Made by a program: the position numbers and the translations under genes. Below the pieces are notes generated by a model. The model was not told the origin of the DNA and ran no database searches. It saw only the letters and a program-made list of their open reading frames with translations. Positions 1-52,551 of a DNA stretch of 52,551 nt are shown here, piece by piece. The stretch is taken from NCBI RefSeq assembly GCF_000720455.1, contig NZ_JOAK01000037.1:1-52551 (forward strand). The letters run 5' to 3'. The DNA comes from Streptomyces virginiae (GTDB taxonomy: Bacteria; Actinomycetota; Actinomycetes; Streptomycetales; Streptomycetaceae). Each line of letters starts with the position of its first letter. Position 1 is the first letter of the stretch.

Positions 1-109
1 CGCGGCGGTGGTCGTCGGCCGCGGCGGGCAGGGTGGCGGCGCCGATCAGGGTGCCGGCCGCCAGCAGGGTGGCGAGAACGCGGCGGGTGGCGAGAGAAGA
101 AGCAGACAT
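1..109 (-). CDS. Secreted protein, N-terminal fragment cut by window edge
   Basis: Only the first 36 codons are present. Translation from the ATG gives a short polar start, two arginines, a hydrophobic stretch (VLATLLAAGTLIGAATLP) and an AAA motif before DDHRR, which is a typical Sec signal peptide with a signal-peptidase I site. The mature part lies outside the window. Similar leaders occur on Streptomyces secreted proteins such as lamin-tail-domain proteins, but nothing here identifies the family. A GA-rich sequence sits about 11 bases upstream of the start. Confidence 0.7.
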   Translation of the reverse strand, partial: MSASSLATRRVLATLLAAGTLIGAATLPAAADDHRR

Positions 110-220
110 GGAGGATGGACCCCTTCGACTTCAGTGGTTCCCGGCGTCCTGCCGGGGAGCCACACTCTGGCCGCCACCCTCTGCGAATTGCCGCACATAC
201 GGCGCGTGTTGCCCAAACCA

Positions 221-249
221 GACATATCCATAACTCTCCCGTGTGACAA
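221..249 (-). promoter_or_regulatory. Possible housekeeping-type promoter for the secreted protein
   Basis: On the minus strand TTGTCA (244-249) is followed after 17 bases by TATGTC (221-226), close to -35/-10 spacing. It lies in the locally AT-rich part of the 196-base gap that precedes the signal-peptide gene at 109. No transcript evidence. Confidence 0.35.
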
Positions 250-305
250 CCGTTTCCGAGAGTAATGCTGCACTTACGGACCGTGATCAGAATGCCCGTG
301 TCCGC

Positions 306-3300
306 CTATTCGCTCCGCTCGCGCGCGGACACGGTCACGTGGTCCACCCGCATCGGATGGCCGGGCTGCGTCCCAGGGCCGACGTCCGCGCCGTCGGCCC
401 GCGGAAGCGTGCCGCCGACGGCCACGTTGAGGATCAGGAACAGCCCGTGGTCCACGGCCCGCCCCCAGGTCCCGGAGTCCAGCCGGTCGGCCGTCACCCG
501 GTGGTACAAGCGGCCGTCCAGATACCAGCGCACCTCCTCGGCGCCCGGGGCACGGTCCACCTCCACGGCGTACGAGTGGAAGGCCGCACGGCAGCCGGAG
601 CACGGCTGCGGACCCGAGGTCAGGCCCACGGGCTCCTGGCACGGGCCGCCTTCGAGGACTCCGCAGTGCATGGAGCCGAAGACGGTGTCCCGCCCGTTCA
701 CGGACTCCATGACGTCGAACTCACCGACCCCCGGCCACCCCGTGTACCCGTCGCGCGGCGGCGCCCCCAGGGTCCAGAACGCCGGCCAGTAGCCGGCCGC
801 ACCGGTCCCGGTCACATCCGGCAGGGCGATCGACGCCTCGATCCGCAGCACCCCGCCGGGCGGCGGGGCGAAGTCGGAGCGCCGGGTCTCGATGCGCCCC
901 GAACTCCACGCGCCGTCCTCGCGGGTGGGGACGATCTCCAGCGCGCCCTTCCCGTCGAGGCGGACGTTGTCGGTCGAGTCCGTCACGGTCTCCACCTCCC
1001 CGGTGCCCCACTGCGGCGCCGGGCAGCCGGGATGGCAAGTGCCGACGTCGTGGACCCAGTTGGCGGCCGAAGGCGCGCTGCCCGCCGGCCCGTCGAAGTC
1101 CTCCCGCAGCAGCCGCGTCCAGCCGTCCACACCGCGGGCCGCGCCCGGCGGTGCCACCGCCGGCAGGGCCCCGGCCTCCGTGAACAGCCGCTCCAGCCGG
1201 TTGGTCAGGACGACGGCCGCCACATTGGTCAGGTGCGCGTCGTCCCGGTACAGCAGGATCCGGTCGAGCACGGCCGGGCAGGTCGGGCCGTTCCCCGGGC
1301 ACAGCACCCCGTTCACGCCGACGCTCCGTACGCCGGGCAGCGCGCCGGACGCGATCCGCCGCGCCAGCGGATCGGGCCGGAGCGCGCCGGCGCGGCCGAA
1401 CGCGCAGTCGTCGGGGGAGTCGGGGCTCCCGGAGACGCACGCCGCGACGTCCGTACCCGGTACGGGGGTGTCCTCGACGTAGACGATCGGCGCGCCCAGA
1501 GCCCGGAGCGGCGCGAGGGTCTTCTCCCAGGCCTCGGCCAGGAGCCGTTCGTCCCCGGTGTACCGGTTGAGCGAGGAGATCACGACGAGCCGTGGCTTCG
1601 GCTGCTTCCCCAGCCGCTCCAGGGTGTCCGCCCGCCAGATGTCGCACTCCCGGTAGGCGCGGCCCAGCTGGGGGCTGTCCACCGTCAGCCGGGGCAGCGG
1701 GCAGCCCTGCTTCACGAACTCCTGCAGCGCCCAGCCCCGGGAGGAGGCCAGCGCCAGCATCGGCGAGAACCACTGCCCGGCGTGCGAGTCGCCGAGCAGC
1801 ACGATCCGGTCCGGGCTGTCCACCGCGCCGAACAGGCAGTCCGGGCTGCTCGTCCGGGCCGGGGCGATCTCGCATGGCCCGTCCGGCGGGAAGTCGCCCC
1901 GCGCCTGCACGGGACTGGGCACCACCGGTCCGTCCACGAGCGGTGTCCCCGCGGTCCGGGCCAGCAGGGTGGGCCCCGAGACGGCGCCCGGTGGCAGCCC
2001 CTTCGGGTCGACGGGCGCGGCCGGACCGAGCAGCTTCAAGGTCGTGGTGCCCATCACCAGCGCGAGGACCACGGGCAGCACGATGGCCGATACGCCCACC
2101 GACAGCCCACGGCGGGGGAGTTCGCAGACCGTGCGGCTGCGCCGCAGCGGCCGCTCGACCCACCGCATCGTGGCCAGGGCGGGCAGCGCCGCCGCCAGCG
2201 TCAGCGCGGTCCTCGCCGGCCATCCGAGCGGGCCCCACCGCGCCTCGGCGAGGACAAGCACCGGCCAGTGCCACAGGTACAGGTTGTAGGAGAGCCGCCC
2301 GACGGCCCGCGGCGCCCGGCCCGCGAGCAGCCGTCCGACGTCACCGGCGCCCGGTGCGTGGCGCTCGCCCCGCCCGGGTGCCGCGGCGAGGATCACCGCG
2401 ACGGTGCCCAGCGTCGGCACGAGCGCCGCCCGGCCCGGATACGGGGTCGCGGCGTCGTACGCCACGACGCACCAGCCGATCGCCGCCGCCCCCGCCCAGC
2501 CGCACAGCAGCCGCAGCGGTCGCGGCCCCCGCGTCAGGTGCAGGGGCAGCAGGGCGAGCAGTGCGCCGGCGCCGAACTGCCAGACGCGCGAGGGCGTGCC
2601 GAGGTAGGCCAGGGAGACCGAGTGCCGCGTCCAGTGGAGGGCCAGGGCGAACGACGCGAGCGTCAGCGGCGCTGCGACCAGGAACACCAGGTGGCGCACC
2701 GCCCGGCCCCGGCGGACCGCCCGGGCCGCGCAGAGCGCGACCACCGCCAGCAGCGGGGCCCAGAACAGGTAGAACTGCTCCTCGACGGCGAGGGACCAGA
2801 AGTGCAGCAGAGGACTCTGGTCGTGTCCGGCGTCGAGATAGTCGGTCCGCTGCGACACGAACCGCCAGTTGGCGACGGACAGCGCCGCCGCGACGACGTC
2901 GTGCTCCACGTCGGTGCGGCGCAGCGGTACGGTCAGCCAGGCGCCGGCGACCGCCACCGCGGCCAGCACCACTGCGGCCGAGGGCAGCAGCCGCCGGGCT
3001 CGCCGGGAGAAGAAGTCCCCGAGCCGGATCCGGCCCGTGGCGGTCGCCTCGCGGACCAGCAGGCCGGTGATCAGGTAGCCGGACATGACGAAGAAGACGT
3101 CCACTCCGACGAAACCGCCGGTCGCCCAGGGGATCCCGGCGTGGAAGGCGAGGACCGCGACGACGGCGACCGCGCGCAGGCCCTCGATGTCGGGCCGGAA
3201 GGCGGACCGGTGCGGACTGGGCCCGGACTCGCCGCCGGAACGGGAAGCCGCGGCCGGCCGGGCACCCGCGCGCCCCGGGGTCCGGCGGCGGCCGGGTATG

Positions 3301-3314
3301 ACGGGGAAGGACAT
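306..3314 (-). CDS. Acyltransferase-3 / SGNH / GH16 triple-domain envelope protein
   Basis: A 1002-aa protein with three readable parts. Residues ~39-400 are an OafA/YrhL-type acyltransferase-3: FRPDIEGLRAVAV, FHAG, DVFFVMSGYLITG and about ten membrane segments. Residues ~500-715 are an SGNH domain with GDSH (Ser510) and DDAH (Asp692, His694). Residues ~730-1002 are a GH16 fold with the catalytic pattern E-x-D-x-x-E (Glu865, Asp867, Glu870). OafA-type proteins with SGNH O-acylate surface glycans, and GH16 members are mostly endo-beta-1,3(4)-glucanases. AT3-SGNH is common; the added GH16 is unusual, and by topology it should face the outside. The start ATG follows GAAAGG and lies 14 bases after the glycosyltransferase stop, so the two are probably co-transcribed. 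I infer modification and trimming of the glucan made by that neighbour. Confidence 0.9.
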   Translation of the reverse strand: MSFPVIPGRRRTPGRAGARPAAASRSGGESGPSPHRSAFRPDIEGLRAVAVVAVLAFHAGIPWATGGFVGVDVFFVMSGYLITGLLVREATATGRIRLGDFFSRRARRLLPSAAVVLAAVAVAGAWLTVPLRRTDVEHDVVAAALSVANWRFVSQRTDYLDAGHDQSPLLHFWSLAVEEQFYLFWAPLLAVVALCAARAVRRGRAVRHLVFLVAAPLTLASFALALHWTRHSVSLAYLGTPSRVWQFGAGALLALLPLHLTRGPRPLRLLCGWAGAAAIGWCVVAYDAATPYPGRAALVPTLGTVAVILAAAPGRGERHAPGAGDVGRLLAGRAPRAVGRLSYNLYLWHWPVLVLAEARWGPLGWPARTALTLAAALPALATMRWVERPLRRSRTVCELPRRGLSVGVSAIVLPVVLALVMGTTTLKLLGPAAPVDPKGLPPGAVSGPTLLARTAGTPLVDGPVVPSPVQARGDFPPDGPCEIAPARTSSPDCLFGAVDSPDRIVLLGDSHAGQWFSPMLALASSRGWALQEFVKQGCPLPRLTVDSPQLGRAYRECDIWRADTLERLGKQPKPRLVVISSLNRYTGDERLLAEAWEKTLAPLRALGAPIVYVEDTPVPGTDVAACVSGSPDSPDDCAFGRAGALRPDPLARRIASGALPGVRSVGVNGVLCPGNGPTCPAVLDRILLYRDDAHLTNVAAVVLTNRLERLFTEAGALPAVAPPGAARGVDGWTRLLREDFDGPAGSAPSAANWVHDVGTCHPGCPAPQWGTGEVETVTDSTDNVRLDGKGALEIVPTREDGAWSSGRIETRRSDFAPPPGGVLRIEASIALPDVTGTGAAGYWPAFWTLGAPPRDGYTGWPGVGEFDVMESVNGRDTVFGSMHCGVLEGGPCQEPVGLTSGPQPCSGCRAAFHSYAVEVDRAPGAEEVRWYLDGRLYHRVTADRLDSGTWGRAVDHGLFLILNVAVGGTLPRADGADVGPGTQPGHPMRVDHVTVSARERSE

Positions 3315-3328
3315 GGTGACGGCGCCTT

Positions 3329-5041
3329 TCAGCTCAGCCAGGGAAGCATCGGGTCGACCCATCCCGATGCCAGCAGGCCGGTGAGCAGGATGACCGCGGA
3401 CGCGGCGACGGTCTCGGGCCAGCGGCGGGGCAGCACGCCGGAACGGGTGCCCGGGCGGGGCCGGACGCGGTCGCGGACGCGGGCCCGGACGCGGGCGCGC
3501 AGCGACGACGCGGCGCCGCCCGGGGCGGGACGCAGTTCGGCCGCCAGGTCCCGGACCAGCGGGACGTTGATCTGGAACTGCACCACGACGTACAGGAGCA
3601 GCCCCCAGTTGGGCTCCCAGCCGTTGCGGGCCACGGCCAGCGCGAGTCCCGAGGCGGCCGCGCCGTTGGAGAATGCCAGCCACACCAGCGCCACGGCCAC
3701 CACCCGGCGGGCCATTGCGCCCCGGGCCGCCGCACCCCCGACGCCGGTCGGCACCCAGGCGGCGCTGCGGCCCCGCAGCGTGTGCAGGAACGCCGTCGCG
3801 GCGGCCACGCTCGTCAGGACGTTGGCCCGGATCACCTCCACCCGCCAGCGGGTCCGGCTGACCCGGGGCAGCAGCACGTGCCACAGCCACAGAGGGGCGA
3901 GCAGCGGCAGCACGTGCCAGGGCCGGATCATGTCCGGGTAGCGGAACATCATCACCAGCGGCGCCGCGAAGGTGTTCACGGCCGTCGTCAGGTAGCCGAC
4001 GACGCCTTCGTAGAAGCACAGGCGCATGCGCCACGGCGCGCGCATCCGGCGCAGTACGGGCGTGCCGAGCAGGTGCAGGTTGCCCATCGCCCACCGGTAC
4101 TGCTGGTTGACGAAGGAGGTGACCCGGTCGGGCGAGGTGCCCTTGGCGACCAGTACGGGTACGTAGAGCGTGCGGAAGCCCTGTTCGTGGAGGGCGAGTC
4201 CGGTGTACAGGTCCTCGCTGTGGTCGAGCCGGGCGAAGCCGCCGGCCAGGTCGAGCGCGGCGCGCCGGTAGACGGCGTTGCTGCCGCAGCAGATGGCGGC
4301 GTCGCTGGCGTCCCGGGACGGCTGGATCCACCGGAAGAACCATTCCTGGGCGGAGCCCGCGGCGCGCTGGATCCAGCTCATGGTCCCGTCGGTGTCGAAG
4401 CACTGCGGGCTCTGGACGATGCCGACGGCGGGATCGGCGAGGTACGGCACGAGATGGCGCAGGAAGTCCGGCCTGGGCGCGAAGTCCGCGTCGAGGATGG
4501 CGACGAACTCGGCGCTGCTCAGGGTCAGCGCGTGGTTGAGGTTCCCGGCCTTCTTCAGGTGCCCGCGGTCGGGGCGCACGACGTACTCGTAGCCGTGACG
4601 GGCGGCCAGCGCGGCGACTTCGGGCCGGTCGGCGTCGTCGAGGATCCACACGGTCAGCGCGTCGGCGGGCCAGTCGACGGCCGCCACGGCGCGGTAGGCG
4701 TTGTCCAGGACGGGCAGCGGCTCCCCGCAGGTCGGCAGGTACAGGTCGACCCCGGGAGGGGGCGCGGGCCGCCATGCGTGGACGAGTACCTCGTGGGACC
4801 GTCTGGTGAGCCGGCGCTGGCGCAGGCTGTTGACGGAGGAGAGCGCCAGGGCCGCGACGTTGAGCCCGAGGACGGCGAGGAAGGCCCACAGGGCGGGTGT
4901 CCGCAGGGCGAAGGTGAACATGGTCGCCGCGGTGAAGACGAAAGCGAGCGAGGTGACGACCAGGACCCAGCGGCGTTGCGGGCCGAAGTACCAGTAGAGC
5001 TCCTCGTCGGACGGCGGTTGCGGAAGATGATGAACAGTCAC
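3329..5041 (-). CDS. Processive family 2 glycosyltransferase (cellulose-synthase-like)
   Basis: A 571-aa integral membrane synthase. Two N-terminal membrane helices precede a cytosolic GT2 domain with DDAD (~135-138), the DxD-type ILDAD (~184-186), SED (~276) and QQYRW (~313-317), the D,D,D,QxxRW signature of processive beta-glycan synthases. Several membrane helices follow, and the tail is an Arg/Val/Pro low-complexity stretch. I chose GTG at 5041 because GGGGGG sits just before it; GTG at 5053 would add four residues. The adjoining gene carries a GH16 domain, so a beta-glucan product is an inference. There is no PilZ domain or BcsB-like partner here. Confidence 0.88.
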   Translation of the reverse strand: MTVHHLPQPPSDEELYWYFGPQRRWVLVVTSLAFVFTAATMFTFALRTPALWAFLAVLGLNVAALALSSVNSLRQRRLTRRSHEVLVHAWRPAPPPGVDLYLPTCGEPLPVLDNAYRAVAAVDWPADALTVWILDDADRPEVAALAARHGYEYVVRPDRGHLKKAGNLNHALTLSSAEFVAILDADFAPRPDFLRHLVPYLADPAVGIVQSPQCFDTDGTMSWIQRAAGSAQEWFFRWIQPSRDASDAAICCGSNAVYRRAALDLAGGFARLDHSEDLYTGLALHEQGFRTLYVPVLVAKGTSPDRVTSFVNQQYRWAMGNLHLLGTPVLRRMRAPWRMRLCFYEGVVGYLTTAVNTFAAPLVMMFRYPDMIRPWHVLPLLAPLWLWHVLLPRVSRTRWRVEVIRANVLTSVAAATAFLHTLRGRSAAWVPTGVGGAAARGAMARRVVAVALVWLAFSNGAAASGLALAVARNGWEPNWGLLLYVVVQFQINVPLVRDLAAELRPAPGGAASSLRARVRARVRDRVRPRPGTRSGVLPRRWPETVAASAVILLTGLLASGWVDPMLPWLS

Positions 5042-5280
5042 AGAGCCCCCCACGGTTGTGCACGTACCCGTTCGAGGTGGCCCAGCCTAGTGTCAAAGGT
5101 ATAGACCACTTGTCGGGATCCGGGTAACGGGCCCAATGAGCCACGGAATTGGCGCGACTCGAATGGTCCAGACCTCTTGTTCTCGCCATTCGACCGGCCG
5201 CTCCGGGCCGATCCGGGAAGTCCCAGGTCACGCGGGGGTGAACAGTCCTGGAACACCGGGCCGTTCCGTGCGGACCGGCC

Positions 5281-6786
5281 TCATGGGGCGGCGTCGCCGC
5301 GGTCGTGCTCCAGCCGGAGCAGCTCCGGCAGGTCCGCCAGCCGGTCGAGCCCCCGAACCGGCATGGCGGTCCGGGCGTTGTGCAGCAGCCGGTCCCGGTG
5401 GCGGTGCAGGAAGGACCAGTACCCGGTGGTGAAGGGGCAGGCGTCCTCGCCGCTGCGGGAGCCGGGCCGGTAGCGGCACGGCCCGCACAGGTCGCTCATC
5501 CGGTCGATGTAGGCGCCACCGGACGTGTAGGGCTTGGTCGTCATACGGCCGCCGTCCGCGTACTGCGACATGCCGACCACGTTGGGGAGCATGACCCAGT
5601 CGTAGCCGTCGACGAACGAGCGGTGGAACCAGTCGGTGAGCGCCGCCGGGTCCCAGCCCCGCTGGAGCGCGTAACTGCCCAGCACCATCAGCCGCGGAAT
5701 GTGGTGGGTCCAGCCGGTGTCCCGGACCTGGCGGAGCACGGTCGAAAGGCACCGGGCCGTGACGGCGTCCGCATCGAGCGAGTCCCACCAGGCGGGCAGC
5801 GGCCCGGTGTGCCCCAGGACGTTGGACGTCCGGTACTCCTCACCGAAGTGCCAGTACAGGTGCCAGACGTACTCCCGCCATCCGGCGATCTGCCGGACGA
5901 AGCCCTCGGCGGAGTTGAGGGGGACGGCGCCGGCCCGCCAGGCGGCCTCCGCGCGCTCCACGCACTCCGCCGGATCCAGCAGACCGAGGTTGAGGGACGA
6001 GGACAGCAGGCTGTGGCTCAGCACCGGGTCGGCGGCGAACATGACGTCCTCGTGGGCGCCGAACCCGGCGAGCCGGTGGTCCACGAAACGCCGCAGCGCG
6101 GCCAGCGCCTCCCGCCGGCCCGCCGGGAAGAGCCGCGGGCCGTCCCGGCCGGCGAACGAAACACCGCCGGACCGCTCCCAGCGGTCGAGGTCCTCCCGGA
6201 CGCCGGCGTCGATGTCGTCCTCGCGGGGCCGGTAGGGGGCGGGTGCGTCGAGGGTCCGCGCTCCCCGCGGCGGGGGCTCCCGGTTGTCGTGATCGAGGTT
6301 CCACCTCCCCCCTGCCGGTTCACCCCCGTCCATCAGCAGGTCCAGCTTCCGCCGCACGTGGCGGTAGAAGTTCTCGAGCCGCAGCCCGCCCTCCGGATGC
6401 CCGGCCGCCCACTGCGCGAATTCCTCGTGCGTCAGCAGGAAGCCGCGGGCCGGCAGGACGGTCACGCCGTCGAGCGAGTTCACCAGGGCCGCCGCCGCCC
6501 GGGAGGTCGGGTGGTGCACCGTGACCGGAGAGCTGCCGACGGCGCGGCGCAGGCCCTCGCGGTACGTGTCGGCCTTGACGTAGACGACGCGGTCGCCCAG
6601 CTCGGCGGCACGGTGACGCATCGCCGAGAGCATCAGGTGCGCCTTGGCCCGGTGGAACCGGCGCCGGCGGAAGACCGCCTGCGATTCGATCATCACCAGG
6701 GGGGCGTCGCGGGGGACGCCCCCCTCACCCGGGGCGATGAAGGCAGGGCCCAGCTGATCGCCGAAGAGCCAGTGTGCGCCGGTCAT
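5281..6786 (-). CDS. Iron-sulfur bacterial cryptochrome/(6-4) photolyase (PhrB-like)
   Basis: A 501-aa flavoprotein of the FeS-BCP branch of the photolyase/cryptochrome family, which repairs (6-4) photoproducts or senses light. The start MTGAHWLFGDQLGP and the segment WTHHIPRLMVLGSYALQRG are typical. Cys346, Cys434, Cys437 and Cys450 have the same spacing (88, 3, 13) as the 4Fe-4S ligands I recall for Agrobacterium PhrB (350, 438, 441, 454), so the cluster is probably intact. GGAAGGA lies upstream of the ATG. A short inverted repeat TCCCGC-aagc-GCGGGA (6830-6845) lies 44 bases upstream. Divergent from the ZnF-UBP gene. Confidence 0.93.
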   Translation of the reverse strand: MTGAHWLFGDQLGPAFIAPGEGGVPRDAPLVMIESQAVFRRRRFHRAKAHLMLSAMRHRAAELGDRVVYVKADTYREGLRRAVGSSPVTVHHPTSRAAAALVNSLDGVTVLPARGFLLTHEEFAQWAAGHPEGGLRLENFYRHVRRKLDLLMDGGEPAGGRWNLDHDNREPPPRGARTLDAPAPYRPREDDIDAGVREDLDRWERSGGVSFAGRDGPRLFPAGRREALAALRRFVDHRLAGFGAHEDVMFAADPVLSHSLLSSSLNLGLLDPAECVERAEAAWRAGAVPLNSAEGFVRQIAGWREYVWHLYWHFGEEYRTSNVLGHTGPLPAWWDSLDADAVTARCLSTVLRQVRDTGWTHHIPRLMVLGSYALQRGWDPAALTDWFHRSFVDGYDWVMLPNVVGMSQYADGGRMTTKPYTSGGAYIDRMSDLCGPCRYRPGSRSGEDACPFTTGYWSFLHRHRDRLLHNARTAMPVRGLDRLADLPELLRLEHDRGDAAP

Positions 6787-6966
6787 GCCGCCGTCCTTCC
6801 CCGCAGGTGCATGCGTCCCTACCGGTACTTCCCGCAAGCGCGGGAGTTCGGACGCACCCATCGGGTGGCACTCGGCGACGCATCCGTTCGGCCCGCCCGG
6901 GCCGAAGAGGGAGCGAGGAGCCGTCCGCGAGCGGCGGACGCGACCCGGCGGCGGAGCGGAGGCCCG

Positions 6967-7368
6967 ATGGGAGGACAGCACGAGTGGCGGGTCGCGCCCG
7001 ACGCGGGGCGGCCGGACGGACGCGCGTGCGCGCATCTCGACCTCATGGACGACTGGAGGCTCATGGAGGACTGCAGGCCGGCCCCGGCCGCGTCGCCCGC
7101 CACGTGCACGGACTGCCTGGCGCGCGGGACGACCTGGGTGAGGCTGCGCCAATGCGTGACCTGCGGACACGTCGGATGCTGCGACACCTCCACCGGCCGC
7201 CACGCCCACGGGCACCATGTGGAGAGCGGGCACCCGGTCGCCGTGTCGCTCGCAGCGGACGAGGACTGGGCCTGGTGCTTCCCCGACGAGGTCTTCCTGG
7301 TCCGCGCCGGAGGCGACGCGGCAGACCCGCCCGCCGGACGAGGACCGCACCGACGGGAGGCCCCATGA
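6967..7368 (+). CDS. UBP-type zinc finger protein
   Basis: A 133-aa protein whose centre carries the ZnF-UBP ligand series: CAHL, CTDC, CVTCGHVGCCD, then HAHGHH and a late HP. In eukaryotes this finger binds the free C-terminus of ubiquitin. In actinobacteria it occurs as small stand-alone proteins of unknown role, so no ubiquitin function is implied. The ATG at 6967 was chosen because it gives a compact domain; a weak GGCCC precedes it. Its stop overlaps the next start (ATGA), implying coupled translation. Confidence 0.85.
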   Translation: MGGQHEWRVAPDAGRPDGRACAHLDLMDDWRLMEDCRPAPAASPATCTDCLARGTTWVRLRQCVTCGHVGCCDTSTGRHAHGHHVESGHPVAVSLAADEDWAWCFPDEVFLVRAGGDAADPPAGRGPHRREAP

Positions 7369-7862
7369 GCACGCACCACGCGGACACGCCCAGGACGGAA
7401 TCGGTGTGGGACTATCCGCGCCCGCCCCGGATCGAGCCCGACGCCCGGCACGTGGTGGTGCGCCACGCCGGCGCGGTCCTGGCCGACTCCCGCCGCTGCC
7501 TCCGCGTACTGGAGACCAGCCATCCGCCGGTCTTCTACGTCCCGCGGGCCGATGTGCGCACCGACCTCCTGCGCGCCTCCGCGAACCGCAGCATGTGCGA
7601 GTGGAAGGGCACGGCCACCTACTGGACCCTCGGCCCGCGGCCCGGCCTGCCGCCCGTGCCCGACATCGCGTGGAGCTACGAGACGCCGAGCCCGTCCTAC
7701 GCGCCGATCGCCGGCCATCTCGCGTTCCGCGCCGACCGGGTGGAGGCGTGCACGGTGGACGGAGAGCCCGTGCGGGCCCAGCCGGGCGGCTTCTACGGAG
7801 GGTGGATCACGCACGAGATCACCGGCCCCTTCAAGGGGGAGCCCGGCAGCCGGGGCTGGTGA
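7365..7862 (+). CDS. DUF427 domain protein
   Basis: A 165-aa protein matching DUF427: SVWDYPRPPRIEP at the start, VLADSRRCLRVLETSHPPVFYVPRADV, CEWKGTATYW and the C-terminal FYGGWIT. The family is common in Streptomyces and fungi, and the biochemical role is unknown. The ATG overlaps the stop of the ZnF-UBP gene by four bases (ATGA) and follows GGGAGG, so the two are one translational unit. A hairpin follows the stop. Confidence 0.9.
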   Translation: MSTHHADTPRTESVWDYPRPPRIEPDARHVVVRHAGAVLADSRRCLRVLETSHPPVFYVPRADVRTDLLRASANRSMCEWKGTATYWTLGPRPGLPPVPDIAWSYETPSPSYAPIAGHLAFRADRVEACTVDGEPVRAQPGGFYGGWITHEITGPFKGEPGSRGW

Positions 7863-7886
7863 ACCCCGGGCACCGGCACCCCCGGG

Positions 7887-7922
7887 GCGGCCCGGAGGGC
7901 TCGGGACCGCCGTCCGGGCCGC
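7887..7922. terminator. Hairpin between convergent DUF427 and LuxC-type genes
   Basis: A perfect 10-bp stem (GCGGCCCGGA at 7887-7896 with TCCGGGCCGC at 7913-7922) and a 16-base loop, placed 10 bases beyond the end of the minus-strand operon and 25 beyond DUF427. No U-tract, as is usual in streptomycetes. Probably bidirectional. Confidence 0.6.
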
Positions 7923-7932
7923 GCCGCACGGC

Positions 7933-10443
7933 CTACCGGCGGGCGTCCACCACCGCGAGGAGCTTGCCGCTGGTCGGGCTGCGGTCCAGCGACGCGCCGT
8001 CGACGGCCTCCACCACCAGGTCCAGGAGCCGCTCCGCCACCGCCGACCGCAGCTCCGGGTAGCCCGCCAGGAAGACCTCCCGCAGCCGCTCCGGATCCGT
8101 CGCCGCGCCGCGTTCCACCCGTACGGTCAGCCGCTCGCGCGCGTCCGTGGCGTCGAGCCGGACCTGCAGCTCGCCCCGGTGGCCGCCGGGCTCCCCCGCC
8201 AGGTCCAGGAACCGCCGGTGATTGAGGAAGTACGTCGCCACCCGCATCACGTCACCCGTGCGGCCCTGCAGTTCGAAGCGGGGCGCGTGCCGGCCGCACG
8301 GACAGCGGCCCGGGACCTCCCGGCCGAGGTCGCCGATCACGTAACGGCCCAGGTCCTGGCCCCGCCGGGCATGCGTGGTGAACACCAGCCGGCCCGTCTC
8401 GCCCGGCGCCACCGGCCGGTCCTCGGCCGGCTCCAGGACCTCCATGGTGTGCAGGTCGGCGTGCAGGTGGTGGACGCCGCCGGAGCTCTCGGTGCACTGG
8501 TAGCCCAGTGGCCCGAGGTCGGTGCTGCCGTAGGTGATCGACCGGATCACCTCGATGCCGAAGGTGTCCTTCAGGGTCCGCTGCTGCTCCGCGGTGAAGT
8601 GCTCGCCGCCGTAGAAGACCTTGCGCAGTCCGCCGTACGCACGCAGGGCGTCCGCCTCCGCATGGAGCAGCTGCCACAGGTAGGAGGGCATCCCGAACAG
8701 GGTGTCGGCCCCGAGGTCGATCAGCGCCCGGGCCGTCGCCCGGTGGTCGGGGCCGGCCGACAGCGGCAGCTGCACCCCGCCGAGCCGTTCCAGTACGGAG
8801 AAGAAGCTGATGAAGCTGCCGTACATGGCGCCGCAGTAGAAGAGGTTGGCCGTGCGGTCCCCGACCGGGTCGTAGCCGGCCGCGAGCAGGCCGCGGGCTG
8901 CGGCGTGCATCTGCGTGTCGTAGTCGTCGTAGCTGAAGACCGACAGCGCGGGCGCGCCGGTGCTGCCGCCACTGCGGAAGTACAGCTCGGCATCGGCGCG
9001 CGCCACCCGACGGCCCGGCTCCTGCACGTCCTCCTTGCCCAGCAACGGGCCCGCGGGCGGCGGCAGGACGACGGGCCTGGCCAGGTCGTCCAGGCAGGCG
9101 GTGGTGGCGAAGAGCGCGGGGTCGGCCTGGACCGCGACGCGGCGGCTGTAGCGCTGCAGGGCGTACACGCCGTCGTGCGGCTCACCCGCGTAGCTCTCCA
9201 GCATGGCTCCGACGGGCGTGACACGGGTGACGCCGGCGGCCAGCGCGGTGCGGGACAGCTCGGCGATGTCGGTCCGGCTGCCCGCGAGGCCCGCCGTCTG
9301 CAGGTAGCGGCGCATCGGGCGCAGGGTCGCGATCATCCGCTTCCGCGGCAGCGGCTTGACCCAGACGCTGCGGTGCAGCGGCGAGGCCGTGAGCGGGGAG
9401 CGGGTGTCGGCCATGACCCGCCAGGAGCCGTCGGGCGCGGCGAACACCCGGGTGAGACCGAGGTGTTCCTCCAGCCGGGCCACCAGCTCGGTGGTGGTCA
9501 GCTCCGCCTCCTGCGCCGGGTCCGGCCCGACCGCGGACACGGCGCCCACCGCCGGCGGCCGGGCCGCGAGCACGGCTGCGAAACGCTCGGCGAAGGCGAA
9601 CACCTCGCCCTCGTCCTCGGTGTCGAGGTAGACCACCTGGGGGCTGGAGCAGGCCTGCTGCTCGTGCAGGCACACGTCGTCGGCGAGGGCGCCGAGCGTC
9701 ACGGCGTCCGACCAGGCGTCACTGGTCAGGTAGGCGAAGGAGATCCGGTGCCCCCACTCCACCAGCCGGCAACCCGCCGGCACATGGGCCGCCACACCTT
9801 CCACGGCGCCTTCGCCGCCCCACACGGCCACGGCGTCCGCGGGCGCGCACATCAGGCGCAGCCACTCCTGCCGGGACGACGGGAACCGCAGCACGACGAT
9901 CCGGGCGGCCAGCGCACCACTGGGGTCCAGGGCCGCCAGCTCGGCCATCAGGTGCTGGGTGAGCAGGGTGTCGGCGCTGCTGGTCTTGAGGATGTTGACG
10001 TTGCCCGCGAGCAGGCCCTCGACGATGCTCAGCGGTGCCACCGTCGCCGCGTTCCCCGGGGCGATGTGGGCGACCAGCCCCACCGGCGCCCACGCCTCGT
10101 AGACCGTCTCGCGCGGATCGGCCCGGTTCAGCCGGCCCGGAGCCGTGCCGCCCAGCTCCCGGCGCAGCTTGCGGGTCAGCTCGCGCCGGCCGAGGAGGGC
10201 GCCGAGCTCGGCCAGCACCGCCGGGTCCTCGCCCTCCGGCAGGTGCGCGGCGAGCCGGCCGTGTACGGGGTGGGCCGGGTCGCACAGCGCGCCGGCGAGG
10301 GCGTCGCAGGCGGCCAGGACGGTCTCGGTCTCCAGATCCGTCGCCAGCGCCGCCTCGACTGCGGCCGGCAGCTCCGCGAGACGTCGCCCGGCCTCCTCGT
10401 CGCCGATGAGGGAACCCTGCCAGTAGTGGTGGTGCACGCTCAT
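7933..10443 (-). CDS. LuxC acyl reductase fused to PaaK-like adenylate-forming domain
   Basis: An 836-aa two-domain protein. Residues ~1-410 resemble LuxC, the NADPH-dependent acyl-CoA/acyl-enzyme reductase of bacterial luminescence: APVGLVAHIAPGNAATVAPLSIVEGLLAGN and the active-site stretch EQQACSSPQ with Cys265. Residues ~410-836 are a PaaK/LuxE-type ligase with the nucleotide loop FRSGGSTGAPA, YGSTDLGP and CPCGR. LuxC takes an acyl group onto the cysteine and reduces it to an aldehyde. The fused ligase could load it from a free acid plus ATP. The ATG lies two bases after the stop of the LuxE-like gene, and it is last in the operon. No luxA or luxB is in the window, so light production is unlikely. 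The substrate is unknown. Confidence 0.9.
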   Translation of the reverse strand: MSVHHHYWQGSLIGDEEAGRRLAELPAAVEAALATDLETETVLAACDALAGALCDPAHPVHGRLAAHLPEGEDPAVLAELGALLGRRELTRKLRRELGGTAPGRLNRADPRETVYEAWAPVGLVAHIAPGNAATVAPLSIVEGLLAGNVNILKTSSADTLLTQHLMAELAALDPSGALAARIVVLRFPSSRQEWLRLMCAPADAVAVWGGEGAVEGVAAHVPAGCRLVEWGHRISFAYLTSDAWSDAVTLGALADDVCLHEQQACSSPQVVYLDTEDEGEVFAFAERFAAVLAARPPAVGAVSAVGPDPAQEAELTTTELVARLEEHLGLTRVFAAPDGSWRVMADTRSPLTASPLHRSVWVKPLPRKRMIATLRPMRRYLQTAGLAGSRTDIAELSRTALAAGVTRVTPVGAMLESYAGEPHDGVYALQRYSRRVAVQADPALFATTACLDDLARPVVLPPPAGPLLGKEDVQEPGRRVARADAELYFRSGGSTGAPALSVFSYDDYDTQMHAAARGLLAAGYDPVGDRTANLFYCGAMYGSFISFFSVLERLGGVQLPLSAGPDHRATARALIDLGADTLFGMPSYLWQLLHAEADALRAYGGLRKVFYGGEHFTAEQQRTLKDTFGIEVIRSITYGSTDLGPLGYQCTESSGGVHHLHADLHTMEVLEPAEDRPVAPGETGRLVFTTHARRGQDLGRYVIGDLGREVPGRCPCGRHAPRFELQGRTGDVMRVATYFLNHRRFLDLAGEPGGHRGELQVRLDATDARERLTVRVERGAATDPERLREVFLAGYPELRSAVAERLLDLVVEAVDGASLDRSPTSGKLLAVVDARR

Positions 10444-10445
10444 GG

Positions 10446-11603
10446 TCACGCCATTCCCTTCATCAGTTCCGCCGCGGCCACGGCGCAGCTCTTGTTGCGG
10501 CTCACCCCGGCACGGCCGTGCACGGTGAACCAGGGGGTCTCCAGCTCGCACCCGCAGGCTCCGCCCGGCCGGAGCGAGGCGAGGTCGCCCATGACCACGC
10601 TCTGCGCCGGCACCGAGGTGATGTACGGCGACACCAGGTGCAGGTACCCGCGCTCCCCGTACGGCAGGGGCTCCAGGGTCCGGGTGGAGCGGATCGTCAC
10701 CCGCGACCAGACGGGGGCGTGCAGCCGGTGGTGGTCGCACTCGATGTAGGGGATGCAGTGCTCCACGGACCCGAAGGTGTCCCGGATCCGCTCACCCGGG
10801 ATGCCGAGCTGCTCGGTGACGCGCGCGTACAGCTCCTCCTTCTCGATGCGCCGGTCGGCGTGGCCCTTCCACCCGCCGCCGAGGACGACGAGCGAGCCCT
10901 CGGGCAGGCGCAGCGGCGCCATCCCCATGGCCCGCATCCGCTCCAGGGTGAAGAAGAGGAAGGCGGGGAAGCCGAGGATGCGGACCGGGGCGTCCTCCCG
11001 CTCGAAGCGGCGCAGTGCGGCGACGCAGCCGAAGGGGTCGAACTCGTGGTCGCCGCCGGTGTTGCGCAGCGCGTACTCCACGCTGCGCGCCGGGGCGAAA
11101 TCGCACAGGTAGTTGTCGGTGAAGGCAGTGCCCAGGTTCAGGGACGGGGCCGGCTCGTAGCTGTAGAGGAGGTAGTTGACCTCTTGGTCCGGGGTGATCC
11201 AGCCGTTGCGCTCGAAGATCCGGGCGACCATGCGCTGCGCGGAGCGGATGGTCCAGTGGTCGAAGAACATCTGCGACTTCTGGCCGGTGGTGCCGGAGGA
11301 GGTCAGGTGCAGTTCGACGTCCTCGCGCGGGATGGAGAGCACCTCGTGGCGCTTGAAGAAGTTCGCGTGGACGAGGGGCGCACGGTACGGCTCCGCCGGG
11401 GGAGTCGCCTCGTACAGGGAGCGGAAGAACGGGGAGCGTTCGGTGTGCCAGGCGTTGGTCTCCGCCATGGCGGCGGCGAACAGCTCGTCCGCCGCGGGCC
11501 CGTGGGCGTAGGGGTCGGTCAGGTCGCACAGCTGTTGGACGTGAGGCAGGAGGGCCGGGTCGGGTACGGCGACCGGCGCGAGATGGGGGTTCATGCGGTT
11601 CAT
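10446..11603 (-). CDS. LuxE-like acyl-protein synthetase
   Basis: A 385-aa protein of the LuxE/PaaK family. It has the ATP-binding SSGTTGQKSQ, AFLFFTLERMRAM and, near the C-terminus, GRAGVSRNKSCAVAAAEL. Cys373 in that last motif matches the cysteine that carries the acyl group in LuxE. LuxE activates a fatty acid with ATP, moves it to its own cysteine and passes it to LuxC; both partners are adjacent here. The start codon overlaps the previous stop (ATGA), with CGAGG about nine bases upstream. A second ATG three codons in is possible. I infer that this and the LuxC fusion form an acid-to-aldehyde pathway. Confidence 0.9.
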   Translation of the reverse strand: MNRMNPHLAPVAVPDPALLPHVQQLCDLTDPYAHGPAADELFAAAMAETNAWHTERSPFFRSLYEATPPAEPYRAPLVHANFFKRHEVLSIPREDVELHLTSSGTTGQKSQMFFDHWTIRSAQRMVARIFERNGWITPDQEVNYLLYSYEPAPSLNLGTAFTDNYLCDFAPARSVEYALRNTGGDHEFDPFGCVAALRRFEREDAPVRILGFPAFLFFTLERMRAMGMAPLRLPEGSLVVLGGGWKGHADRRIEKEELYARVTEQLGIPGERIRDTFGSVEHCIPYIECDHHRLHAPVWSRVTIRSTRTLEPLPYGERGYLHLVSPYITSVPAQSVVMGDLASLRPGGACGCELETPWFTVHGRAGVSRNKSCAVAAAELMKGMA

Positions 11604-12748
11604 GGGGCAACCTCGGATGATGTGGGCAGGTGCGCCGACGCCCAGGCCGACGCGTAGCAGTCCAGGTACGGCTGGAGGGGCGGTTCGACGGCGACGCCGC
11701 GGAAGTCGATGCGCTCGCTGGAGCGGGACAGGACGGCGTAGTCGTGGAAGCCGTCGCCGTCCGCGCGCATCGCCGGGTAGAGGGCTCCGGCGACGAACCC
11801 ATGGGCCAGGAAGGCGGAGAGGGCCTCCTGGTGGGCGAGCGGCACCAGGGCCTCCACGTAGCCGGCGCCGGCGCGGGCGAGGGCCCGGGTGACGGGTTCG
11901 AGGTGGGCGGCCGCGGCGGCCGGGTCGGGATGGGCGGTCAGCAGGGAGCAGTAGCCGCCGGCGCGGTTGAGGTAGGCGTACACCTCGAACCGGCCGTCTT
12001 CCGGTGTGAGCAGCACGTTGGGGGTGTGCAGCGGGTAGAACCAGCCTTCCGCCCCCGGGAAGCGCTCGCGGAAGCGGCGGCGTACGAACGCCGGAGCCTC
12101 GATCAACTCCAGCTGTTCTGCCGCCCCTTGCGGCGCGGGCGTCGCCGGTGGCCGGCCGTAGGCGGCCCGCACCCCCGGGTAGCCGATGCCGAGGGCCGCT
12201 CCGGCCGTACGCAGCAACGGCAGCAGTACGGCGGGCACTTCGGCGACGGGCACCCGGCGGTCGAGCACACCGGGGGAGTGACGCGCGTAGAGCGCGAGGC
12301 TCTCGCGGCTGCGGAGGTCCACCGCGTTGGGCAGGATGCCGAGCGGACGGAAACCGTTGCGGGCGACGACCCGCTGCGGACCGGAGCCGACGGTGCGGAC
12401 GGTCGCGTACACCGAGTCCAGCCGGCCGGTGTCCAGCATCTCGGCGCAGAGGGCTTCGGTCAGGGCGGCGGCCAGGCCCGCTGAGCGGTGCTCGGGGTGC
12501 ACGGCTATGCCCTCCAGCCGGGCGATGCGGCTGTCGGCCTCGCCGTGGATGGCGGCGGACGCGGCCAGGGCTCCGGTGACGGGGCAGCGGGCGACGAGCC
12601 ACAGGGAGTGCGGGTCGGCCATGAGCCGGGCCATCTCGGCCGGGTCCGTGCCGAGGGCGACGGGGTAGTGCGGGCCGTAGACGGCGTAATAGAGCTGCCG
12701 CAGTTCGGCGATGTCCGTGCCGGTGGCCGGGGTGATGACGGGGTTCAC
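11600..12748 (-). CDS. Double-domain GNAT acyltransferase
   Basis: A 382-aa protein. The first half has a clear GNAT acyl-CoA loop (LEGIAVHPEHRSAGLAAALTEAL, ~90-115). The second half (~235-345) reads as a degenerate second GNAT-like fold with a tail. GNAT enzymes move acetyl or longer acyl groups to amines. The start GTG overlaps the stop of the MFS gene (GTGA), and its own stop overlaps the LuxE-like start, so its dosage is tied to the operon. It may acylate an amine made from the aldehyde, or protect the producer; neither is shown. Confidence 0.8.
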   Translation of the reverse strand: MNPVITPATGTDIAELRQLYYAVYGPHYPVALGTDPAEMARLMADPHSLWLVARCPVTGALAASAAIHGEADSRIARLEGIAVHPEHRSAGLAAALTEALCAEMLDTGRLDSVYATVRTVGSGPQRVVARNGFRPLGILPNAVDLRSRESLALYARHSPGVLDRRVPVAEVPAVLLPLLRTAGAALGIGYPGVRAAYGRPPATPAPQGAAEQLELIEAPAFVRRRFRERFPGAEGWFYPLHTPNVLLTPEDGRFEVYAYLNRAGGYCSLLTAHPDPAAAAAHLEPVTRALARAGAGYVEALVPLAHQEALSAFLAHGFVAGALYPAMRADGDGFHDYAVLSRSSERIDFRGVAVEPPLQPYLDCYASAWASAHLPTSSEVAP

Positions 12749-14073
12749 CGGGCGCCTCCCACGGTCTCCGGCTCCGGTGTGGGCGCCGCGTCTATCGAGG
12801 GCGACGGTTCGGGCGTACGGGATCCCAGCAGGGCCAGCGCGCCGGCGGCGGGCAGCAGGCCGGCGCCCTGGACCAGGCACAGCGTCTGCGGGGAGACGAG
12901 GTCGCCCGCCGAGCCGAAGACCAGGGAAGCCACCGGCAGGGAGGCGCCCAGTACGGCCTGCATCACGGCGAAGAAGCCGGGCTTGTCGGCGGTCGGCACC
13001 AGCCGCTGGAAGAGCGCCACGAAGCGGACGCTGACGGCCCCGGCACACCAGCCGGCCACCGCCAGGCAGCCCGCGACGACCGGCCGCTGCCCGAACAGGC
13101 CGGGCAGCGCCAGGGCGAGGGACATGAGCCCCAGGCACCAGGCGCCGGCGACCGTGGGCCGCCCGGGCACGCGGGTACCGGTGAAGGCGCCGACGAGGGC
13201 GCCCGCGCCCAGTGAGGCCTCCAGCAGGGCGACGGTGCCGCCACCGCCCCCGAGGACGGAGCGGGTGTAGAGGGGGATGACGACGAACACGGCGGCGGTG
13301 AAGAGGTTCGCCGCGGTGAAGCAGATCAGGATCCGCCGTACGTAGGGCAGTTCGCCGAGGATGTGGCGCAGCGGGCGCTGCGCCGGCGGTGCCTCCGGGC
13401 CGGCCGCGGCAGCCGGGCTGCGGAAGCGCGCGCTCGCGACGAGGAGGGCGGCCCCGGCGTAGGCGGCCGCGCAGCCGGCGGCCAGTGCGGCCACACCGGC
13501 CCGGTCGACCGTCAGGGCGCCGAGCAGAGCTCCTCCGAGCCCCGCCAGGGACTGGGTGGACAGCTCGAATCCGGTCGCGGTCTCGATGTCGGCGTCGTCG
13601 ACCAGTTCGGGCACCGAGGTGGTCAGGCAGGGGTCGAAGAACGCCTGGCAGGTGGCCAGGGCCAGAGCGGCGGCGTAGACCCCGGCGAGCGGCGGTCCGC
13701 CGCCCTGCGCCCACACCGCGAGGACGCCCGCGGTGGCCGCGGCCAGGCCGGCCGCGCCGCGCAGCACCGAGCGGTGGGCGAACCTGCCCACGGCCCCGGC
13801 GACCACGGGAGCCAGCACCACGGCCGGCAGCGTGCAGGCGGCCATGAACACCCCGGAGGCCAGGCCGCGGGCGTCGCGCACGGCGTAGGCCACGATCCAC
13901 CAGGAGACGCCGACCTGGAACATGCGTACGGCGGCCTGGGTGAGGACCTGGCCCAGCCACACGGCGGCGAAGGCGCGGTTGCGCAGGATCAGCGGGGTGC
14001 GGGACCGATTGCCGGGTGCGGGTGCGGGTGCGGGTGCGGGTGCGGGTGCGGAGTCAGGGGAGGGCGCGGTCAT
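12745..14073 (-). CDS. MFS transporter of the biosynthetic operon
   Basis: A 442-aa membrane protein with about 12 hydrophobic helices, resembling MFS_3-type (enterobactin-exporter-like) permeases: NRAFAAVWLGQVLTQAAVRMFQVG at the start, ELVDDADIETATGFELSTQSLAG mid-protein and VLGASLPVASLVFGSAGD near the end. The N-terminus carries an Ala-Pro run encoded by six GGGTGC-phase hexamers. The start overlaps the stop of the upstream ligase (ATGA) and the stop overlaps the GNAT start (GTGA). Export of the operon's product is the natural inference. Confidence 0.88.
   Translation of the reverse strand: MTAPSPDSAPAPAPAPAPAPGNRSRTPLILRNRAFAAVWLGQVLTQAAVRMFQVGVSWWIVAYAVRDARGLASGVFMAACTLPAVVLAPVVAGAVGRFAHRSVLRGAAGLAAATAGVLAVWAQGGGPPLAGVYAAALALATCQAFFDPCLTTSVPELVDDADIETATGFELSTQSLAGLGGALLGALTVDRAGVAALAAGCAAAYAGAALLVASARFRSPAAAAGPEAPPAQRPLRHILGELPYVRRILICFTAANLFTAAVFVVIPLYTRSVLGGGGGTVALLEASLGAGALVGAFTGTRVPGRPTVAGAWCLGLMSLALALPGLFGQRPVVAGCLAVAGWCAGAVSVRFVALFQRLVPTADKPGFFAVMQAVLGASLPVASLVFGSAGDLVSPQTLCLVQGAGLLPAAGALALLGSRTPEPSPSIDAAPTPEPETVGGAR
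14014..14049. repeat. GGGTGC hexamer array (6 copies) inside the MFS gene
   Basis: Six exact tandem hexamers in the 5' end of the MFS gene, read in frame as alternating Ala and Pro in the cytosolic N-terminal tail. Copy-number change would alter tail length without a frameshift. Confidence 0.9.
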
Positions 14074-15344
14074 GCCGTCGGCCTCTCGTCGAGGACCCGG
14101 ACGAGCTTGCCCGAGCGCGGGTTGACGGCGAGGTCCCGGTGGCGCGCCCACTCCACGGACAGCGGGTGCACGAACCCGGCGCGCACGCTGTCCGGATACA
14201 GCGGCCGTACGGTCTCCAGCTCCGCGACGACGGCCCGCGCGAGGGACTCGCGCCGATCCGTGTCCCGTTCGTCGCCGGGGGCGGTCGCCAGCCGGAGGAC
14301 GAGCCCGTCGCGGCCCTCCCAGCGGCGGACGACGAGCTGCATGCCGACCACCTGCCCGGCGGTGTCGGCCGAGGCCACGGCGTCCTGGGCGTCCTGGGTG
14401 TAGAGGGAGACCGGGCCGACCCGTACGCCCTCCTCGGCGCGACCGAGGATCCGGAAGTGGCCCGGACCGGTGCCCGTCCACTCGGCCCGGTCGCCGGCGG
14501 GGTAGCGGATGATCGGCATCAGGCGGCGGAAGAGGCTCGTGACGACGACCCGCCCGGGGCGCCCCGGTTCGGTGATGGGCTCGTCCGTGGAGTCGTCGAG
14601 GATCTCGACGACCGAGTGCGGGGTGAAGGCCCGGTGCACCCGGGCGTCGGCGCCGGGCACGGGACGGCCCAGCAGGCCGGCGTCGACGCTGGCGTAGCCG
14701 ACGGAACGGGCCGCGGCGCCGGGGAACGCCGTGGCCAGCAGGCGCCGCTGGTCGTCGAAGAGCGCCTCGCCGCCGAAGAGGAGAAGCTCGACGGATGTGA
14801 GACGGACGCCGGAGGCGAGGACCTGTTCGGCGAGCCGGCACAGGGTGGTGGGCGTGCCGGCGAGCACTTGGGCGGCGAGATCGCGCAGCGTGGGGATCGT
14901 CGACTCCAGCGGAGCGCCGCCGCCGATGGGCAGGCGGACGTTGTCCACGGGCGCGTGGGCGAGCGAGTCGAGGACGAAGAGGAAGCTGGCGTACAGCTCC
15001 CCGGCGTAGAAGAGGTCGGCGACGCGGTGTCCCGGGCGCAACCCCGTGTCCACCAGGCCCTGCCCGAAGGTGGTGACGAAGGTGCGCCACTCGTCCCGGG
15101 TGTAGACGGAGAACTTGGGGGATCCGGTGGTGCCGCCGGTCTTGTAGACCGTGGCTTCGCTGAGCGGACCGGTCAGCACGCGGCTGTCGTGCAGGGTGTT
15201 GGCCGCCCAGAAGGACCTCTGGTCGACCACCGGAAGGTCGGCGAGACGGTCGGCGCTCGGCGGCAGGGACGCGTAGAGGTCCCGGTAGAAGGGCGAGTTG
15301 TGACGGGCGAAACGTATGAGGTCCGAGAGTTGCTGGGCGGACAT
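14070..15344 (-). CDS. PaaK-like phenylacetate-CoA-ligase family enzyme
   Basis: A 424-aa adenylate-forming enzyme. LIRFARHNSPFYRDLYA is the classic N-terminus of this family, followed by KTGGTTGSPKFSV (ATP loop), LLFGGEALFDDQ, VGYASVDAGLLG and a C-terminal NPRSGKLVRVLDE. It aligns by eye with the C-terminal half of the LuxC fusion but lacks that domain's CPCGR motif. I chose the ATG at 15344 because AAAGG precedes it and the family homology starts there; an ATG at 15494 would add a proline-rich 50-residue tail with no ribosome site. First gene of the five-gene operon; probably activates the acyl or aryl acid. Confidence 0.85.
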   Translation of the reverse strand: MSAQQLSDLIRFARHNSPFYRDLYASLPPSADRLADLPVVDQRSFWAANTLHDSRVLTGPLSEATVYKTGGTTGSPKFSVYTRDEWRTFVTTFGQGLVDTGLRPGHRVADLFYAGELYASFLFVLDSLAHAPVDNVRLPIGGGAPLESTIPTLRDLAAQVLAGTPTTLCRLAEQVLASGVRLTSVELLLFGGEALFDDQRRLLATAFPGAAARSVGYASVDAGLLGRPVPGADARVHRAFTPHSVVEILDDSTDEPITEPGRPGRVVVTSLFRRLMPIIRYPAGDRAEWTGTGPGHFRILGRAEEGVRVGPVSLYTQDAQDAVASADTAGQVVGMQLVVRRWEGRDGLVLRLATAPGDERDTDRRESLARAVVAELETVRPLYPDSVRAGFVHPLSVEWARHRDLAVNPRSGKLVRVLDERPTA

Positions 15345-15785
15345 GGGCCTTTGCCTAGGTGACGGAAGTGGGACGGGAGCCACGGCGGGGCTCGGCGAGT
15401 GGATGAACTCGCCTGCCGCATCTGCCGGTACGAACGGGGGACCCCCCGGCGCCCCCGCCTCCTCGACGCACGTCGAAAGCTGACGTGCAGTCATGATGAT
15501 GAAACATCAGTGCGCAAGTCACCAAATTGAGCGAAGATTCCAGGCCATTGTGGCAACATTCAACAATTTTTTCGGCGCGGCCCTCCCGCTTCCGCCGCCA
15601 AGCGGCGGGCCCGGGCCGGCCCGGCGGGCGAGTGGGTGGCCTGCTCGTCGCCGCGGAGGTGCGCAGCGGGGTCGCATGACCATATCGACAACATGTTGTC
15701 TGTCTGGCATCATGGTGTCATGTGTGGCGTTTCCCTCCGCGGAAGACGCGCACCGGACCGCACCTGAACGGGTAGGGAGCCCCTG
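15345..15785. other. Divergent control region of the Lux-like operon and DUF1398 gene
   Basis: 441 bases with no convincing gene. The part from 15490 to 15580 is strikingly AT-rich for this genome (for example CAACAATTTTTT near 15560) and lies upstream of the minus-strand operon, with an ATTGT...ACAAT inverted pair near 15547-15568. I could not fix a -35/-10 pair. The right side holds a 14-base palindrome before the DUF1398 gene. Confidence 0.6.
15687..15700. promoter_or_regulatory. Perfect 14-base palindrome, candidate operator
   Basis: GACAACATGTTGTC is a complete palindrome 86 bases before the DUF1398 start. Size and symmetry suit a dimeric repressor. No matching regulator gene is next to it, so the ligand protein is unknown. 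Confidence 0.45.
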
Positions 15786-16220
15786 ATGACCACCACCCCC
15801 ACCGAGAACGACGCGATCGGCCGGCTGCAGGCCGCCATGGAGCGCGGTGCGGCCGCTCGGCCCACGGTCGGCGGGTTTCCGTATCTCGCCGAGAGCCTGC
15901 GCCGGGCCGGTGTGGCCCACTGCCGTATGGCCGTCCCGTCCAACGCCTTCATCTACCTGACCGAGCACGGCCACGTCGTCGTCCAGGGCGAGCCGCTCGT
16001 CACCGGCTTCGTCGCCGCGCCGCCCTTCGACCGGGCCGGCCTGATCGCGGCGCTGCGCGCGGACCAGGCCGGGGAGACGACCTTCCCCGAGTTCGTCCGC
16101 GGCTGCTGGAGCGCGGGCATCGTCTGGTACGACGTCGACACCGCCGCGCGCACGTGCACCTACTACGGCGCAGGCGGCGAGTCCTACACCGAGGACTATC
16201 CGTCCGTCGTGCTCCCCTGA
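15786..16220 (+). CDS. DUF1398 family protein
   Basis: A 144-aa protein fitting DUF1398 (YbcV-like, sometimes labelled phage envelope protein): a helical N-terminus, GGFPYLAESLRRAGV, FPEFVRGCWSAGIVWYDVD and TCTYYGAGGESYTEDYP. Length is normal for the family and function is unknown. GTAGGGAG precedes the ATG at a good distance. The phage label is a naming tradition; nothing phage-like lies nearby. Confidence 0.88.
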   Translation: MTTTPTENDAIGRLQAAMERGAAARPTVGGFPYLAESLRRAGVAHCRMAVPSNAFIYLTEHGHVVVQGEPLVTGFVAAPPFDRAGLIAALRADQAGETTFPEFVRGCWSAGIVWYDVDTAARTCTYYGAGGESYTEDYPSVVLP

Positions 16221-16416
16221 GGTGACGTGCACGAAGAGGTTCCAGGGGCCCCGGGCTGTCGCCACCGCACAGGGCCGTGCCCGTGGCAGACTCGGTGCTC
16301 TCCGGGCCGGCCGCCGCAGGGCGGGCGGGCCGTCCCACCCGATGAGCAGCCCCACGGATCGGCCGCGCCCGCCGTCGGCCGCGCGTGATCCCGGGCCCGG
16401 TCCCGCGGGAGGCCCC

Positions 16417-19221
16417 GTGCTCCGCCGCCTCGCCCACCACCACGCGAGGACCGTCGCCCTCGCCGTGGCAGGCATGGTCCTCCTCCTCACCGCAGGCACG
16501 ACCGGCGCGGCCCCCGCCGCGCAGGGTGCGGCGGCGCCGCCATCCCGTTCGGTGACGACCGTCGTGCCCGCCGCGCCCGGCAGCGCGACCCCGCTCTCCG
16601 GTTACGCCGTCCAGTCCACCGCGAAGGTCGCCGACACGGCGGAAAGCGTCTCCAGCCCCGGCTACCCCGCCACCGGCTGGTATCCCGCAGGACCCCGTTC
16701 CACAGTCCTCGCCGCACTGCTCGCGGCCGGCGTCCACCCGGACCCCTTCCACTCCACCCAGCAGGAACTGATCCCCGCCGCGGACTTCTCCGTGCCCTGG
16801 TGGTACCGCTCCGACTTCACCGTCGCCGACACGACCGCCCGTACCCACCTGGACTTCAGCGGCGTGATCTCCGCCGCCGACGTCTTCGTCAACGGCCACC
16901 GGATCGCCACCGCGAGCTCCGTCGCCGGCGCGTACACCCGGCACGAGTTCGACGTCACGGCCCTCATCAGGCCCGGCACCAACACGGTCGCCTTCCGGAT
17001 CCAGCCCAACAACCCGCGCAAGCACCTCACGATGGGCTGGCTCGACTGGCTGCAACCGCCCCCGGACGAGAACATGGGCATCGTCCGCGACGTCACCGTC
17101 CGCCGTGCCGGTCCGATCGCCCTGCGCGACGCGCACGTCGTCTCCGCCCTGGCCATGCCGTCCATGGCGACGGCCGACCTGACCGTCAAGGCCCGGCTGC
17201 GCAACGACTCCGACGCCACCGTCACCACGACCCTGTCCGGCACGGTGGGCCAGGGCCGCGGCCAGGGCCGGGGCCGGGGCCGGGAAGCCGATGCCGCCTT
17301 CGCCCGCAGCGTCACGCTGGCTCCCCACGAGACCACAACGGTCGCCTTCTCACCCGCCGAACACCCCGCGCTGCGGCTGAAGTCCCCCCGCGTGTGGTGG
17401 CCGGCCCACATGGGCGCCCAGCCGGTGTACGAGCTCCACCTGACCGCCACCGTGCCCGGCACCGTCGCCAGCACAGGCACCCGCACCCGCACCCCCTCCG
17501 ACACGGCCCGCCAGACCTTCGGCATCCGCGACGTACGCGCACCCCTCAACGCGGACGGCGCCCGCCAGTACGAGATCAACGGCCGTCCGCTGCTCGTCAA
17601 GGGCGCCGGCTGGTCCCCCGACGAGTTCCTGCGCTGGGACCCGACCTACACCGAGGACCGCCTCAAGTACGCCCTCGACCTGGGCCTGAACACCCTGCGC
17701 CTGGAAGGGCACATCGAGCCCGACGAGTTCTTCGACCTCGCCGACCGGTACGGCATCCTCACCCTCCCCGGCTGGGAGTGCTGCACCAAGTGGGAGGGCG
17801 AGTTCAACCGCGACGGCGCCGGGGAGCGGTGGTCCGCCGCCGACCACGCGACCGCCCGCGCCTCCATGGCCGCCGAGGCCGCCCGCCTGCGCAACCACCC
17901 CGGCGTGATCTCCTTCCTGATCGGCAGTGACGCCGCCCCGACCGAGGAGATCGAGCGCGGCTACCTCGACGCGCTGGAGGCCGCCGACTGGAACGCCCCC
18001 GTGATCCCCGCGGCCGCCGACACCGCGTCCCCGATCACCGGCCGGTCCGGGATGAAGATGACCGGCCCGTACGACTGGGTCCCACCGGGCTACTGGTACG
18101 ACAAGCGCGAAGGCGGAGCGAGCGGCTTCAACTCCGAGACCAGCGCAGGCCCGGACATCCCCACCCTCGACACACTGCGCCGCATGATGACCCCGGCCGA
18201 ACTCGAAACCCTGTGGAAGGACCCGGGCGCCGTCCAGTACCACCGCTCCCCGTCCGCCACCTTCGACACCCTGGAGCTGTACGACGCCGCCCTCACCGCC
18301 CGCTACGGCGCCCCGGCGAGCCTCCAGGACTACGTACGCAAGGCGCAGCTCGCCCAGTACGAGAACGTGCGCGCGCAGTTCGAGGCGTACGCCCGCAACG
18401 CCAAGGACCCCTCGGACCCGTCGACCGGCGTCATCTACTGGATGTTCAACAGCGGCTGGACCTCGCTCCACTGGCAGCTCGTGGACCGCTTCCTCGACCA
18501 GGGCGGTGCCTACTTCGGCGCGAAGAAGGCGAACGAGCCCCTGCACGTGCAGTACGGCTACGACGACCACTCCGTGACGGTCGTCAACAACCGGCCCGCA
18601 CCGGCGTCCGGGCTGACGGCCCGGGTGACGCTCTTCGCCCCGGACGGCACGCAGAAGTACGACCGGACCGTGACCGGCCTGAGCGTCGCGGGCGGCGGCG
18701 CGAGCAGCACCGCGCTCACGCTCCCCGAGTCGGTACCCGGCCTGCCCACCACCTACCTGGCCAGGCTGCTGCTCACCGACGCCGCCGGACGGGAGGTGAG
18801 CCGCAACGTCTACTGGCTGTCCACCGAGGCGGACGTCCTCGACCACGAGCGCGGCGACTGGTTCCACACGCCCACCACCTCCTACGCCGACCTCCGCGGA
18901 CTGGACTCGATGGCGCGGACGGCGGTCACCGCGACGGCATCGACGACGGAGGATGCCGCGTCGGGGACGTCCACGACCACCGTGACCCTGCGCCGCGCGG
19001 GCACCGGCGGGACCCCGGCGCTGCTCACGGACGTCCACATGGTGCGGGCGTCGGGGGAACCGGTGCTGCCCGTGCGGTGGAACGACAACCAGGTCAGCCT
19101 GTGGCCGGGGGAGTCGGCCACGCTCACGGCGACGTACCGGACGGCGGACCTGCGCGGATCGGCCCCGCGGCTGAGGATCTCCGGCTGGAACACCCCCACG
19201 GTCACCGTGCCGGCGGCCTGA
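16417..19221 (+). CDS. csxA: GH2 exo-beta-D-glucosaminidase (chitosan degradation), secreted
   Basis: A 934-aa glycoside hydrolase resembling actinomycete CsxA, which removes glucosamine from chitosan chain ends. A signal peptide (RRLAHHHARTVALAVAGMVLLLTAGTTG, AxA site) is followed by a GH2 sugar-binding domain (PWWYRSDF, DVFVNGHRIA), Ig-like parts, and a barrel with INGRPLLVKGAGW. The acid/base aspartate sits in FLIGSDAAP (Asp505) and the nucleophile in FNSETSAGP (Glu574), the D/E pair I recall for this subfamily. I prefer the GTG at 16417, which follows GGGAGG and opens directly into the signal peptide; an ATG at 16342 would add 25 residues. A Gln/Gly/Arg hexamer repeat sits at 17250-17283. 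Confidence 0.9.
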   Translation: MLRRLAHHHARTVALAVAGMVLLLTAGTTGAAPAAQGAAAPPSRSVTTVVPAAPGSATPLSGYAVQSTAKVADTAESVSSPGYPATGWYPAGPRSTVLAALLAAGVHPDPFHSTQQELIPAADFSVPWWYRSDFTVADTTARTHLDFSGVISAADVFVNGHRIATASSVAGAYTRHEFDVTALIRPGTNTVAFRIQPNNPRKHLTMGWLDWLQPPPDENMGIVRDVTVRRAGPIALRDAHVVSALAMPSMATADLTVKARLRNDSDATVTTTLSGTVGQGRGQGRGRGREADAAFARSVTLAPHETTTVAFSPAEHPALRLKSPRVWWPAHMGAQPVYELHLTATVPGTVASTGTRTRTPSDTARQTFGIRDVRAPLNADGARQYEINGRPLLVKGAGWSPDEFLRWDPTYTEDRLKYALDLGLNTLRLEGHIEPDEFFDLADRYGILTLPGWECCTKWEGEFNRDGAGERWSAADHATARASMAAEAARLRNHPGVISFLIGSDAAPTEEIERGYLDALEAADWNAPVIPAAADTASPITGRSGMKMTGPYDWVPPGYWYDKREGGASGFNSETSAGPDIPTLDTLRRMMTPAELETLWKDPGAVQYHRSPSATFDTLELYDAALTARYGAPASLQDYVRKAQLAQYENVRAQFEAYARNAKDPSDPSTGVIYWMFNSGWTSLHWQLVDRFLDQGGAYFGAKKANEPLHVQYGYDDHSVTVVNNRPAPASGLTARVTLFAPDGTQKYDRTVTGLSVAGGGASSTALTLPESVPGLPTTYLARLLLTDAAGREVSRNVYWLSTEADVLDHERGDWFHTPTTSYADLRGLDSMARTAVTATASTTEDAASGTSTTTVTLRRAGTGGTPALLTDVHMVRASGEPVLPVRWNDNQVSLWPGESATLTATYRTADLRGSAPRLRISGWNTPTVTVPAA

Positions 19222-19227
19222 CGGCGG

Positions 19228-19821
19228 TCAGGTCGTCAGCGCGGCGGCCTCCCGACGGGCCTGCCGGAGCCAATCCGCGCGCGTTTCGTCGGTCGAGTCG
19301 GTGACGGTACGGAACACGACCCGCCGCACCTCGGCCACTCCCACGTACGGCAGGACGCACGCCGCCCAGATCCGCTGCAGCGGGTCACCGAACTCGCTCT
19401 CCTCACGCTCGCCCGGGGTGTCCGAGGTGTTCAGCACGAGGGCCCGGCCGGCCCTCAGCAGCCCTGCCGGCTCCCCGTCCGCGCTGCCCAGCTTGTAGGC
19501 GACGCCGGGCACCAGGACGCGCTGCACCCAGCCCGTCAGGACGGCCGGCGGCATGCCCCACCAGTTCGGGTGGACGAACACCATGGCGTCGAGGGTCGCC
19601 ACTTCCCTCCGGTGCGCGGCCACTTGAGGATCGTTGGCGTCCGGGGCGGAGGAGACGGTGCCCGTCTCGGCGGCGGACAGTGACGGCGGAAAGCCTTGGG
19701 CGCACAGATCGTGCGCGACCACCTGACACCCGAGCCCCCGCAACTCGTCCACGACGGCGTCGAACACCGCATGGTTGAAACTGCCCGCCCGCGGATGAGC
19801 GAGGTACACCCCGACACGCAT
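19228..19821 (-). CDS. Flavodoxin-fold NAD(P)H dehydrogenase (quinone)
   Basis: A 197-aa protein with the MdaB/NQO-type fold: MRVGVYLAHPRAGSFNHAV (phosphate loop for FMN/FAD), VHPNWWGMPPAVLTGWVQRVL (the conserved P-x-WW-GMPA-type loop) and a C-terminal helix. Such enzymes reduce quinones by two electrons using NAD(P)H. It converges on the GH2 gene with only six bases between the stops. Start ATG at 19821. Confidence 0.88.
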   Translation of the reverse strand: MRVGVYLAHPRAGSFNHAVFDAVVDELRGLGCQVVAHDLCAQGFPPSLSAAETGTVSSAPDANDPQVAAHRREVATLDAMVFVHPNWWGMPPAVLTGWVQRVLVPGVAYKLGSADGEPAGLLRAGRALVLNTSDTPGEREESEFGDPLQRIWAACVLPYVGVAEVRRVVFRTVTDSTDETRADWLRQARREAAALTT

Positions 19822-20068
19822 GATCCGTCCCCCTGTCGACTCAAGCCACCTGCCGCTGCCGCTGCCCGCGAGCGCCTGCGATCCTCCTCAGCACTCACCG
19901 GCCCGAAGGACCAGTGTGCTGCCATCGGAGGCGTGGCGGGCGGTGAGCGCGATGTCCAGGGCGCCCGTGGTCGTCCGGGCCACAGGATCCCGCATCACGC
20001 CGACGCAGAGATCGGCCACCTGACCCGTAGGACGACTCCGCCCAGCGGGACCCCTTACGGCGTGACCG

Positions 20069-20800
20069 ATGGCCCGTCACCATGGTGGCGTGGACGCCGC
20101 AGACACACACGAGACCGACGCCCCGCGTATGCCCGACGACCTGGGGGCGGCGGTGGACACGCTCGCGCGGTTCATCCACCGCGCTCCGCTCACCGAGGCC
20201 ATAGCGGCGATGGAACACGACCTCGACGGAGCCGACGCGGCGCACGCCGTCCGGGCCGCCGACACGGGCGGAGTCGACGCCGGACTCCTCGCCGCGGCGC
20301 TCACCATGCGCGAGAGCCTCGGCCGCATCAACGACCTCATCCACGCGTCGGGCATCCTGCTGGCGCTGCCGCACGTCCTGGAAGAGGGCGAGACGATCGC
20401 CCGGCGCCCCTCACTCGGGGCCGGCAACGATCCCGGTCGCCCGTACGACCTGGAAACGGACCGGCGCGTGGCCGAGTTCAAGCTCGCGCGGTGGCGCGGA
20501 GCCGACGCCATGCGCAAGCGGCAGGTCTTCAAGGACCTGGCCATGCTGGCCGTCGACCGTTCCGGCCGCCGCGCCGACCTCTTCGTCATCGGACCGGAGC
20601 CGGCCCGCTTCCTGCGGACCAGTGCCACCACCGCCGCCTGGGCCCTCGACCGTGCGCCCGGCGCGCTGCGCACCTTCGAATCCGTCTTCGGCTCGACTGC
20701 CCTGCAGGTGCGCGAATTCACCGCCACCCACGCCGCGCACGTCCGTATCGTCGACCTCTGCGACGTCCTGCCCGAGGCCGTCACCCGCCTGTTGCGCTGA
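20069..20800 (+). CDS. Conserved hypothetical with PD-(D/E)XK-like EFK motif
   Basis: A 243-aa protein I recognise only as a recurrent Streptomyces hypothetical. The stretch YDLETDRRVAEFKLARW (~127-143) puts an acidic residue ahead of E-F-K, followed by a helix rich in Arg/Lys, which looks like a PD-(D/E)XK nuclease core. The nuclease idea is an inference from one motif. No methyltransferase or partner is adjacent. Start ATG at 20069; GTG at 20090 or ATG at 20129 are alternatives. Confidence 0.7.
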   Translation: MARHHGGVDAADTHETDAPRMPDDLGAAVDTLARFIHRAPLTEAIAAMEHDLDGADAAHAVRAADTGGVDAGLLAAALTMRESLGRINDLIHASGILLALPHVLEEGETIARRPSLGAGNDPGRPYDLETDRRVAEFKLARWRGADAMRKRQVFKDLAMLAVDRSGRRADLFVIGPEPARFLRTSATTAAWALDRAPGALRTFESVFGSTALQVREFTATHAAHVRIVDLCDVLPEAVTRLLR

Positions 20801-20850
20801 CGGGCGTACGGGCCTACGGGCGGCGTGCGCGGCGCGGGTGCGGGCCTGGG

Positions 20851-21390
20851 TCAGCCGGCGGGCGGGGTCCAGTCGGCCGGCAGGCCGGACTGGCTGAGCA
20901 CGGTCGCCAGGCTGTAGTGGTCCTGGTCGGACTCGATCCGGCAGTGGTGCGCGTCGAGGTCGAGAACGGTGGTCATCGGCACGGCGAACGGCCGGGGCGC
21001 ACCCTTGAGATGGCCGGAGTAGACGGCCCGTACGGTGACCCGGTCCCCCTCGACGCGGGTGGCCCGGACGGTGACGTGGACGTCGGCTATGAGGGAGTCG
21101 GCGCGGGCCTTCCACCCGGAGATCTCCTTGCGGCCGCCGAAGGTGACGGCCAAGGCTTCGTCGGTGTAGGTGCCGTCGGCGGTGAACAGGGCGCCGAGGG
21201 CCCGGGGGTCGGTGCCGTTCCACGCGTCGGCCCAGGCGGAGACGATCCTCGGCGTACGCCGGTCGGTGCCCTGCGAGGCGTGGGTGGAGGCGGCGGAGGC
21301 GGCGTGGGCGGTCGAGACGGTGGAGGCGGTGACGGAAAGGGCCGCGGCGGCGGCCAGTACGGTCACGGCCCGGAGCGGACGGAATGTCAT
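20851..21390 (-). CDS. Secreted NTF2/SnoaL-like protein
   Basis: A 179-aa protein. The first ~32 residues form a signal peptide (RPLRAVTVLAAAAALSVTASTVSTAHA). The rest has the NTF2-like pattern VSAWADAWNGTDPRALGALFTADGTYTD and ISGWKARADSLIADVHVTV, a small cone fold used for ligand binding or isomerase chemistry. Exported NTF2-like proteins usually have no known substrate. The ATG at 21390 has GAGGAG upstream. Convergent with the EFK-motif gene. Confidence 0.85.
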   Translation of the reverse strand: MTFRPLRAVTVLAAAAALSVTASTVSTAHAASAASTHASQGTDRRTPRIVSAWADAWNGTDPRALGALFTADGTYTDEALAVTFGGRKEISGWKARADSLIADVHVTVRATRVEGDRVTVRAVYSGHLKGAPRPFAVPMTTVLDLDAHHCRIESDQDHYSLATVLSQSGLPADWTPPAG

Positions 21391-21614
21391 GTGGGACTCC
21401 TCAGGGGGCACGGGGCGGGCTCGCCCTCGTCGGCGGGGCGCTACCTCACCCGTCACACAGAGTCGCCTCGACCGCTGTCCACTCTCCAGCCCCCGCCACC
21501 CCGACGACTGCCCACCACTGTCCACGGATGTCCATGCCCTTTCTTAGACGCTCGCGTATGCGGATTAGCGTTTCGGCTATGTCGCGTCTCGGCCCGCTCG
21601 ACTTGACTGAGGTC

Positions 21615-22469
21615 ATGACGAAGACGACGAAGAACGAGACGCAGACCACCGAGCAGGCCATCACCCTCGTCATCGGGGGGAACGGCAAGACCGGCCGCAA
21701 GGTCGCCGAGAAGCTGACGGCCCAGGGCCGGCCCGTCCGGATCGGTTCCCGCAGCGGGGAGCCGGCCTTCGACTGGAACGAGCCCGGCACCTGGCTTCCG
21801 GCCCTCCAGGGCGTCGACCGGGTGTACGTGACCTACTACCCCGACCTCGCCTTCCCCGGCGCCACCGAGCAGGTGGGAGCCTTCGCCGAGACGGCGGTCG
21901 CCGCCGGCGCGCGCCGGCTCGTGCTGCTGTCCGGCCGGGGCGAGGAGGCCGCGCAGCGCAGCGAGGAGAAGCTGAAGTCCTCCGGGGCCGACTGGACCGT
22001 CGTACGGGCGAGTTGGTTCAACCAGAACTTCGACGAGAGCTTCTTCCTGGAGCCCGTGCTGGCCGGTGTGATCGCCCTGCCGACCGCGGACGCGGTCGAG
22101 GCGTTCGTCGACACCGAGGACATCGCCGACGTGGTGGTGGCCGCGCTGACCGACGACCGGCACATCGGCAGGACGTACGAGCTGTCCGGCCCGCGCCTCC
22201 TGAGCTTCGCCGACGTCGCGGCCGAGCTGTCGAAGGTCACCGGCCGGGAGATCGCCTACGTTCCGGTATCGGACGAGGCCTACCGTGCCGAGCTGCGGGA
22301 ACACGGCCTTCCGGAGGACTTCGCCGAGTTGTTCACCCTCATCCTGGACGGCCGCAACGCGCACCTGGTCCACGGGGTCGAGGAGGTCCTCGGCCGGGCG
22401 CCCAGGGACTTCGCGGACTTCGCACGGGAGGCCGCGGCCACCGGCGCGTGGGACGTCCCGTCCTCCTGA
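21615..22469 (+). CDS. NmrA/HSCARG-type NAD(P)-binding protein
   Basis: A 284-aa atypical short-chain dehydrogenase. It shows TLVIGGNGKTGRKVAEKL (dinucleotide loop), GVDRVYVTYYPDLA, VLLSGRGEEAAQRSEE, VVRASWFNQNF and VDTEDIADVVVAAL, typical of NAD(P)H-binding NmrA-like redox sensors or reductases. I chose ATG at 21615 because it begins close to the fold; the spacing to GAGG is tight (two bases), so a nearby upstream start is possible. An AraC gene starts 36 bases downstream in the same direction and probably shares the transcript. Confidence 0.87.
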   Translation: MTKTTKNETQTTEQAITLVIGGNGKTGRKVAEKLTAQGRPVRIGSRSGEPAFDWNEPGTWLPALQGVDRVYVTYYPDLAFPGATEQVGAFAETAVAAGARRLVLLSGRGEEAAQRSEEKLKSSGADWTVVRASWFNQNFDESFFLEPVLAGVIALPTADAVEAFVDTEDIADVVVAALTDDRHIGRTYELSGPRLLSFADVAAELSKVTGREIAYVPVSDEAYRAELREHGLPEDFAELFTLILDGRNAHLVHGVEEVLGRAPRDFADFAREAAATGAWDVPSS

Positions 22470-22505
22470 GCACACGTCACCCCAGCCCGCGGAGAAGATG
22501 TACCC

Positions 22506-23528
22506 ATGGACATGTTGACCGGTCTCCTCGAAGGCCCCCAGGCCCGCGGTGCCTTCCTCCTCAAGTCCGTCCTGAACCCGCCGTGGGCGATGCGGATCGA
22601 GGACCGTGCTCCGCTGTCGGTGGCGACGATGGTGCGCGGCTCGGCATGGCTGCTGCCCGACGGCGGGGGCGACCCGGTGTTCATCGCCCCGGGTGACGTC
22701 GCGGTGGTGCGCGGGCCCGACCCGTACACGGTGGCCGACGCCCCGGGCACGCCCGTACAGGTGACGGTGGGGCCGGACCAGCGGTGCAGCACGCCGGAGG
22801 GCGGGGACGTCACCGATTCCATGGCGCTCGGCGTGCGGACCTGGGGGGCAGCCCACCAGCACGCCGGTTCGGCGGTGATGCTCAGCGGCACCTACCAGGC
22901 GCAGAGCGAGATCGGCCGCCGGCTGCTGGGCGCACTGCCGAAGATCCTGGTCCGGCCGGCGAAGGCGGCGGACGCGACGCTGATCGACCTGCTCGCCTCC
23001 GAGATCTCCAGCGAGGAACCGGGCCAGGAGGTCGTGCTGGACCGGTTGTTGGACCTGCTGCTCATCGGGGTGTTGCGTGCGTGGCCCTCGGCGGCGGATT
23101 CGAGCGCGCCCGCGTGGTTCCGGGCCCAGAGCGATCCGGTGGTCGGCCCGGCGCTGCGGCTGCTGCACGAGAGCCCGGCGCACGCGTGGACCGTGGAGGA
23201 ACTGGCCGTACGGGTGGGGGTGTCACGGGCGTCGCTGGCACGCCGGTTCAGGGAGGTGATGGGGGAGCCGCCGGTCGGCTATCTGACGGGCTGGCGGCTC
23301 GCGTTGGCGGCGGACATGCTGCGCGAGCCCGACGCCACGGTCGAGCGGGTGGCCCGCCGGGTCGGGTACGGCAGTGCGTTCGCACTGTCCGCGGCGTTCA
23401 AACGGGTCCGTGGGATGAGCCCGCAGGCGTTCCGTGCGGGTGGATCCGGGCCCGACGCCGAACTGGCGCCGGGGCCCGGCGGCACGGTCGTCCTCAGCCC
23501 GCCCGAGGTGCGGTCGCGTCGAGGGTGA
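22506..23528 (+). CDS. AraC-family regulator with cupin sensor domain
   Basis: A 340-aa transcription factor. The N-terminal ~200 residues fit the AraC cupin_6 ligand domain (ARGAFLLKSVLNPPWAMRIEDRAPLSVATMVRG). The C-terminal ~100 hold two helix-turn-helix units (VEELAVRVGVSRASLARRF and VERVARRVGYGSAFALSAAFKR) ending in GMSPQAFR. AGAAGATG precedes the ATG. It probably regulates the adjacent NmrA-like gene and its own operon. Its 3' end overlaps the opposing GNAT gene by 35 bases. Confidence 0.92.
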   Translation: MDMLTGLLEGPQARGAFLLKSVLNPPWAMRIEDRAPLSVATMVRGSAWLLPDGGGDPVFIAPGDVAVVRGPDPYTVADAPGTPVQVTVGPDQRCSTPEGGDVTDSMALGVRTWGAAHQHAGSAVMLSGTYQAQSEIGRRLLGALPKILVRPAKAADATLIDLLASEISSEEPGQEVVLDRLLDLLLIGVLRAWPSAADSSAPAWFRAQSDPVVGPALRLLHESPAHAWTVEELAVRVGVSRASLARRFREVMGEPPVGYLTGWRLALAADMLREPDATVERVARRVGYGSAFALSAAFKRVRGMSPQAFRAGGSGPDAELAPGPGGTVVLSPPEVRSRRG

Positions 23529-24009
23529 GTACGCCGACGCGCTGGTCACCGCTGAGTTCGCCGGTGGGGGTGAACCCGAGTCCGAGGTAGAAGGGTTCGG
23601 GGCCGCCGGGGCCGATGTGCCAGCTGACGTACGCCCGCTGGTGGGTGCCGCGGCGCCGGATCTCCTCGACGACGGCGTTCACGGCGAAGCGGCCGTAACC
23701 CTTGCCCTGGCCGCCGGCGTCGATGTTCAGGCGCCAGATTCCGCTGCGCCGGTCGCCCGGGTCGGTCGCCGGGTCCCAGGCGATGTCGTGGAAGGCCATC
23801 ACGAAGCCGACGACGACGTCGCCGTCGACGATGGCCCGCGGCCAGGCGCTGGCGGGGTGAACATAGGCCTCGGCCAGGGACTTGACCACGGGGGACACCA
23901 GATGCCCCTGGTCGGGGCGTACTTGTACGGCGCACACCGCGTCGAAGTTGTCGGCGGTGACGGGCTCCAGTCGCAGGGTCCGCTGCGGCGGGACGATCAG
24001 GTCGGGCAT
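23494..24009 (-). CDS. GNAT N-acetyltransferase
   Basis: A 171-aa single-domain GNAT: LRLEPVTADNFDAVCAV at the start, DVVVGFVMAFHDI, then the acetyl-CoA loop IDAGGQGKGYGRFAV and FYLGLGFTPTGEL. It resembles SpeG/PaiA-like small-molecule acetyltransferases (spermidine and similar amines), but the substrate cannot be read. Start ATG at 24009 (MPDLIVPP). Confidence 0.88.
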   Translation of the reverse strand: MPDLIVPPQRTLRLEPVTADNFDAVCAVQVRPDQGHLVSPVVKSLAEAYVHPASAWPRAIVDGDVVVGFVMAFHDIAWDPATDPGDRRSGIWRLNIDAGGQGKGYGRFAVNAVVEEIRRRGTHQRAYVSWHIGPGGPEPFYLGLGFTPTGELSGDQRVGVLTLDATAPRAG

Positions 24010-24141
24010 GACTGCACCCTAGAGGATGCCGTGCGCTGTTCCCGCCGCTGTCAAGACACGAATTCCCGAGACATGACCTGCTGCCCCTCGGTGATGTCTG
24101 GTGGAAGTCGGTGCCACCGCCGCACAGACCGGGCACGGCAC

Positions 24142-24173
<32 letters not shown>

Positions 24174-24193
24174 CGTGGGAGAGGTGAGCGGCG

Positions 24194-25441
24194 ATGACTC
24201 CTCGGGACAAGCGGTGCGCGTCGACGCACCGGGCGGAACGACGCTGGGTGGCCGCCGACCAGGTGCCGGTGGAATCCGACGGTCTCGCCCTGGCCCGGTC
24301 GGTCAACGACCACGTGCGGCGGACGGGAAAGCATTTCCTGCCGAAACGCATGCTGCTGCGCCTGAGTGAGATACGCCACCGGAATGCCGCGAGCCTTCCA
24401 TTCCTCCATGCCTTTCTCGATTGCCTTCTGGACAGACACGAAGACCGTTTCTGGAATCGCACCTACCTTTCGCTGCCGGTTCTCGAGCTCCTCCTGGACG
24501 AACGGAATCCGGCGACGAGCGCGGACCGGATGTCCACTTTGCTCATGGCCGACGTGGTCCGCTTCGAGATCGGGGCGGCCGGGGGCTCGCGGGAGGGCCC
24601 CGGGCGGGGCCGGCCGGACGCGGAGACGGTGAGGACGCGGCTGCGGCACGCCGTGCGGTTCGTGGCCCAGGGCATCGGCGGGCCGGCGGCCGTGGAACTG
24701 CCGTCACGCCTGGACGGCGGTCCCCGGGCCCGGCTGGAGGACCTCTCCGAATGCATGCCCCGGCTGCCGGAGACGGGCGCCTGGTCGTGGTTCGACGTGA
24801 CCGTCCAACCGGTCTACGTACTGCATGACGAATACTTCTTCATTCGCGTCCTCCAGTGCCATGAAATGCTCTTCACCGCCATGGCCGAGCATGTGAAATC
24901 GGGCGTCTGGGCACTCCGGGAAGGGCGTCCGGAAGAATGCGCCGAGCGAATAGACGACGCGGTCGCGATGTTCGAGCGAGCCGCCGGACTGTTCCGTACC
25001 GTCGCCACGATGCGGGCGGAACATTTCTCCGTCTTCCGCCACTACACCCAGGGCGCCAGCGCGATCCAGTCCGAGCAGTACAAACGCTTCGAGAGCCTCT
25101 GCGGTGTGCCGCCCGCTGCGCGCCTGCACTCGACGGCCTTCACCAGCGTCCCCGCCGTCCGGGCCGAGACGCGCGACCCCGGGCACGACACCGTCACCCG
25201 CGCGTACCTCGACCTGCGCAGCCTCCGCCACGAGGGAGGATCCGGCGGGGCGGCCTGGAGCCGCCTCGACGCCGCCCTCGGCCGGCTGGAGAGCAGGCAC
25301 CAGCGGTGGAAGTCGGCCCATCGCGGCCTCGCCGCGCGCATGCTCGGCGACGCGCACGGTTCCGGGTACACCGACGGCGTTCCGTACCTGACCCAGGCCC
25401 TGGAGAACCGGCTGTTCTGGCAGCTGCCCCTGGCCGGCTGA
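24194..25441 (+). CDS. Divergent tryptophan 2,3-dioxygenase-superfamily protein
   Basis: A 415-aa protein whose C-terminal half follows the TDO heme fold: HDEYFFIRVLQCHEMLF (211-227), FRHYTQGASAIQSEQYKRFE and HRGLAARMLGDAHGSGYTDGVPYL with His376 as the likely heme ligand. TDO opens the indole ring of tryptophan; relatives in antibiotic pathways (PrnB, MarE) do other chemistry. Two oddities: the conserved active-site histidine in the HQxxEL motif is Leu220, and about 200 residues precede the motif where TDO has about 50-75. GAGGTGAGC lies before the ATG. The substrate is unknown, and no kynureninase or kynurenine formamidase is adjacent. Confidence 0.8.
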   Translation: MTPRDKRCASTHRAERRWVAADQVPVESDGLALARSVNDHVRRTGKHFLPKRMLLRLSEIRHRNAASLPFLHAFLDCLLDRHEDRFWNRTYLSLPVLELLLDERNPATSADRMSTLLMADVVRFEIGAAGGSREGPGRGRPDAETVRTRLRHAVRFVAQGIGGPAAVELPSRLDGGPRARLEDLSECMPRLPETGAWSWFDVTVQPVYVLHDEYFFIRVLQCHEMLFTAMAEHVKSGVWALREGRPEECAERIDDAVAMFERAAGLFRTVATMRAEHFSVFRHYTQGASAIQSEQYKRFESLCGVPPAARLHSTAFTSVPAVRAETRDPGHDTVTRAYLDLRSLRHEGGSGGAAWSRLDAALGRLESRHQRWKSAHRGLAARMLGDAHGSGYTDGVPYLTQALENRLFWQLPLAG

Positions 25442-25513
25442 GCGGCGTGGGCACAGGGCGTGCGCAGTGGACGCCAGGGTGACGTGGGCGGGGCGTCGGG
25501 CGTTGGTACGGGC

Positions 25514-25705
25514 ATGGACGACGTACTGGACCTGCTGGACGCACTGCTCGACGGCGTCACGGAGCCGCGCCTGAAGCTGATCAGCGCCGACGAGGCGCGG
25601 GCGCTGATGGTGCTCCTGGGAGTGCTCGAGGACGACGCGCAGCCCGAGGAGATCCGCCGGGCAGCCGGCGACATGCGCTACCGCATCAGCACCCGCCTGG
25701 CCTGA
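25514..25705 (+). CDS. Small acidic hypothetical protein
   Basis: A 63-aa helical, acidic protein (MDDVLDLLDALLDGV... EDDAQPEEIRRAAGDMRYRI). Codon bias (G/C third positions) and a coherent helix pattern support it. I do not recognise the family. The ATG at 25514 begins the ordered part; the in-frame extension to 25460 is glycine-rich and unlikely. Confidence 0.55.
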   Translation: MDDVLDLLDALLDGVTEPRLKLISADEARALMVLLGVLEDDAQPEEIRRAAGDMRYRISTRLA

Positions 25706-25765
25706 GGGCCGGCCCCGGCGAGGGACCTCCTCCGGCACCCGCCCCCGTGTCCACGTACCCATCTC

Positions 25766-25789
25766 AGTACCCACCTTTTTGTGGGTACT
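25766..25789. promoter_or_regulatory. Perfect inverted repeat resembling an HxlR-type operator
   Basis: AGTACCCAC (25766-25774), loop CTTTTT, GTGGGTACT (25781-25789). A further direct GTACCCA lies at 25755-25761. The AT-containing palindrome stands out in this GC-rich gap and has the size of operators bound by HxlR/DUF24 regulators. It lies 87 bases beyond the 3' end of the HxlR gene. A terminator is the alternative, but the T-run is in the loop rather than after the stem. Confidence 0.5.
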
Positions 25790-25875
25790 TGGCGTGACCC
25801 GGCCCCCGGGCGACCCTGTTGAGGGGGCGGTCGAAGGGGCCGCTCGGGGACCAGGGGGACGGAGGTGACGATGCG

Positions 25876-26229
25876 TCAGGATGCGGCCGACCGGTCGGCG
25901 GCGAGCTTCTCCAGGCGGCGGTGGCCCCAGTCGGACAGCGGGGCCAACACCTCCGAGAGCTCCCGGCCGAAGGCCGTGAGGGAGTACTCCGTCTTCAGGG
26001 GGAGCGTGTCGTACACCTCCCGGTGCACGAGTCCGTCCGTCTCCATCTCGCGGAGTGCCTGAGTCAGCACCTTCTCGCTGATGCCCGGCAGCTGCCTGCG
26101 CAGTTCGCCGGGGCGGCACGGACCGGATTCCAGCAGCCAGAGCAGACCGGTCTTCCACTTGCCGTCGATCACGGCGACCGCGGCGGTCACGCCGCAGACA
26201 TCCGGGTCCTGGGCACGACCGCGCGTCAT
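25876..26229 (-). CDS. HxlR-family transcriptional regulator
   Basis: A 117-aa winged-helix regulator: VIDGKWKTGLLWLLESGPCRPGELRRQLPGISEKVLTQALREMETDGLVHREV is the HxlR signature. Family members often sense electrophiles or quinones through a cysteine; Cys11 (DPDVCGV) is at the usual place. GAGAGG sits six bases before the ATG at 26229; an ATG at 26244 has no such site. Divergent from the reductase at 26275, which it probably controls, with only 45 bases between starts. Confidence 0.92.
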   Translation of the reverse strand: MTRGRAQDPDVCGVTAAVAVIDGKWKTGLLWLLESGPCRPGELRRQLPGISEKVLTQALREMETDGLVHREVYDTLPLKTEYSLTAFGRELSEVLAPLSDWGHRRLEKLAADRSAAS

Positions 26230-26274
26230 CTTCAGCCTCTCCATTTCTGCCGTTTTCTCATTGGGAGTTGAGTC

Positions 26275-27177
26275 ATGTCCTCGTTCACCGAAGAGTTTGC
26301 CGTCACCGTACTCGGCCTCGGGCCGATGGGCCGCTCGCTCGCGGCCGCGTTCCTGGCCGCCGGCCTGCCGACCACGGTCTGGAACCGCACACCGGGCCGG
26401 GACCGGGAACTCGTCGAGCGCGGCGCCGTCAGCGCGGCGACGGCCGAGGAGGCCGTCGCCGCGAGCGGGCTGACCGTCGTCTGCGTGGTGAACTACGACG
26501 CCGCCGACGCCGTGTTGAGGCGCGACGCGGTCACCGCCGCGCTCAAGGGACGTACGGTCGTCAACCTGACGGCCGACACCCCGGACCGGGCCCGGTCCGC
26601 CGCTGACTGGGCCGCCGAGCACGGTGTCCGCTACCTGGACGGCGCGATCATGACGCCGACCACGACCATCGGGACCCCGGCCGCGGTGTTCATCCACAGC
26701 GGCCCGCGGGAGCTCTTCGACGAGTACCGGCCCGTGCTGGAGGTGCTGGGCGGCGTCCACACCCACCTCGGTGAGGACGTCGGCCGGGCCGCCGCCTACG
26801 ACGTGGCACTCCTGGACATCTTCTGGACGGCGATGGCCGGCTACGCCCACGCCTTGTCGGTGGCGCGGGCGGAGGGAATCACCGCGCGGGAGCTGGCCCC
26901 GTTCGCCCAGGGCATCGCCGCCATCCTCCCGCCGATCTTCGAAGAGACCGCGGGGGAGATGGACGACGGTACGTACTCGGGCGAGGGCAACCCGATCACC
27001 TCGGCCGCCTCGTCGATGGCCCACATCGTGCAGGCCTCCGAGGCCCACGGCATCGACGCCGCCGTCATGCGCGCGGCCGAAGGCTGGGCGCGCAGGGCCA
27101 TCGGGACGGGACACGGCGCGGACGGGTTCATCAGGATCGCCGAGATCCTGGGCCGCCACTCGACACGAAAGTCCTAG
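26275..27177 (+). CDS. Imine-reductase-like NADP-dependent dehydrogenase
   Basis: A 300-aa protein of the beta-hydroxyacid dehydrogenase/imine reductase superfamily. It has a Rossmann start VTVLGLGPMGRSLAAAFLAAGLPTTVWNRTPGR, VNLTADTP, LDGAIMTPTTTIGTPAAVFIHSG and the interdomain helix AYDVALLDIFWTAMAGYAHAL. Imine reductases carry an Asp or Tyr on this helix near the catalytic centre; the YD pair fits. They reduce cyclic imines with NADPH. GGGAG precedes the ATG. Paired with the divergent HxlR gene. Confidence 0.85.
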   Translation: MSSFTEEFAVTVLGLGPMGRSLAAAFLAAGLPTTVWNRTPGRDRELVERGAVSAATAEEAVAASGLTVVCVVNYDAADAVLRRDAVTAALKGRTVVNLTADTPDRARSAADWAAEHGVRYLDGAIMTPTTTIGTPAAVFIHSGPRELFDEYRPVLEVLGGVHTHLGEDVGRAAAYDVALLDIFWTAMAGYAHALSVARAEGITARELAPFAQGIAAILPPIFEETAGEMDDGTYSGEGNPITSAASSMAHIVQASEAHGIDAAVMRAAEGWARRAIGTGHGADGFIRIAEILGRHSTRKS

Positions 27178-27222
27178 GGGGCCGCGCGTCCCCGCCCCAG
27201 ACGCATCGGGCAGACTGCCCGG

Positions 27223-27849
27223 GTGATCGACATACGGCCTGTCCTGGAGGTCCGGGCACCCGACGGCTTCGCCCTCTGGCCGGTGGCCGGGGCGGAGCCG
27301 TACGGCTTCCTGCGGCTCAGCGGTGCGCTGTCCCCGGCGGAGGTCGGCACCGCGGTCATGTCGATCGCCGCGTGCAACGACTGCGAGCCCGACGACGGGC
27401 GCCCACCGCGGCCCGCCGACCCGCTCGGGGCGTTCCTGCACGGCCTGCTCACCACGGACGACCTGTTCGCGTCCGGCGGGCTGCGGGTCACGGACACCGC
27501 GCACGGCAGGACGCTGCTGCCGGGCTGCTGCAACGCAATGGACGAGCGGTCCGACTGGGCCGAGGTCGTCGACGGCGCGGGCCGGGCCTCCTTCGGCCAC
27601 GACCCGTCACCCCTCGCCGAACGCCTCGGCGACCGCGTCCGGCTGACGGTGGACGCGGACCAGGACGACAGCCCGGTGATCGAACTGTCGGTGACGCGAC
27701 TGCGCCACCTGCTCGCCCGCGCGGAGCGCGACCTGACGGACTTCACCCACCTGGTCGGACCGTGGGCGGCCCGGCACCTCCCCGACCGGGCCGCGGCCAC
27801 CGTCGCGGCGGTGGCCCGCGCGCTGGCCGTGCGACCGGGTGATCCGTAA
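27223..27849 (+). CDS. Conserved hypothetical protein
   Basis: A 208-aa acidic soluble protein starting at GTG (VIDIRPVLEVRAPDGFALWP). Paired cysteines occur at ACNDC and GCCN, but no domain I know is visible. Third-position GC and the length of the open frame support it as real. It follows the imine-reductase-like gene by 45 bases and may share its transcript. Confidence 0.65.
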   Translation: MIDIRPVLEVRAPDGFALWPVAGAEPYGFLRLSGALSPAEVGTAVMSIAACNDCEPDDGRPPRPADPLGAFLHGLLTTDDLFASGGLRVTDTAHGRTLLPGCCNAMDERSDWAEVVDGAGRASFGHDPSPLAERLGDRVRLTVDADQDDSPVIELSVTRLRHLLARAERDLTDFTHLVGPWAARHLPDRAAATVAAVARALAVRPGDP

Positions 27850-27957
27850 GACGTCCCCCAGCTCGAACGCAGGGCCAGGGCGCGCGCGAATGTTCGCACG
27901 CCCTCAACGTGCCTCCAAGGGCTGCCGCGCGCCCTTGCCGTGCATTTCGGACGCTCA

Positions 27958-28002
27958 TTACGGTCACTCAGCGTACGCATCATGCACGCACAGTCACCGT
28001 AA
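27958..28002. promoter_or_regulatory. Inverted repeat in the protease leader
   Basis: TTACGGTCACT (27958-27968) pairs with AGTCACCGTAA (27992-28002) with one mismatch across 23 bases. The right arm ends eight bases before the protease ATG and touches its ribosome site (AAGGGG). Could be an operator or a leader hairpin that limits translation. Confidence 0.4.
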
Positions 28003-28010
28003 GGGGATCC

Positions 28011-29240
28011 ATGAACAAGGCTGCTTGGCGTTCGCTCGCGCTCGCGACCGTGTTGGCCGTCCTTCCGCTCGGAGCGACGGCCGCCGAAGCGGAGCCGCCC
28101 GGGCCGCTGTCCGCAGATGCCGTGGCGGCCATGACGCCGCAACAACAAGGCGAAGTACTGGAGCCCCTGCGGGTCGTGGCCGACGCCGCGACGCGGGCCG
28201 GGCGCGGCCCGCAGGCGGATGTGTACACGCAGGTCGAGATGGCCGCTGACTACCGGTCCGTCAACGTCTACCTCACCGATCCCGACCGGCGCGCGGCCTT
28301 CCTCGACGCGGTGCGCAAAGCCGATCCGGAGGCCGACACGAAGCTGCTGAACGTGCGCAAGAGCGCGAAGACGCTGCAGGAACTGAGGAAGGAGATCACG
28401 GAGTTCCGCAGTCGCGAGGACCTCCCCTTCAAGATCGAAATGGCGGGCAGCACCGTCGACGGCAGTGCGATCGAGCTCGCCGTGGACGACACGCAGGCCG
28501 CACAGCGGTACCTCGCCGAGCCCGCCGTCGCACAGCAGCTCGCGGCGGCCCGCACCACCCCGATCCGCCTCCGCCAGGCACCCCCGGCGGTGCCGCTGAG
28601 CCGCTGGAACGACTCGGCGCCCTTCTACGCGGGGGCCGCGCTCGGGCCCGCGAACGGCTCCTTCGCCCACTGCACCAGCGGAATTCCGGCCGTCAGCACC
28701 GTGGACAGCCGCCAGTGGCTCGTCACCGCGGGCCATTGCTACGGGCTCGGCCAGACCGTCTACACCGCCGGCGGCACCCGCGTCGGCACGGTCGGAGCCA
28801 AGCTGGACGACCTCGACTCGGCGTTCATCGAAACGCCGACGAGCCGCTACACGTGGGACGGCGTCGACGCGCAGGGGTACACGCGCTACCTCAACGGTGT
28901 GCGCAACGCGGCGGTCGGCGACTACACCTGCCAGCTGGGCTACACCTCCAAGGTGGTCTGCAACATCCGCACCGCGTACGCCGGCAGCGCGACCTGGGTC
29001 AACAACGGCGCCTACGTCTGGGGGAGCGCCAGCACCCCGGACAACAGGACCACGGTCGCCCGGCCCGGCGACAGCGGCGGTCCCGTGATCACCGTCAACG
29101 ACCCGAACTCGCGGCAGCTTAACGGCATGGTCGTCGCCGGCTTCGGCTGTTCGGGCGTCGGCACCGACCAGGCCTGCACCCAGGTCGGCTGGATCGAAGT
29201 GGGCGACATCTTCGAGAGGTTCGCCCTCCGTCTCCCGTGA
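28011..29240 (+). CDS. Secreted trypsin-like (S1) serine protease with propeptide
   Basis: A 409-aa pre-pro-protease. Residues ~1-28 are a signal peptide. About 29-190 form a charged propeptide of the alpha-lytic/streptogrisin kind. The catalytic part follows with His242 in VTAGHCYG, Asp269 in LDDLDSAFIE and Ser355 in GDSGGP, so the triad is complete. Pairs of cysteines (CTSG/GHCY, CQLG/VCN, FGCS/ACTQ) suggest three disulfides. AAGGGG precedes the ATG. An inverted repeat precedes the gene and a long hairpin follows it. Expected to be released and self-processed outside the cell. Confidence 0.92.
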   Translation: MNKAAWRSLALATVLAVLPLGATAAEAEPPGPLSADAVAAMTPQQQGEVLEPLRVVADAATRAGRGPQADVYTQVEMAADYRSVNVYLTDPDRRAAFLDAVRKADPEADTKLLNVRKSAKTLQELRKEITEFRSREDLPFKIEMAGSTVDGSAIELAVDDTQAAQRYLAEPAVAQQLAAARTTPIRLRQAPPAVPLSRWNDSAPFYAGAALGPANGSFAHCTSGIPAVSTVDSRQWLVTAGHCYGLGQTVYTAGGTRVGTVGAKLDDLDSAFIETPTSRYTWDGVDAQGYTRYLNGVRNAAVGDYTCQLGYTSKVVCNIRTAYAGSATWVNNGAYVWGSASTPDNRTTVARPGDSGGPVITVNDPNSRQLNGMVVAGFGCSGVGTDQACTQVGWIEVGDIFERFALRLP

Positions 29241-29283
29241 CCCGTCCCCCCGCCCGACGCTCCCCGGGCACCTGATGAGGCGT

Positions 29284-29316
29284 GAGGCCGACCCGGCGAC
29301 GTGCCGGGTCGGCCTC
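29284..29316 (+). terminator. Terminator hairpin after the protease gene
   Basis: A perfect 14-bp stem, GAGGCCGACCCGGC with GCCGGGTCGGCCTC, and a five-base loop (GACGT), beginning 44 bases after the protease stop. Very stable; no U-tract. Confidence 0.8.
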
Positions 29317-29391
29317 CCAGCACCGTCAGCGGGACGCGCTGAGGGCTACCGCCGATCTCCGCTGTCAGACCCGGGGGCGAGGATGAGCGGC

Positions 29392-30021
29392 ATGACGAAG
29401 ACCGGGGCGGACTACGCATGGTTCGAGAACGACTTTCCAGACATCGCGGAGGCGTACTGCTTCACTCTCGTGCGCGGTCTGCCCCCTGCCGAGCTGATGT
29501 CCCGGCTGGCAGGGCGACCGGAGGCTCCTCTGCAGGGCATAGACGCGGTCGTCGACGCCGCCTTCGCCCAGTACGACCTTGAAGATGGTGACCGCCAGCT
29601 GATCGGCATGACGACCGTCGGCTCATGGACGCTGGTGATCGAGCCGAACGGCTACCTCGGGGTCACCGAAGAGCGGGTCCTGCCGGCCTCAGCCGGGGCG
29701 AGCTGGGTCTCCCACTTCGTCAATGTCAACGCCGTCGGCACGTTCCTCTGGGCCGAGGACCAGGCCCTGCGACTCTGTTTCGACCCCATGTTCCCCGAAG
29801 ACCGCTGGGGCACCACACCCGACGAATTCCTCGACGTCATGACTCGCATCGGCTTCCGTGTCGACGACGACGCACCGGAAACCGGGATGGACCTTTCCTC
29901 ACCGGCCGCCTTCGCTCTGGCGGAACACCTCACCGGCGTCGCCATCACTCCCGAGCTGCTTCAGAAGACGACGTTCACGTGCGCCACCGTTCCCACCGCC
30001 CGGGACTTCGCGGCAGAGTGA
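29392..30021 (+). CDS. DUF6461 family protein
   Basis: A 209-aa protein: DYAWFENDFPDIAEAYCFTLVRGL at the start, TVGSWTLVIEPNGYLGV, SHFVNVNAVGTFLWAEDQALRLCFDPMFPEDRWG and PAAFALAEHLTGVAIT. This pattern is common in Streptomyces as DUF6461, function unknown; it reminds me of immunity-type proteins near toxin loci, but no toxin is adjacent. I chose ATG at 29392 for spacing from GCGAGG; 29383 would add three residues. Confidence 0.82.
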   Translation: MTKTGADYAWFENDFPDIAEAYCFTLVRGLPPAELMSRLAGRPEAPLQGIDAVVDAAFAQYDLEDGDRQLIGMTTVGSWTLVIEPNGYLGVTEERVLPASAGASWVSHFVNVNAVGTFLWAEDQALRLCFDPMFPEDRWGTTPDEFLDVMTRIGFRVDDDAPETGMDLSSPAAFALAEHLTGVAITPELLQKTTFTCATVPTARDFAAE

Positions 30022-30034
30022 TGGAGACTGCCGG

Positions 30035-30544
30035 TCAGCCTCCGCGGCTGGAGTCCAGCCATTCGTCGCCGTTCCACATGACGGGCATGGCGCCGACCGG
30101 GTCGAATCGAATGTCGGGGTCGCTGCTGTGCACCAGACAGATCAGCCGGCGCTGAAGTACGGTCGCACGACGCGCTCGGTCCGCGATGATGTCGAGGACG
30201 GCCTGCGCGGCCGGGGGGCAGGCAGTTGCGAACCGGTCGTAGCCGGTGAAGGTGATGACCAGTCCCGCGCCTTCCGCCGAGTCGTCGTAAGGGCCGTAGC
30301 AGGCCACATCGCCGAGGCAGTCGTTGAGTGCGTCGAGGTTGTGGCCGTAGTAGTCGGGGAACTGCAGGGCGGCAGCGACCGAACGGTGCATGTCCTCCTC
30401 CGTGCCCCAAGGGCCGGCCGCCAGCCGGACGACGCGGAAGTCGCGGTCCTCCAGACGCTGCACGGCCTGGTCGAGGAGCCGCCGACGCCAGAAGAGGGTG
30501 ACGAACGTGTTGCCCATGTACTCGATGCCGGGGAAGCGGCTCAT
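30035..30544 (-). CDS. Barstar-family (barnase inhibitor) protein
   Basis: A 169-aa protein with the barstar pattern: FRVVRLAAGPWGTEEDMHRSVAAALQFPDYYGHNLDALNDCLGD, then GLVITFTGYDRFA. Barstar proteins block barnase-type ribonucleases. Here there is no ribonuclease gene next to it, so it may be orphan immunity or have another role. I chose ATG at 30544; there is no strong ribosome site, and ATG at 30517 is an alternative. It converges on DUF6461 and diverges from the 61-aa gene at 30588. Confidence 0.82.
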   Translation of the reverse strand: MSRFPGIEYMGNTFVTLFWRRRLLDQAVQRLEDRDFRVVRLAAGPWGTEEDMHRSVAAALQFPDYYGHNLDALNDCLGDVACYGPYDDSAEGAGLVITFTGYDRFATACPPAAQAVLDIIADRARRATVLQRRLICLVHSSDPDIRFDPVGAMPVMWNGDEWLDSSRGG

Positions 30545-30587
30545 CGCGGTGTTCGGTGTCTGCCCCGAGGCGGCGTGACGGCTGAAG

Positions 30588-30773
30588 GTGCTCAAGGCGC
30601 TGGCCGAGTACCTCGACATGCCTCTCGGCGAGCTCGTCGAGGGGATCGTCCTGCACTCCTTCGACGGCAAGGCCCCCTTCTCGGCGGAGACCCTGGCCAA
30701 GATCGAGCAGCTCAAGGACGTCTACGGGCTGGAGCTGACCGCCGCCGACGCCCACGCCCTGGAGGAGACGTGA
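30588..30773 (+). CDS. Small conserved regulator-like protein
   Basis: A 61-aa helical protein (VLKALAEYLDMPLGELVEGIVLHSFDGKAPFS...). I recall similar short proteins in Streptomyces next to SRPBCC genes, and the first helices look like a ribbon-helix-helix or other DNA-binding unit, but that is a guess. An in-frame TGA at 30576 forces the GTG at 30588 as the first start; no clear ribosome site precedes it, so the 5' end may be truncated. Its stop overlaps the SRPBCC start (GTGA). Confidence 0.7.
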   Translation: MLKALAEYLDMPLGELVEGIVLHSFDGKAPFSAETLAKIEQLKDVYGLELTAADAHALEET

Positions 30774-31198
30774 ACCGTCGTGTCCTGAGCGCCGCGCTGA
30801 CCGTCCCGCTCCCGCCCGAAGAGGCGTTCCGGCTCTTCACCGCCCGGGGCGAGCGCGACTGGGTGCCGGGCTGGGAGCCGGTCTTCCCGGTCGAGACGCC
30901 GGACGACACCGCGCCGGGAACCGTCTGGCTCACCTCGACGGAGGAAGAGGAGACGACCTGGCTGGTCGCCTCCCTCGACTTCCCGCGATCGGTCTCCTAC
31001 GCCCGCATCACCCCGGGCGTCCGGGCCGGCACGGTCACCGTCGCCCTGGCCGCGACCGATTCCGGCAGCGCGGTGACGGTCACCTACGACATGACGCCCC
31101 TCACCCCGGCAGCCGCCGAGGCCCTCGACGCTTTCGCCGCCGACTACCCGTCCGTCATCCGCTCCTGGGCCGAACTCATCGCAGCCCACCTGGCCTGA
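30770..31198 (+). CDS. SRPBCC-fold protein
   Basis: A 142-aa START/SRPBCC-like protein: LTVPLPPEEAFRLFTARGERDWVPGWEPVFPV, GTVWLTST, TTWLVASLDFPRSVSYARITPGV, TVTVALAATDSGSAVTVTYDMTPLT. The fold holds a hydrophobic ligand (polyketide cyclases, Bet v 1). The start GTG overlaps the preceding stop and GGAGGAG lies upstream, so translation is coupled to the 61-aa gene. The ligand is unknown. Confidence 0.85.
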   Translation: MNRRVLSAALTVPLPPEEAFRLFTARGERDWVPGWEPVFPVETPDDTAPGTVWLTSTEEEETTWLVASLDFPRSVSYARITPGVRAGTVTVALAATDSGSAVTVTYDMTPLTPAAAEALDAFAADYPSVIRSWAELIAAHLA

Positions 31199-31232
31199 GC
31201 GTCCCCCTTCGAGCGCGTCCCGCTGACCGGCC

Positions 31233-31275
31233 GGCCCGGGGTGGGGCGACGAGAACCGACCCCGGAACCCGGGCC
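31233..31275. terminator. Possible terminator between convergent SRPBCC and HAD genes
   Basis: GGCCCGGG (31233-31240) pairs with CCCGGGCC (31268-31275). An alternative nested pair CCGGGGT (31236-31242)/ACCCCGG (31259-31265) uses partly the same bases. Weak because arms are short. Confidence 0.35.
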
Positions 31276-31282
31276 CCGGCCT

Positions 31283-31894
31283 TCAGGGGGCCGCGTTCAG
31301 GTGGGCCGCGATGCGCGTGATCGTCCGGGCGTTGTCCTCGAACAGATGCGCCTGCATGCCGGCCGCCCGGGCGGCCTCGACGTTGACCTCGACATCGTCG
31401 ATGAACAGACAGCTCTCCGGCCGCACGTCCAAGCTCCCGCAAGCCGCCTCGAAGGCGCGAGGGTCGGGCTTCTCGAGACCGGTCTCGTGCGAGTAGACGA
31501 TTCGCTCCACCAGTTCGTCGAATCGGTACCGCTCGGTCTCCCGCTCCCGGGCGCCGACGAAGCTGTTGCTCAGGATGCCCAGCCTGCAGCTTCCCCGCAG
31601 CGCCCGCACGTAGGCGATGAGTTCCTCGTTCGGCGTCCCCAGGTACTCCGCCCACAGATCAGCCATGAAGGCCCGGACCCGGGACGCGTCGAGACGCAGT
31701 CGGGCCGCCACCTGCTCGTGCACCTCCCGCTCGCCGATACTCCCGACGCTCCCGGCCCGCCACACGTCGCGCATCCGCTCGTTCACCGTGCCCGGCGGCA
31801 GCTCCAGGCGCTCCTCCCACCGCTGCACCCAGCCCGTCTCGGGCGTGATCTCCAGCACGCCGCCGATATCGAGAATGACGCAGGTGTCCGTCAC
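31283..31894 (-). CDS. HAD-family hydrolase
   Basis: A 203-aa haloacid-dehalogenase-like phosphatase of the IA subgroup: VILDIGGVLE (nucleophile Asp), LGILSNSF (motif II), YSHETGLEKPDPRAFEAAC (motif III Lys) and SCLFIDDVEVNVEAAR (motif IV). All four motifs are intact, so an active phosphatase is likely, with an unknown substrate. The start GTG at 31894 follows AAGGGGGG; an upstream in-frame start at 31963 has no such site. Confidence 0.9.
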   Translation of the reverse strand: MTDTCVILDIGGVLEITPETGWVQRWEERLELPPGTVNERMRDVWRAGSVGSIGEREVHEQVAARLRLDASRVRAFMADLWAEYLGTPNEELIAYVRALRGSCRLGILSNSFVGARERETERYRFDELVERIVYSHETGLEKPDPRAFEAACGSLDVRPESCLFIDDVEVNVEAARAAGMQAHLFEDNARTITRIAAHLNAAP

Positions 31895-32190
31895 TCCGAT
31901 CCCCCTTCTGGTCCTGTCGGCAGGCGAGCGCACAGAACCCGCCCGATCGATCCGTGCAGACACTGTCGCCCCTTCGCCGGAGGCGTCTCAAGTGATCTTG
32001 GAAGCTTGTGGCAGCCCTGTTGCGCGCCGTCCGTGCTCGTCGGGTCGAGCCGGGCTTCCTCGTGCACGATCGCTCCGGGAGGGGGCGCACTCGGCGCGCA
32101 GGGGGCGCGTTGGATAGAAGATCAATTCGAATGTGCGCCCGCGGGTGACGTTCGGTCCTTCAAGATCGTCCGGTTGCTAGCGTCCTGGCC

Positions 32191-33357
32191 ATGACCCACT
32201 CCGTGGAGTCCGGCCCGGCGCCGGACCACTTCGTGCTGCCCTCCACCCGCGAAGAGAGCGAATCGTTTCGTCCGCTCGTGCTCGACCCCGCACGGCCGGA
32301 CGACGCCGCGGCCCTGACCGCACTGCGCGACTCGGGCCGCCCGCGCGAGATCCACGACCGGATCGAGGACCAGGTCGAGGAACTCCTGCACTGCCTGGCA
32401 CCCCACGACCCCTTCGCCGCCGGGTCACCGGCCGACGCGGTCGCCGACGTCCTGGGCGACCGGCCCGCCGCGTACGGCCGTTGGATCTGGTACCCGTGGT
32501 CCGGACGCCTCGTGCACCTGCTGCCCGAGGCCGAGTTCCGCCTGGTCCGCACCGACCGCAACCGTGACAAGATCACGCGGGAGCAACAGCAGGACCTGCT
32601 GCGCCGCCGCGTGGGCGTCATCGGCCTGTCGGTGGGCAGCAGCGCCGCACTGACCTGCGCCATGGAGGGCGTCGGCGGGGCCTTCAGGCTCGCCGACTTC
32701 GACCGCCTGGGACTGTCCAACCTCAACCGGCTCCGCGCCGGAGTACATGAACTCGGCGTGGAGAAGAGCGTGCTGTGCGCCCGCCGCATGTACGAACTCG
32801 ACCCCTACCTCGACATCGAAATCCACCGCGGCGGCGTCACCGAGGAGACCGTCGAGGACTTCATCGGCGACGGCGACCACACCCTGGACCTGCTGGTCGA
32901 GGAGTGCGACACCCCCTGGGTCAAGGTCGCCGCCCGTGAGCACGCACGCCGCCGCCGCGTCCCCGTCCTCATGGACACCAACGACCGGGGCCTCCTCGAC
33001 ATCGAGCGCTTCGACCTCGAACCGGACCGCCCGCTCTTCCACGGCCGCACCGGCGCGACGACCGCCGACGACGTACGCGACCTCGACCGGGACGAGGCCA
33101 TCCGCTTCCTCCTGACCGTCGTCGACGAGCGGCGCCTGAGCCCCGCCATGAGCGACGCACTCACCCGCGTCGGCCGCACCCTCTCCAGCTGGCCGCAGCT
33201 CGCCAGCGGCGTCATGCTGGGCGCCGCCCTCGTCACCGACACGGCCCGCCGCGTCCTGCTCGGCGAGCCGCTGCCCTCCGGCCGCCATTCCATCGACCTC
33301 GACACCCTCGTCCCCGCCGCGCACTCCCTGCCCGCACCGCACGGAGCGGCCCGGTGA
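32191..33357 (+). CDS. ThiF/E1-like adenylyltransferase (Rv1355c-like)
   Basis: A 388-aa protein. A ~150-residue N-terminal part ending in RTDRNRDKITREQQQDLLRRR leads into an E1-type Rossmann fold: VGVIGLSVGSSAALTCAMEGVGG, LADFDRLGLSNLNRL, GVEKSVLCARRMYELDPYLDIEIH, and VEECDTPWVK. ThiF/MoeB/E1 proteins adenylate the C-terminal glycine of a small carrier protein. The arrangement recalls mycobacterial Rv1355c without its nitroreductase half. No ubiquitin-like carrier, JAB protease or nitroreductase is adjacent. The next gene, a GNAT, overlaps it by GTGA. Modification of a peptide or protein is the inference. Confidence 0.85.
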   Translation: MTHSVESGPAPDHFVLPSTREESESFRPLVLDPARPDDAAALTALRDSGRPREIHDRIEDQVEELLHCLAPHDPFAAGSPADAVADVLGDRPAAYGRWIWYPWSGRLVHLLPEAEFRLVRTDRNRDKITREQQQDLLRRRVGVIGLSVGSSAALTCAMEGVGGAFRLADFDRLGLSNLNRLRAGVHELGVEKSVLCARRMYELDPYLDIEIHRGGVTEETVEDFIGDGDHTLDLLVEECDTPWVKVAAREHARRRRVPVLMDTNDRGLLDIERFDLEPDRPLFHGRTGATTADDVRDLDRDEAIRFLLTVVDERRLSPAMSDALTRVGRTLSSWPQLASGVMLGAALVTDTARRVLLGEPLPSGRHSIDLDTLVPAAHSLPAPHGAAR

Positions 33358-33959
33358 ACCGGGTCCCGGAACTGCGCGGCGAGCACCTCCGGCTGCGCGA
33401 ACTGCACGCCGGCGACCACGAGGCCTTCGCCCGGATCCTCACCCACCGTGTCCTCACCCGCTACCTCGGCATCGACCGCATGGATGCCGGGCAGGCCCAC
33501 ACCGCCTTCGCCCAGAGCCTCGCCCAACCCCACACCCACCCGCGCCGCAAGTACACCCTCGCCGTCTGTGCCCCCGACGACGACGCCCTCGTCGGTACCA
33601 TGGGCCTGCTCGTCGAGGAGTACGGCAGCAACGCGATGCTCACCAGCCTCGCCCTGCTCCCCGGCGCCCCCGTACGCGGACACGGCCACGAAGCCGGCCG
33701 CCTGCTGATGGCCTACGGCTTCGGGCACCTGCGCCTGCACCGCATCTGGGCCGGCCACCGCAGCGACCACCACTTCATGCCGCAGGTGATGCACGCCGCG
33801 GGCCTCCGCCCCGAAGCCACCCTCCGCCAGCTGTTCCGCACCCAGGGCTGCTGGCACGACGTCACCACCTACGCCACCGTCGCCCCCGAATGGAAGTCCC
33901 AGGCCACCCCCCGAGAACTCGCCATCCTCGACGGCGCGGCCCACCTCGACCGGGTCTGA
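33354..33959 (+). CDS. GNAT acetyltransferase coupled to the ThiF gene
   Basis: A 201-aa GNAT of the RimJ/RimL kind: ELRGEHLRLRELHAGDHEAFARIL, MGLLVEEYG, GHGHEAGRLLMAYGFGHLRLHRIWAGHRSDHHFMPQVMHAAGLRPE. RimJ/L-type enzymes acetylate protein N-termini or small amines. The start GTG overlaps the ThiF stop (GTGA), so the two products are made together and may act on the same target. Confidence 0.85.
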   Translation: MNRVPELRGEHLRLRELHAGDHEAFARILTHRVLTRYLGIDRMDAGQAHTAFAQSLAQPHTHPRRKYTLAVCAPDDDALVGTMGLLVEEYGSNAMLTSLALLPGAPVRGHGHEAGRLLMAYGFGHLRLHRIWAGHRSDHHFMPQVMHAAGLRPEATLRQLFRTQGCWHDVTTYATVAPEWKSQATPRELAILDGAAHLDRV

Positions 33960-34015
33960 CGCACTTGCCGCGCGGCTCGACGAGGGTCGCCGGCCGCCCT
34001 GACCCGTTCGGCCCC

Positions 34016-34040
34016 CCGACCCGACCCGACCCGACCCGAG
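34016..34040. repeat. CCGAC tandem pentamers
   Basis: Four exact CCGAC units and a fifth ending in G, in the 168-base gap between the convergent GNAT and PPOX-fold genes. No gene is seen in the gap. Confidence 0.8.
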
Positions 34041-34127
34041 CCCACCCGACCTGGACAGCGACGAGTGACGACGGACGGGCCGCTCCGGCGGCCCCGACGG
34101 ATTCCGGTGCGCCGCCGGATCACACCG

Positions 34128-34553
34128 TCACACCTGGCCGAGGTCCGAACTCACCCACCGTGACGGGCGCATGTGGATCACCACCTGCTCGCCGTGGTTC
34201 TTCCACGCGTCGTCGACGTACCCGTCCACCTTGTCGGCCGGCAGGTACCGCGCGGAGATCGACTCCAGCTGCGTGCGCACGGCCGGCTCGACCGAGACGA
34301 CCGGCCCCTCGACCGACACGTAGCGGATCGTCGGCTCCACACGGTCGACCATCAGGCTGAACCGGCCCGCGGAGGCGATCAGTTCGGCCTTGCGGGAATC
34401 CCGCCCGGTCATGATCCAGATGTCGCCGCCGGGGGAGTAGTCGTACCAGATCGGTACCGTCAACGGGGCACGCTCGTCACCCGCGCTCACGGAGAGGGCG
34501 GCGATGTGGGGCTCGGCGAGGAACTGCTCACGCTCGGTCCGGGACAGTGCCAC
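34128..34553 (-). CDS. PPOX-fold flavin/F420-binding protein
   Basis: A 141-aa split-barrel protein of the pyridoxamine 5'-phosphate-oxidase-like family: FLAEPHIAALSVSAGDERAPLTVPIWYDYSPGGDIWIMTG, RKAELIASAGRFSLMVD, RYVSVEGPVV. In actinobacteria such proteins bind FMN, F420 or heme and reduce small molecules. The start GTG lies five bases after AGGAGG, a near-ideal site. Divergent from the rifamycin phosphotransferase gene. Confidence 0.88.
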   Translation of the reverse strand: MALSRTEREQFLAEPHIAALSVSAGDERAPLTVPIWYDYSPGGDIWIMTGRDSRKAELIASAGRFSLMVDRVEPTIRYVSVEGPVVSVEPAVRTQLESISARYLPADKVDGYVDDAWKNHGEQVVIHMRPSRWVSSDLGQV

Positions 34554-34685
34554 GACATCCTCCTACTACCAGGACGGAAAGGCGTACTCCCAGAAAACAC
34601 CGCCCCGACGCCGGATCATTCCCCGAAGCCGACCACCGGGGGGTGGGCGCCTGCCCGGGGTTCTCCGTGGGCCGGAAACGACAAA

Positions 34686-34709
34686 GGCAAGGAGAGCACT
34701 CTCCTTGCC
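34686..34709. promoter_or_regulatory. 24-base perfect inverted repeat upstream of rph
   Basis: Eleven-base arms (GGCAAGGAGAG, CTCTCCTTGCC) around a CA centre. It sits 23 bases upstream of the rifamycin-associated element and just before the AT-rich CAACTTATAGC that may hold the -10 region. It could be an operator for a second regulator or an element shared with the divergent PPOX-fold gene. Confidence 0.5.
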
Positions 34710-34732
34710 ACTCTCAACTTATAGCGCGACAG

Positions 34733-34751
34733 GGGGCTTGCCGCAAGGGCC
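34733..34751 (+). promoter_or_regulatory. Rifamycin-associated element (RAE)-like inverted repeat
   Basis: The core is CTTGC-C-GCAAG inside GGGGCTTGCCGCAAGGGCC, 54 bases before the rph start. It agrees with my memory of the 19-base RAE found upstream of rifamycin-inactivation genes in actinomycetes, with two outer positions unpaired. TTATAG just upstream may be the -10. Expression would then be induced by rifamycins. Confidence 0.8.
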
Positions 34752-34805
34752 CGGGCAGGGCGCAGAATCGTCGACCCGAGCCATGACCGCCTTGGAGGCA
34801 GCGCA

Positions 34806-37436
34806 GTGAACGAGCAGTACGTGTGGGACCTTCACCAGGTGGACGGGACGCAGGTCGCGCTCGTCGGCGGCAAGGGCGCACACCTTGGCGCGCTGTCGCG
34901 CATCGAAGGGGTCCGCGTGCCGGGAGGTTTCTGCGTGACGACGGAGGCCTTCCGGCGGATCATCGAGGAGGCGCCCTCGGTCGGCGATCTGCTCGATCGG
35001 TTGTCGCGCGTGGAAGCGGACGACCGGGAATCGATCCGCACGCTCAGCGCGCGGATCCGCCGGACCATCGAGGAAACCGCGGTCCCGGACGATCTCGCGG
35101 CGGCGATCACCCGCGCACTCGCCCGGTCCGGCGAACGGGCCGCCCACGCCGTGCGCTCCAGCGCGACGGCGGAGGACCTGCCGACTGCCTCCTTCGCCGG
35201 CCAGCAGGACACGTATCTCAACGTCGTGGGCCCGGCGGCCATCCTCCGGCACATCAGCCGGTGCTGGGCCTCGCTGTTCACCGAGCGCGCCGTGACCTAC
35301 CGCCAACGCGGCGGCATCGACCACCGCACCGTCCACATGGCCGTGGTCGTGCAGCAGATGGTCCTCCCGTACGCGTCCGGCATCCTGTTCACCGCCGACC
35401 CCCTCACGGGCGACCGGAAGTCCGCCACCGTGGACGCCGGATTCGGCCTCGGCGAGGCACTGGTCTCCGGCCTGGTCAACCCGGACGTCTTCACCGTGCG
35501 CGACGGTCAGGTCGTTGCCCGGACGATCGCCGCCAAACAGCGCGCCCTGATCGCCCTGCCGGCCGGAGGTACGCAGGAGGTGGCGATCGACGCACAGCGG
35601 CAGGAGCAGCCGGCGCTGACCGATGCGCAGGCCGTACGGCTGGTCGAGCTCGGGCGGCGGATCGAAGCGCACTTCGGCCACCCCCAGGACATCGAATGGT
35701 GCCTGGTGGACGACGGCTTCCGGATCGTGCAGAGCCGGCCGATCACGACGCTGTTCCCCGTCCCGGAGCGCGCCGACCCGGACAACCACGTCTACGTCTC
35801 CGTCGGCCACGGGCAGATGATGACCGACCCGATGAAGCCGCTGGGGTACTCCATGTGGCAGCTGACGGCCATGGTGGCGATGCACGAGGCCGGCGGGCGG
35901 CTGTTCGTGGACGTCACCCCGCGCCTGGCCTCGCCCGCGAGCCGCGCCGCCCTCCTGGACGCCCTCGGGAAGGGCGATCCGCTGGTCCGGGACGCTCTGC
36001 AGACCGTCCTCGACCGCGGGGACTTCGTTCCCTCGCTCCCCGACCCGGGCGCCGGCGGGCAGCCGGCCGGCGGGCCGCCGCCCGGCGGGGTCCGGGGCGG
36101 CGGGGCGCCCGACCCGATCGAGACCGATCCGGCCGTCGTCGCCGACCTGATCGAGCGCAGCCGGGTCTCCCTCGCCGCCCTGGAGCGCGACATCCGGACA
36201 AAGAGCGGACCGGCGCTGTTCGACTTCCTTCTGGAGGCCTTCGAGGAGCACAAGCGCATCCTCAGCGATCCGCTGAGCATCCAGGCGATCATGGCGGGCA
36301 TGGAGGCCACGTGGTGGCTCAACGACAAGCTGGGGGAGTGGCTGGGAGAGAAGAACCCGGCCGACACGCTGACGCTGTCCGCCCCCGGCAACGTCACCTC
36401 GGAGATGGGGCTGGCCCTGCTCGACGTCGCGGACGTCATCCGCCCCTTTCCCGAGGTGGTGGCGTTCCTGCGGGGCGTGCGGGACGACGGCTTCCTGGAC
36501 GAGCTGGCGAAGCTCGCCGGCGGGCCCGAGGCGCGTGACGCCATCGAGGCCTACCTCGACCGGTACGGCATGCGCTGCGTCGGCGAGATCGACATCACCA
36601 GGCCGCGCTGGCGCGAACACCCCAGCGCCCTGGTGCCCGTGATCCTCGACCACGTGCGCAACTTCGAGCCGGGCGCCGCCGGGCGGCGCTTCGAGCTGGG
36701 GCGGCAGAAGGCCCGGCAGAAGGAACAGGACGTGCTGTCCCGCCTGCGCGCCCTGCCGGACGGGGACCGGAAGGCCGACGAGACCAAGCAGATGATCGAC
36801 CGGGTCCGCACCTTCATCGGGTACCGGGAGTACCCGAAGTACGGCATCATCAGCCGCTACTCCGTCTACAAGCAGGCCCTGACGGCGGAGGCCGAACGCC
36901 TCGTGCGGGCGGGTGCGCTCGCCGAGCGGGAGGACGCCTTCTACCTCACTTTCCGGGAACTCCACTCGGTCGTGCGCTCGAACCGGCCGGCCGACGCGCG
37001 GCTCGTCCAGCAGCGCAAGGAGGCGTTCCGGGCGCACCACGCGCTCACCCCGCCCCGGGTCCTCACCTCGGACGGCGAGGCCCTCACCGGGGCGTACCGC
37101 CGGGACGACGTACCGGCCGGCGCGCTGGCCGGCGTACCGGTCTCGGCCGGGACCGTCGAGGGCCGGGCCCGCGTCGTCCTCGACATGGCGGATGCCGATC
37201 TCGAAGCGGGTGACATCCTGGTCACGGCCTTCACCGACCCCAGCTGGTCGCCGCTGTTCGTCGGGATCGCGGGCCTGGTGACCGAGGTGGGGGGCCTGAT
37301 GACGCACGGCGCGGTCATCGCCCGGGAGTACGGCCTGCCGGCCGTCGTCGGCGTGGAGCGGGCCACCCGGCTGATCCGGGACGGTCAGCGGATCCGCGTG
37401 CACGGCGCCGACGGGTACGTCGAGATCCTTTCCTGA
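34806..37436 (+). CDS. rph: Rifamycin-inactivating phosphotransferase
   Basis: An 876-aa enzyme that phosphorylates rifamycins at the C21 hydroxyl using ATP. The N-terminal ATP-grasp domain begins VWDLHQVDGTQVALVGGKGAHLGALSRIEGVRVP and includes HAVRSSATAEDLPTASFAGQQDTYLN. The middle domain binds the drug. The C-terminal swivelling domain holds His834 in GLMTHGAVIAREYGLPAVVGV, the phosphate carrier. Length matches the family; a Gly/Pro-rich insert lies near residues 415-438. The GTG start follows GGAGG by seven bases. The RAE-like repeat upstream strengthens the call. Confidence 0.96.
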   Translation: MNEQYVWDLHQVDGTQVALVGGKGAHLGALSRIEGVRVPGGFCVTTEAFRRIIEEAPSVGDLLDRLSRVEADDRESIRTLSARIRRTIEETAVPDDLAAAITRALARSGERAAHAVRSSATAEDLPTASFAGQQDTYLNVVGPAAILRHISRCWASLFTERAVTYRQRGGIDHRTVHMAVVVQQMVLPYASGILFTADPLTGDRKSATVDAGFGLGEALVSGLVNPDVFTVRDGQVVARTIAAKQRALIALPAGGTQEVAIDAQRQEQPALTDAQAVRLVELGRRIEAHFGHPQDIEWCLVDDGFRIVQSRPITTLFPVPERADPDNHVYVSVGHGQMMTDPMKPLGYSMWQLTAMVAMHEAGGRLFVDVTPRLASPASRAALLDALGKGDPLVRDALQTVLDRGDFVPSLPDPGAGGQPAGGPPPGGVRGGGAPDPIETDPAVVADLIERSRVSLAALERDIRTKSGPALFDFLLEAFEEHKRILSDPLSIQAIMAGMEATWWLNDKLGEWLGEKNPADTLTLSAPGNVTSEMGLALLDVADVIRPFPEVVAFLRGVRDDGFLDELAKLAGGPEARDAIEAYLDRYGMRCVGEIDITRPRWREHPSALVPVILDHVRNFEPGAAGRRFELGRQKARQKEQDVLSRLRALPDGDRKADETKQMIDRVRTFIGYREYPKYGIISRYSVYKQALTAEAERLVRAGALAEREDAFYLTFRELHSVVRSNRPADARLVQQRKEAFRAHHALTPPRVLTSDGEALTGAYRRDDVPAGALAGVPVSAGTVEGRARVVLDMADADLEAGDILVTAFTDPSWSPLFVGIAGLVTEVGGLMTHGAVIAREYGLPAVVGVERATRLIRDGQRIRVHGADGYVEILS

Positions 37437-37499
37437 CCGAAGGACGGCCGGCTCTGCGCGGGCAACGCCACCCGCATCCGATCCGGCACGCCCGCACCC

Positions 37500-37541
37500 C
37501 CGGAGGGCGGCCCTCCCCACCCGGAGAGAGCCGCCCTCCGG
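37500..37541. terminator. Terminator hairpin between rph and the GPP34 gene
   Basis: A perfect 12-bp stem (CCGGAGGGCGGC with GCCGCCCTCCGG) and an 18-base loop, between convergent genes, 63 bases after the rph stop and 24 from the GPP34 stop. Probably bidirectional. Confidence 0.75.
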
Positions 37542-37565
37542 CCGGCCTGCACGGCAAGAGACCCC

Positions 37566-38174
37566 CTAGGGGACCCGCCACACATTGGCGAAGGCCGCGT
37601 TCTCGATGGAACGCCGCTGGCGTACGGCCTCCAGTTCCATCACCGCGTTGTTGACCGCGGCCAGCACGGTCGCCACCGCTTCGCCGCCCGAGGCGGCATC
37701 GTCCTGGGGGCCTTCACCACGGCGGATGCCGACGGCCGCGGCGAGGGCACCGAGGACGGGCTCGTCCTCCTGCCAGCGGCTCTGCGCCGAACGCCGGGCG
37801 GGCGTGTCGACCAGCTCCATGCGCTCGGCCCCGAAGCTCAGGCGGCCGCGCCGCGCACGCGTCAGCAGACCGTCCTCCTCGAACGCCGTCTGGTAGGCCG
37901 CCGCGAGGTCGCGGCCCCTGCGCCACAGCCAGTCCTCGACGTTCTCGTACGGCGCCTCCCGAACGAGGGCCGACGCCGCGGCGTCGAGCAGCCGGTCGTC
38001 CAGGTCCGACTGGGGGCCCGGCACGATGAGCTCCTCGTCCAGGCCGACGGCCTCGGCACCGAGGAGGTCGACCAGTTCGGCGCCCGCGAGGGACAAGGAC
38101 AGATCGCCCTGCCCCACTGAGCGCTCCGGCTCGGCATCCAAGGCAATGGTGAACAGGTCTCTTGCCGTGGTCAT
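37566..38174 (-). CDS. GPP34 (GOLPH3-like) family protein
   Basis: A 202-aa protein that fits the bacterial GPP34 family: TARDLFTIALD at the start, LSLAGAELVDLLGAEAVGLDEELIVPG, DDRLLDAAASAL, EDWLWRRGRDL and a C-terminal LGALAAAVGIRR. Eukaryotic GOLPH3 binds PI4P on Golgi membranes; the role of the many Streptomyces paralogues is unknown. GAGGGAG precedes the ATG at 38174. Convergent with rph, separated by a hairpin. Confidence 0.8.
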   Translation of the reverse strand: MTTARDLFTIALDAEPERSVGQGDLSLSLAGAELVDLLGAEAVGLDEELIVPGPQSDLDDRLLDAAASALVREAPYENVEDWLWRRGRDLAAAYQTAFEEDGLLTRARRGRLSFGAERMELVDTPARRSAQSRWQEDEPVLGALAAAVGIRRGEGPQDDAASGGEAVATVLAAVNNAVMELEAVRQRRSIENAAFANVWRVP

Positions 38175-38489
38175 GTACGGCTCCCTCGTCGTCGTCGCCC
38201 GCACCCGAACCCGCGCCCCGTGGCGCGAGGCGGGCCGAGCGGCAAGTATCACTCAACCGCCGCTCCGTCCCCTTCCACCACCACGTCCCGGCCCGGGCGG
38301 ATCGCCCGGGAGCCGGGCGGTGGTTCCAGCGGCCCACCGCCTCCCGCCCGCCGAAGACGAGACGGGGGAAGGCGAGGCGCCGGACGGGCCGGTTTCGGCC
38401 TTGAGTTCGACCGGAGCGCGGCGGCGCTGTGCCATCGGGCAGGATCGAGACCGCCAAACGGATGTTGAACGAGACGGGGACCATGACGC
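38175..38489. other. Divergent gap with a strong hairpin, no gene seen
   Basis: 315 bases between the GPP34 gene and a small membrane protein. The one clear element is a hairpin at 38287-38317: CCCGGCCCGGGCG faces CGCCCGGGAGCCGGG across a three-base loop with one bulged base. Frames through it look codon-like, but I recognise no protein. Confidence 0.5.
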
Positions 38490-38810
38490 ATGACCCAGAC
38501 CCGCCCCCCGGGCGCCGCTCACCGGACGGCCGCTGTCCTCTATGCCATCCTCCTGACCCTGGGCCACCTGGCGGCCGCCTACCTCCTCCTGCTCGCCTAC
38601 GCCGCGGAACCGGCCGGTCCCTGGGACGGCGAGAGCGTCGCCCACTCCCGTTTCGCAGCCGGCCTGGCCCTCGCCCTCGCCACCCTGACGGCACTCCTCA
38701 CGTGGTTGTCCGTGAAAGCCGATTGGCTGCGCAGACGGTGGTTCACCCTGCCGGCGCTGGCGGCCCTTGCCGCAGCCCTGCACCTGACCCTCCTGACCCC
38801 CGAACTCTGA
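38490..38810 (+). CDS. Small integral membrane protein
   Basis: A 106-aa protein with three hydrophobic segments (AAVLYAILLTLGHLAAAYLLL, FAAGLALALATLTALLTWL, FTLPALAALAAALHLTLL) and short charged loops. No family is recognised. GGGGACC lies before the ATG. The C-terminus ends in LLTPEL. Confidence 0.65.
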   Translation: MTQTRPPGAAHRTAAVLYAILLTLGHLAAAYLLLLAYAAEPAGPWDGESVAHSRFAAGLALALATLTALLTWLSVKADWLRRRWFTLPALAALAAALHLTLLTPEL

Positions 38811-39020
38811 GGCCCCACCGGCCGGCTCCCGGGTGTCCTTCCCGGGCCGCGTGCGCCTGAGCCGATCTGCCCCGTGCAGTACGTGAGCGGACCCCGGCTC
38901 CCGCCCCACGCGTGAAGGGCAAGGCGCCTGCACCCGTACCTGCCCCTGCGGGCATGCCGCCGAGCAGGGCGGGGCGGCGACACTCGACGTTCCCAGTCCA
39001 TGTCGCAGAGGGGACGCCGC

Positions 39021-40364
39021 ATGCGGGCGCAGCACACCGGTGACGAGCAGCGCAAAGGCCCGCAGCGCCCGGGAGCCGTGCAGGCCGCGCGACAGCCCCG
39101 GTCCGGCGGTGCGGCGACCGCGGAGTCGATGCTGCAACTCCAGCGCCTCGCGGGGAACGCGGCGGTGTCCCGCATCATCGAGACACAGCGGCACCCGCAC
39201 ACCGCGGACTGCGGCCACACGCCCCCCGTCCAGGACGCGGCACCGCCCTCGGGTCCCGCCCCCGCCGTCCAGCGCATGGAGCAGGAGGAACTGCACCAGC
39301 ACCCCCCGGGCCCCGCGCTGCGCGTGCGCGGTCCCCGCAACTCCCGCGCGCGCGACCGCACACCGCACGCGCTGACGGCGCAGGAATGGCAGGGCCTGCC
39401 GCAGCCCACCCGGGACGCCGCCAACAAGCGGCGCGTGGCCGTCGACGCGGACCCGCAGACGCTCCAGGAGACCGACCAGCTGCTGCACTACAACCTGGGC
39501 AACCTCCGCAGGCTCGCGCCGGACGTTCCCCAGACGGCCGGACGCAACGAGGTACTGGAGGGCATCGGCCGCGCCGACCCGCAGACCCGCGGCCACTGGG
39601 ACCGCCAGGACGCACGCGACGCGCAGCTCGGCCGTGACGCCCGAGCCACCCGCGACGCGTACACGGAGACCCCCGAGGACCGGCAGCAGCGCCACCGGAG
39701 CGTGGAGGACGCCCTCGCCGGCGCCGGCTCCCAGGACGCGATGGGCGACCTGCGCGCACTGCTGGAGCAGTTCGACGGCGTGGCCATCGGCGGCACCCAC
39801 TCCGGTGCACGCATCTGGCAGTTCCTGTGCACGCACATGGAGGAGATCCAGGCCGCCGGTGTGAACACCCTCTACCTGGAAAGCATCCGCGACGACGGCT
39901 ACCAGTCGCACGTCGACGAATTCCTCGCGAGCGGGACCATGAGCGACGAGCTGCAGGCGTTCGTCACCCGCTACGACAGCAACATGAACCTGGGCGCGAC
40001 GGGACTCGGAGCGGTACTGGAGGCAGCCCGCAGGCACAGCGTCCGCGTGAAGGGCCTCGACGGCCGTCCGGCCCGCCGCCCCACGATGTCGGCGACCGCC
40101 CTCTACCAGCGCGTCGCCGCCATGAACACCTACGCCACCCAGGCCGTCGCCAACGACCGGCGCCGCCCGTCGGCGACCGGCGGCTACCTCATGGAACTGG
40201 GCAGCGCCCACACCGGCATGTACGGCGGCCCGCCCCAGAACGCGTCGGTGCACGGGACGGAGTTCCGGGCGGGCGAGGGCTTCCCCGGCGTGGACGACCT
40301 GCTGGGCATCCCGGCGGTCGGCTACCAGGACGACGACCGCTTCCGCCGCCTGCCCAACGCCTGA
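39021..40364 (+). CDS. Candidate eCIS-type effector with Tiki/EreA-like domain
   Basis: A 447-aa protein in two parts. Residues 37-54, MLQLQRLAGNAAVSRIIE, match the leader seen on proteins linked to extracellular contractile injection systems and DUF4157 in Streptomyces. A long polar linker rich in Arg, Gln and Pro follows. Residues ~250-447 look like the Tiki/TraB/EreA/ChaN superfamily, with spaced polar residues His260 (GGTHS), Glu287 (LYLES), Asp347 (KGLDG) and His397 (SAHTG). That fold includes metal-dependent hydrolases and toxin domains. No signal peptide. GAGGGG precedes the ATG at 39021; ATG at 39000 is less likely. No eCIS structural gene lies in the window, so loading is an inference. 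Confidence 0.72.
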   Translation: MRAQHTGDEQRKGPQRPGAVQAARQPRSGGAATAESMLQLQRLAGNAAVSRIIETQRHPHTADCGHTPPVQDAAPPSGPAPAVQRMEQEELHQHPPGPALRVRGPRNSRARDRTPHALTAQEWQGLPQPTRDAANKRRVAVDADPQTLQETDQLLHYNLGNLRRLAPDVPQTAGRNEVLEGIGRADPQTRGHWDRQDARDAQLGRDARATRDAYTETPEDRQQRHRSVEDALAGAGSQDAMGDLRALLEQFDGVAIGGTHSGARIWQFLCTHMEEIQAAGVNTLYLESIRDDGYQSHVDEFLASGTMSDELQAFVTRYDSNMNLGATGLGAVLEAARRHSVRVKGLDGRPARRPTMSATALYQRVAAMNTYATQAVANDRRRPSATGGYLMELGSAHTGMYGGPPQNASVHGTEFRAGEGFPGVDDLLGIPAVGYQDDDRFRRLPNA

Positions 40365-40408
40365 CGGCCACCACGCCGCCCCGCGCCCGGTGCGGGCGGC
40401 GGGAGGGG

Positions 40409-40708
40409 TCAGGTCAGGCTCCAGGACCAGGTGCCGTCGGCGGTGACGAGGCAGGCGAGGACCAGCACGTCGGTGATGCCCAGGGCGATGGCCAGGCGGG
40501 CGCGGCCTGGGCGGGTGGTGCGGCGGTAGAGGGCGAGGGCGCCGAGGACCACGGCGACGGGACCGAGCAGCAGGTTCATCACGAGCAGCCCCACCAGACC
40601 GAGCACGAACGCGGTGACGGCCATCGCGTCGGCGTCGCGAGTGCGCGTGCGGGTACGGGTGCGGGAACGGGGCCCCGTACCGGTACGGGGCTCGGTGCGC
40701 GGGCTCAT
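40409..40708 (-). CDS. DUF4190-like small membrane protein
   Basis: A 99-aa protein. A basic Arg-Thr repeat tail (RTRTRTRTR) leads to two membrane helices, MAVTAFVLGLVGLLVMNLLLGPVAVVLGALALYRR and LAIALGITDVLVLACLV, the DUF4190 pattern. The start overlaps the upstream stop (ATGA). Role unknown. Confidence 0.75.
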   Translation of the reverse strand: MSPRTEPRTGTGPRSRTRTRTRTRDADAMAVTAFVLGLVGLLVMNLLLGPVAVVLGALALYRRTTRPGRARLAIALGITDVLVLACLVTADGTWSWSLT

Positions 40709-40896
40709 CGCAGCCCCCCACGCTCGTGGTGGGGGAGTGCGCTCCGACGCCGGCCGGACAGCCGTTCGCGGGCGGCGAAGAGGGCGAGCCACACGGCGAT
40801 GGCGAGACCGACGGCCGCGCCGACGGGTACGGGGAGGTGGACCACGGCGCCGAGGATGACGCCGAGCACCAGGAGTGCGCCTACGAGGAAGAGCAC
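40705..40896 (-). CDS. Small two-helix membrane protein
   Basis: A 63-aa protein with two hydrophobic helices (LFLVGALLVLGVILGAVVHL, GAAVGLAIAVWLALFA) and a basic C-terminus. Its stop overlaps the start of the DUF4190-like gene (ATGA), and AAGGAAGGAC precedes its ATG. The TetR gene diverges from it 99 bases away and probably regulates the pair. Confidence 0.72.
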   Translation of the reverse strand: MLFLVGALLVLGVILGAVVHLPVPVGAAVGLAIAVWLALFAARERLSGRRRSALPHHERGGLR

Positions 40897-40995
40897 GAGA
40901 GGTCCTTCCTTTCGGGTAACAGTTGTTCACTGACTACCCGGTTCAGTCCGAGTCATGCTGGCGGCGCACGAGTGTGACGCGGTTGACTGCGCGTC

Positions 40996-41619
40996 ATGAG
41001 TCCGTCCACCGGGGTCCGCGAGACCCAGCGCCGCCGCACCCGCCGCGCCCTGCTCGACGCGGCCCTGTCGCTGTTGGAGGAGCGCAGCCTGGGCAGTCTC
41101 GGACTCCGGGAGGTGACCCGGGCCGCGGGAGTCGCTCCCACCGCCTTCTACCGGCACTTCCGGGACATGGGTGAGCTCGGGACGGCGCTGGTCGAGGAAG
41201 CACTGGCCAGTCTCCACACGACGGTGCGGGACGTCCTCGCCGCCACCGGCGACTCCGAGCGGCGCGGCGAGGCCGCGGTGCGCCTCGTCGCCGAGCTGGT
41301 CCGCACCCGGCCCGCGCACGTCCGTTTCCTGGTCCGCGAGCGCCACGGCGGGGTCGCGGCGGTGCGCGAGGCCATCGCGGACCAGCTGGACGTGTTCGCC
41401 GAGGAGACCGGAGCCGCCCTCGCGGCCGACCCGGTGAGCGCGGGCTGGGCCGGGCAGGACGTGACGATGCTGTCGCGGCTCCTGGTTGACCACATGTTCA
41501 TGACGGCCTCGGCGTTCCTCGCCGCCACCCTGCGCGGCGAGGACTGGACGGCCGCCACCCGTACGGCCCTCGGCCAGCTCCGCCTCATCCACCTCGGGCG
41601 CGTGCACTGGCCGGGGTGA
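40996..41619 (+). CDS. TetR-family regulator
   Basis: A 207-aa repressor: TRRALLDAALSLLEERSLGSLGLREVTRAAGVAPTAFYRHFRDMGELG is a clear TetR helix-turn-helix, and the C-terminal half is a helical ligand domain of the FadR/FasR-like kind. It is divergent from the two small membrane genes. The 99-base gap holds ACTGA...TCAGT arms that may form its operator. The ligand is unknown. Confidence 0.92.
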   Translation: MSPSTGVRETQRRRTRRALLDAALSLLEERSLGSLGLREVTRAAGVAPTAFYRHFRDMGELGTALVEEALASLHTTVRDVLAATGDSERRGEAAVRLVAELVRTRPAHVRFLVRERHGGVAAVREAIADQLDVFAEETGAALAADPVSAGWAGQDVTMLSRLLVDHMFMTASAFLAATLRGEDWTAATRTALGQLRLIHLGRVHWPG

Positions 41620-41661
41620 GCCGGACCTCAACCGCCCGTCTCCCGTACCGGCTTCTGCTGT

Positions 41662-41703
41662 GGCTGTGGCTGTGGCTGCGGCTTCGGCTTCGGCTTTGGC
41701 TTC
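41662..41703. repeat. GGCTNY tandem hexamers
   Basis: Seven consecutive hexamers starting GGCT, as two GGCTGT, one GGCTGC and then GGCTTC/GGCTTT units. They lie between the convergent TetR and aldo/keto reductase genes. No gene is seen in this 120-base gap. Confidence 0.8.
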
Positions 41704-41739
41704 GGCGCCCGCCGCCCCGGCCGGGGGCCGTGCCCCGCC

Positions 41740-42789
41740 TCAGCGGTCCCCGACGGCTCGCCGGCGCAGGGCGGGATCGGTCAGCGCCACCGGCCGCCAC
41801 GCGCCGTCGGGCTGGTACAGGTTGGTGCCCGGCGGCACGATCTCGTCGATCCGGTCCAGCGTCGCGTCGTCCGGCACCACCGCCACCCCCTTCAGCAGGG
41901 ACTCCAACTGCTCCATGGTCCGCGGCCCGACGATCACGGAGGTGACCGCCGGGTGCACCAGCGGGAAGGCCACCGCCAGTTCCGGCAGCGTGCAGCCGGA
42001 CTCCGCCGCCAGATCGATGAGTTCCCCGGCCGCCGCGAGCTTCGCCGCATTCCCCGGTACCGCCGGATCGAACCGCGCCGGCGTCAGCGCCGCACGGCCG
42101 CGGCTCAGGTCGACCTCCCGCCCGGCCCGGTACTTCCCGCTGAGGAACCCCGAAGCCAGCGGACTCCACGTCAGCACCCCCATCCCGTACCGGCGGGCCA
42201 CCGGCAGCACGTCCTTCTCCACCCCGCGCGCCAGGATCGAGTACGGCGGCTGCTCGGTCCGGAACCTGGCCAGACCCCGCCGCTCGGACACGTGGTGCGC
42301 CTCGGCGATCTCCTCGGCCGGGAAGGTGGAACAGCCGAAGGCACGGAGCTTGCCCGCCCGCACCAGGTCGCCCAGCACGCCGAGGGTTTCCTCGATGTCC
42401 GTCCGCGGGTCCGGCCGGTGCACCTGGTAGAGGTCGATCACATCGGTACCCAGCCGGGTCAGACTGTCCTCGACCGCCCGGGTCAGCCAACGCCGCGAGT
42501 TGCCACGGCGGTTGCGCCCCTCACCCATCGGGAAGTGCCCCTTCGTCGCGAGCACCACCTCGTCGCGCCGCCTCCCGCGCAGCGCCTTGCCCACGATGGT
42601 CTCGGACTCGCCGGCCGAGTACATGTCGGCGGTGTCCACGAAGTTGATGCCGGCGTCCAGGGCCGCGTGGATGATCCGTACGCAGTCCTCGTGGTCGGGG
42701 TTGCCGACCGCCCCGAACATCATCGTGCCCAGACACTGCACACTCACTTCGAGCCCGGTGCCGCCCAGAAACCTGTATCGCATCGTCAT
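41740..42789 (-). CDS. Aldo/keto reductase
   Basis: A 349-aa TIM-barrel oxidoreductase: MRYRFLGGTGLEVSVQCLGTMMFG, GINFVDTADMYSAGESE (catalytic Asp and Tyr), VVLATKGHFPMGE (catalytic Lys), DVIDLYQVHRPDP (catalytic His) and SVIVGPRTMEQLES near the NADPH site. The tetrad is complete. Such enzymes reduce aldehydes and ketones. The start ATG at 42789 was taken over 42783 to include the full first strand. Confidence 0.93.
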   Translation of the reverse strand: MTMRYRFLGGTGLEVSVQCLGTMMFGAVGNPDHEDCVRIIHAALDAGINFVDTADMYSAGESETIVGKALRGRRRDEVVLATKGHFPMGEGRNRRGNSRRWLTRAVEDSLTRLGTDVIDLYQVHRPDPRTDIEETLGVLGDLVRAGKLRAFGCSTFPAEEIAEAHHVSERRGLARFRTEQPPYSILARGVEKDVLPVARRYGMGVLTWSPLASGFLSGKYRAGREVDLSRGRAALTPARFDPAVPGNAAKLAAAGELIDLAAESGCTLPELAVAFPLVHPAVTSVIVGPRTMEQLESLLKGVAVVPDDATLDRIDEIVPPGTNLYQPDGAWRPVALTDPALRRRAVGDR

Positions 42790-42976
42790 ACCGGCGGACC
42801 CTACGAGCTGGAGCGCACTCCAGCGCAACCCCGGGTGCCGGGGCACCCGCACCCGGCGCAGGAGGAACGAGGACCTCGCACGAGCAGCGACGGCCATGCC
42901 GAGCCGGGGGCGGGCTCGGGGCTCCGCCGAGGAGCGTCCGGGGAGGGGACGGTGGCGATCCCGCCCGCCGGGACCG

Positions 42977-44341
42977 TCAGCCTCCGGCGGCCGCCGTGCG
43001 GGCCCGTACCTCCTCCGGGGTGAGGTAGTGGTCCGTGTACTCGAAGTCGCGCAGCGTCCCCGGCTTGTACGTCTGGAAGCCGGTCCGGACGAAGTCGTCG
43101 CCGGCCACGGCGTTCAGGAGCCAGTTCGTCATCACCCGCGTCTTCGCGGCGCCGGTGCGCAGCGCCGCCCAGTGGTAGCCGCGGGCCACGGCCTGGGCGG
43201 GCATGCCGCGCAGGCCGATGCCGAGCGGCCGGGAGACGCCGTCGCGGCCTCCGAGGTCCACGACCAGTCCGAGGTCCTTGTGGACGTAACGGCGCAGCGG
43301 CGTGCCCCGCAGGGTGGCGACGACGTTGTCGGCGGCGACCCTGCCCTGCCGCTCGGCGTGCTGCGCGGTGGGCGGGCAGACCGCTCCGTCCCCGCCGCCG
43401 GCGAGGTCGGGCACGGCGGCCGCGTCCCCGAGTGCGAACGCGCCGTCCGCGCCCGGCACCCGCAGGTCCGCAGCGACGACGAGCCGGCCGCTCTTGGCCG
43501 TCTCGGCGCCGAGCGTGGCGATGAGGGGGCTCGCGGCGACGCCGGCGGTCCAGATGAGGGTGCGGCAGGGCAGCACGCGCCCGTCGGTGAGGGTGACGTC
43601 CTCCGCGCCCGCCTTGGCGACGGAGACGCCGAGCGAGACCTGGATGCCGCGGCGGCGCAGCACGTCGAGGGCGGCCAGGCCCAGCCGGTCGCCGAGTTCG
43701 GGCATCAGCTTGGGTGCCACGTCCACGAGGTGCCAGGTGATCTCGCGCCGGTCCAGCCGGGGGTAGCGGGCGACGGCGTTCGTGGTGAGCCGCTCCAGCG
43801 AGGCGGCCGTCTCGGTGCCCGCGTAACCGCCGCCCACCACGACGAAGCAGAGCCGGGAGGCCCGTTCCGGCGAGCCCGGTGCGGCGGCGTCGGCCAGGTC
43901 GAGCTGGGCGATCACGTGGTCGCGCAGGTGGGCCGCCTCGGCGAGCGTCTTCATGCCGCGGCCGTGCTCCGCCAGGCCCGGGATGTCGAAGGTGCGGGTC
44001 ACACTCCCCGGCGCCAGCACCAGGTGGTCGTAGGGCTGGTCCACCAGCTCCCCGGTGATCTTCCGGATGACGCAGACCTTGGCACGGGTGTCGACCCCCA
44101 CGGCCCCGCCGGGCACGATCCGGGTCCGGTGGCGGCGGCTGCGGCGCAGCGACACCGCCACGGACTGGGGGGTGAGCACCCCGGAGGCCACCTGCGGCAG
44201 CAGGGGCAGGTAGAGCTGGTAGGAGAACGGAGTGACCAGCAGGATCTCCGCCTCCCCGGGTGTCAGCGTCCGCTCCAGGCGGCGTACGCAGGCGACGCCG
44301 GCGAAGCCCGCGCCGACGACCACGATCCTCGGTCGCGCCAT
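42977..44341 (-). CDS. Type II NADH dehydrogenase-like FAD oxidoreductase
   Basis: A 454-aa two-dinucleotide-fold flavoprotein. FAD loop RIVVVGAGFAGVACVRRLER, YDHLVLAPGSVTRTFDIPGL, NAD(P) loop FVVVGGGYAGTETAASLERL, ALGDAAAVPD and a C-terminal amphipathic part with LRRYVHKDLGLVVDLGG. NDH-2 enzymes pass electrons from NADH to menaquinone at the membrane surface without pumping protons. GAAGGGACGG precedes the ATG. Some family members in Streptomyces serve other quinone reductions. Confidence 0.9.
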   Translation of the reverse strand: MARPRIVVVGAGFAGVACVRRLERTLTPGEAEILLVTPFSYQLYLPLLPQVASGVLTPQSVAVSLRRSRRHRTRIVPGGAVGVDTRAKVCVIRKITGELVDQPYDHLVLAPGSVTRTFDIPGLAEHGRGMKTLAEAAHLRDHVIAQLDLADAAAPGSPERASRLCFVVVGGGYAGTETAASLERLTTNAVARYPRLDRREITWHLVDVAPKLMPELGDRLGLAALDVLRRRGIQVSLGVSVAKAGAEDVTLTDGRVLPCRTLIWTAGVAASPLIATLGAETAKSGRLVVAADLRVPGADGAFALGDAAAVPDLAGGGDGAVCPPTAQHAERQGRVAADNVVATLRGTPLRRYVHKDLGLVVDLGGRDGVSRPLGIGLRGMPAQAVARGYHWAALRTGAAKTRVMTNWLLNAVAGDDFVRTGFQTYKPGTLRDFEYTDHYLTPEEVRARTAAAGG

Positions 44342-44686
44342 GGTGTCCGTCCCTTCTCGGGTGTACGGGTCCCCGTCGCACCTTCCCCGGCAGGCCGTTC
44401 CATGCACTCGAAAGTCGGTACGGATGTCTGCGCAGGCCCCGGACGGCCCTCAGGCGAGCCTGCGGCGTCGCAGAACGAGCAGGCCGGTGGTGTTTCCGCG
44501 GGCAGCGGGTCCGCATCCGGTGTCCGGGCGGGTTTCCACGGCGGGCGGAGGAACGTCAAGTCCCGAGGATCAGGGACGTGACCCGCCACCGGACCACCGG
44601 GCCCAATGGAGACACGGGCCCGGCACGGGCCCACCGGACAGACCGGACCGATGGCACCCGCCATCGCCACTTCAAGGAGACATCCC
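44342..44686. other. Divergent gap with a candidate operator, no gene seen
   Basis: 345 bases between the NDH-2-like gene and a small secreted protein gene. An inverted repeat GTCAAGTCCC (44555-44564) / GGGACGTGAC (44573-44582), one mismatch and eight-base spacer, lies about 105 bases before the secreted protein start and may be an operator. Confidence 0.5.
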
Positions 44687-45046
44687 ATGACCCGTACGAC
44701 CCTGACCCAGCGCCTCGCCCTCCTCGGCGCCTGCGGTGCCCTCGCCGCCGGCGGAGCCCTGCTTCCCTCCACCGCCCTCGCCGCCCCCGCAACGCCGCAG
44801 GTGGCGGCCGCACAGACGATCCAAGAACACCCGGCCCACGAACGCCCGGACCACGAGGCAGGCGCCAGGACAGTGGTGAAGACCAAGATCACGATCAGTC
44901 AGCGCACCCTGAGTGACGGGCGGGTCAAGGTGGTCACGGTCAAGACGATCACCAAGATCACCAAGGACCACCACGGCAAGGTCGTCAAGAAGTCGGTCAA
45001 GACCACCACGACCGTGAAGATCCGTCCGGCCCCCGACGACGACTGA
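44687..45046 (+). CDS. Small secreted basic protein
   Basis: A 119-aa protein. A signal peptide (RLALLGACGALAAGGALLPSTALA, AxA site) precedes a ~80-residue mature part made of short Lys/Thr/Val strands (VVKTKITISQRTLSDGRVKVVTVKTITKITKD), which suggests repeated beta strands with high positive charge. AAGGAGA lies at ideal distance from the ATG. No family is recognised. A hairpin follows. Confidence 0.8.
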   Translation: MTRTTLTQRLALLGACGALAAGGALLPSTALAAPATPQVAAAQTIQEHPAHERPDHEAGARTVVKTKITISQRTLSDGRVKVVTVKTITKITKDHHGKVVKKSVKTTTTVKIRPAPDDD

Positions 45047-45117
45047 GCCGGACGGGAACCGGGCAGGGCGCGGCGCTCGTACACCGCCCGCCTGCCCCGT
45101 ACCCGCGACGGCCGTCA

Positions 45118-45166
45118 GCCGAAGCGCCCCTGACTACCCCGTTCGAGGGAAGCGGGGCGCTTCGGC
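45118..45166. terminator. Hairpin after the secreted basic protein
   Basis: A perfect 13-bp stem (GCCGAAGCGCCCC with GGGGCGCTTCGGC) and a 23-base loop, 71 bases after the stop and 131 before the chaplin start. Likely a terminator; an attenuator for the chaplin is possible. Confidence 0.65.
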
Positions 45167-45297
45167 CAAGCCTGCGGCAGGGCGGCGGCGAAGACGCCAC
45201 GTGAGGCAGCCCCGACGGCGTCGTGCCGCGGCTGCCCCACCGGACTCGCGGGCCTTCCGCGAGTCCGAGGCAAGGCAGCTCAGAGGAGGCAGTTCAC

Positions 45298-45537
45298 ATG
45301 GTTCGTGTGCGACGAGGACTGGCAGTGGCGCTCATGGCCGGCGCGGTGGTGGCGGGCGGTGCTTCGATGGCCGCCGCCGATGCGGGCGCGCAGGGGGTGG
45401 CGGCGTACTCGCCGGGCGTCGGCTCGGGCAACCTGATCCAGGTGCCCATCCACATCCCCGTCAACGCCTGCGGCAACACCGTCAGCGTCATCGGGCTGCT
45501 GAACCCGGCGTTCGGCAACACCTGCGTCAACGCCTGA
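45298..45537 (+). CDS. Short chaplin
   Basis: A 79-aa hydrophobic surface protein. The signal peptide ends near ASMAAADA. The mature part carries one chaplin domain: GVAAYSPGVGSGNLIQVPIHIPVNACGNTVSVIGLLNPAFGNTCVNA with the two conserved cysteines. Short chaplins self-assemble as amyloid films that let aerial hyphae leave the water surface. The cysteines rule out a ChpE type; ChpD, F, G or H cannot be told apart here. GAGGAGG precedes the ATG. Confidence 0.96.
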   Translation: MVRVRRGLAVALMAGAVVAGGASMAAADAGAQGVAAYSPGVGSGNLIQVPIHIPVNACGNTVSVIGLLNPAFGNTCVNA

Positions 45538-45555
45538 CCGGCGCAGCCGTGGATC

Positions 45556-45593
45556 CCGGTCCGTAGCCCGGACGACGGGGCGGCGCGGACCGG
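45556..45593 (+). terminator. First hairpin after the chaplin
   Basis: CCGGTCCG (45556-45563) and CGGACCGG (45586-45593) form an 8-bp stem around 22 bases, directly after the chaplin stop. Weaker than the two that follow. Confidence 0.4.
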
Positions 45594-45594
45594 T

Positions 45595-45624
45595 GACCCG
45601 CCCGGACGAAGATCCGGGCGGGTC
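45595..45624 (+). terminator. Second hairpin after the chaplin (main terminator)
   Basis: A perfect 12-bp stem, GACCCGCCCGGA with TCCGGGCGGGTC, and a six-base loop CGAAGA, 58 bases beyond the chaplin stop. The most compact of the three hairpins. Confidence 0.8.
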
Positions 45625-45625
45625 G

Positions 45626-45663
45626 GCTGTGGGTGGCTGTCGGTCGGCGCGGCCACCCACAGC
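45626..45663 (+). terminator. Third hairpin after the chaplin
   Basis: A perfect 12-bp stem, GCTGTGGGTGGC with GCCACCCACAGC, and a 14-base loop, starting one base after the previous hairpin. It may also end transcription from the opposing SDR gene. Confidence 0.65.
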
Positions 45664-45830
45664 TCTTTCCCGTCCGTGCTCCCTACTGCCGCCACCGCCG
45701 CAGCGTCCCGGCGACGCTGACGGACACTCCCGACGGCGATGGCGCCAGCCGAGACCCTGCGGTCGACCACCCGCACCCTGGAACACGGCCCGGCCGGGGA
45801 CCACTGCGCAGCCGTGCGGCCCGCATCACG

Positions 45831-46670
45831 TCAGGCCGACGGTGGAAGAGGGCCCTGCGTGAGGATCCGGGCCGCGGCGAACTCCTCGCGCCAGGCCTCC
45901 TCGGCCAGCTCCAGGTATCCGTACGCGTCCTCGCCGACCGGGATCCGCAGCGGCGTGGGGCCCTCGGCCGCGACGATGCCGAGAACCCGCGCGGCGAAGT
46001 CCTCGGGACGCCCGGTCTCCGGGTTGTCCGCGAGGCCCCGCGCGCCTTCGAGCATCTCGCGGTTGGTCACGTCGTAGGCCGGGATCCGCCGGTGCGTCTG
46101 CGTCATGGACGTGCCGTAGCGCGTGGCGAACATGCCCGGCTCGATCACCGTGACGCGGATGCCGTGCGGGGCGCCCTCGACGGCCAGGGCCTGGCTCATG
46201 CCCTCCAGGGCGTGCTTGCCGGCGACATAGGCGGCCAGACCCGGGAACGCCATGCGGCCGACGATGGAGGAGACGTTGACGATGTGACCGTGCCCCTGGG
46301 CCCGCATCAGCGGCAGGACGAGCCGGGCGAGCCGCCACGGGCCCACCACCAGGGTCTCCAACTGGTCGCGCAGCTCGGCGTCCGAAACCTCCTCGACCGC
46401 GCCGAACAGCCCGATGCCCGCGTTGTTGACGAGGACGTCGATGCCGCCCAGCCGGTCGGCGGCACGACGCACGGCCTCCTCGCAGGAGGCGGCGTCCCGC
46501 AGTTCGAGCGGGACCGGCACGATGCGGCCCGGCCAGGCGGCGGCGAGGTCCTCCAGGTCGGCGGTCTTGCGTGCGGTGACCGCCACCTCGTGCCCGGCCC
46601 GCGCCGCGGCCGTGGCCAGCGCCTGTCCGAGCCCTGAGGAGCATCCCGTGACCAGCCAGCGTCGTCCCAT
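45831..46670 (-). CDS. Short-chain dehydrogenase/reductase
   Basis: A 279-aa classical SDR: WLVTGCSSGLGQALA (cofactor loop), IDVLVNNAGIGLFG, HIVNVSSIVGRMAFPGLAAYVAGKHALEG with the Ser-Tyr-Lys triad, and RVTVIEPGMF. Arg after the second strand (TARKTADL) favours NADP. Related proteins are often labelled oxidoreductase or retinol-dehydrogenase-like, but the substrate is unknown. GGGGGAA precedes the ATG at 46670. Confidence 0.93.
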   Translation of the reverse strand: MGRRWLVTGCSSGLGQALATAAARAGHEVAVTARKTADLEDLAAAWPGRIVPVPLELRDAASCEEAVRRAADRLGGIDVLVNNAGIGLFGAVEEVSDAELRDQLETLVVGPWRLARLVLPLMRAQGHGHIVNVSSIVGRMAFPGLAAYVAGKHALEGMSQALAVEGAPHGIRVTVIEPGMFATRYGTSMTQTHRRIPAYDVTNREMLEGARGLADNPETGRPEDFAARVLGIVAAEGPTPLRIPVGEDAYGYLELAEEAWREEFAAARILTQGPLPPSA

Positions 46671-46842
46671 CGTTCCCCCGTGACCGTCGAGCCGCTTTCG
46701 GACTGTGGTGGTTCCGGTCATGGTCCTGGCGCACGGGCACGCGGTCATCCCTCCCGCAGGGGGCGTGCGGAGGCGCGCGGGCGCATGTACGGGCGCGCAC
46801 GCGCGCGGCCCGCCCGCACCGCGGCCACCGCAGGCCCGGCCC

Positions 46843-47058
46843 TCAGACGGCTTCGGTCGCGAAGAGCTCCAGGTGAGAGCAGTGGGGGCAGCGGTACGCC
46901 TCGATACGGCGCCGGGGCCGGCCCAGCCGTTTGGCACCCCCGAACAGGCCGCGTTCCAGCGGCCCGGCGATCCAGCGGGCGTACCCCCGGGCCCCCTCGC
47001 CCGCGTCCTCGACGAAACCCGGCTCCAGGCCGACACCACCGCAGTACGTACACCTCAT
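46843..47058 (-). CDS. Small zinc-ribbon protein
   Basis: A 71-aa protein with CTYC near the start and CPHC near the end, spaced like a two-knuckle zinc ribbon, joined by a basic GLFGGAKRLGRPRRR segment. I recall similar short actinobacterial proteins without known function. The ATG at 47058 has GGTGGA just upstream. It follows the AlbA_2 gene on the same strand. Confidence 0.72.
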   Translation of the reverse strand: MRCTYCGGVGLEPGFVEDAGEGARGYARWIAGPLERGLFGGAKRLGRPRRRIEAYRCPHCSHLELFATEAV

Positions 47059-47154
47059 CGAATCCACCGGATGAGTGTACGAACCACCCGGCGTCTGCGG
47101 CAGTTGAGCGAGCACCGGCGCCCCCCCCGAAAGCGGTGGGCGCAGGCCGCTCCT

Positions 47155-48462
47155 CTACCCGGTCGGCGTCGTCTTGGCCCGGTAGTCCTCGATCAGCGCC
47201 TCCATGCCGGTCAGGCCGGCGTCCAGGCCGAGTTGGCGGAGCCAGTCGTCCACCTGTTCCTGGCGCTCGGCGGTGACACGCAGGTCCAGGGCGGGGTTGG
47301 CGCGGAAGATGCCGCCGGCCGACGCACCGGCGTCCGGGATCTCCGTCAGCCCGTCGGGGTGAAGCAGCTCCTTGACCTGCCGGTCCGCGACGAGGTGGAG
47401 CTCGCGAGGCTGGGCCACCAGCGTGGTGTCGATGTCCGTGATGCGGGCGATCTCCGTGACGACCTCGGGGTCGACAGCGGTCCGCAGGAGGCCGTCGAGC
47501 AGGTCCGCCAGGTTCGGCACCGGATACCGGTACTCCAGACCGCTCTCGATGCTGTCGGCGTACCGCCGCACCCGGGCGATGACGTCGATGGTGACGTTCG
47601 CGGTCAGAGCCGTTGAGACGGAGCCGTAGACCTCGGGCAGGTCGACCGTCACGACGGCCTCGACGGGGTTCGGCACCGGGGCACGGCTGATCGCCTGGAA
47701 CACCAGCCTGGCCGTCCGGGACCTGTTGTGCCCGAGCGGCCTGAAGCCCACGAACTGGTCGAACGATCCCTGCCCGAGGGTTTGCAGGGCGCTGGGGAAG
47801 GCCGAGTCGTTCAGGGCTTTCGCGAGCGAAAGGACGGACCGCTCCGACAGCGGGCGCCAGACGCCGGCCTCGCCCATCGGCAGGTTGATGCCGGAGCGGA
47901 GAATGAAGTCCTCGGTGTACTCGCCGCCCTCGGCCTGGCCCAGACGCGGGGTCATGACATGCTGCCCCGTCGGCAACACCCCTGCAGAGGGCTCCTCGCG
48001 GGCGAGCCTGAGGAGCCGTTCCCGGTCGGCGGTGGAGTTCTGCCCGCTCAGCCGGATCGGCGCCTTCATGTCCATCAGCAAGGGCCGCGGGGCGGTGTTG
48101 GGGTCGACCCGGATGACCACCACGCTGCGCCCGGAGTCGTCGTCGAACGGGACGGTGATGAAGGTCGGCTCCCAGGGCGGGTCGAACTTCTCGCTGCAGG
48201 TGCTGGCGATCTTGTCGATCGTCGCCTGGGCGTCGACGCCGACGACCCGCTCGACGCCCGGCTCGACCTTGTCGTTGATGCCCACCAGGATCGTGCCGCC
48301 GTAGGTGTTGGCCATCGCCGCGATGGTCTTCACCAGGCTGATGGAGTACTCGCGCTTGAACTCCAGCGTCAGGCTCTCCACCTGGTCCGGCCGTGCCGCG
48401 AAAGCACGGATGCGCTCGATCGTCAGATCCGCCGCCGGTGCGGTGAACAGGGAGTTGGTCAC
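47155..48462 (-). CDS. AlbA_2 (Schlafen-type) ATP-binding domain protein
   Basis: A 435-aa protein. Residues ~20-140 match the AlbA_2 / divergent AAA_4 domain: VESLTLEFKREYSISLVKTIAAMANTYGGTILVGIND, then RPLLMDMKAPIRLSGQNSTADRERLLRLARE. The remaining ~290 residues are unassigned. AlbA_2 proteins occur as regulators and in some phage-defence and toxin contexts, and share a fold with Schlafen nucleases. The start is uncertain: GTG at 48462 opens the domain but has poor spacing; GTG at 48477 has GGGAAG upstream. No partner gene is obvious. Confidence 0.82.
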   Translation of the reverse strand: MTNSLFTAPAADLTIERIRAFAARPDQVESLTLEFKREYSISLVKTIAAMANTYGGTILVGINDKVEPGVERVVGVDAQATIDKIASTCSEKFDPPWEPTFITVPFDDDSGRSVVVIRVDPNTAPRPLLMDMKAPIRLSGQNSTADRERLLRLAREEPSAGVLPTGQHVMTPRLGQAEGGEYTEDFILRSGINLPMGEAGVWRPLSERSVLSLAKALNDSAFPSALQTLGQGSFDQFVGFRPLGHNRSRTARLVFQAISRAPVPNPVEAVVTVDLPEVYGSVSTALTANVTIDVIARVRRYADSIESGLEYRYPVPNLADLLDGLLRTAVDPEVVTEIARITDIDTTLVAQPRELHLVADRQVKELLHPDGLTEIPDAGASAGGIFRANPALDLRVTAERQEQVDDWLRQLGLDAGLTGMEALIEDYRAKTTPTG

Positions 48463-48802
48463 CCCCTCATGGTCCACCAACGGCCGTCTTCCCACACCGA
48501 AATTCCGCAGGGCCGTGATCCCCGTACGCCTGTTCGGCAGCAGCCGGCACGCCACTTGGCCAGTGCGCGGCGCAGCGCCCGGGTCGGAAGCGGAGCGTGA
48601 TCTTCGGTATCCGTAGGGTCGTGGGGCGCGGGCAGGGGATCAAGGGTGCCCTATCCGGACCTTAAGGGACGGATAACAGCGAGCCCGCAGCCCCTCTGAG
48701 GCCCGTTCGGGCCGCGAACCGCGCTTAGTGTCACGGGTGTTGACCGAGGCACTTCCGATGCTGCCGCTGCACCGGCGGATCGGCTCTACCAAGAGGTTTC
48801 TG
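48463..48802. other. Divergent control region with a quasi-palindrome
   Basis: 340 bases between the AlbA_2 gene and the CBM2-FN3 gene. At 48652-48675, outer arms TATCCG/CGGATA flank the palindrome CCTTAAGG, giving symmetry at 20 of 24 positions. Another TATCCG lies at 48608. It lacks the CebR box (TGGGAGCGCTCCCA) expected for cellulose control. Confidence 0.5.
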
Positions 48803-50140
48803 ATGTCCCGAAAGCGAATTGCCCTGGCCTGCGCGGCCGTGGTCGTCGGAGTCGGCTCCGTCGTCATCCCCGTGGCCGCCAACGCGGGAGAGGAGGAGGG
48901 CGGACTCGGCGCCGCCTGCCGCGTCGCCGACCAGGCCACCGTGTGGTGGGCCTCCGGCGAGGTCTCCCTGTCCAACAAGGGGGACCGTCCCGTGCGGGAC
49001 TGGACCGCCGAGTTCGACGTGTCGCAGGGGCAGGTCACCCTCGACAACCCCTGGGCGTACGAACTGCGCCAGGTCGGCAAGCACGTCACCGTCAAGCCGA
49101 TCGCCGACCGCGCCGACGTCGCCGCCAAGGGCAACCGGGCCGTCAAGGTCGGGATCAACCCTGCCGGCAAGGGCATACCCAAGATCACCGGATGCCGTGT
49201 GAACGGCGCGTCGGACAGCGGGAGCGACACCGGCACGAACACGGCCGTACCCGCCGACAGCGGCTCCTTCGTCAAGGACCACACCGCCGTCCACCTGATG
49301 TGGAAGCCGCCGGTCGGCGGGGCCGAAGTCGTGCGCTACGAGGTCTTCCAGGACGGCAAGCAGGTCAAGACCGTCAAGGACACGATGACGGACGTCGAGA
49401 AGCTGGCCCCTGCCACCCGCTACACGTTCAAGGTCCGCGCCGTCCGCGCCGACGGCCGCACCACCGGCTTCAGCAAGGACATCGTGCTCACCACGCTCGC
49501 GGCGCCCGGCCAGGACAAGGCGAAGCCGGTCATCCCCGCGGACCTGGAGGCGACGGCCTCCGGCCCGTACCAGGCCTCGCTGCGCTGGCGCGCGGCGACC
49601 GACGACGTCGCCGTCACCGGCTACCGCATCTACCGCGACGGCGCGAAGGTCCAGGAGGCGGACGCCAAGGCCACCTCGGTCACCGTCTCCGGCCTGACCG
49701 CGAGCACCACCCACCGCTTCAAGGTCACCGCGGTCGACGCCTCCGGCAAGGAGTCCGACCCGACCCGCGAAGCACAGGTGACGACCACCGCGGCCCCCGA
49801 CGGCAACGGCGGCAAGGCCGCCCCCGGCGACTTCGCCGCCACCACCGCCACGAAGCAGGACGGCGGTGTCACCCAGCACTACCTGAACCTCGCCTGGTCC
49901 GTCCCGCAGGGCGTCGGCCAGATCAGCACCTACCAGGTCTACCTGAACGGCAAGCCCGCCCAGACCTTCATGTGGGGCACCGGCGACCCGGTCCTGCCGG
50001 TGCCGACGACGAAGGCCTCGCGCGAGGTGCTCGTCGGCGCCCATCCCGGCTCGACGTACACCGTGAAGATCCGGGCGCGGCTCGGCGACGGCACGTGGGG
50101 CGCGTTCTCCCGCGAGCTGACCGTGAAGACGGGCGGCTGA
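48803..50140 (+). CDS. Secreted CBM2-like protein with three fibronectin type III repeats
   Basis: A 445-aa extracellular protein. Signal peptide ~1-27 (KRIALACAAVVVGVGSVVIPVAANA). Residues ~30-130 look like a carbohydrate-binding CBM2: ATVWWASGEVSLSNKGDRPVRDWTAEFDV with flanking cysteines (AACR, TGCR). Then three FN3 domains (~150-230, ~243-330, ~345-445), each with the tyrosine-corner pattern such as TRYTFKVRAV and STYTVKIRAR. No catalytic domain: it is a binder or scaffold. An LPMO gene starts 59 bases later on the same strand. AGAGG precedes the ATG. Confidence 0.87.
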   Translation: MSRKRIALACAAVVVGVGSVVIPVAANAGEEEGGLGAACRVADQATVWWASGEVSLSNKGDRPVRDWTAEFDVSQGQVTLDNPWAYELRQVGKHVTVKPIADRADVAAKGNRAVKVGINPAGKGIPKITGCRVNGASDSGSDTGTNTAVPADSGSFVKDHTAVHLMWKPPVGGAEVVRYEVFQDGKQVKTVKDTMTDVEKLAPATRYTFKVRAVRADGRTTGFSKDIVLTTLAAPGQDKAKPVIPADLEATASGPYQASLRWRAATDDVAVTGYRIYRDGAKVQEADAKATSVTVSGLTASTTHRFKVTAVDASGKESDPTREAQVTTTAAPDGNGGKAAPGDFAATTATKQDGGVTQHYLNLAWSVPQGVGQISTYQVYLNGKPAQTFMWGTGDPVLPVPTTKASREVLVGAHPGSTYTVKIRARLGDGTWGAFSRELTVKTGG

Positions 50141-50199
50141 CCGCGCCCGCCTGCCGCCCCACGCGCACGACCGACCCCATGACCAGGAGCGTCCCCCTC

Positions 50200-50946
50200 A
50201 TGAGTACGACCCGCCCCACCGCCACGACGTCCCCCGACCCGGCCCGGCCCCCGGCCCGCCGCACCGCCCTGCTGCGCCTCACCGCGCTCGTGGCCCTCCC
50301 CCTCGCCGTGACCACCCTCGGCTCCGCGCCCGCCTCCGCACACGGCTCCACCGCCGACCCGGTGAGCCGCAGCCTGGCCTGCACCAAGAACCCGAAGGCG
50401 AGCGAGGCCTGCCGGCTCGCCCTCGCCCAGAGCCCCGGCATCCCCGGCGACTGGAAGTCGATCGTCCAGGGCCGCGCCATCGACCACAGCACCCCGACCT
50501 CCTCCCCGCAGCACCGGGCCCGCATAGCCGACGGCAAGCTGTGCAGCGCCGGCAACGAGCAGTTCTCCGGCCTGGACCTGGCGCGGGACGACTTCCCCTC
50601 GACGACACTGCCCGGCGGCGCCGAGTACGACCTCCGCTACGACATCAGCGCGCTGCACAACCCGTACCGCATGGAGATGTACGTCACCAAGGACGGCTAC
50701 GACCCGAAGAAGCCGCTGAAGTGGTCCGACCTGGAGGACACCCCCTTCCTCAGCGCCGACAACACCGCGGCCACGGCCGCCCCCTCGGGCTTCCTCGGCG
50801 CCAAGGCGTTCACGTTCAAAACGGTGCTCCCGGAAAAGAAGGGCAAGCACCTGATCTACACGATCTGGCACGGGCTGAAGCGGCCCGACGGCTCCTTCCA
50901 GAGCGAGGAGGCCTTCTACTCCTGCTCGGACGTCACCTTCAAGTAG
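50200..50946 (+). CDS. AA10 lytic polysaccharide monooxygenase
   Basis: A 248-aa copper enzyme that cuts crystalline chitin or cellulose by oxidation. Cleavage of the signal peptide after SAPASA exposes His48, the first ligand of the copper histidine brace. His153 in ISALHNPYRMEMYVTKDGY is the likely second. Further family marks are HGSTADPVSR, SAGNEQFSGLD and a late YTIWHGLKRPDGSFQSEEAFYSCSDV. I chose ATG at 50200 because AGGAG precedes it; 50179 lacks one. Pairing with the CBM2-FN3 gene supports a role in attacking insoluble polysaccharide. Chitin or cellulose cannot be decided by eye. Confidence 0.94.
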   Translation: MSTTRPTATTSPDPARPPARRTALLRLTALVALPLAVTTLGSAPASAHGSTADPVSRSLACTKNPKASEACRLALAQSPGIPGDWKSIVQGRAIDHSTPTSSPQHRARIADGKLCSAGNEQFSGLDLARDDFPSTTLPGGAEYDLRYDISALHNPYRMEMYVTKDGYDPKKPLKWSDLEDTPFLSADNTAATAAPSGFLGAKAFTFKTVLPEKKGKHLIYTIWHGLKRPDGSFQSEEAFYSCSDVTFK

Positions 50947-50967
50947 GCGGACGCCGACAGGTCCCGC

Positions 50968-51004
50968 GCCCCGGGCCCGGGTACCCCTCCCTCGGGCTCG
51001 GGGC
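50968..51004 (+). terminator. Terminator hairpin after the LPMO gene
   Basis: A 12-bp stem with one G-U pair, GCCCCGGGCCCG (50968-50979) with CGGGCTCGGGGC (50993-51004), and a 13-base loop, 21 bases beyond the LPMO stop. Confidence 0.65.
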
Positions 51005-51036
51005 CGTGCGTCTCAGGCGTCGTCGGTCTCCGCGTT

Positions 51037-51064
51037 GTGCGTCGTGCGTCGTGCGTCGTGCGGC
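51037..51064. repeat. GTGCGTC heptamer array
   Basis: Three exact tandem heptamers and a fourth with one change, in the gap between the LPMO and the opposing oxidoreductase. No gene is seen here. Confidence 0.8.
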
Positions 51065-51187
51065 GTACGGAGGCGGCTCGTGCACCGGACCGGGTGTTCG
51101 GGGTGGGGCCGCAGCCGGCCCGGGTTGTGCCGTCTGCGGCCCCGGTGGCCCTAGATCAGCGGTTCGGGGGCGGCGGCGCGGGGAGGG

Positions 51188-52093
51188 TCAGGGCAGGAGT
51201 ACGGCCTTGCCCCGGTTGCGGTGGGCTTCCACGTCGGCGTGGGCCTGCGCGGCCTGTGCCAGAGGATAGGTGCGCCAGACCGGCACGGTGAGCTCGCCGG
51301 CCGCGGCCAGCTCCACCAGCTCCTGCAGTACGTGCCCGCTCTGGTCGGCGCTGCCCGCGCTGAAGCGCACGCCGTGCTGCCGGGCGGCCATGTCGGCGAT
51401 GGTGATGACGCTGTCCGCGTCGCCGGTCAGGGCGACCGAGTCGCCGAGAACGCCGGCCCCGGAGGCGTCGAACACGAGGTCGACTCCGCCCGGCGCTGCG
51501 GCCCTCACCCGTTCCAGCCAGCCTTCGCCGTAGCGGACGGCCGTTGCGCCGCACGCGGTGACGCGCTCCACGTCGCGCTCGGCGGCGGTGCCGATGACGG
51601 TGACGCCGCGGGCGACGGCCAGCTGTACGGCGATGAAGCCGACACTGCCGGCCGCCCCGTGGACGAGCAGGGTCCGGCCAGGCTCCACACCCAGCTGGCC
51701 GAGGACGCGGTGCGCGGTCTGGCCGACCGTGACCAGCGAGGCGGCCGTCTCCCACGACACGGCCTCGGGCTTGGCCACCGGGCGTTCCAGCAGGGCGTAC
51801 TCGCTGTAGCTGCCGCCGACCGCCGCTCCGAGGACGTCGTCGCCCACGGCTGCGCCCGCCCCCTCGCCGACGGCGTCGACGACCCCGGCCGCGTCCAGGC
51901 CCGGGATCACCGGGAACCGGGCGGGGGAGACCTCGGCCATCAGGCCGGAGCGGATCTTGATGTCGAGCGGATTCACGGAGGCGGCCCGCACCTTGATCCG
52001 GACTTGGCCCGGGCCCGGCTGCGGCGGTGCGACCTCGGTCGGCCGCAGAACCTCGGACGAGCCGTACTCGGAGAAAGTGATTGCAGTGGACAT
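51188..52093 (-). CDS. Quinone-oxidoreductase-like MDR dehydrogenase
   Basis: A 301-aa medium-chain reductase of the NADPH:quinone oxidoreductase type. N-terminal GroES-like part (PGQVRIKVRAASVNPLDIKIRSG, VIPGLDAAGVV), then a Rossmann fold with LLVHGAAGSVGFIAVQLAVARGVTVIGTA and VDLVFDASG. No structural or catalytic zinc cysteines are visible, as in QOR enzymes. They reduce quinones or enones. Start ATG at 52093 (MSTAITFSEYGSSEVL). Confidence 0.92.
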   Translation of the reverse strand: MSTAITFSEYGSSEVLRPTEVAPPQPGPGQVRIKVRAASVNPLDIKIRSGLMAEVSPARFPVIPGLDAAGVVDAVGEGAGAAVGDDVLGAAVGGSYSEYALLERPVAKPEAVSWETAASLVTVGQTAHRVLGQLGVEPGRTLLVHGAAGSVGFIAVQLAVARGVTVIGTAAERDVERVTACGATAVRYGEGWLERVRAAAPGGVDLVFDASGAGVLGDSVALTGDADSVITIADMAARQHGVRFSAGSADQSGHVLQELVELAAAGELTVPVWRTYPLAQAAQAHADVEAHRNRGKAVLLP

Positions 52094-52199
52094 CGGGAAC
52101 TCCCAGGTGGAGACGGGGGGTAGGAAACCGGCACGCTGTGCCTCACTGTGCGCTCACCAGGGTGGTCACGAGGCGCGGCCGCGCCGACGGGCTCGCCGC

Positions 52200-52310
52200 T
52201 CAGGCGCCCAGAGTGGGGTAGTCGGTGTAGCCGCGGTGGTCGCCGCCGTAGAACGTGGCCGCGTCCGGGGCGTTGAACGGGCCGCCGGCGGCCAGGCGCG
52301 CCGGCAGTCG
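52200..52310 (-). pseudogene. 3' remnant of an Old Yellow Enzyme (alkene reductase) gene
   Basis: The minus strand encodes LPARLAAGGPFNAPDAATFYGGDHRGYTDYPTLGA and a stop. FYGGDxxGYTDYPTL is the C-terminal signature of NemA/XenA-type flavin ene-reductases. Only about 35 codons remain; upstream of the leucine the frame has no family sequence, and the ~330 missing residues are not in the window. It lies behind the quinone-oxidoreductase gene, so the deletion may date from a local rearrangement. Confidence 0.7.
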
Positions 52311-52551
52311 TCGGCACGGGGTGCCGTCACCTTCTGGACCGGATCGGAGGGCCCGGTGCCCGACGGGCGGGAACATTCCGGTTTGGTTGACCGTTCATGC
52401 ACGTGTGGGATGCGGGAAGGGACTGTGTCCCCGGGCCCGACCAATGCCTGCGGGGAAGATCGTTCGGCTGAAGCCCCTCAGAGCCCTCCGCCGCGAGGCG
52501 ACCACCCTTCCCGCCCACACCCTGACCGCCCCGCCCGGCACCCCCCCCCGC

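Follow-up and report, generated by a model that had tools for sequence, protein, structure and literature searches.

The window, that is, the whole stretch of 52,551 nucleotides of Streptomyces virginiae DNA analysed here, contains five tightly packed genes on the minus strand, designated A to E: a PaaK-like adenylate-forming ligase (A, 424 aa, 14070..15344), an MFS transporter (B, 442 aa, 12745..14073), a GNAT N-acyltransferase (C, 382 aa, 11600..12748), a LuxE-like acyl-protein synthetase (D, 385 aa, 10446..11603), and a LuxC reductase fused to a second PaaK-like ligase (E, 836 aa, 7933..10443). Three of the junctions are four-base overlaps and the fourth, between D and E, is a two-base gap, in full agreement with the original prediction, which had regarded the locus as a Lux-like acid-to-aldehyde operon without luciferase. 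A Pfam scan of 18 window proteins (10 + 8, out of 47 called) likewise bears out the reported absence of luxA, luxB, and luxD from the operon, which contains three adenylate-forming modules and no carrier protein. Scanning for promoters and terminators returned a single promoter-like site, on the plus strand, and no terminator-like site.

D is assigned to the LuxE family (Pfam, 82.5 bits), and residues 36–434 of E (9142..10338) to the LuxC acyl-thioester reductases (PF05893, 292.5 bits). The acyl-carrying cysteines are intact, as had been noted: Cys373 of LuxE (codon 10485..10487) is Cys in all 67 aligned rows, and the catalytic Cys265 of LuxC (codon 9649..9651) in 187 of 187; in an alignment with the LuxC structure 7xc6 (chain A), Cys265 falls on the QQAC motif. 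Conservation of both residues suggests that the acid-to-aldehyde chemistry originally ascribed to the pair is probably right. In luminous bacteria, LuxE and LuxC reduce fatty acids; the operon has in common with that luxCDABE fatty acid reductase (7xc6) both protein families and their catalytic cysteines, but differs in lacking luxA, luxB, and luxD and in the fusion of LuxC to a ligase. We depart from the original prediction as to the substrate, since peptide-bond formation is the most likely activity of the ligases, and the reductase most likely acts on an Arg-ending peptide rather than a fatty acid.

A scores 28.4 bits against Pfam AMP-binding, slightly below the curated threshold of 29.9, and is PaaK-like by NCBIfam; its reading frame is open as far as an ATG at 15494, and codon composition favours the start at 15344. 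Among the ANL residues of A, G70, G71, T72, P76, and K413 are invariant and K77 is almost so (30 rows). In E, the AMP-binding domain lies at residues 491–689 (Pfam) within a ligase part of residues 491–836 (7936..8973; Pfam and tree). The residue following the P-loop Pro is Ala in the window protein, as in 61 of the 187 rows (Lys in 121), which might weaken adenylation by this half, though Lys827 is retained (181 of 187 rows). In a phylogenetic tree, the ten A rows, including the third gene of a Salmonella cassette described below, form one clade (support 100/99), and the 14 E-ligase rows, including proteobacterial fusions, form another (95/97), so that each clade spans Streptomyces and Gammaproteobacteria. 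The tree is small, with two outgroup PaaKs and a single non-actinobacterial A (that of Salmonella, flagged for a long branch), and leaves out the E-ligase row of locus L075, whose gene A is off the contig, and the lone A-like gene of locus L107. The structural model of A (pLDDT 61) is too poor to show whether the enzyme is an amide or a CoA ligase. The A profile gives nearly equal scores to the PaaK-like ligase 6siw (59.7 bits) and the best PaaK (60.0 bits), a likeness to the PaaK-like amide ligases NatL2, ClxA, and AjiA1. According to excerpts of PMC12519233, NatL2 and ClxA make amide bonds using ATP and AjiA1 is 90% identical to NatL2; NatL2 and ClxA differ from the ligases here in coupling aromatic acids, and the same excerpts describe no reductase partner for them.

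The description of C as a "double GNAT" is plausible from its AlphaFold2 model (pLDDT 83), in which two GNAT-like sheets are seen, but is unproven in that Pfam recognizes one GNAT domain (Acetyltransf_1); C is probably a tandem protein. A blastp comparison of its halves with each other gave no significant match. PDB matches of the model include tandem GNATs, with poor whole-protein superposition (rmsd 12–15 Å), and, among many other GNATs, acetyltransferases of free amino acids (the histidine acetyltransferase 9en3 and phosphinothricin acetyltransferases). Compared with the C profile, the GNAT of the Salmonella cassette ranked at the top of 32 GNATs (hhalign 73.7; the 31 controls reached 58.6 at most); in blastp against C it gave 1.2e-6, one control being about equal at 1.4e-6, and tblastn with C at 1e-6 did not recover it. 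Orthology of C to the Salmonella GNAT is at most modestly supported, the margin over controls being limited. B matches MFS_1/MFS_3 (Pfam) and TIGR00900 (NCBIfam), and the presence of this gene in the operon makes export of the aldehyde product likely, as originally proposed.

The operon is worth comparing with an enterobacterial cassette found on the Salmonella plasmids CP054717 and CP053580, in which LuxE, LuxC-PaaK, PaaK, and GNAT genes follow one another. The two systems have in common homologous LuxE, LuxC-PaaK, and PaaK proteins, with 53% (D), 38% (E), and 40% (A) identity, respectively, and a GNAT. They differ in gene order (PaaK-MFS-GNAT-LuxE-fusion versus LuxE-fusion-PaaK-GNAT) and in the length of the GNAT (382 aa versus 294 aa in Salmonella). 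Among the best 120 of 526 homologues of the fusion, many proteins of 798–802 aa are named K. michiganensis and one K. quasipneumoniae. Klebsiella michiganensis carries leupABCD, a non-NRPS operon for leupeptin, which, according to excerpts of PMC8283571, was confined, within the species complex, to strains with blaOXY-1 (K. michiganensis) or blaOXY-5 and, in the reference CP011636.1 (strain CAV1374), measures 5831 bp with a transporter adjacent. The four Salmonella genes span 5759 bp. In the leup pathway, as summarized in part of PMC11212599 with reference to Li et al. 2020, separate AMP-dependent ligases form the amide bonds and a reductase forms the aldehyde. From the species distribution, the size, and this published description, we infer that leupA–D correspond to LuxE, LuxC-PaaK, PaaK, and GNAT. 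As far as the citing papers describe leup of Klebsiella michiganensis, Xenorhabdus, and Photorhabdus, it resembles the present operon in its separate AMP-dependent ligases, reductase, and adjacent transporter, although the MFS gene lies inside the operon here. The suggestion that the locus represents an unusual pathway type is therefore not upheld, because a known cluster of the same genes probably exists, namely leupABCD with its transporter in Klebsiella michiganensis and leup in Xenorhabdus; bacteria of the gut and of insects have previously been shown to use this kind of pathway, of which the Streptomyces operon would be a further member. Our literature search found no text tying a leup-type operon to Streptomyces; Li et al. 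2020, which was outside its scope, may mention one.

Taken together, gene content, catalytic residues, gene order, and the homology that A, D, and E show to enterobacterial cassette proteins lead us to propose, with a probability of roughly 0.8, that the operon is the Streptomyces version of leup and makes, with neither an NRPS nor a carrier protein, an N-acyl peptide whose last residue is argininal. In the predicted reaction sequence, C would acetylate (or propionylate) leucine, and A, as the putative first peptide-bond ligase, would activate the carboxyl group of N-acyl-Leu with ATP and couple it to a second Leu. The ligase half of E may then act as the last peptide-bond ligase, adding Arg with ATP to give Ac-Leu-Leu-Arg, the C-terminal carboxyl group of which would be activated by D with ATP, loaded as an acyl group on Cys373, and handed to Cys265 of LuxC. 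The LuxC half of E would reduce this carboxyl group to the aldehyde (argininal), presumably with NADPH by analogy, and B would export the peptide aldehyde. The predicted product is compatible with excerpts from the literature, in which S. lavendulae is cited as a leupeptin producer (PMC8546846), a tentative leupeptin mass is given for S. virginiae THA-960 (PMC13273461), and a 1978 title in the reference list of PMC8546846 refers to conjugational transfer of leupeptin production in S. roseus.

A sub-case overlapping this interpretation is that the same enzyme logic yields, as the main product, an N-acyl peptide aldehyde other than leupeptin, differing in its amino acids or acyl group, which we regard as rather unlikely. 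The ligases are just 38–40% identical to those of Salmonella, so that their substrates may have changed; several N-acyl peptide aldehydes made by Streptomyces are listed in part of PMC10548850, and leup operons are described in part of PMC11480411 as yielding a lysine analogue as well as a homoarginine variant. Nevertheless, the operon has candidates for every step to leupeptin, and the fusion occurs in S. lavendulae, the species cited above as a producer. It is improbable that the enzymes instead reduce an aryl or a fatty carboxylic acid, in the manner of lux or GriC/GriD, to a non-peptide aldehyde used in making a small metabolite. Besides the activity of LuxE and LuxC in luminous bacteria and the structural match to 7xc6, such a role has a Streptomyces precedent in grixazone biosynthesis, where, according to part of PMC10179220, the AMP-binding GriC and its reductase partner GriD convert an acid, 3-amino-4-hydroxybenzoate, into 3-amino-4-hydroxybenzaldehyde. 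Compared by description with the grixazone cluster, however, the present operon also has LuxE, a GNAT, and one more ligase; in Streptomyces and Salmonella alike, a GNAT and two additional PaaK-like ligases stand beside the reductase, which fits the published description of leup, and aryl-acid synthesis genes and an acyl carrier are absent from the operon (Pfam).

Even slightly less probable is that an NRPS makes the leupeptin-type compounds of Streptomyces and that the operon has an unrelated function. Streptomyces leupeptin has been ascribed to an antipain-type NRPS in parts of PMC10548850 and PMC11212599, and antipain- and livipeptin-type compounds of Streptomyces, likewise peptide aldehyde protease inhibitors, come from an NRPS or from a tRNA-utilizing enzyme together with an NRPS (PMC10548850, in part). 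The strain's own genome gave at least 40 condensation-domain matches, none of the 40 matches listed being on the contig of the window, and nine matches to the terminal-reductase domain, which are uninformative because the same family matches in all 14 control genomes. The five genes themselves showed no condensation, carrier, or terminal reductase domain (Pfam, NCBIfam), and an NRPS elsewhere would leave unexplained a conserved LuxE/LuxC/two-ligase/GNAT operon that is homologous to the enterobacterial cassette. Three other roles were dismissed: supply of a fatty aldehyde to a luciferase, given that luxA, luxB, and luxD are absent from the operon and the 18 scanned proteins; a flagellar glycan island with LuxC/LuxE of the type described in parts of PMC7575072 (Dickeya) and PMC7874193 (Aeromonas), whose acyl carrier protein, acyl-ACP reductase, and sugar genes are absent here; and anti-phage defence, PADLOC giving no match for any of the five proteins.

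The same five genes, in this order and strand arrangement, are kept in 37 of 41 named loci, and the arrangement is therefore more than chance. In this comparison, tblastn matches below 36% identity were left out and the best match per gene was used, so that a gene found in part is scored as present (B in L010, for instance, and B and C in L040). Gene B is absent from L015, L016, and the Crossiella locus L039, and gene A from L013 and L075, where the contig ends. Locus L107 comprises a lone A-like gene (42%) surrounded by transposases. The LuxC-PaaK fusion gene is present in 44 of 392 sampled Streptomyces genomes and on large plasmids in several Streptomycetaceae, and fusion homologues were found in named S. 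lavendulae and in other S. virginiae entries.

We tentatively consider, while regarding it as doubtful on balance, that this LuxE-LuxC sub-family is a reusable module converting the C-terminal carboxyl group of a peptide, likely that of Arg, into an aldehyde, with three peptide sources: two ligases, one ligase, or a ribosomal precursor. The operon described here would exemplify the first, with tripeptides as predicted products. For the second, a complete Streptomyces genome (G246) in the 54–56% clade has no orthologue of A, and we predict that such variants lacking ligase A make dipeptide aldehydes such as acetyl-Leu-argininal. As to the third, a Streptomyces europaeiscabiei plasmid encodes, directly after LuxE-LuxC, a peptide of 53 aa in which [DE]FPFR occurs four times, which hints at a ribosomal version. 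A search for FPFR-type peptides gave matches in two of 392 genomes, judged on reading to be due to chance, and no record in the plasmid collection besides the original S. europaeiscabiei one.

Leupeptin, a short peptide with a C-terminal aldehyde, is a routine reagent for inhibiting proteases in the laboratory. Its description from actinomycetes in 1969 is recorded as a title in the reference lists of PMC11212599 and PMC8546846, and the compact non-NRPS operon offers a direct, testable alternative to the NRPS origin ascribed to Streptomyces leupeptin in PMC10548850 and PMC11212599. It would also allow annotation of clusters that genome miners may overlook, and its small, carrier-free peptide ligases together with a reductase for peptide acids may find use in biocatalysis. 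The variants that drop one ligase carry a clear prediction, a shorter peptide, and the ribosomal version, if true, would mean that protease inhibitors with argininal can also be made by way of the ribosome.

The five minus-strand genes between positions 15344 and 7933 of the window, here called A to E from the first to the last, constitute a genuine and well-conserved operon. Gene calling agreed with the original prediction on the positions of the genes and on their junctions, comprising three four-base overlaps and one two-base gap. By comparison with Pfam and NCBIfam, B is an MFS transporter, C a GNAT, D a LuxE, and E a LuxC (residues 36–434) fused to a PaaK-like ligase. A is likewise PaaK-like, with an AMP-binding match slightly below the Pfam cut-off and PaaK models matching at E values of 2e-13 and 9e-20, both short of curated cut-offs; its predicted structure model is poor. 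C, as modelled by AlphaFold2 (pLDDT 83, pTM 0.85), contains two GNAT-like sheets. Many GNATs are among the PDB matches of the model, including 2wpw (the tandem GNAT from the clavulanic acid pathway), 9en3 (histidine acetyltransferase), and phosphinothricin acetyltransferases, the tandem GNATs superposing poorly overall. The two cysteines predicted to be retained for acyl transfer are indeed conserved, Cys373 of LuxE in 67/67 aligned rows and Cys265 of LuxC in 187/187, the latter within a QQAC motif aligned with the solved LuxC of 7xc6; because of these features, the LuxE–LuxC reductase should be functional. E is the one strong LuxC match in its own genome, which has two further weak matches of 20–22 bits.

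A scan of genome contigs with patterns derived from E returned 41 loci, 40 from Streptomyces and one from Crossiella, and in 37 of them A-B-C-D-E lie in order on one strand; two loci (L015 and L016) are without B, in L013 the contig edge is reached before A, and in the Crossiella locus (L039) C-D-E is followed, some 3 kb downstream, by A on the opposite strand. When nine non-operon genes of the window were used as queries, few recurred near the cassette, in a handful of loci, and the operon is therefore the unit. A photolyase-related DPRP protein (5281–7035, minus strand) and a DUF427 gene (7365–7862, plus strand) lie just past the 3′ end of the operon, and this pair adjoins the cassette in L002 only among the 41 loci, some of which end right after E. 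Farther away (306–5041, minus strand), an acyltransferase-SGNH protein adjoins a cellulose-synthase-like glycosyltransferase, a pair perhaps concerned with surface polysaccharide acylation.

Matches to E (E value ≤ 1e-60) occur in 45 of 392 sampled Streptomyces genomes, 44 with the fusion and one (G003) with a LuxC-type protein only, and among 394 genomes sampled across the class (137 genera), a LuxE query (E value ≤ 1e-40) matches seven, all Streptomyces; relatives 60–66% identical to D are found in named Amycolatopsis, Lentzea, Crossiella, and Kitasatospora among the best 120 of 1512 matches. Twenty further stretches, chosen from the 392-genome matches to E, show A-B-C-D-E in 14, B-C-D-E in three (the 54–56% clade of one-ligase relatives), D and LuxC without ligase in two, and a cut by the contig end in one. 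No A orthologue was found in one genome of this clade (G246), where the best match (32%) is its own E ligase and the next is 27%; in two others (G299 and G167) A is present and belongs to a second, complete cassette copy, so that each carries two cassettes, one complete with all five gene types and one with a single ligase. G299 has an additional solitary A-like gene (42%) among transposases.

In a protein search of plasmids, LuxE, LuxC-PaaK, PaaK, and GNAT were found consecutively, with domains confirmed, on two Salmonella enterica IncF plasmids, in cassettes 99.9% identical to each other across 6201 bases (four-gene span, 5759 bp). Both cassettes (L095, 12212–18375; L096, 10212–17700) are on conjugative IncF plasmids near recombinase genes, behind a 121-residue protein without a Pfam match, and the GNAT gene is unannotated in CP053580 despite 99.9% identical DNA. 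No near match to the cassette was found in the E. coli genomes searched. Among the best 120 of 526 homologues of the Salmonella fusion, proteins of about 800 residues include many named Klebsiella michiganensis and one K. quasipneumoniae, others being from Providencia, Morganella, Erwinia, Yersinia, Chromobacterium, and others. We took the cassette to be of the leupeptin (acetyl-Leu-Leu-argininal) type and compared it with the literature. PMC8283571 places leupABCD of strain CAV1374 at nt 315,353–321,183 of CP011636.1 (5831 bp), with a transporter adjacent, and in its strains leup accompanies blaOXY-1 (K. michiganensis) or blaOXY-5; PMC11480411 gives leupeptin, a lysine analogue, and derived pyrazinones as products of the K. 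oxytoca leup operon. In PMC11212599, which cites Li et al. (2020), the amide bonds of the leup product are attributed to individual AMP-dependent ligases and the aldehyde to a reductase. We infer that leupA–D are, gene by gene, the same four genes as the Salmonella cassette.

Identities to the Salmonella counterparts are 53% for D, 38% for the fusion, and 40% for A, and no counterpart of C was found in the Salmonella cassette by tblastn at 1e-6. By hhalign, the C profile aligns with the Salmonella GNAT over residues 4–197 (96.6%, E value 6e-10) and ranks it first against 31 GNAT controls (30 from the same genome and L039:5400–6287), with 73.7 versus 58.6 for the best control, but in blastp with C one control equals it (1.4e-6 versus 1.2e-6); the two may thus be the same gene, with modest support. 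A 26-ligase tree, with only two other PaaKs as the outgroup and the Salmonella A branch flagged as long by the tool, places all 10 A rows in a single group (100/99) and all 14 E-ligase rows in a second (95/97), both spanning Streptomyces and Gammaproteobacteria. Both ligases are therefore taken to have travelled with the reductase, a reading that a wider PaaK sample could change.

In the proposed mechanism, C would acylate leucine; two ATP-dependent ligations, by A and by the ligase half of E, would form the two peptide bonds; D would load the peptide acid, with ATP, onto its own cysteine and hand it over to LuxC for reduction; and B would be the exporter. Extracts of S. roseus reportedly contain a leucine acetyltransferase together with a leupeptin acid synthetase that depends on ATP and a leupeptin acid reductase that depends on ATP and NADPH, activities that fit these steps. 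A weak point, judged from the alignment, is residue 499 of E, which is Ala in the window (Lys in 121/187 rows and Ala in 61/187). The E ligase is presumably the last of the pathway, since it is fused to the reductase and a clade without A exists; if so, that clade would yield dipeptide aldehydes such as acetyl-Leu-argininal, which is among the compounds listed in PMC10548850.

LuxE–LuxC pairs free of ligase and GNAT occur in two Streptomyces and a Chloroflexota plasmid (L088, 8647–11222; L089, 8789–11379; L132, 8028–10429), and no FPFR-like precursor peptide was found with those of L088 and L089. The S. europaeiscabiei plasmid NZ_CP109155.1 (L099) encodes LuxE (10439–11647; 51% identical to D) and LuxC without a ligase domain (11644–13017; 45% identical to E), directly followed by an annotated 53-residue peptide (13098–13259) that contains the [DE]FPFR repeat four times; a GGAAAG stretch ahead of the peptide gene could serve in ribosome binding. 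No homologue of this peptide was found in the plasmid collection, and FPFR-type peptides in the 392 genomes were chance matches only. A RiPP-type cluster (L099, 1607–10412) is shared with a second Streptomyces (L129, 7669–16463), comprising a YcaO-nitroreductase fusion, a metallo-β-lactamase (MBL) fold protein, an MbnB/TglH/ChrH (MNIO) oxidase, MFS, and ABC-F; these genes are 83–90% identical and a 51-residue peptide, also part of the cluster, 60%. The 53-residue peptide seems to go with LuxE–LuxC and not with this cluster, because LuxE, LuxC, and the peptide were all not found in the 18 kb of L129 read. This single case suggests that the peptide is a possible precursor of ribosomal argininals.

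Leupeptin sources cited in PMC8546846 are S. roseus, S. exfoliatus, S. griseus, and S. lavendulae, and its reference list includes a 1978 title on conjugational transfer of leupeptin production in S. roseus. Large plasmids carry E in Streptomyces sp. NBC_00158 and Streptantibioticus cattleyicolor, with all five genes confirmed in both, and in Streptomyces sp. BHT-5-2. On the NBC_00158 plasmid (L097), three genes annotated as family I36 peptidase inhibitors (15235–16602) lie immediately downstream of the operon, itself a presumed protease-inhibitor operon. Fusion homologues include proteins named S. lavendulae, from strains that may or may not be producers, and E is matched by proteins from other S. 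virginiae entries; a tentative leupeptin mass is given for S. virginiae THA-960 in PMC13273461. Leupeptin of Streptomyces is ascribed to NRPSs in PMC10548850 and PMC11212599, and condensation-domain matches in the genome number at least 40, none of those listed being on the window's contig; an NRPS elsewhere in the genome is therefore a possible route. The operon is probably the Streptomyces version of leup, and the original prediction of an unusual pathway type is not supported, the kind being already known from Gammaproteobacteria, and a description of the Streptomyces version was not found in the literature searched. With this operon, the origin of leupeptin in the classic producers becomes directly testable.
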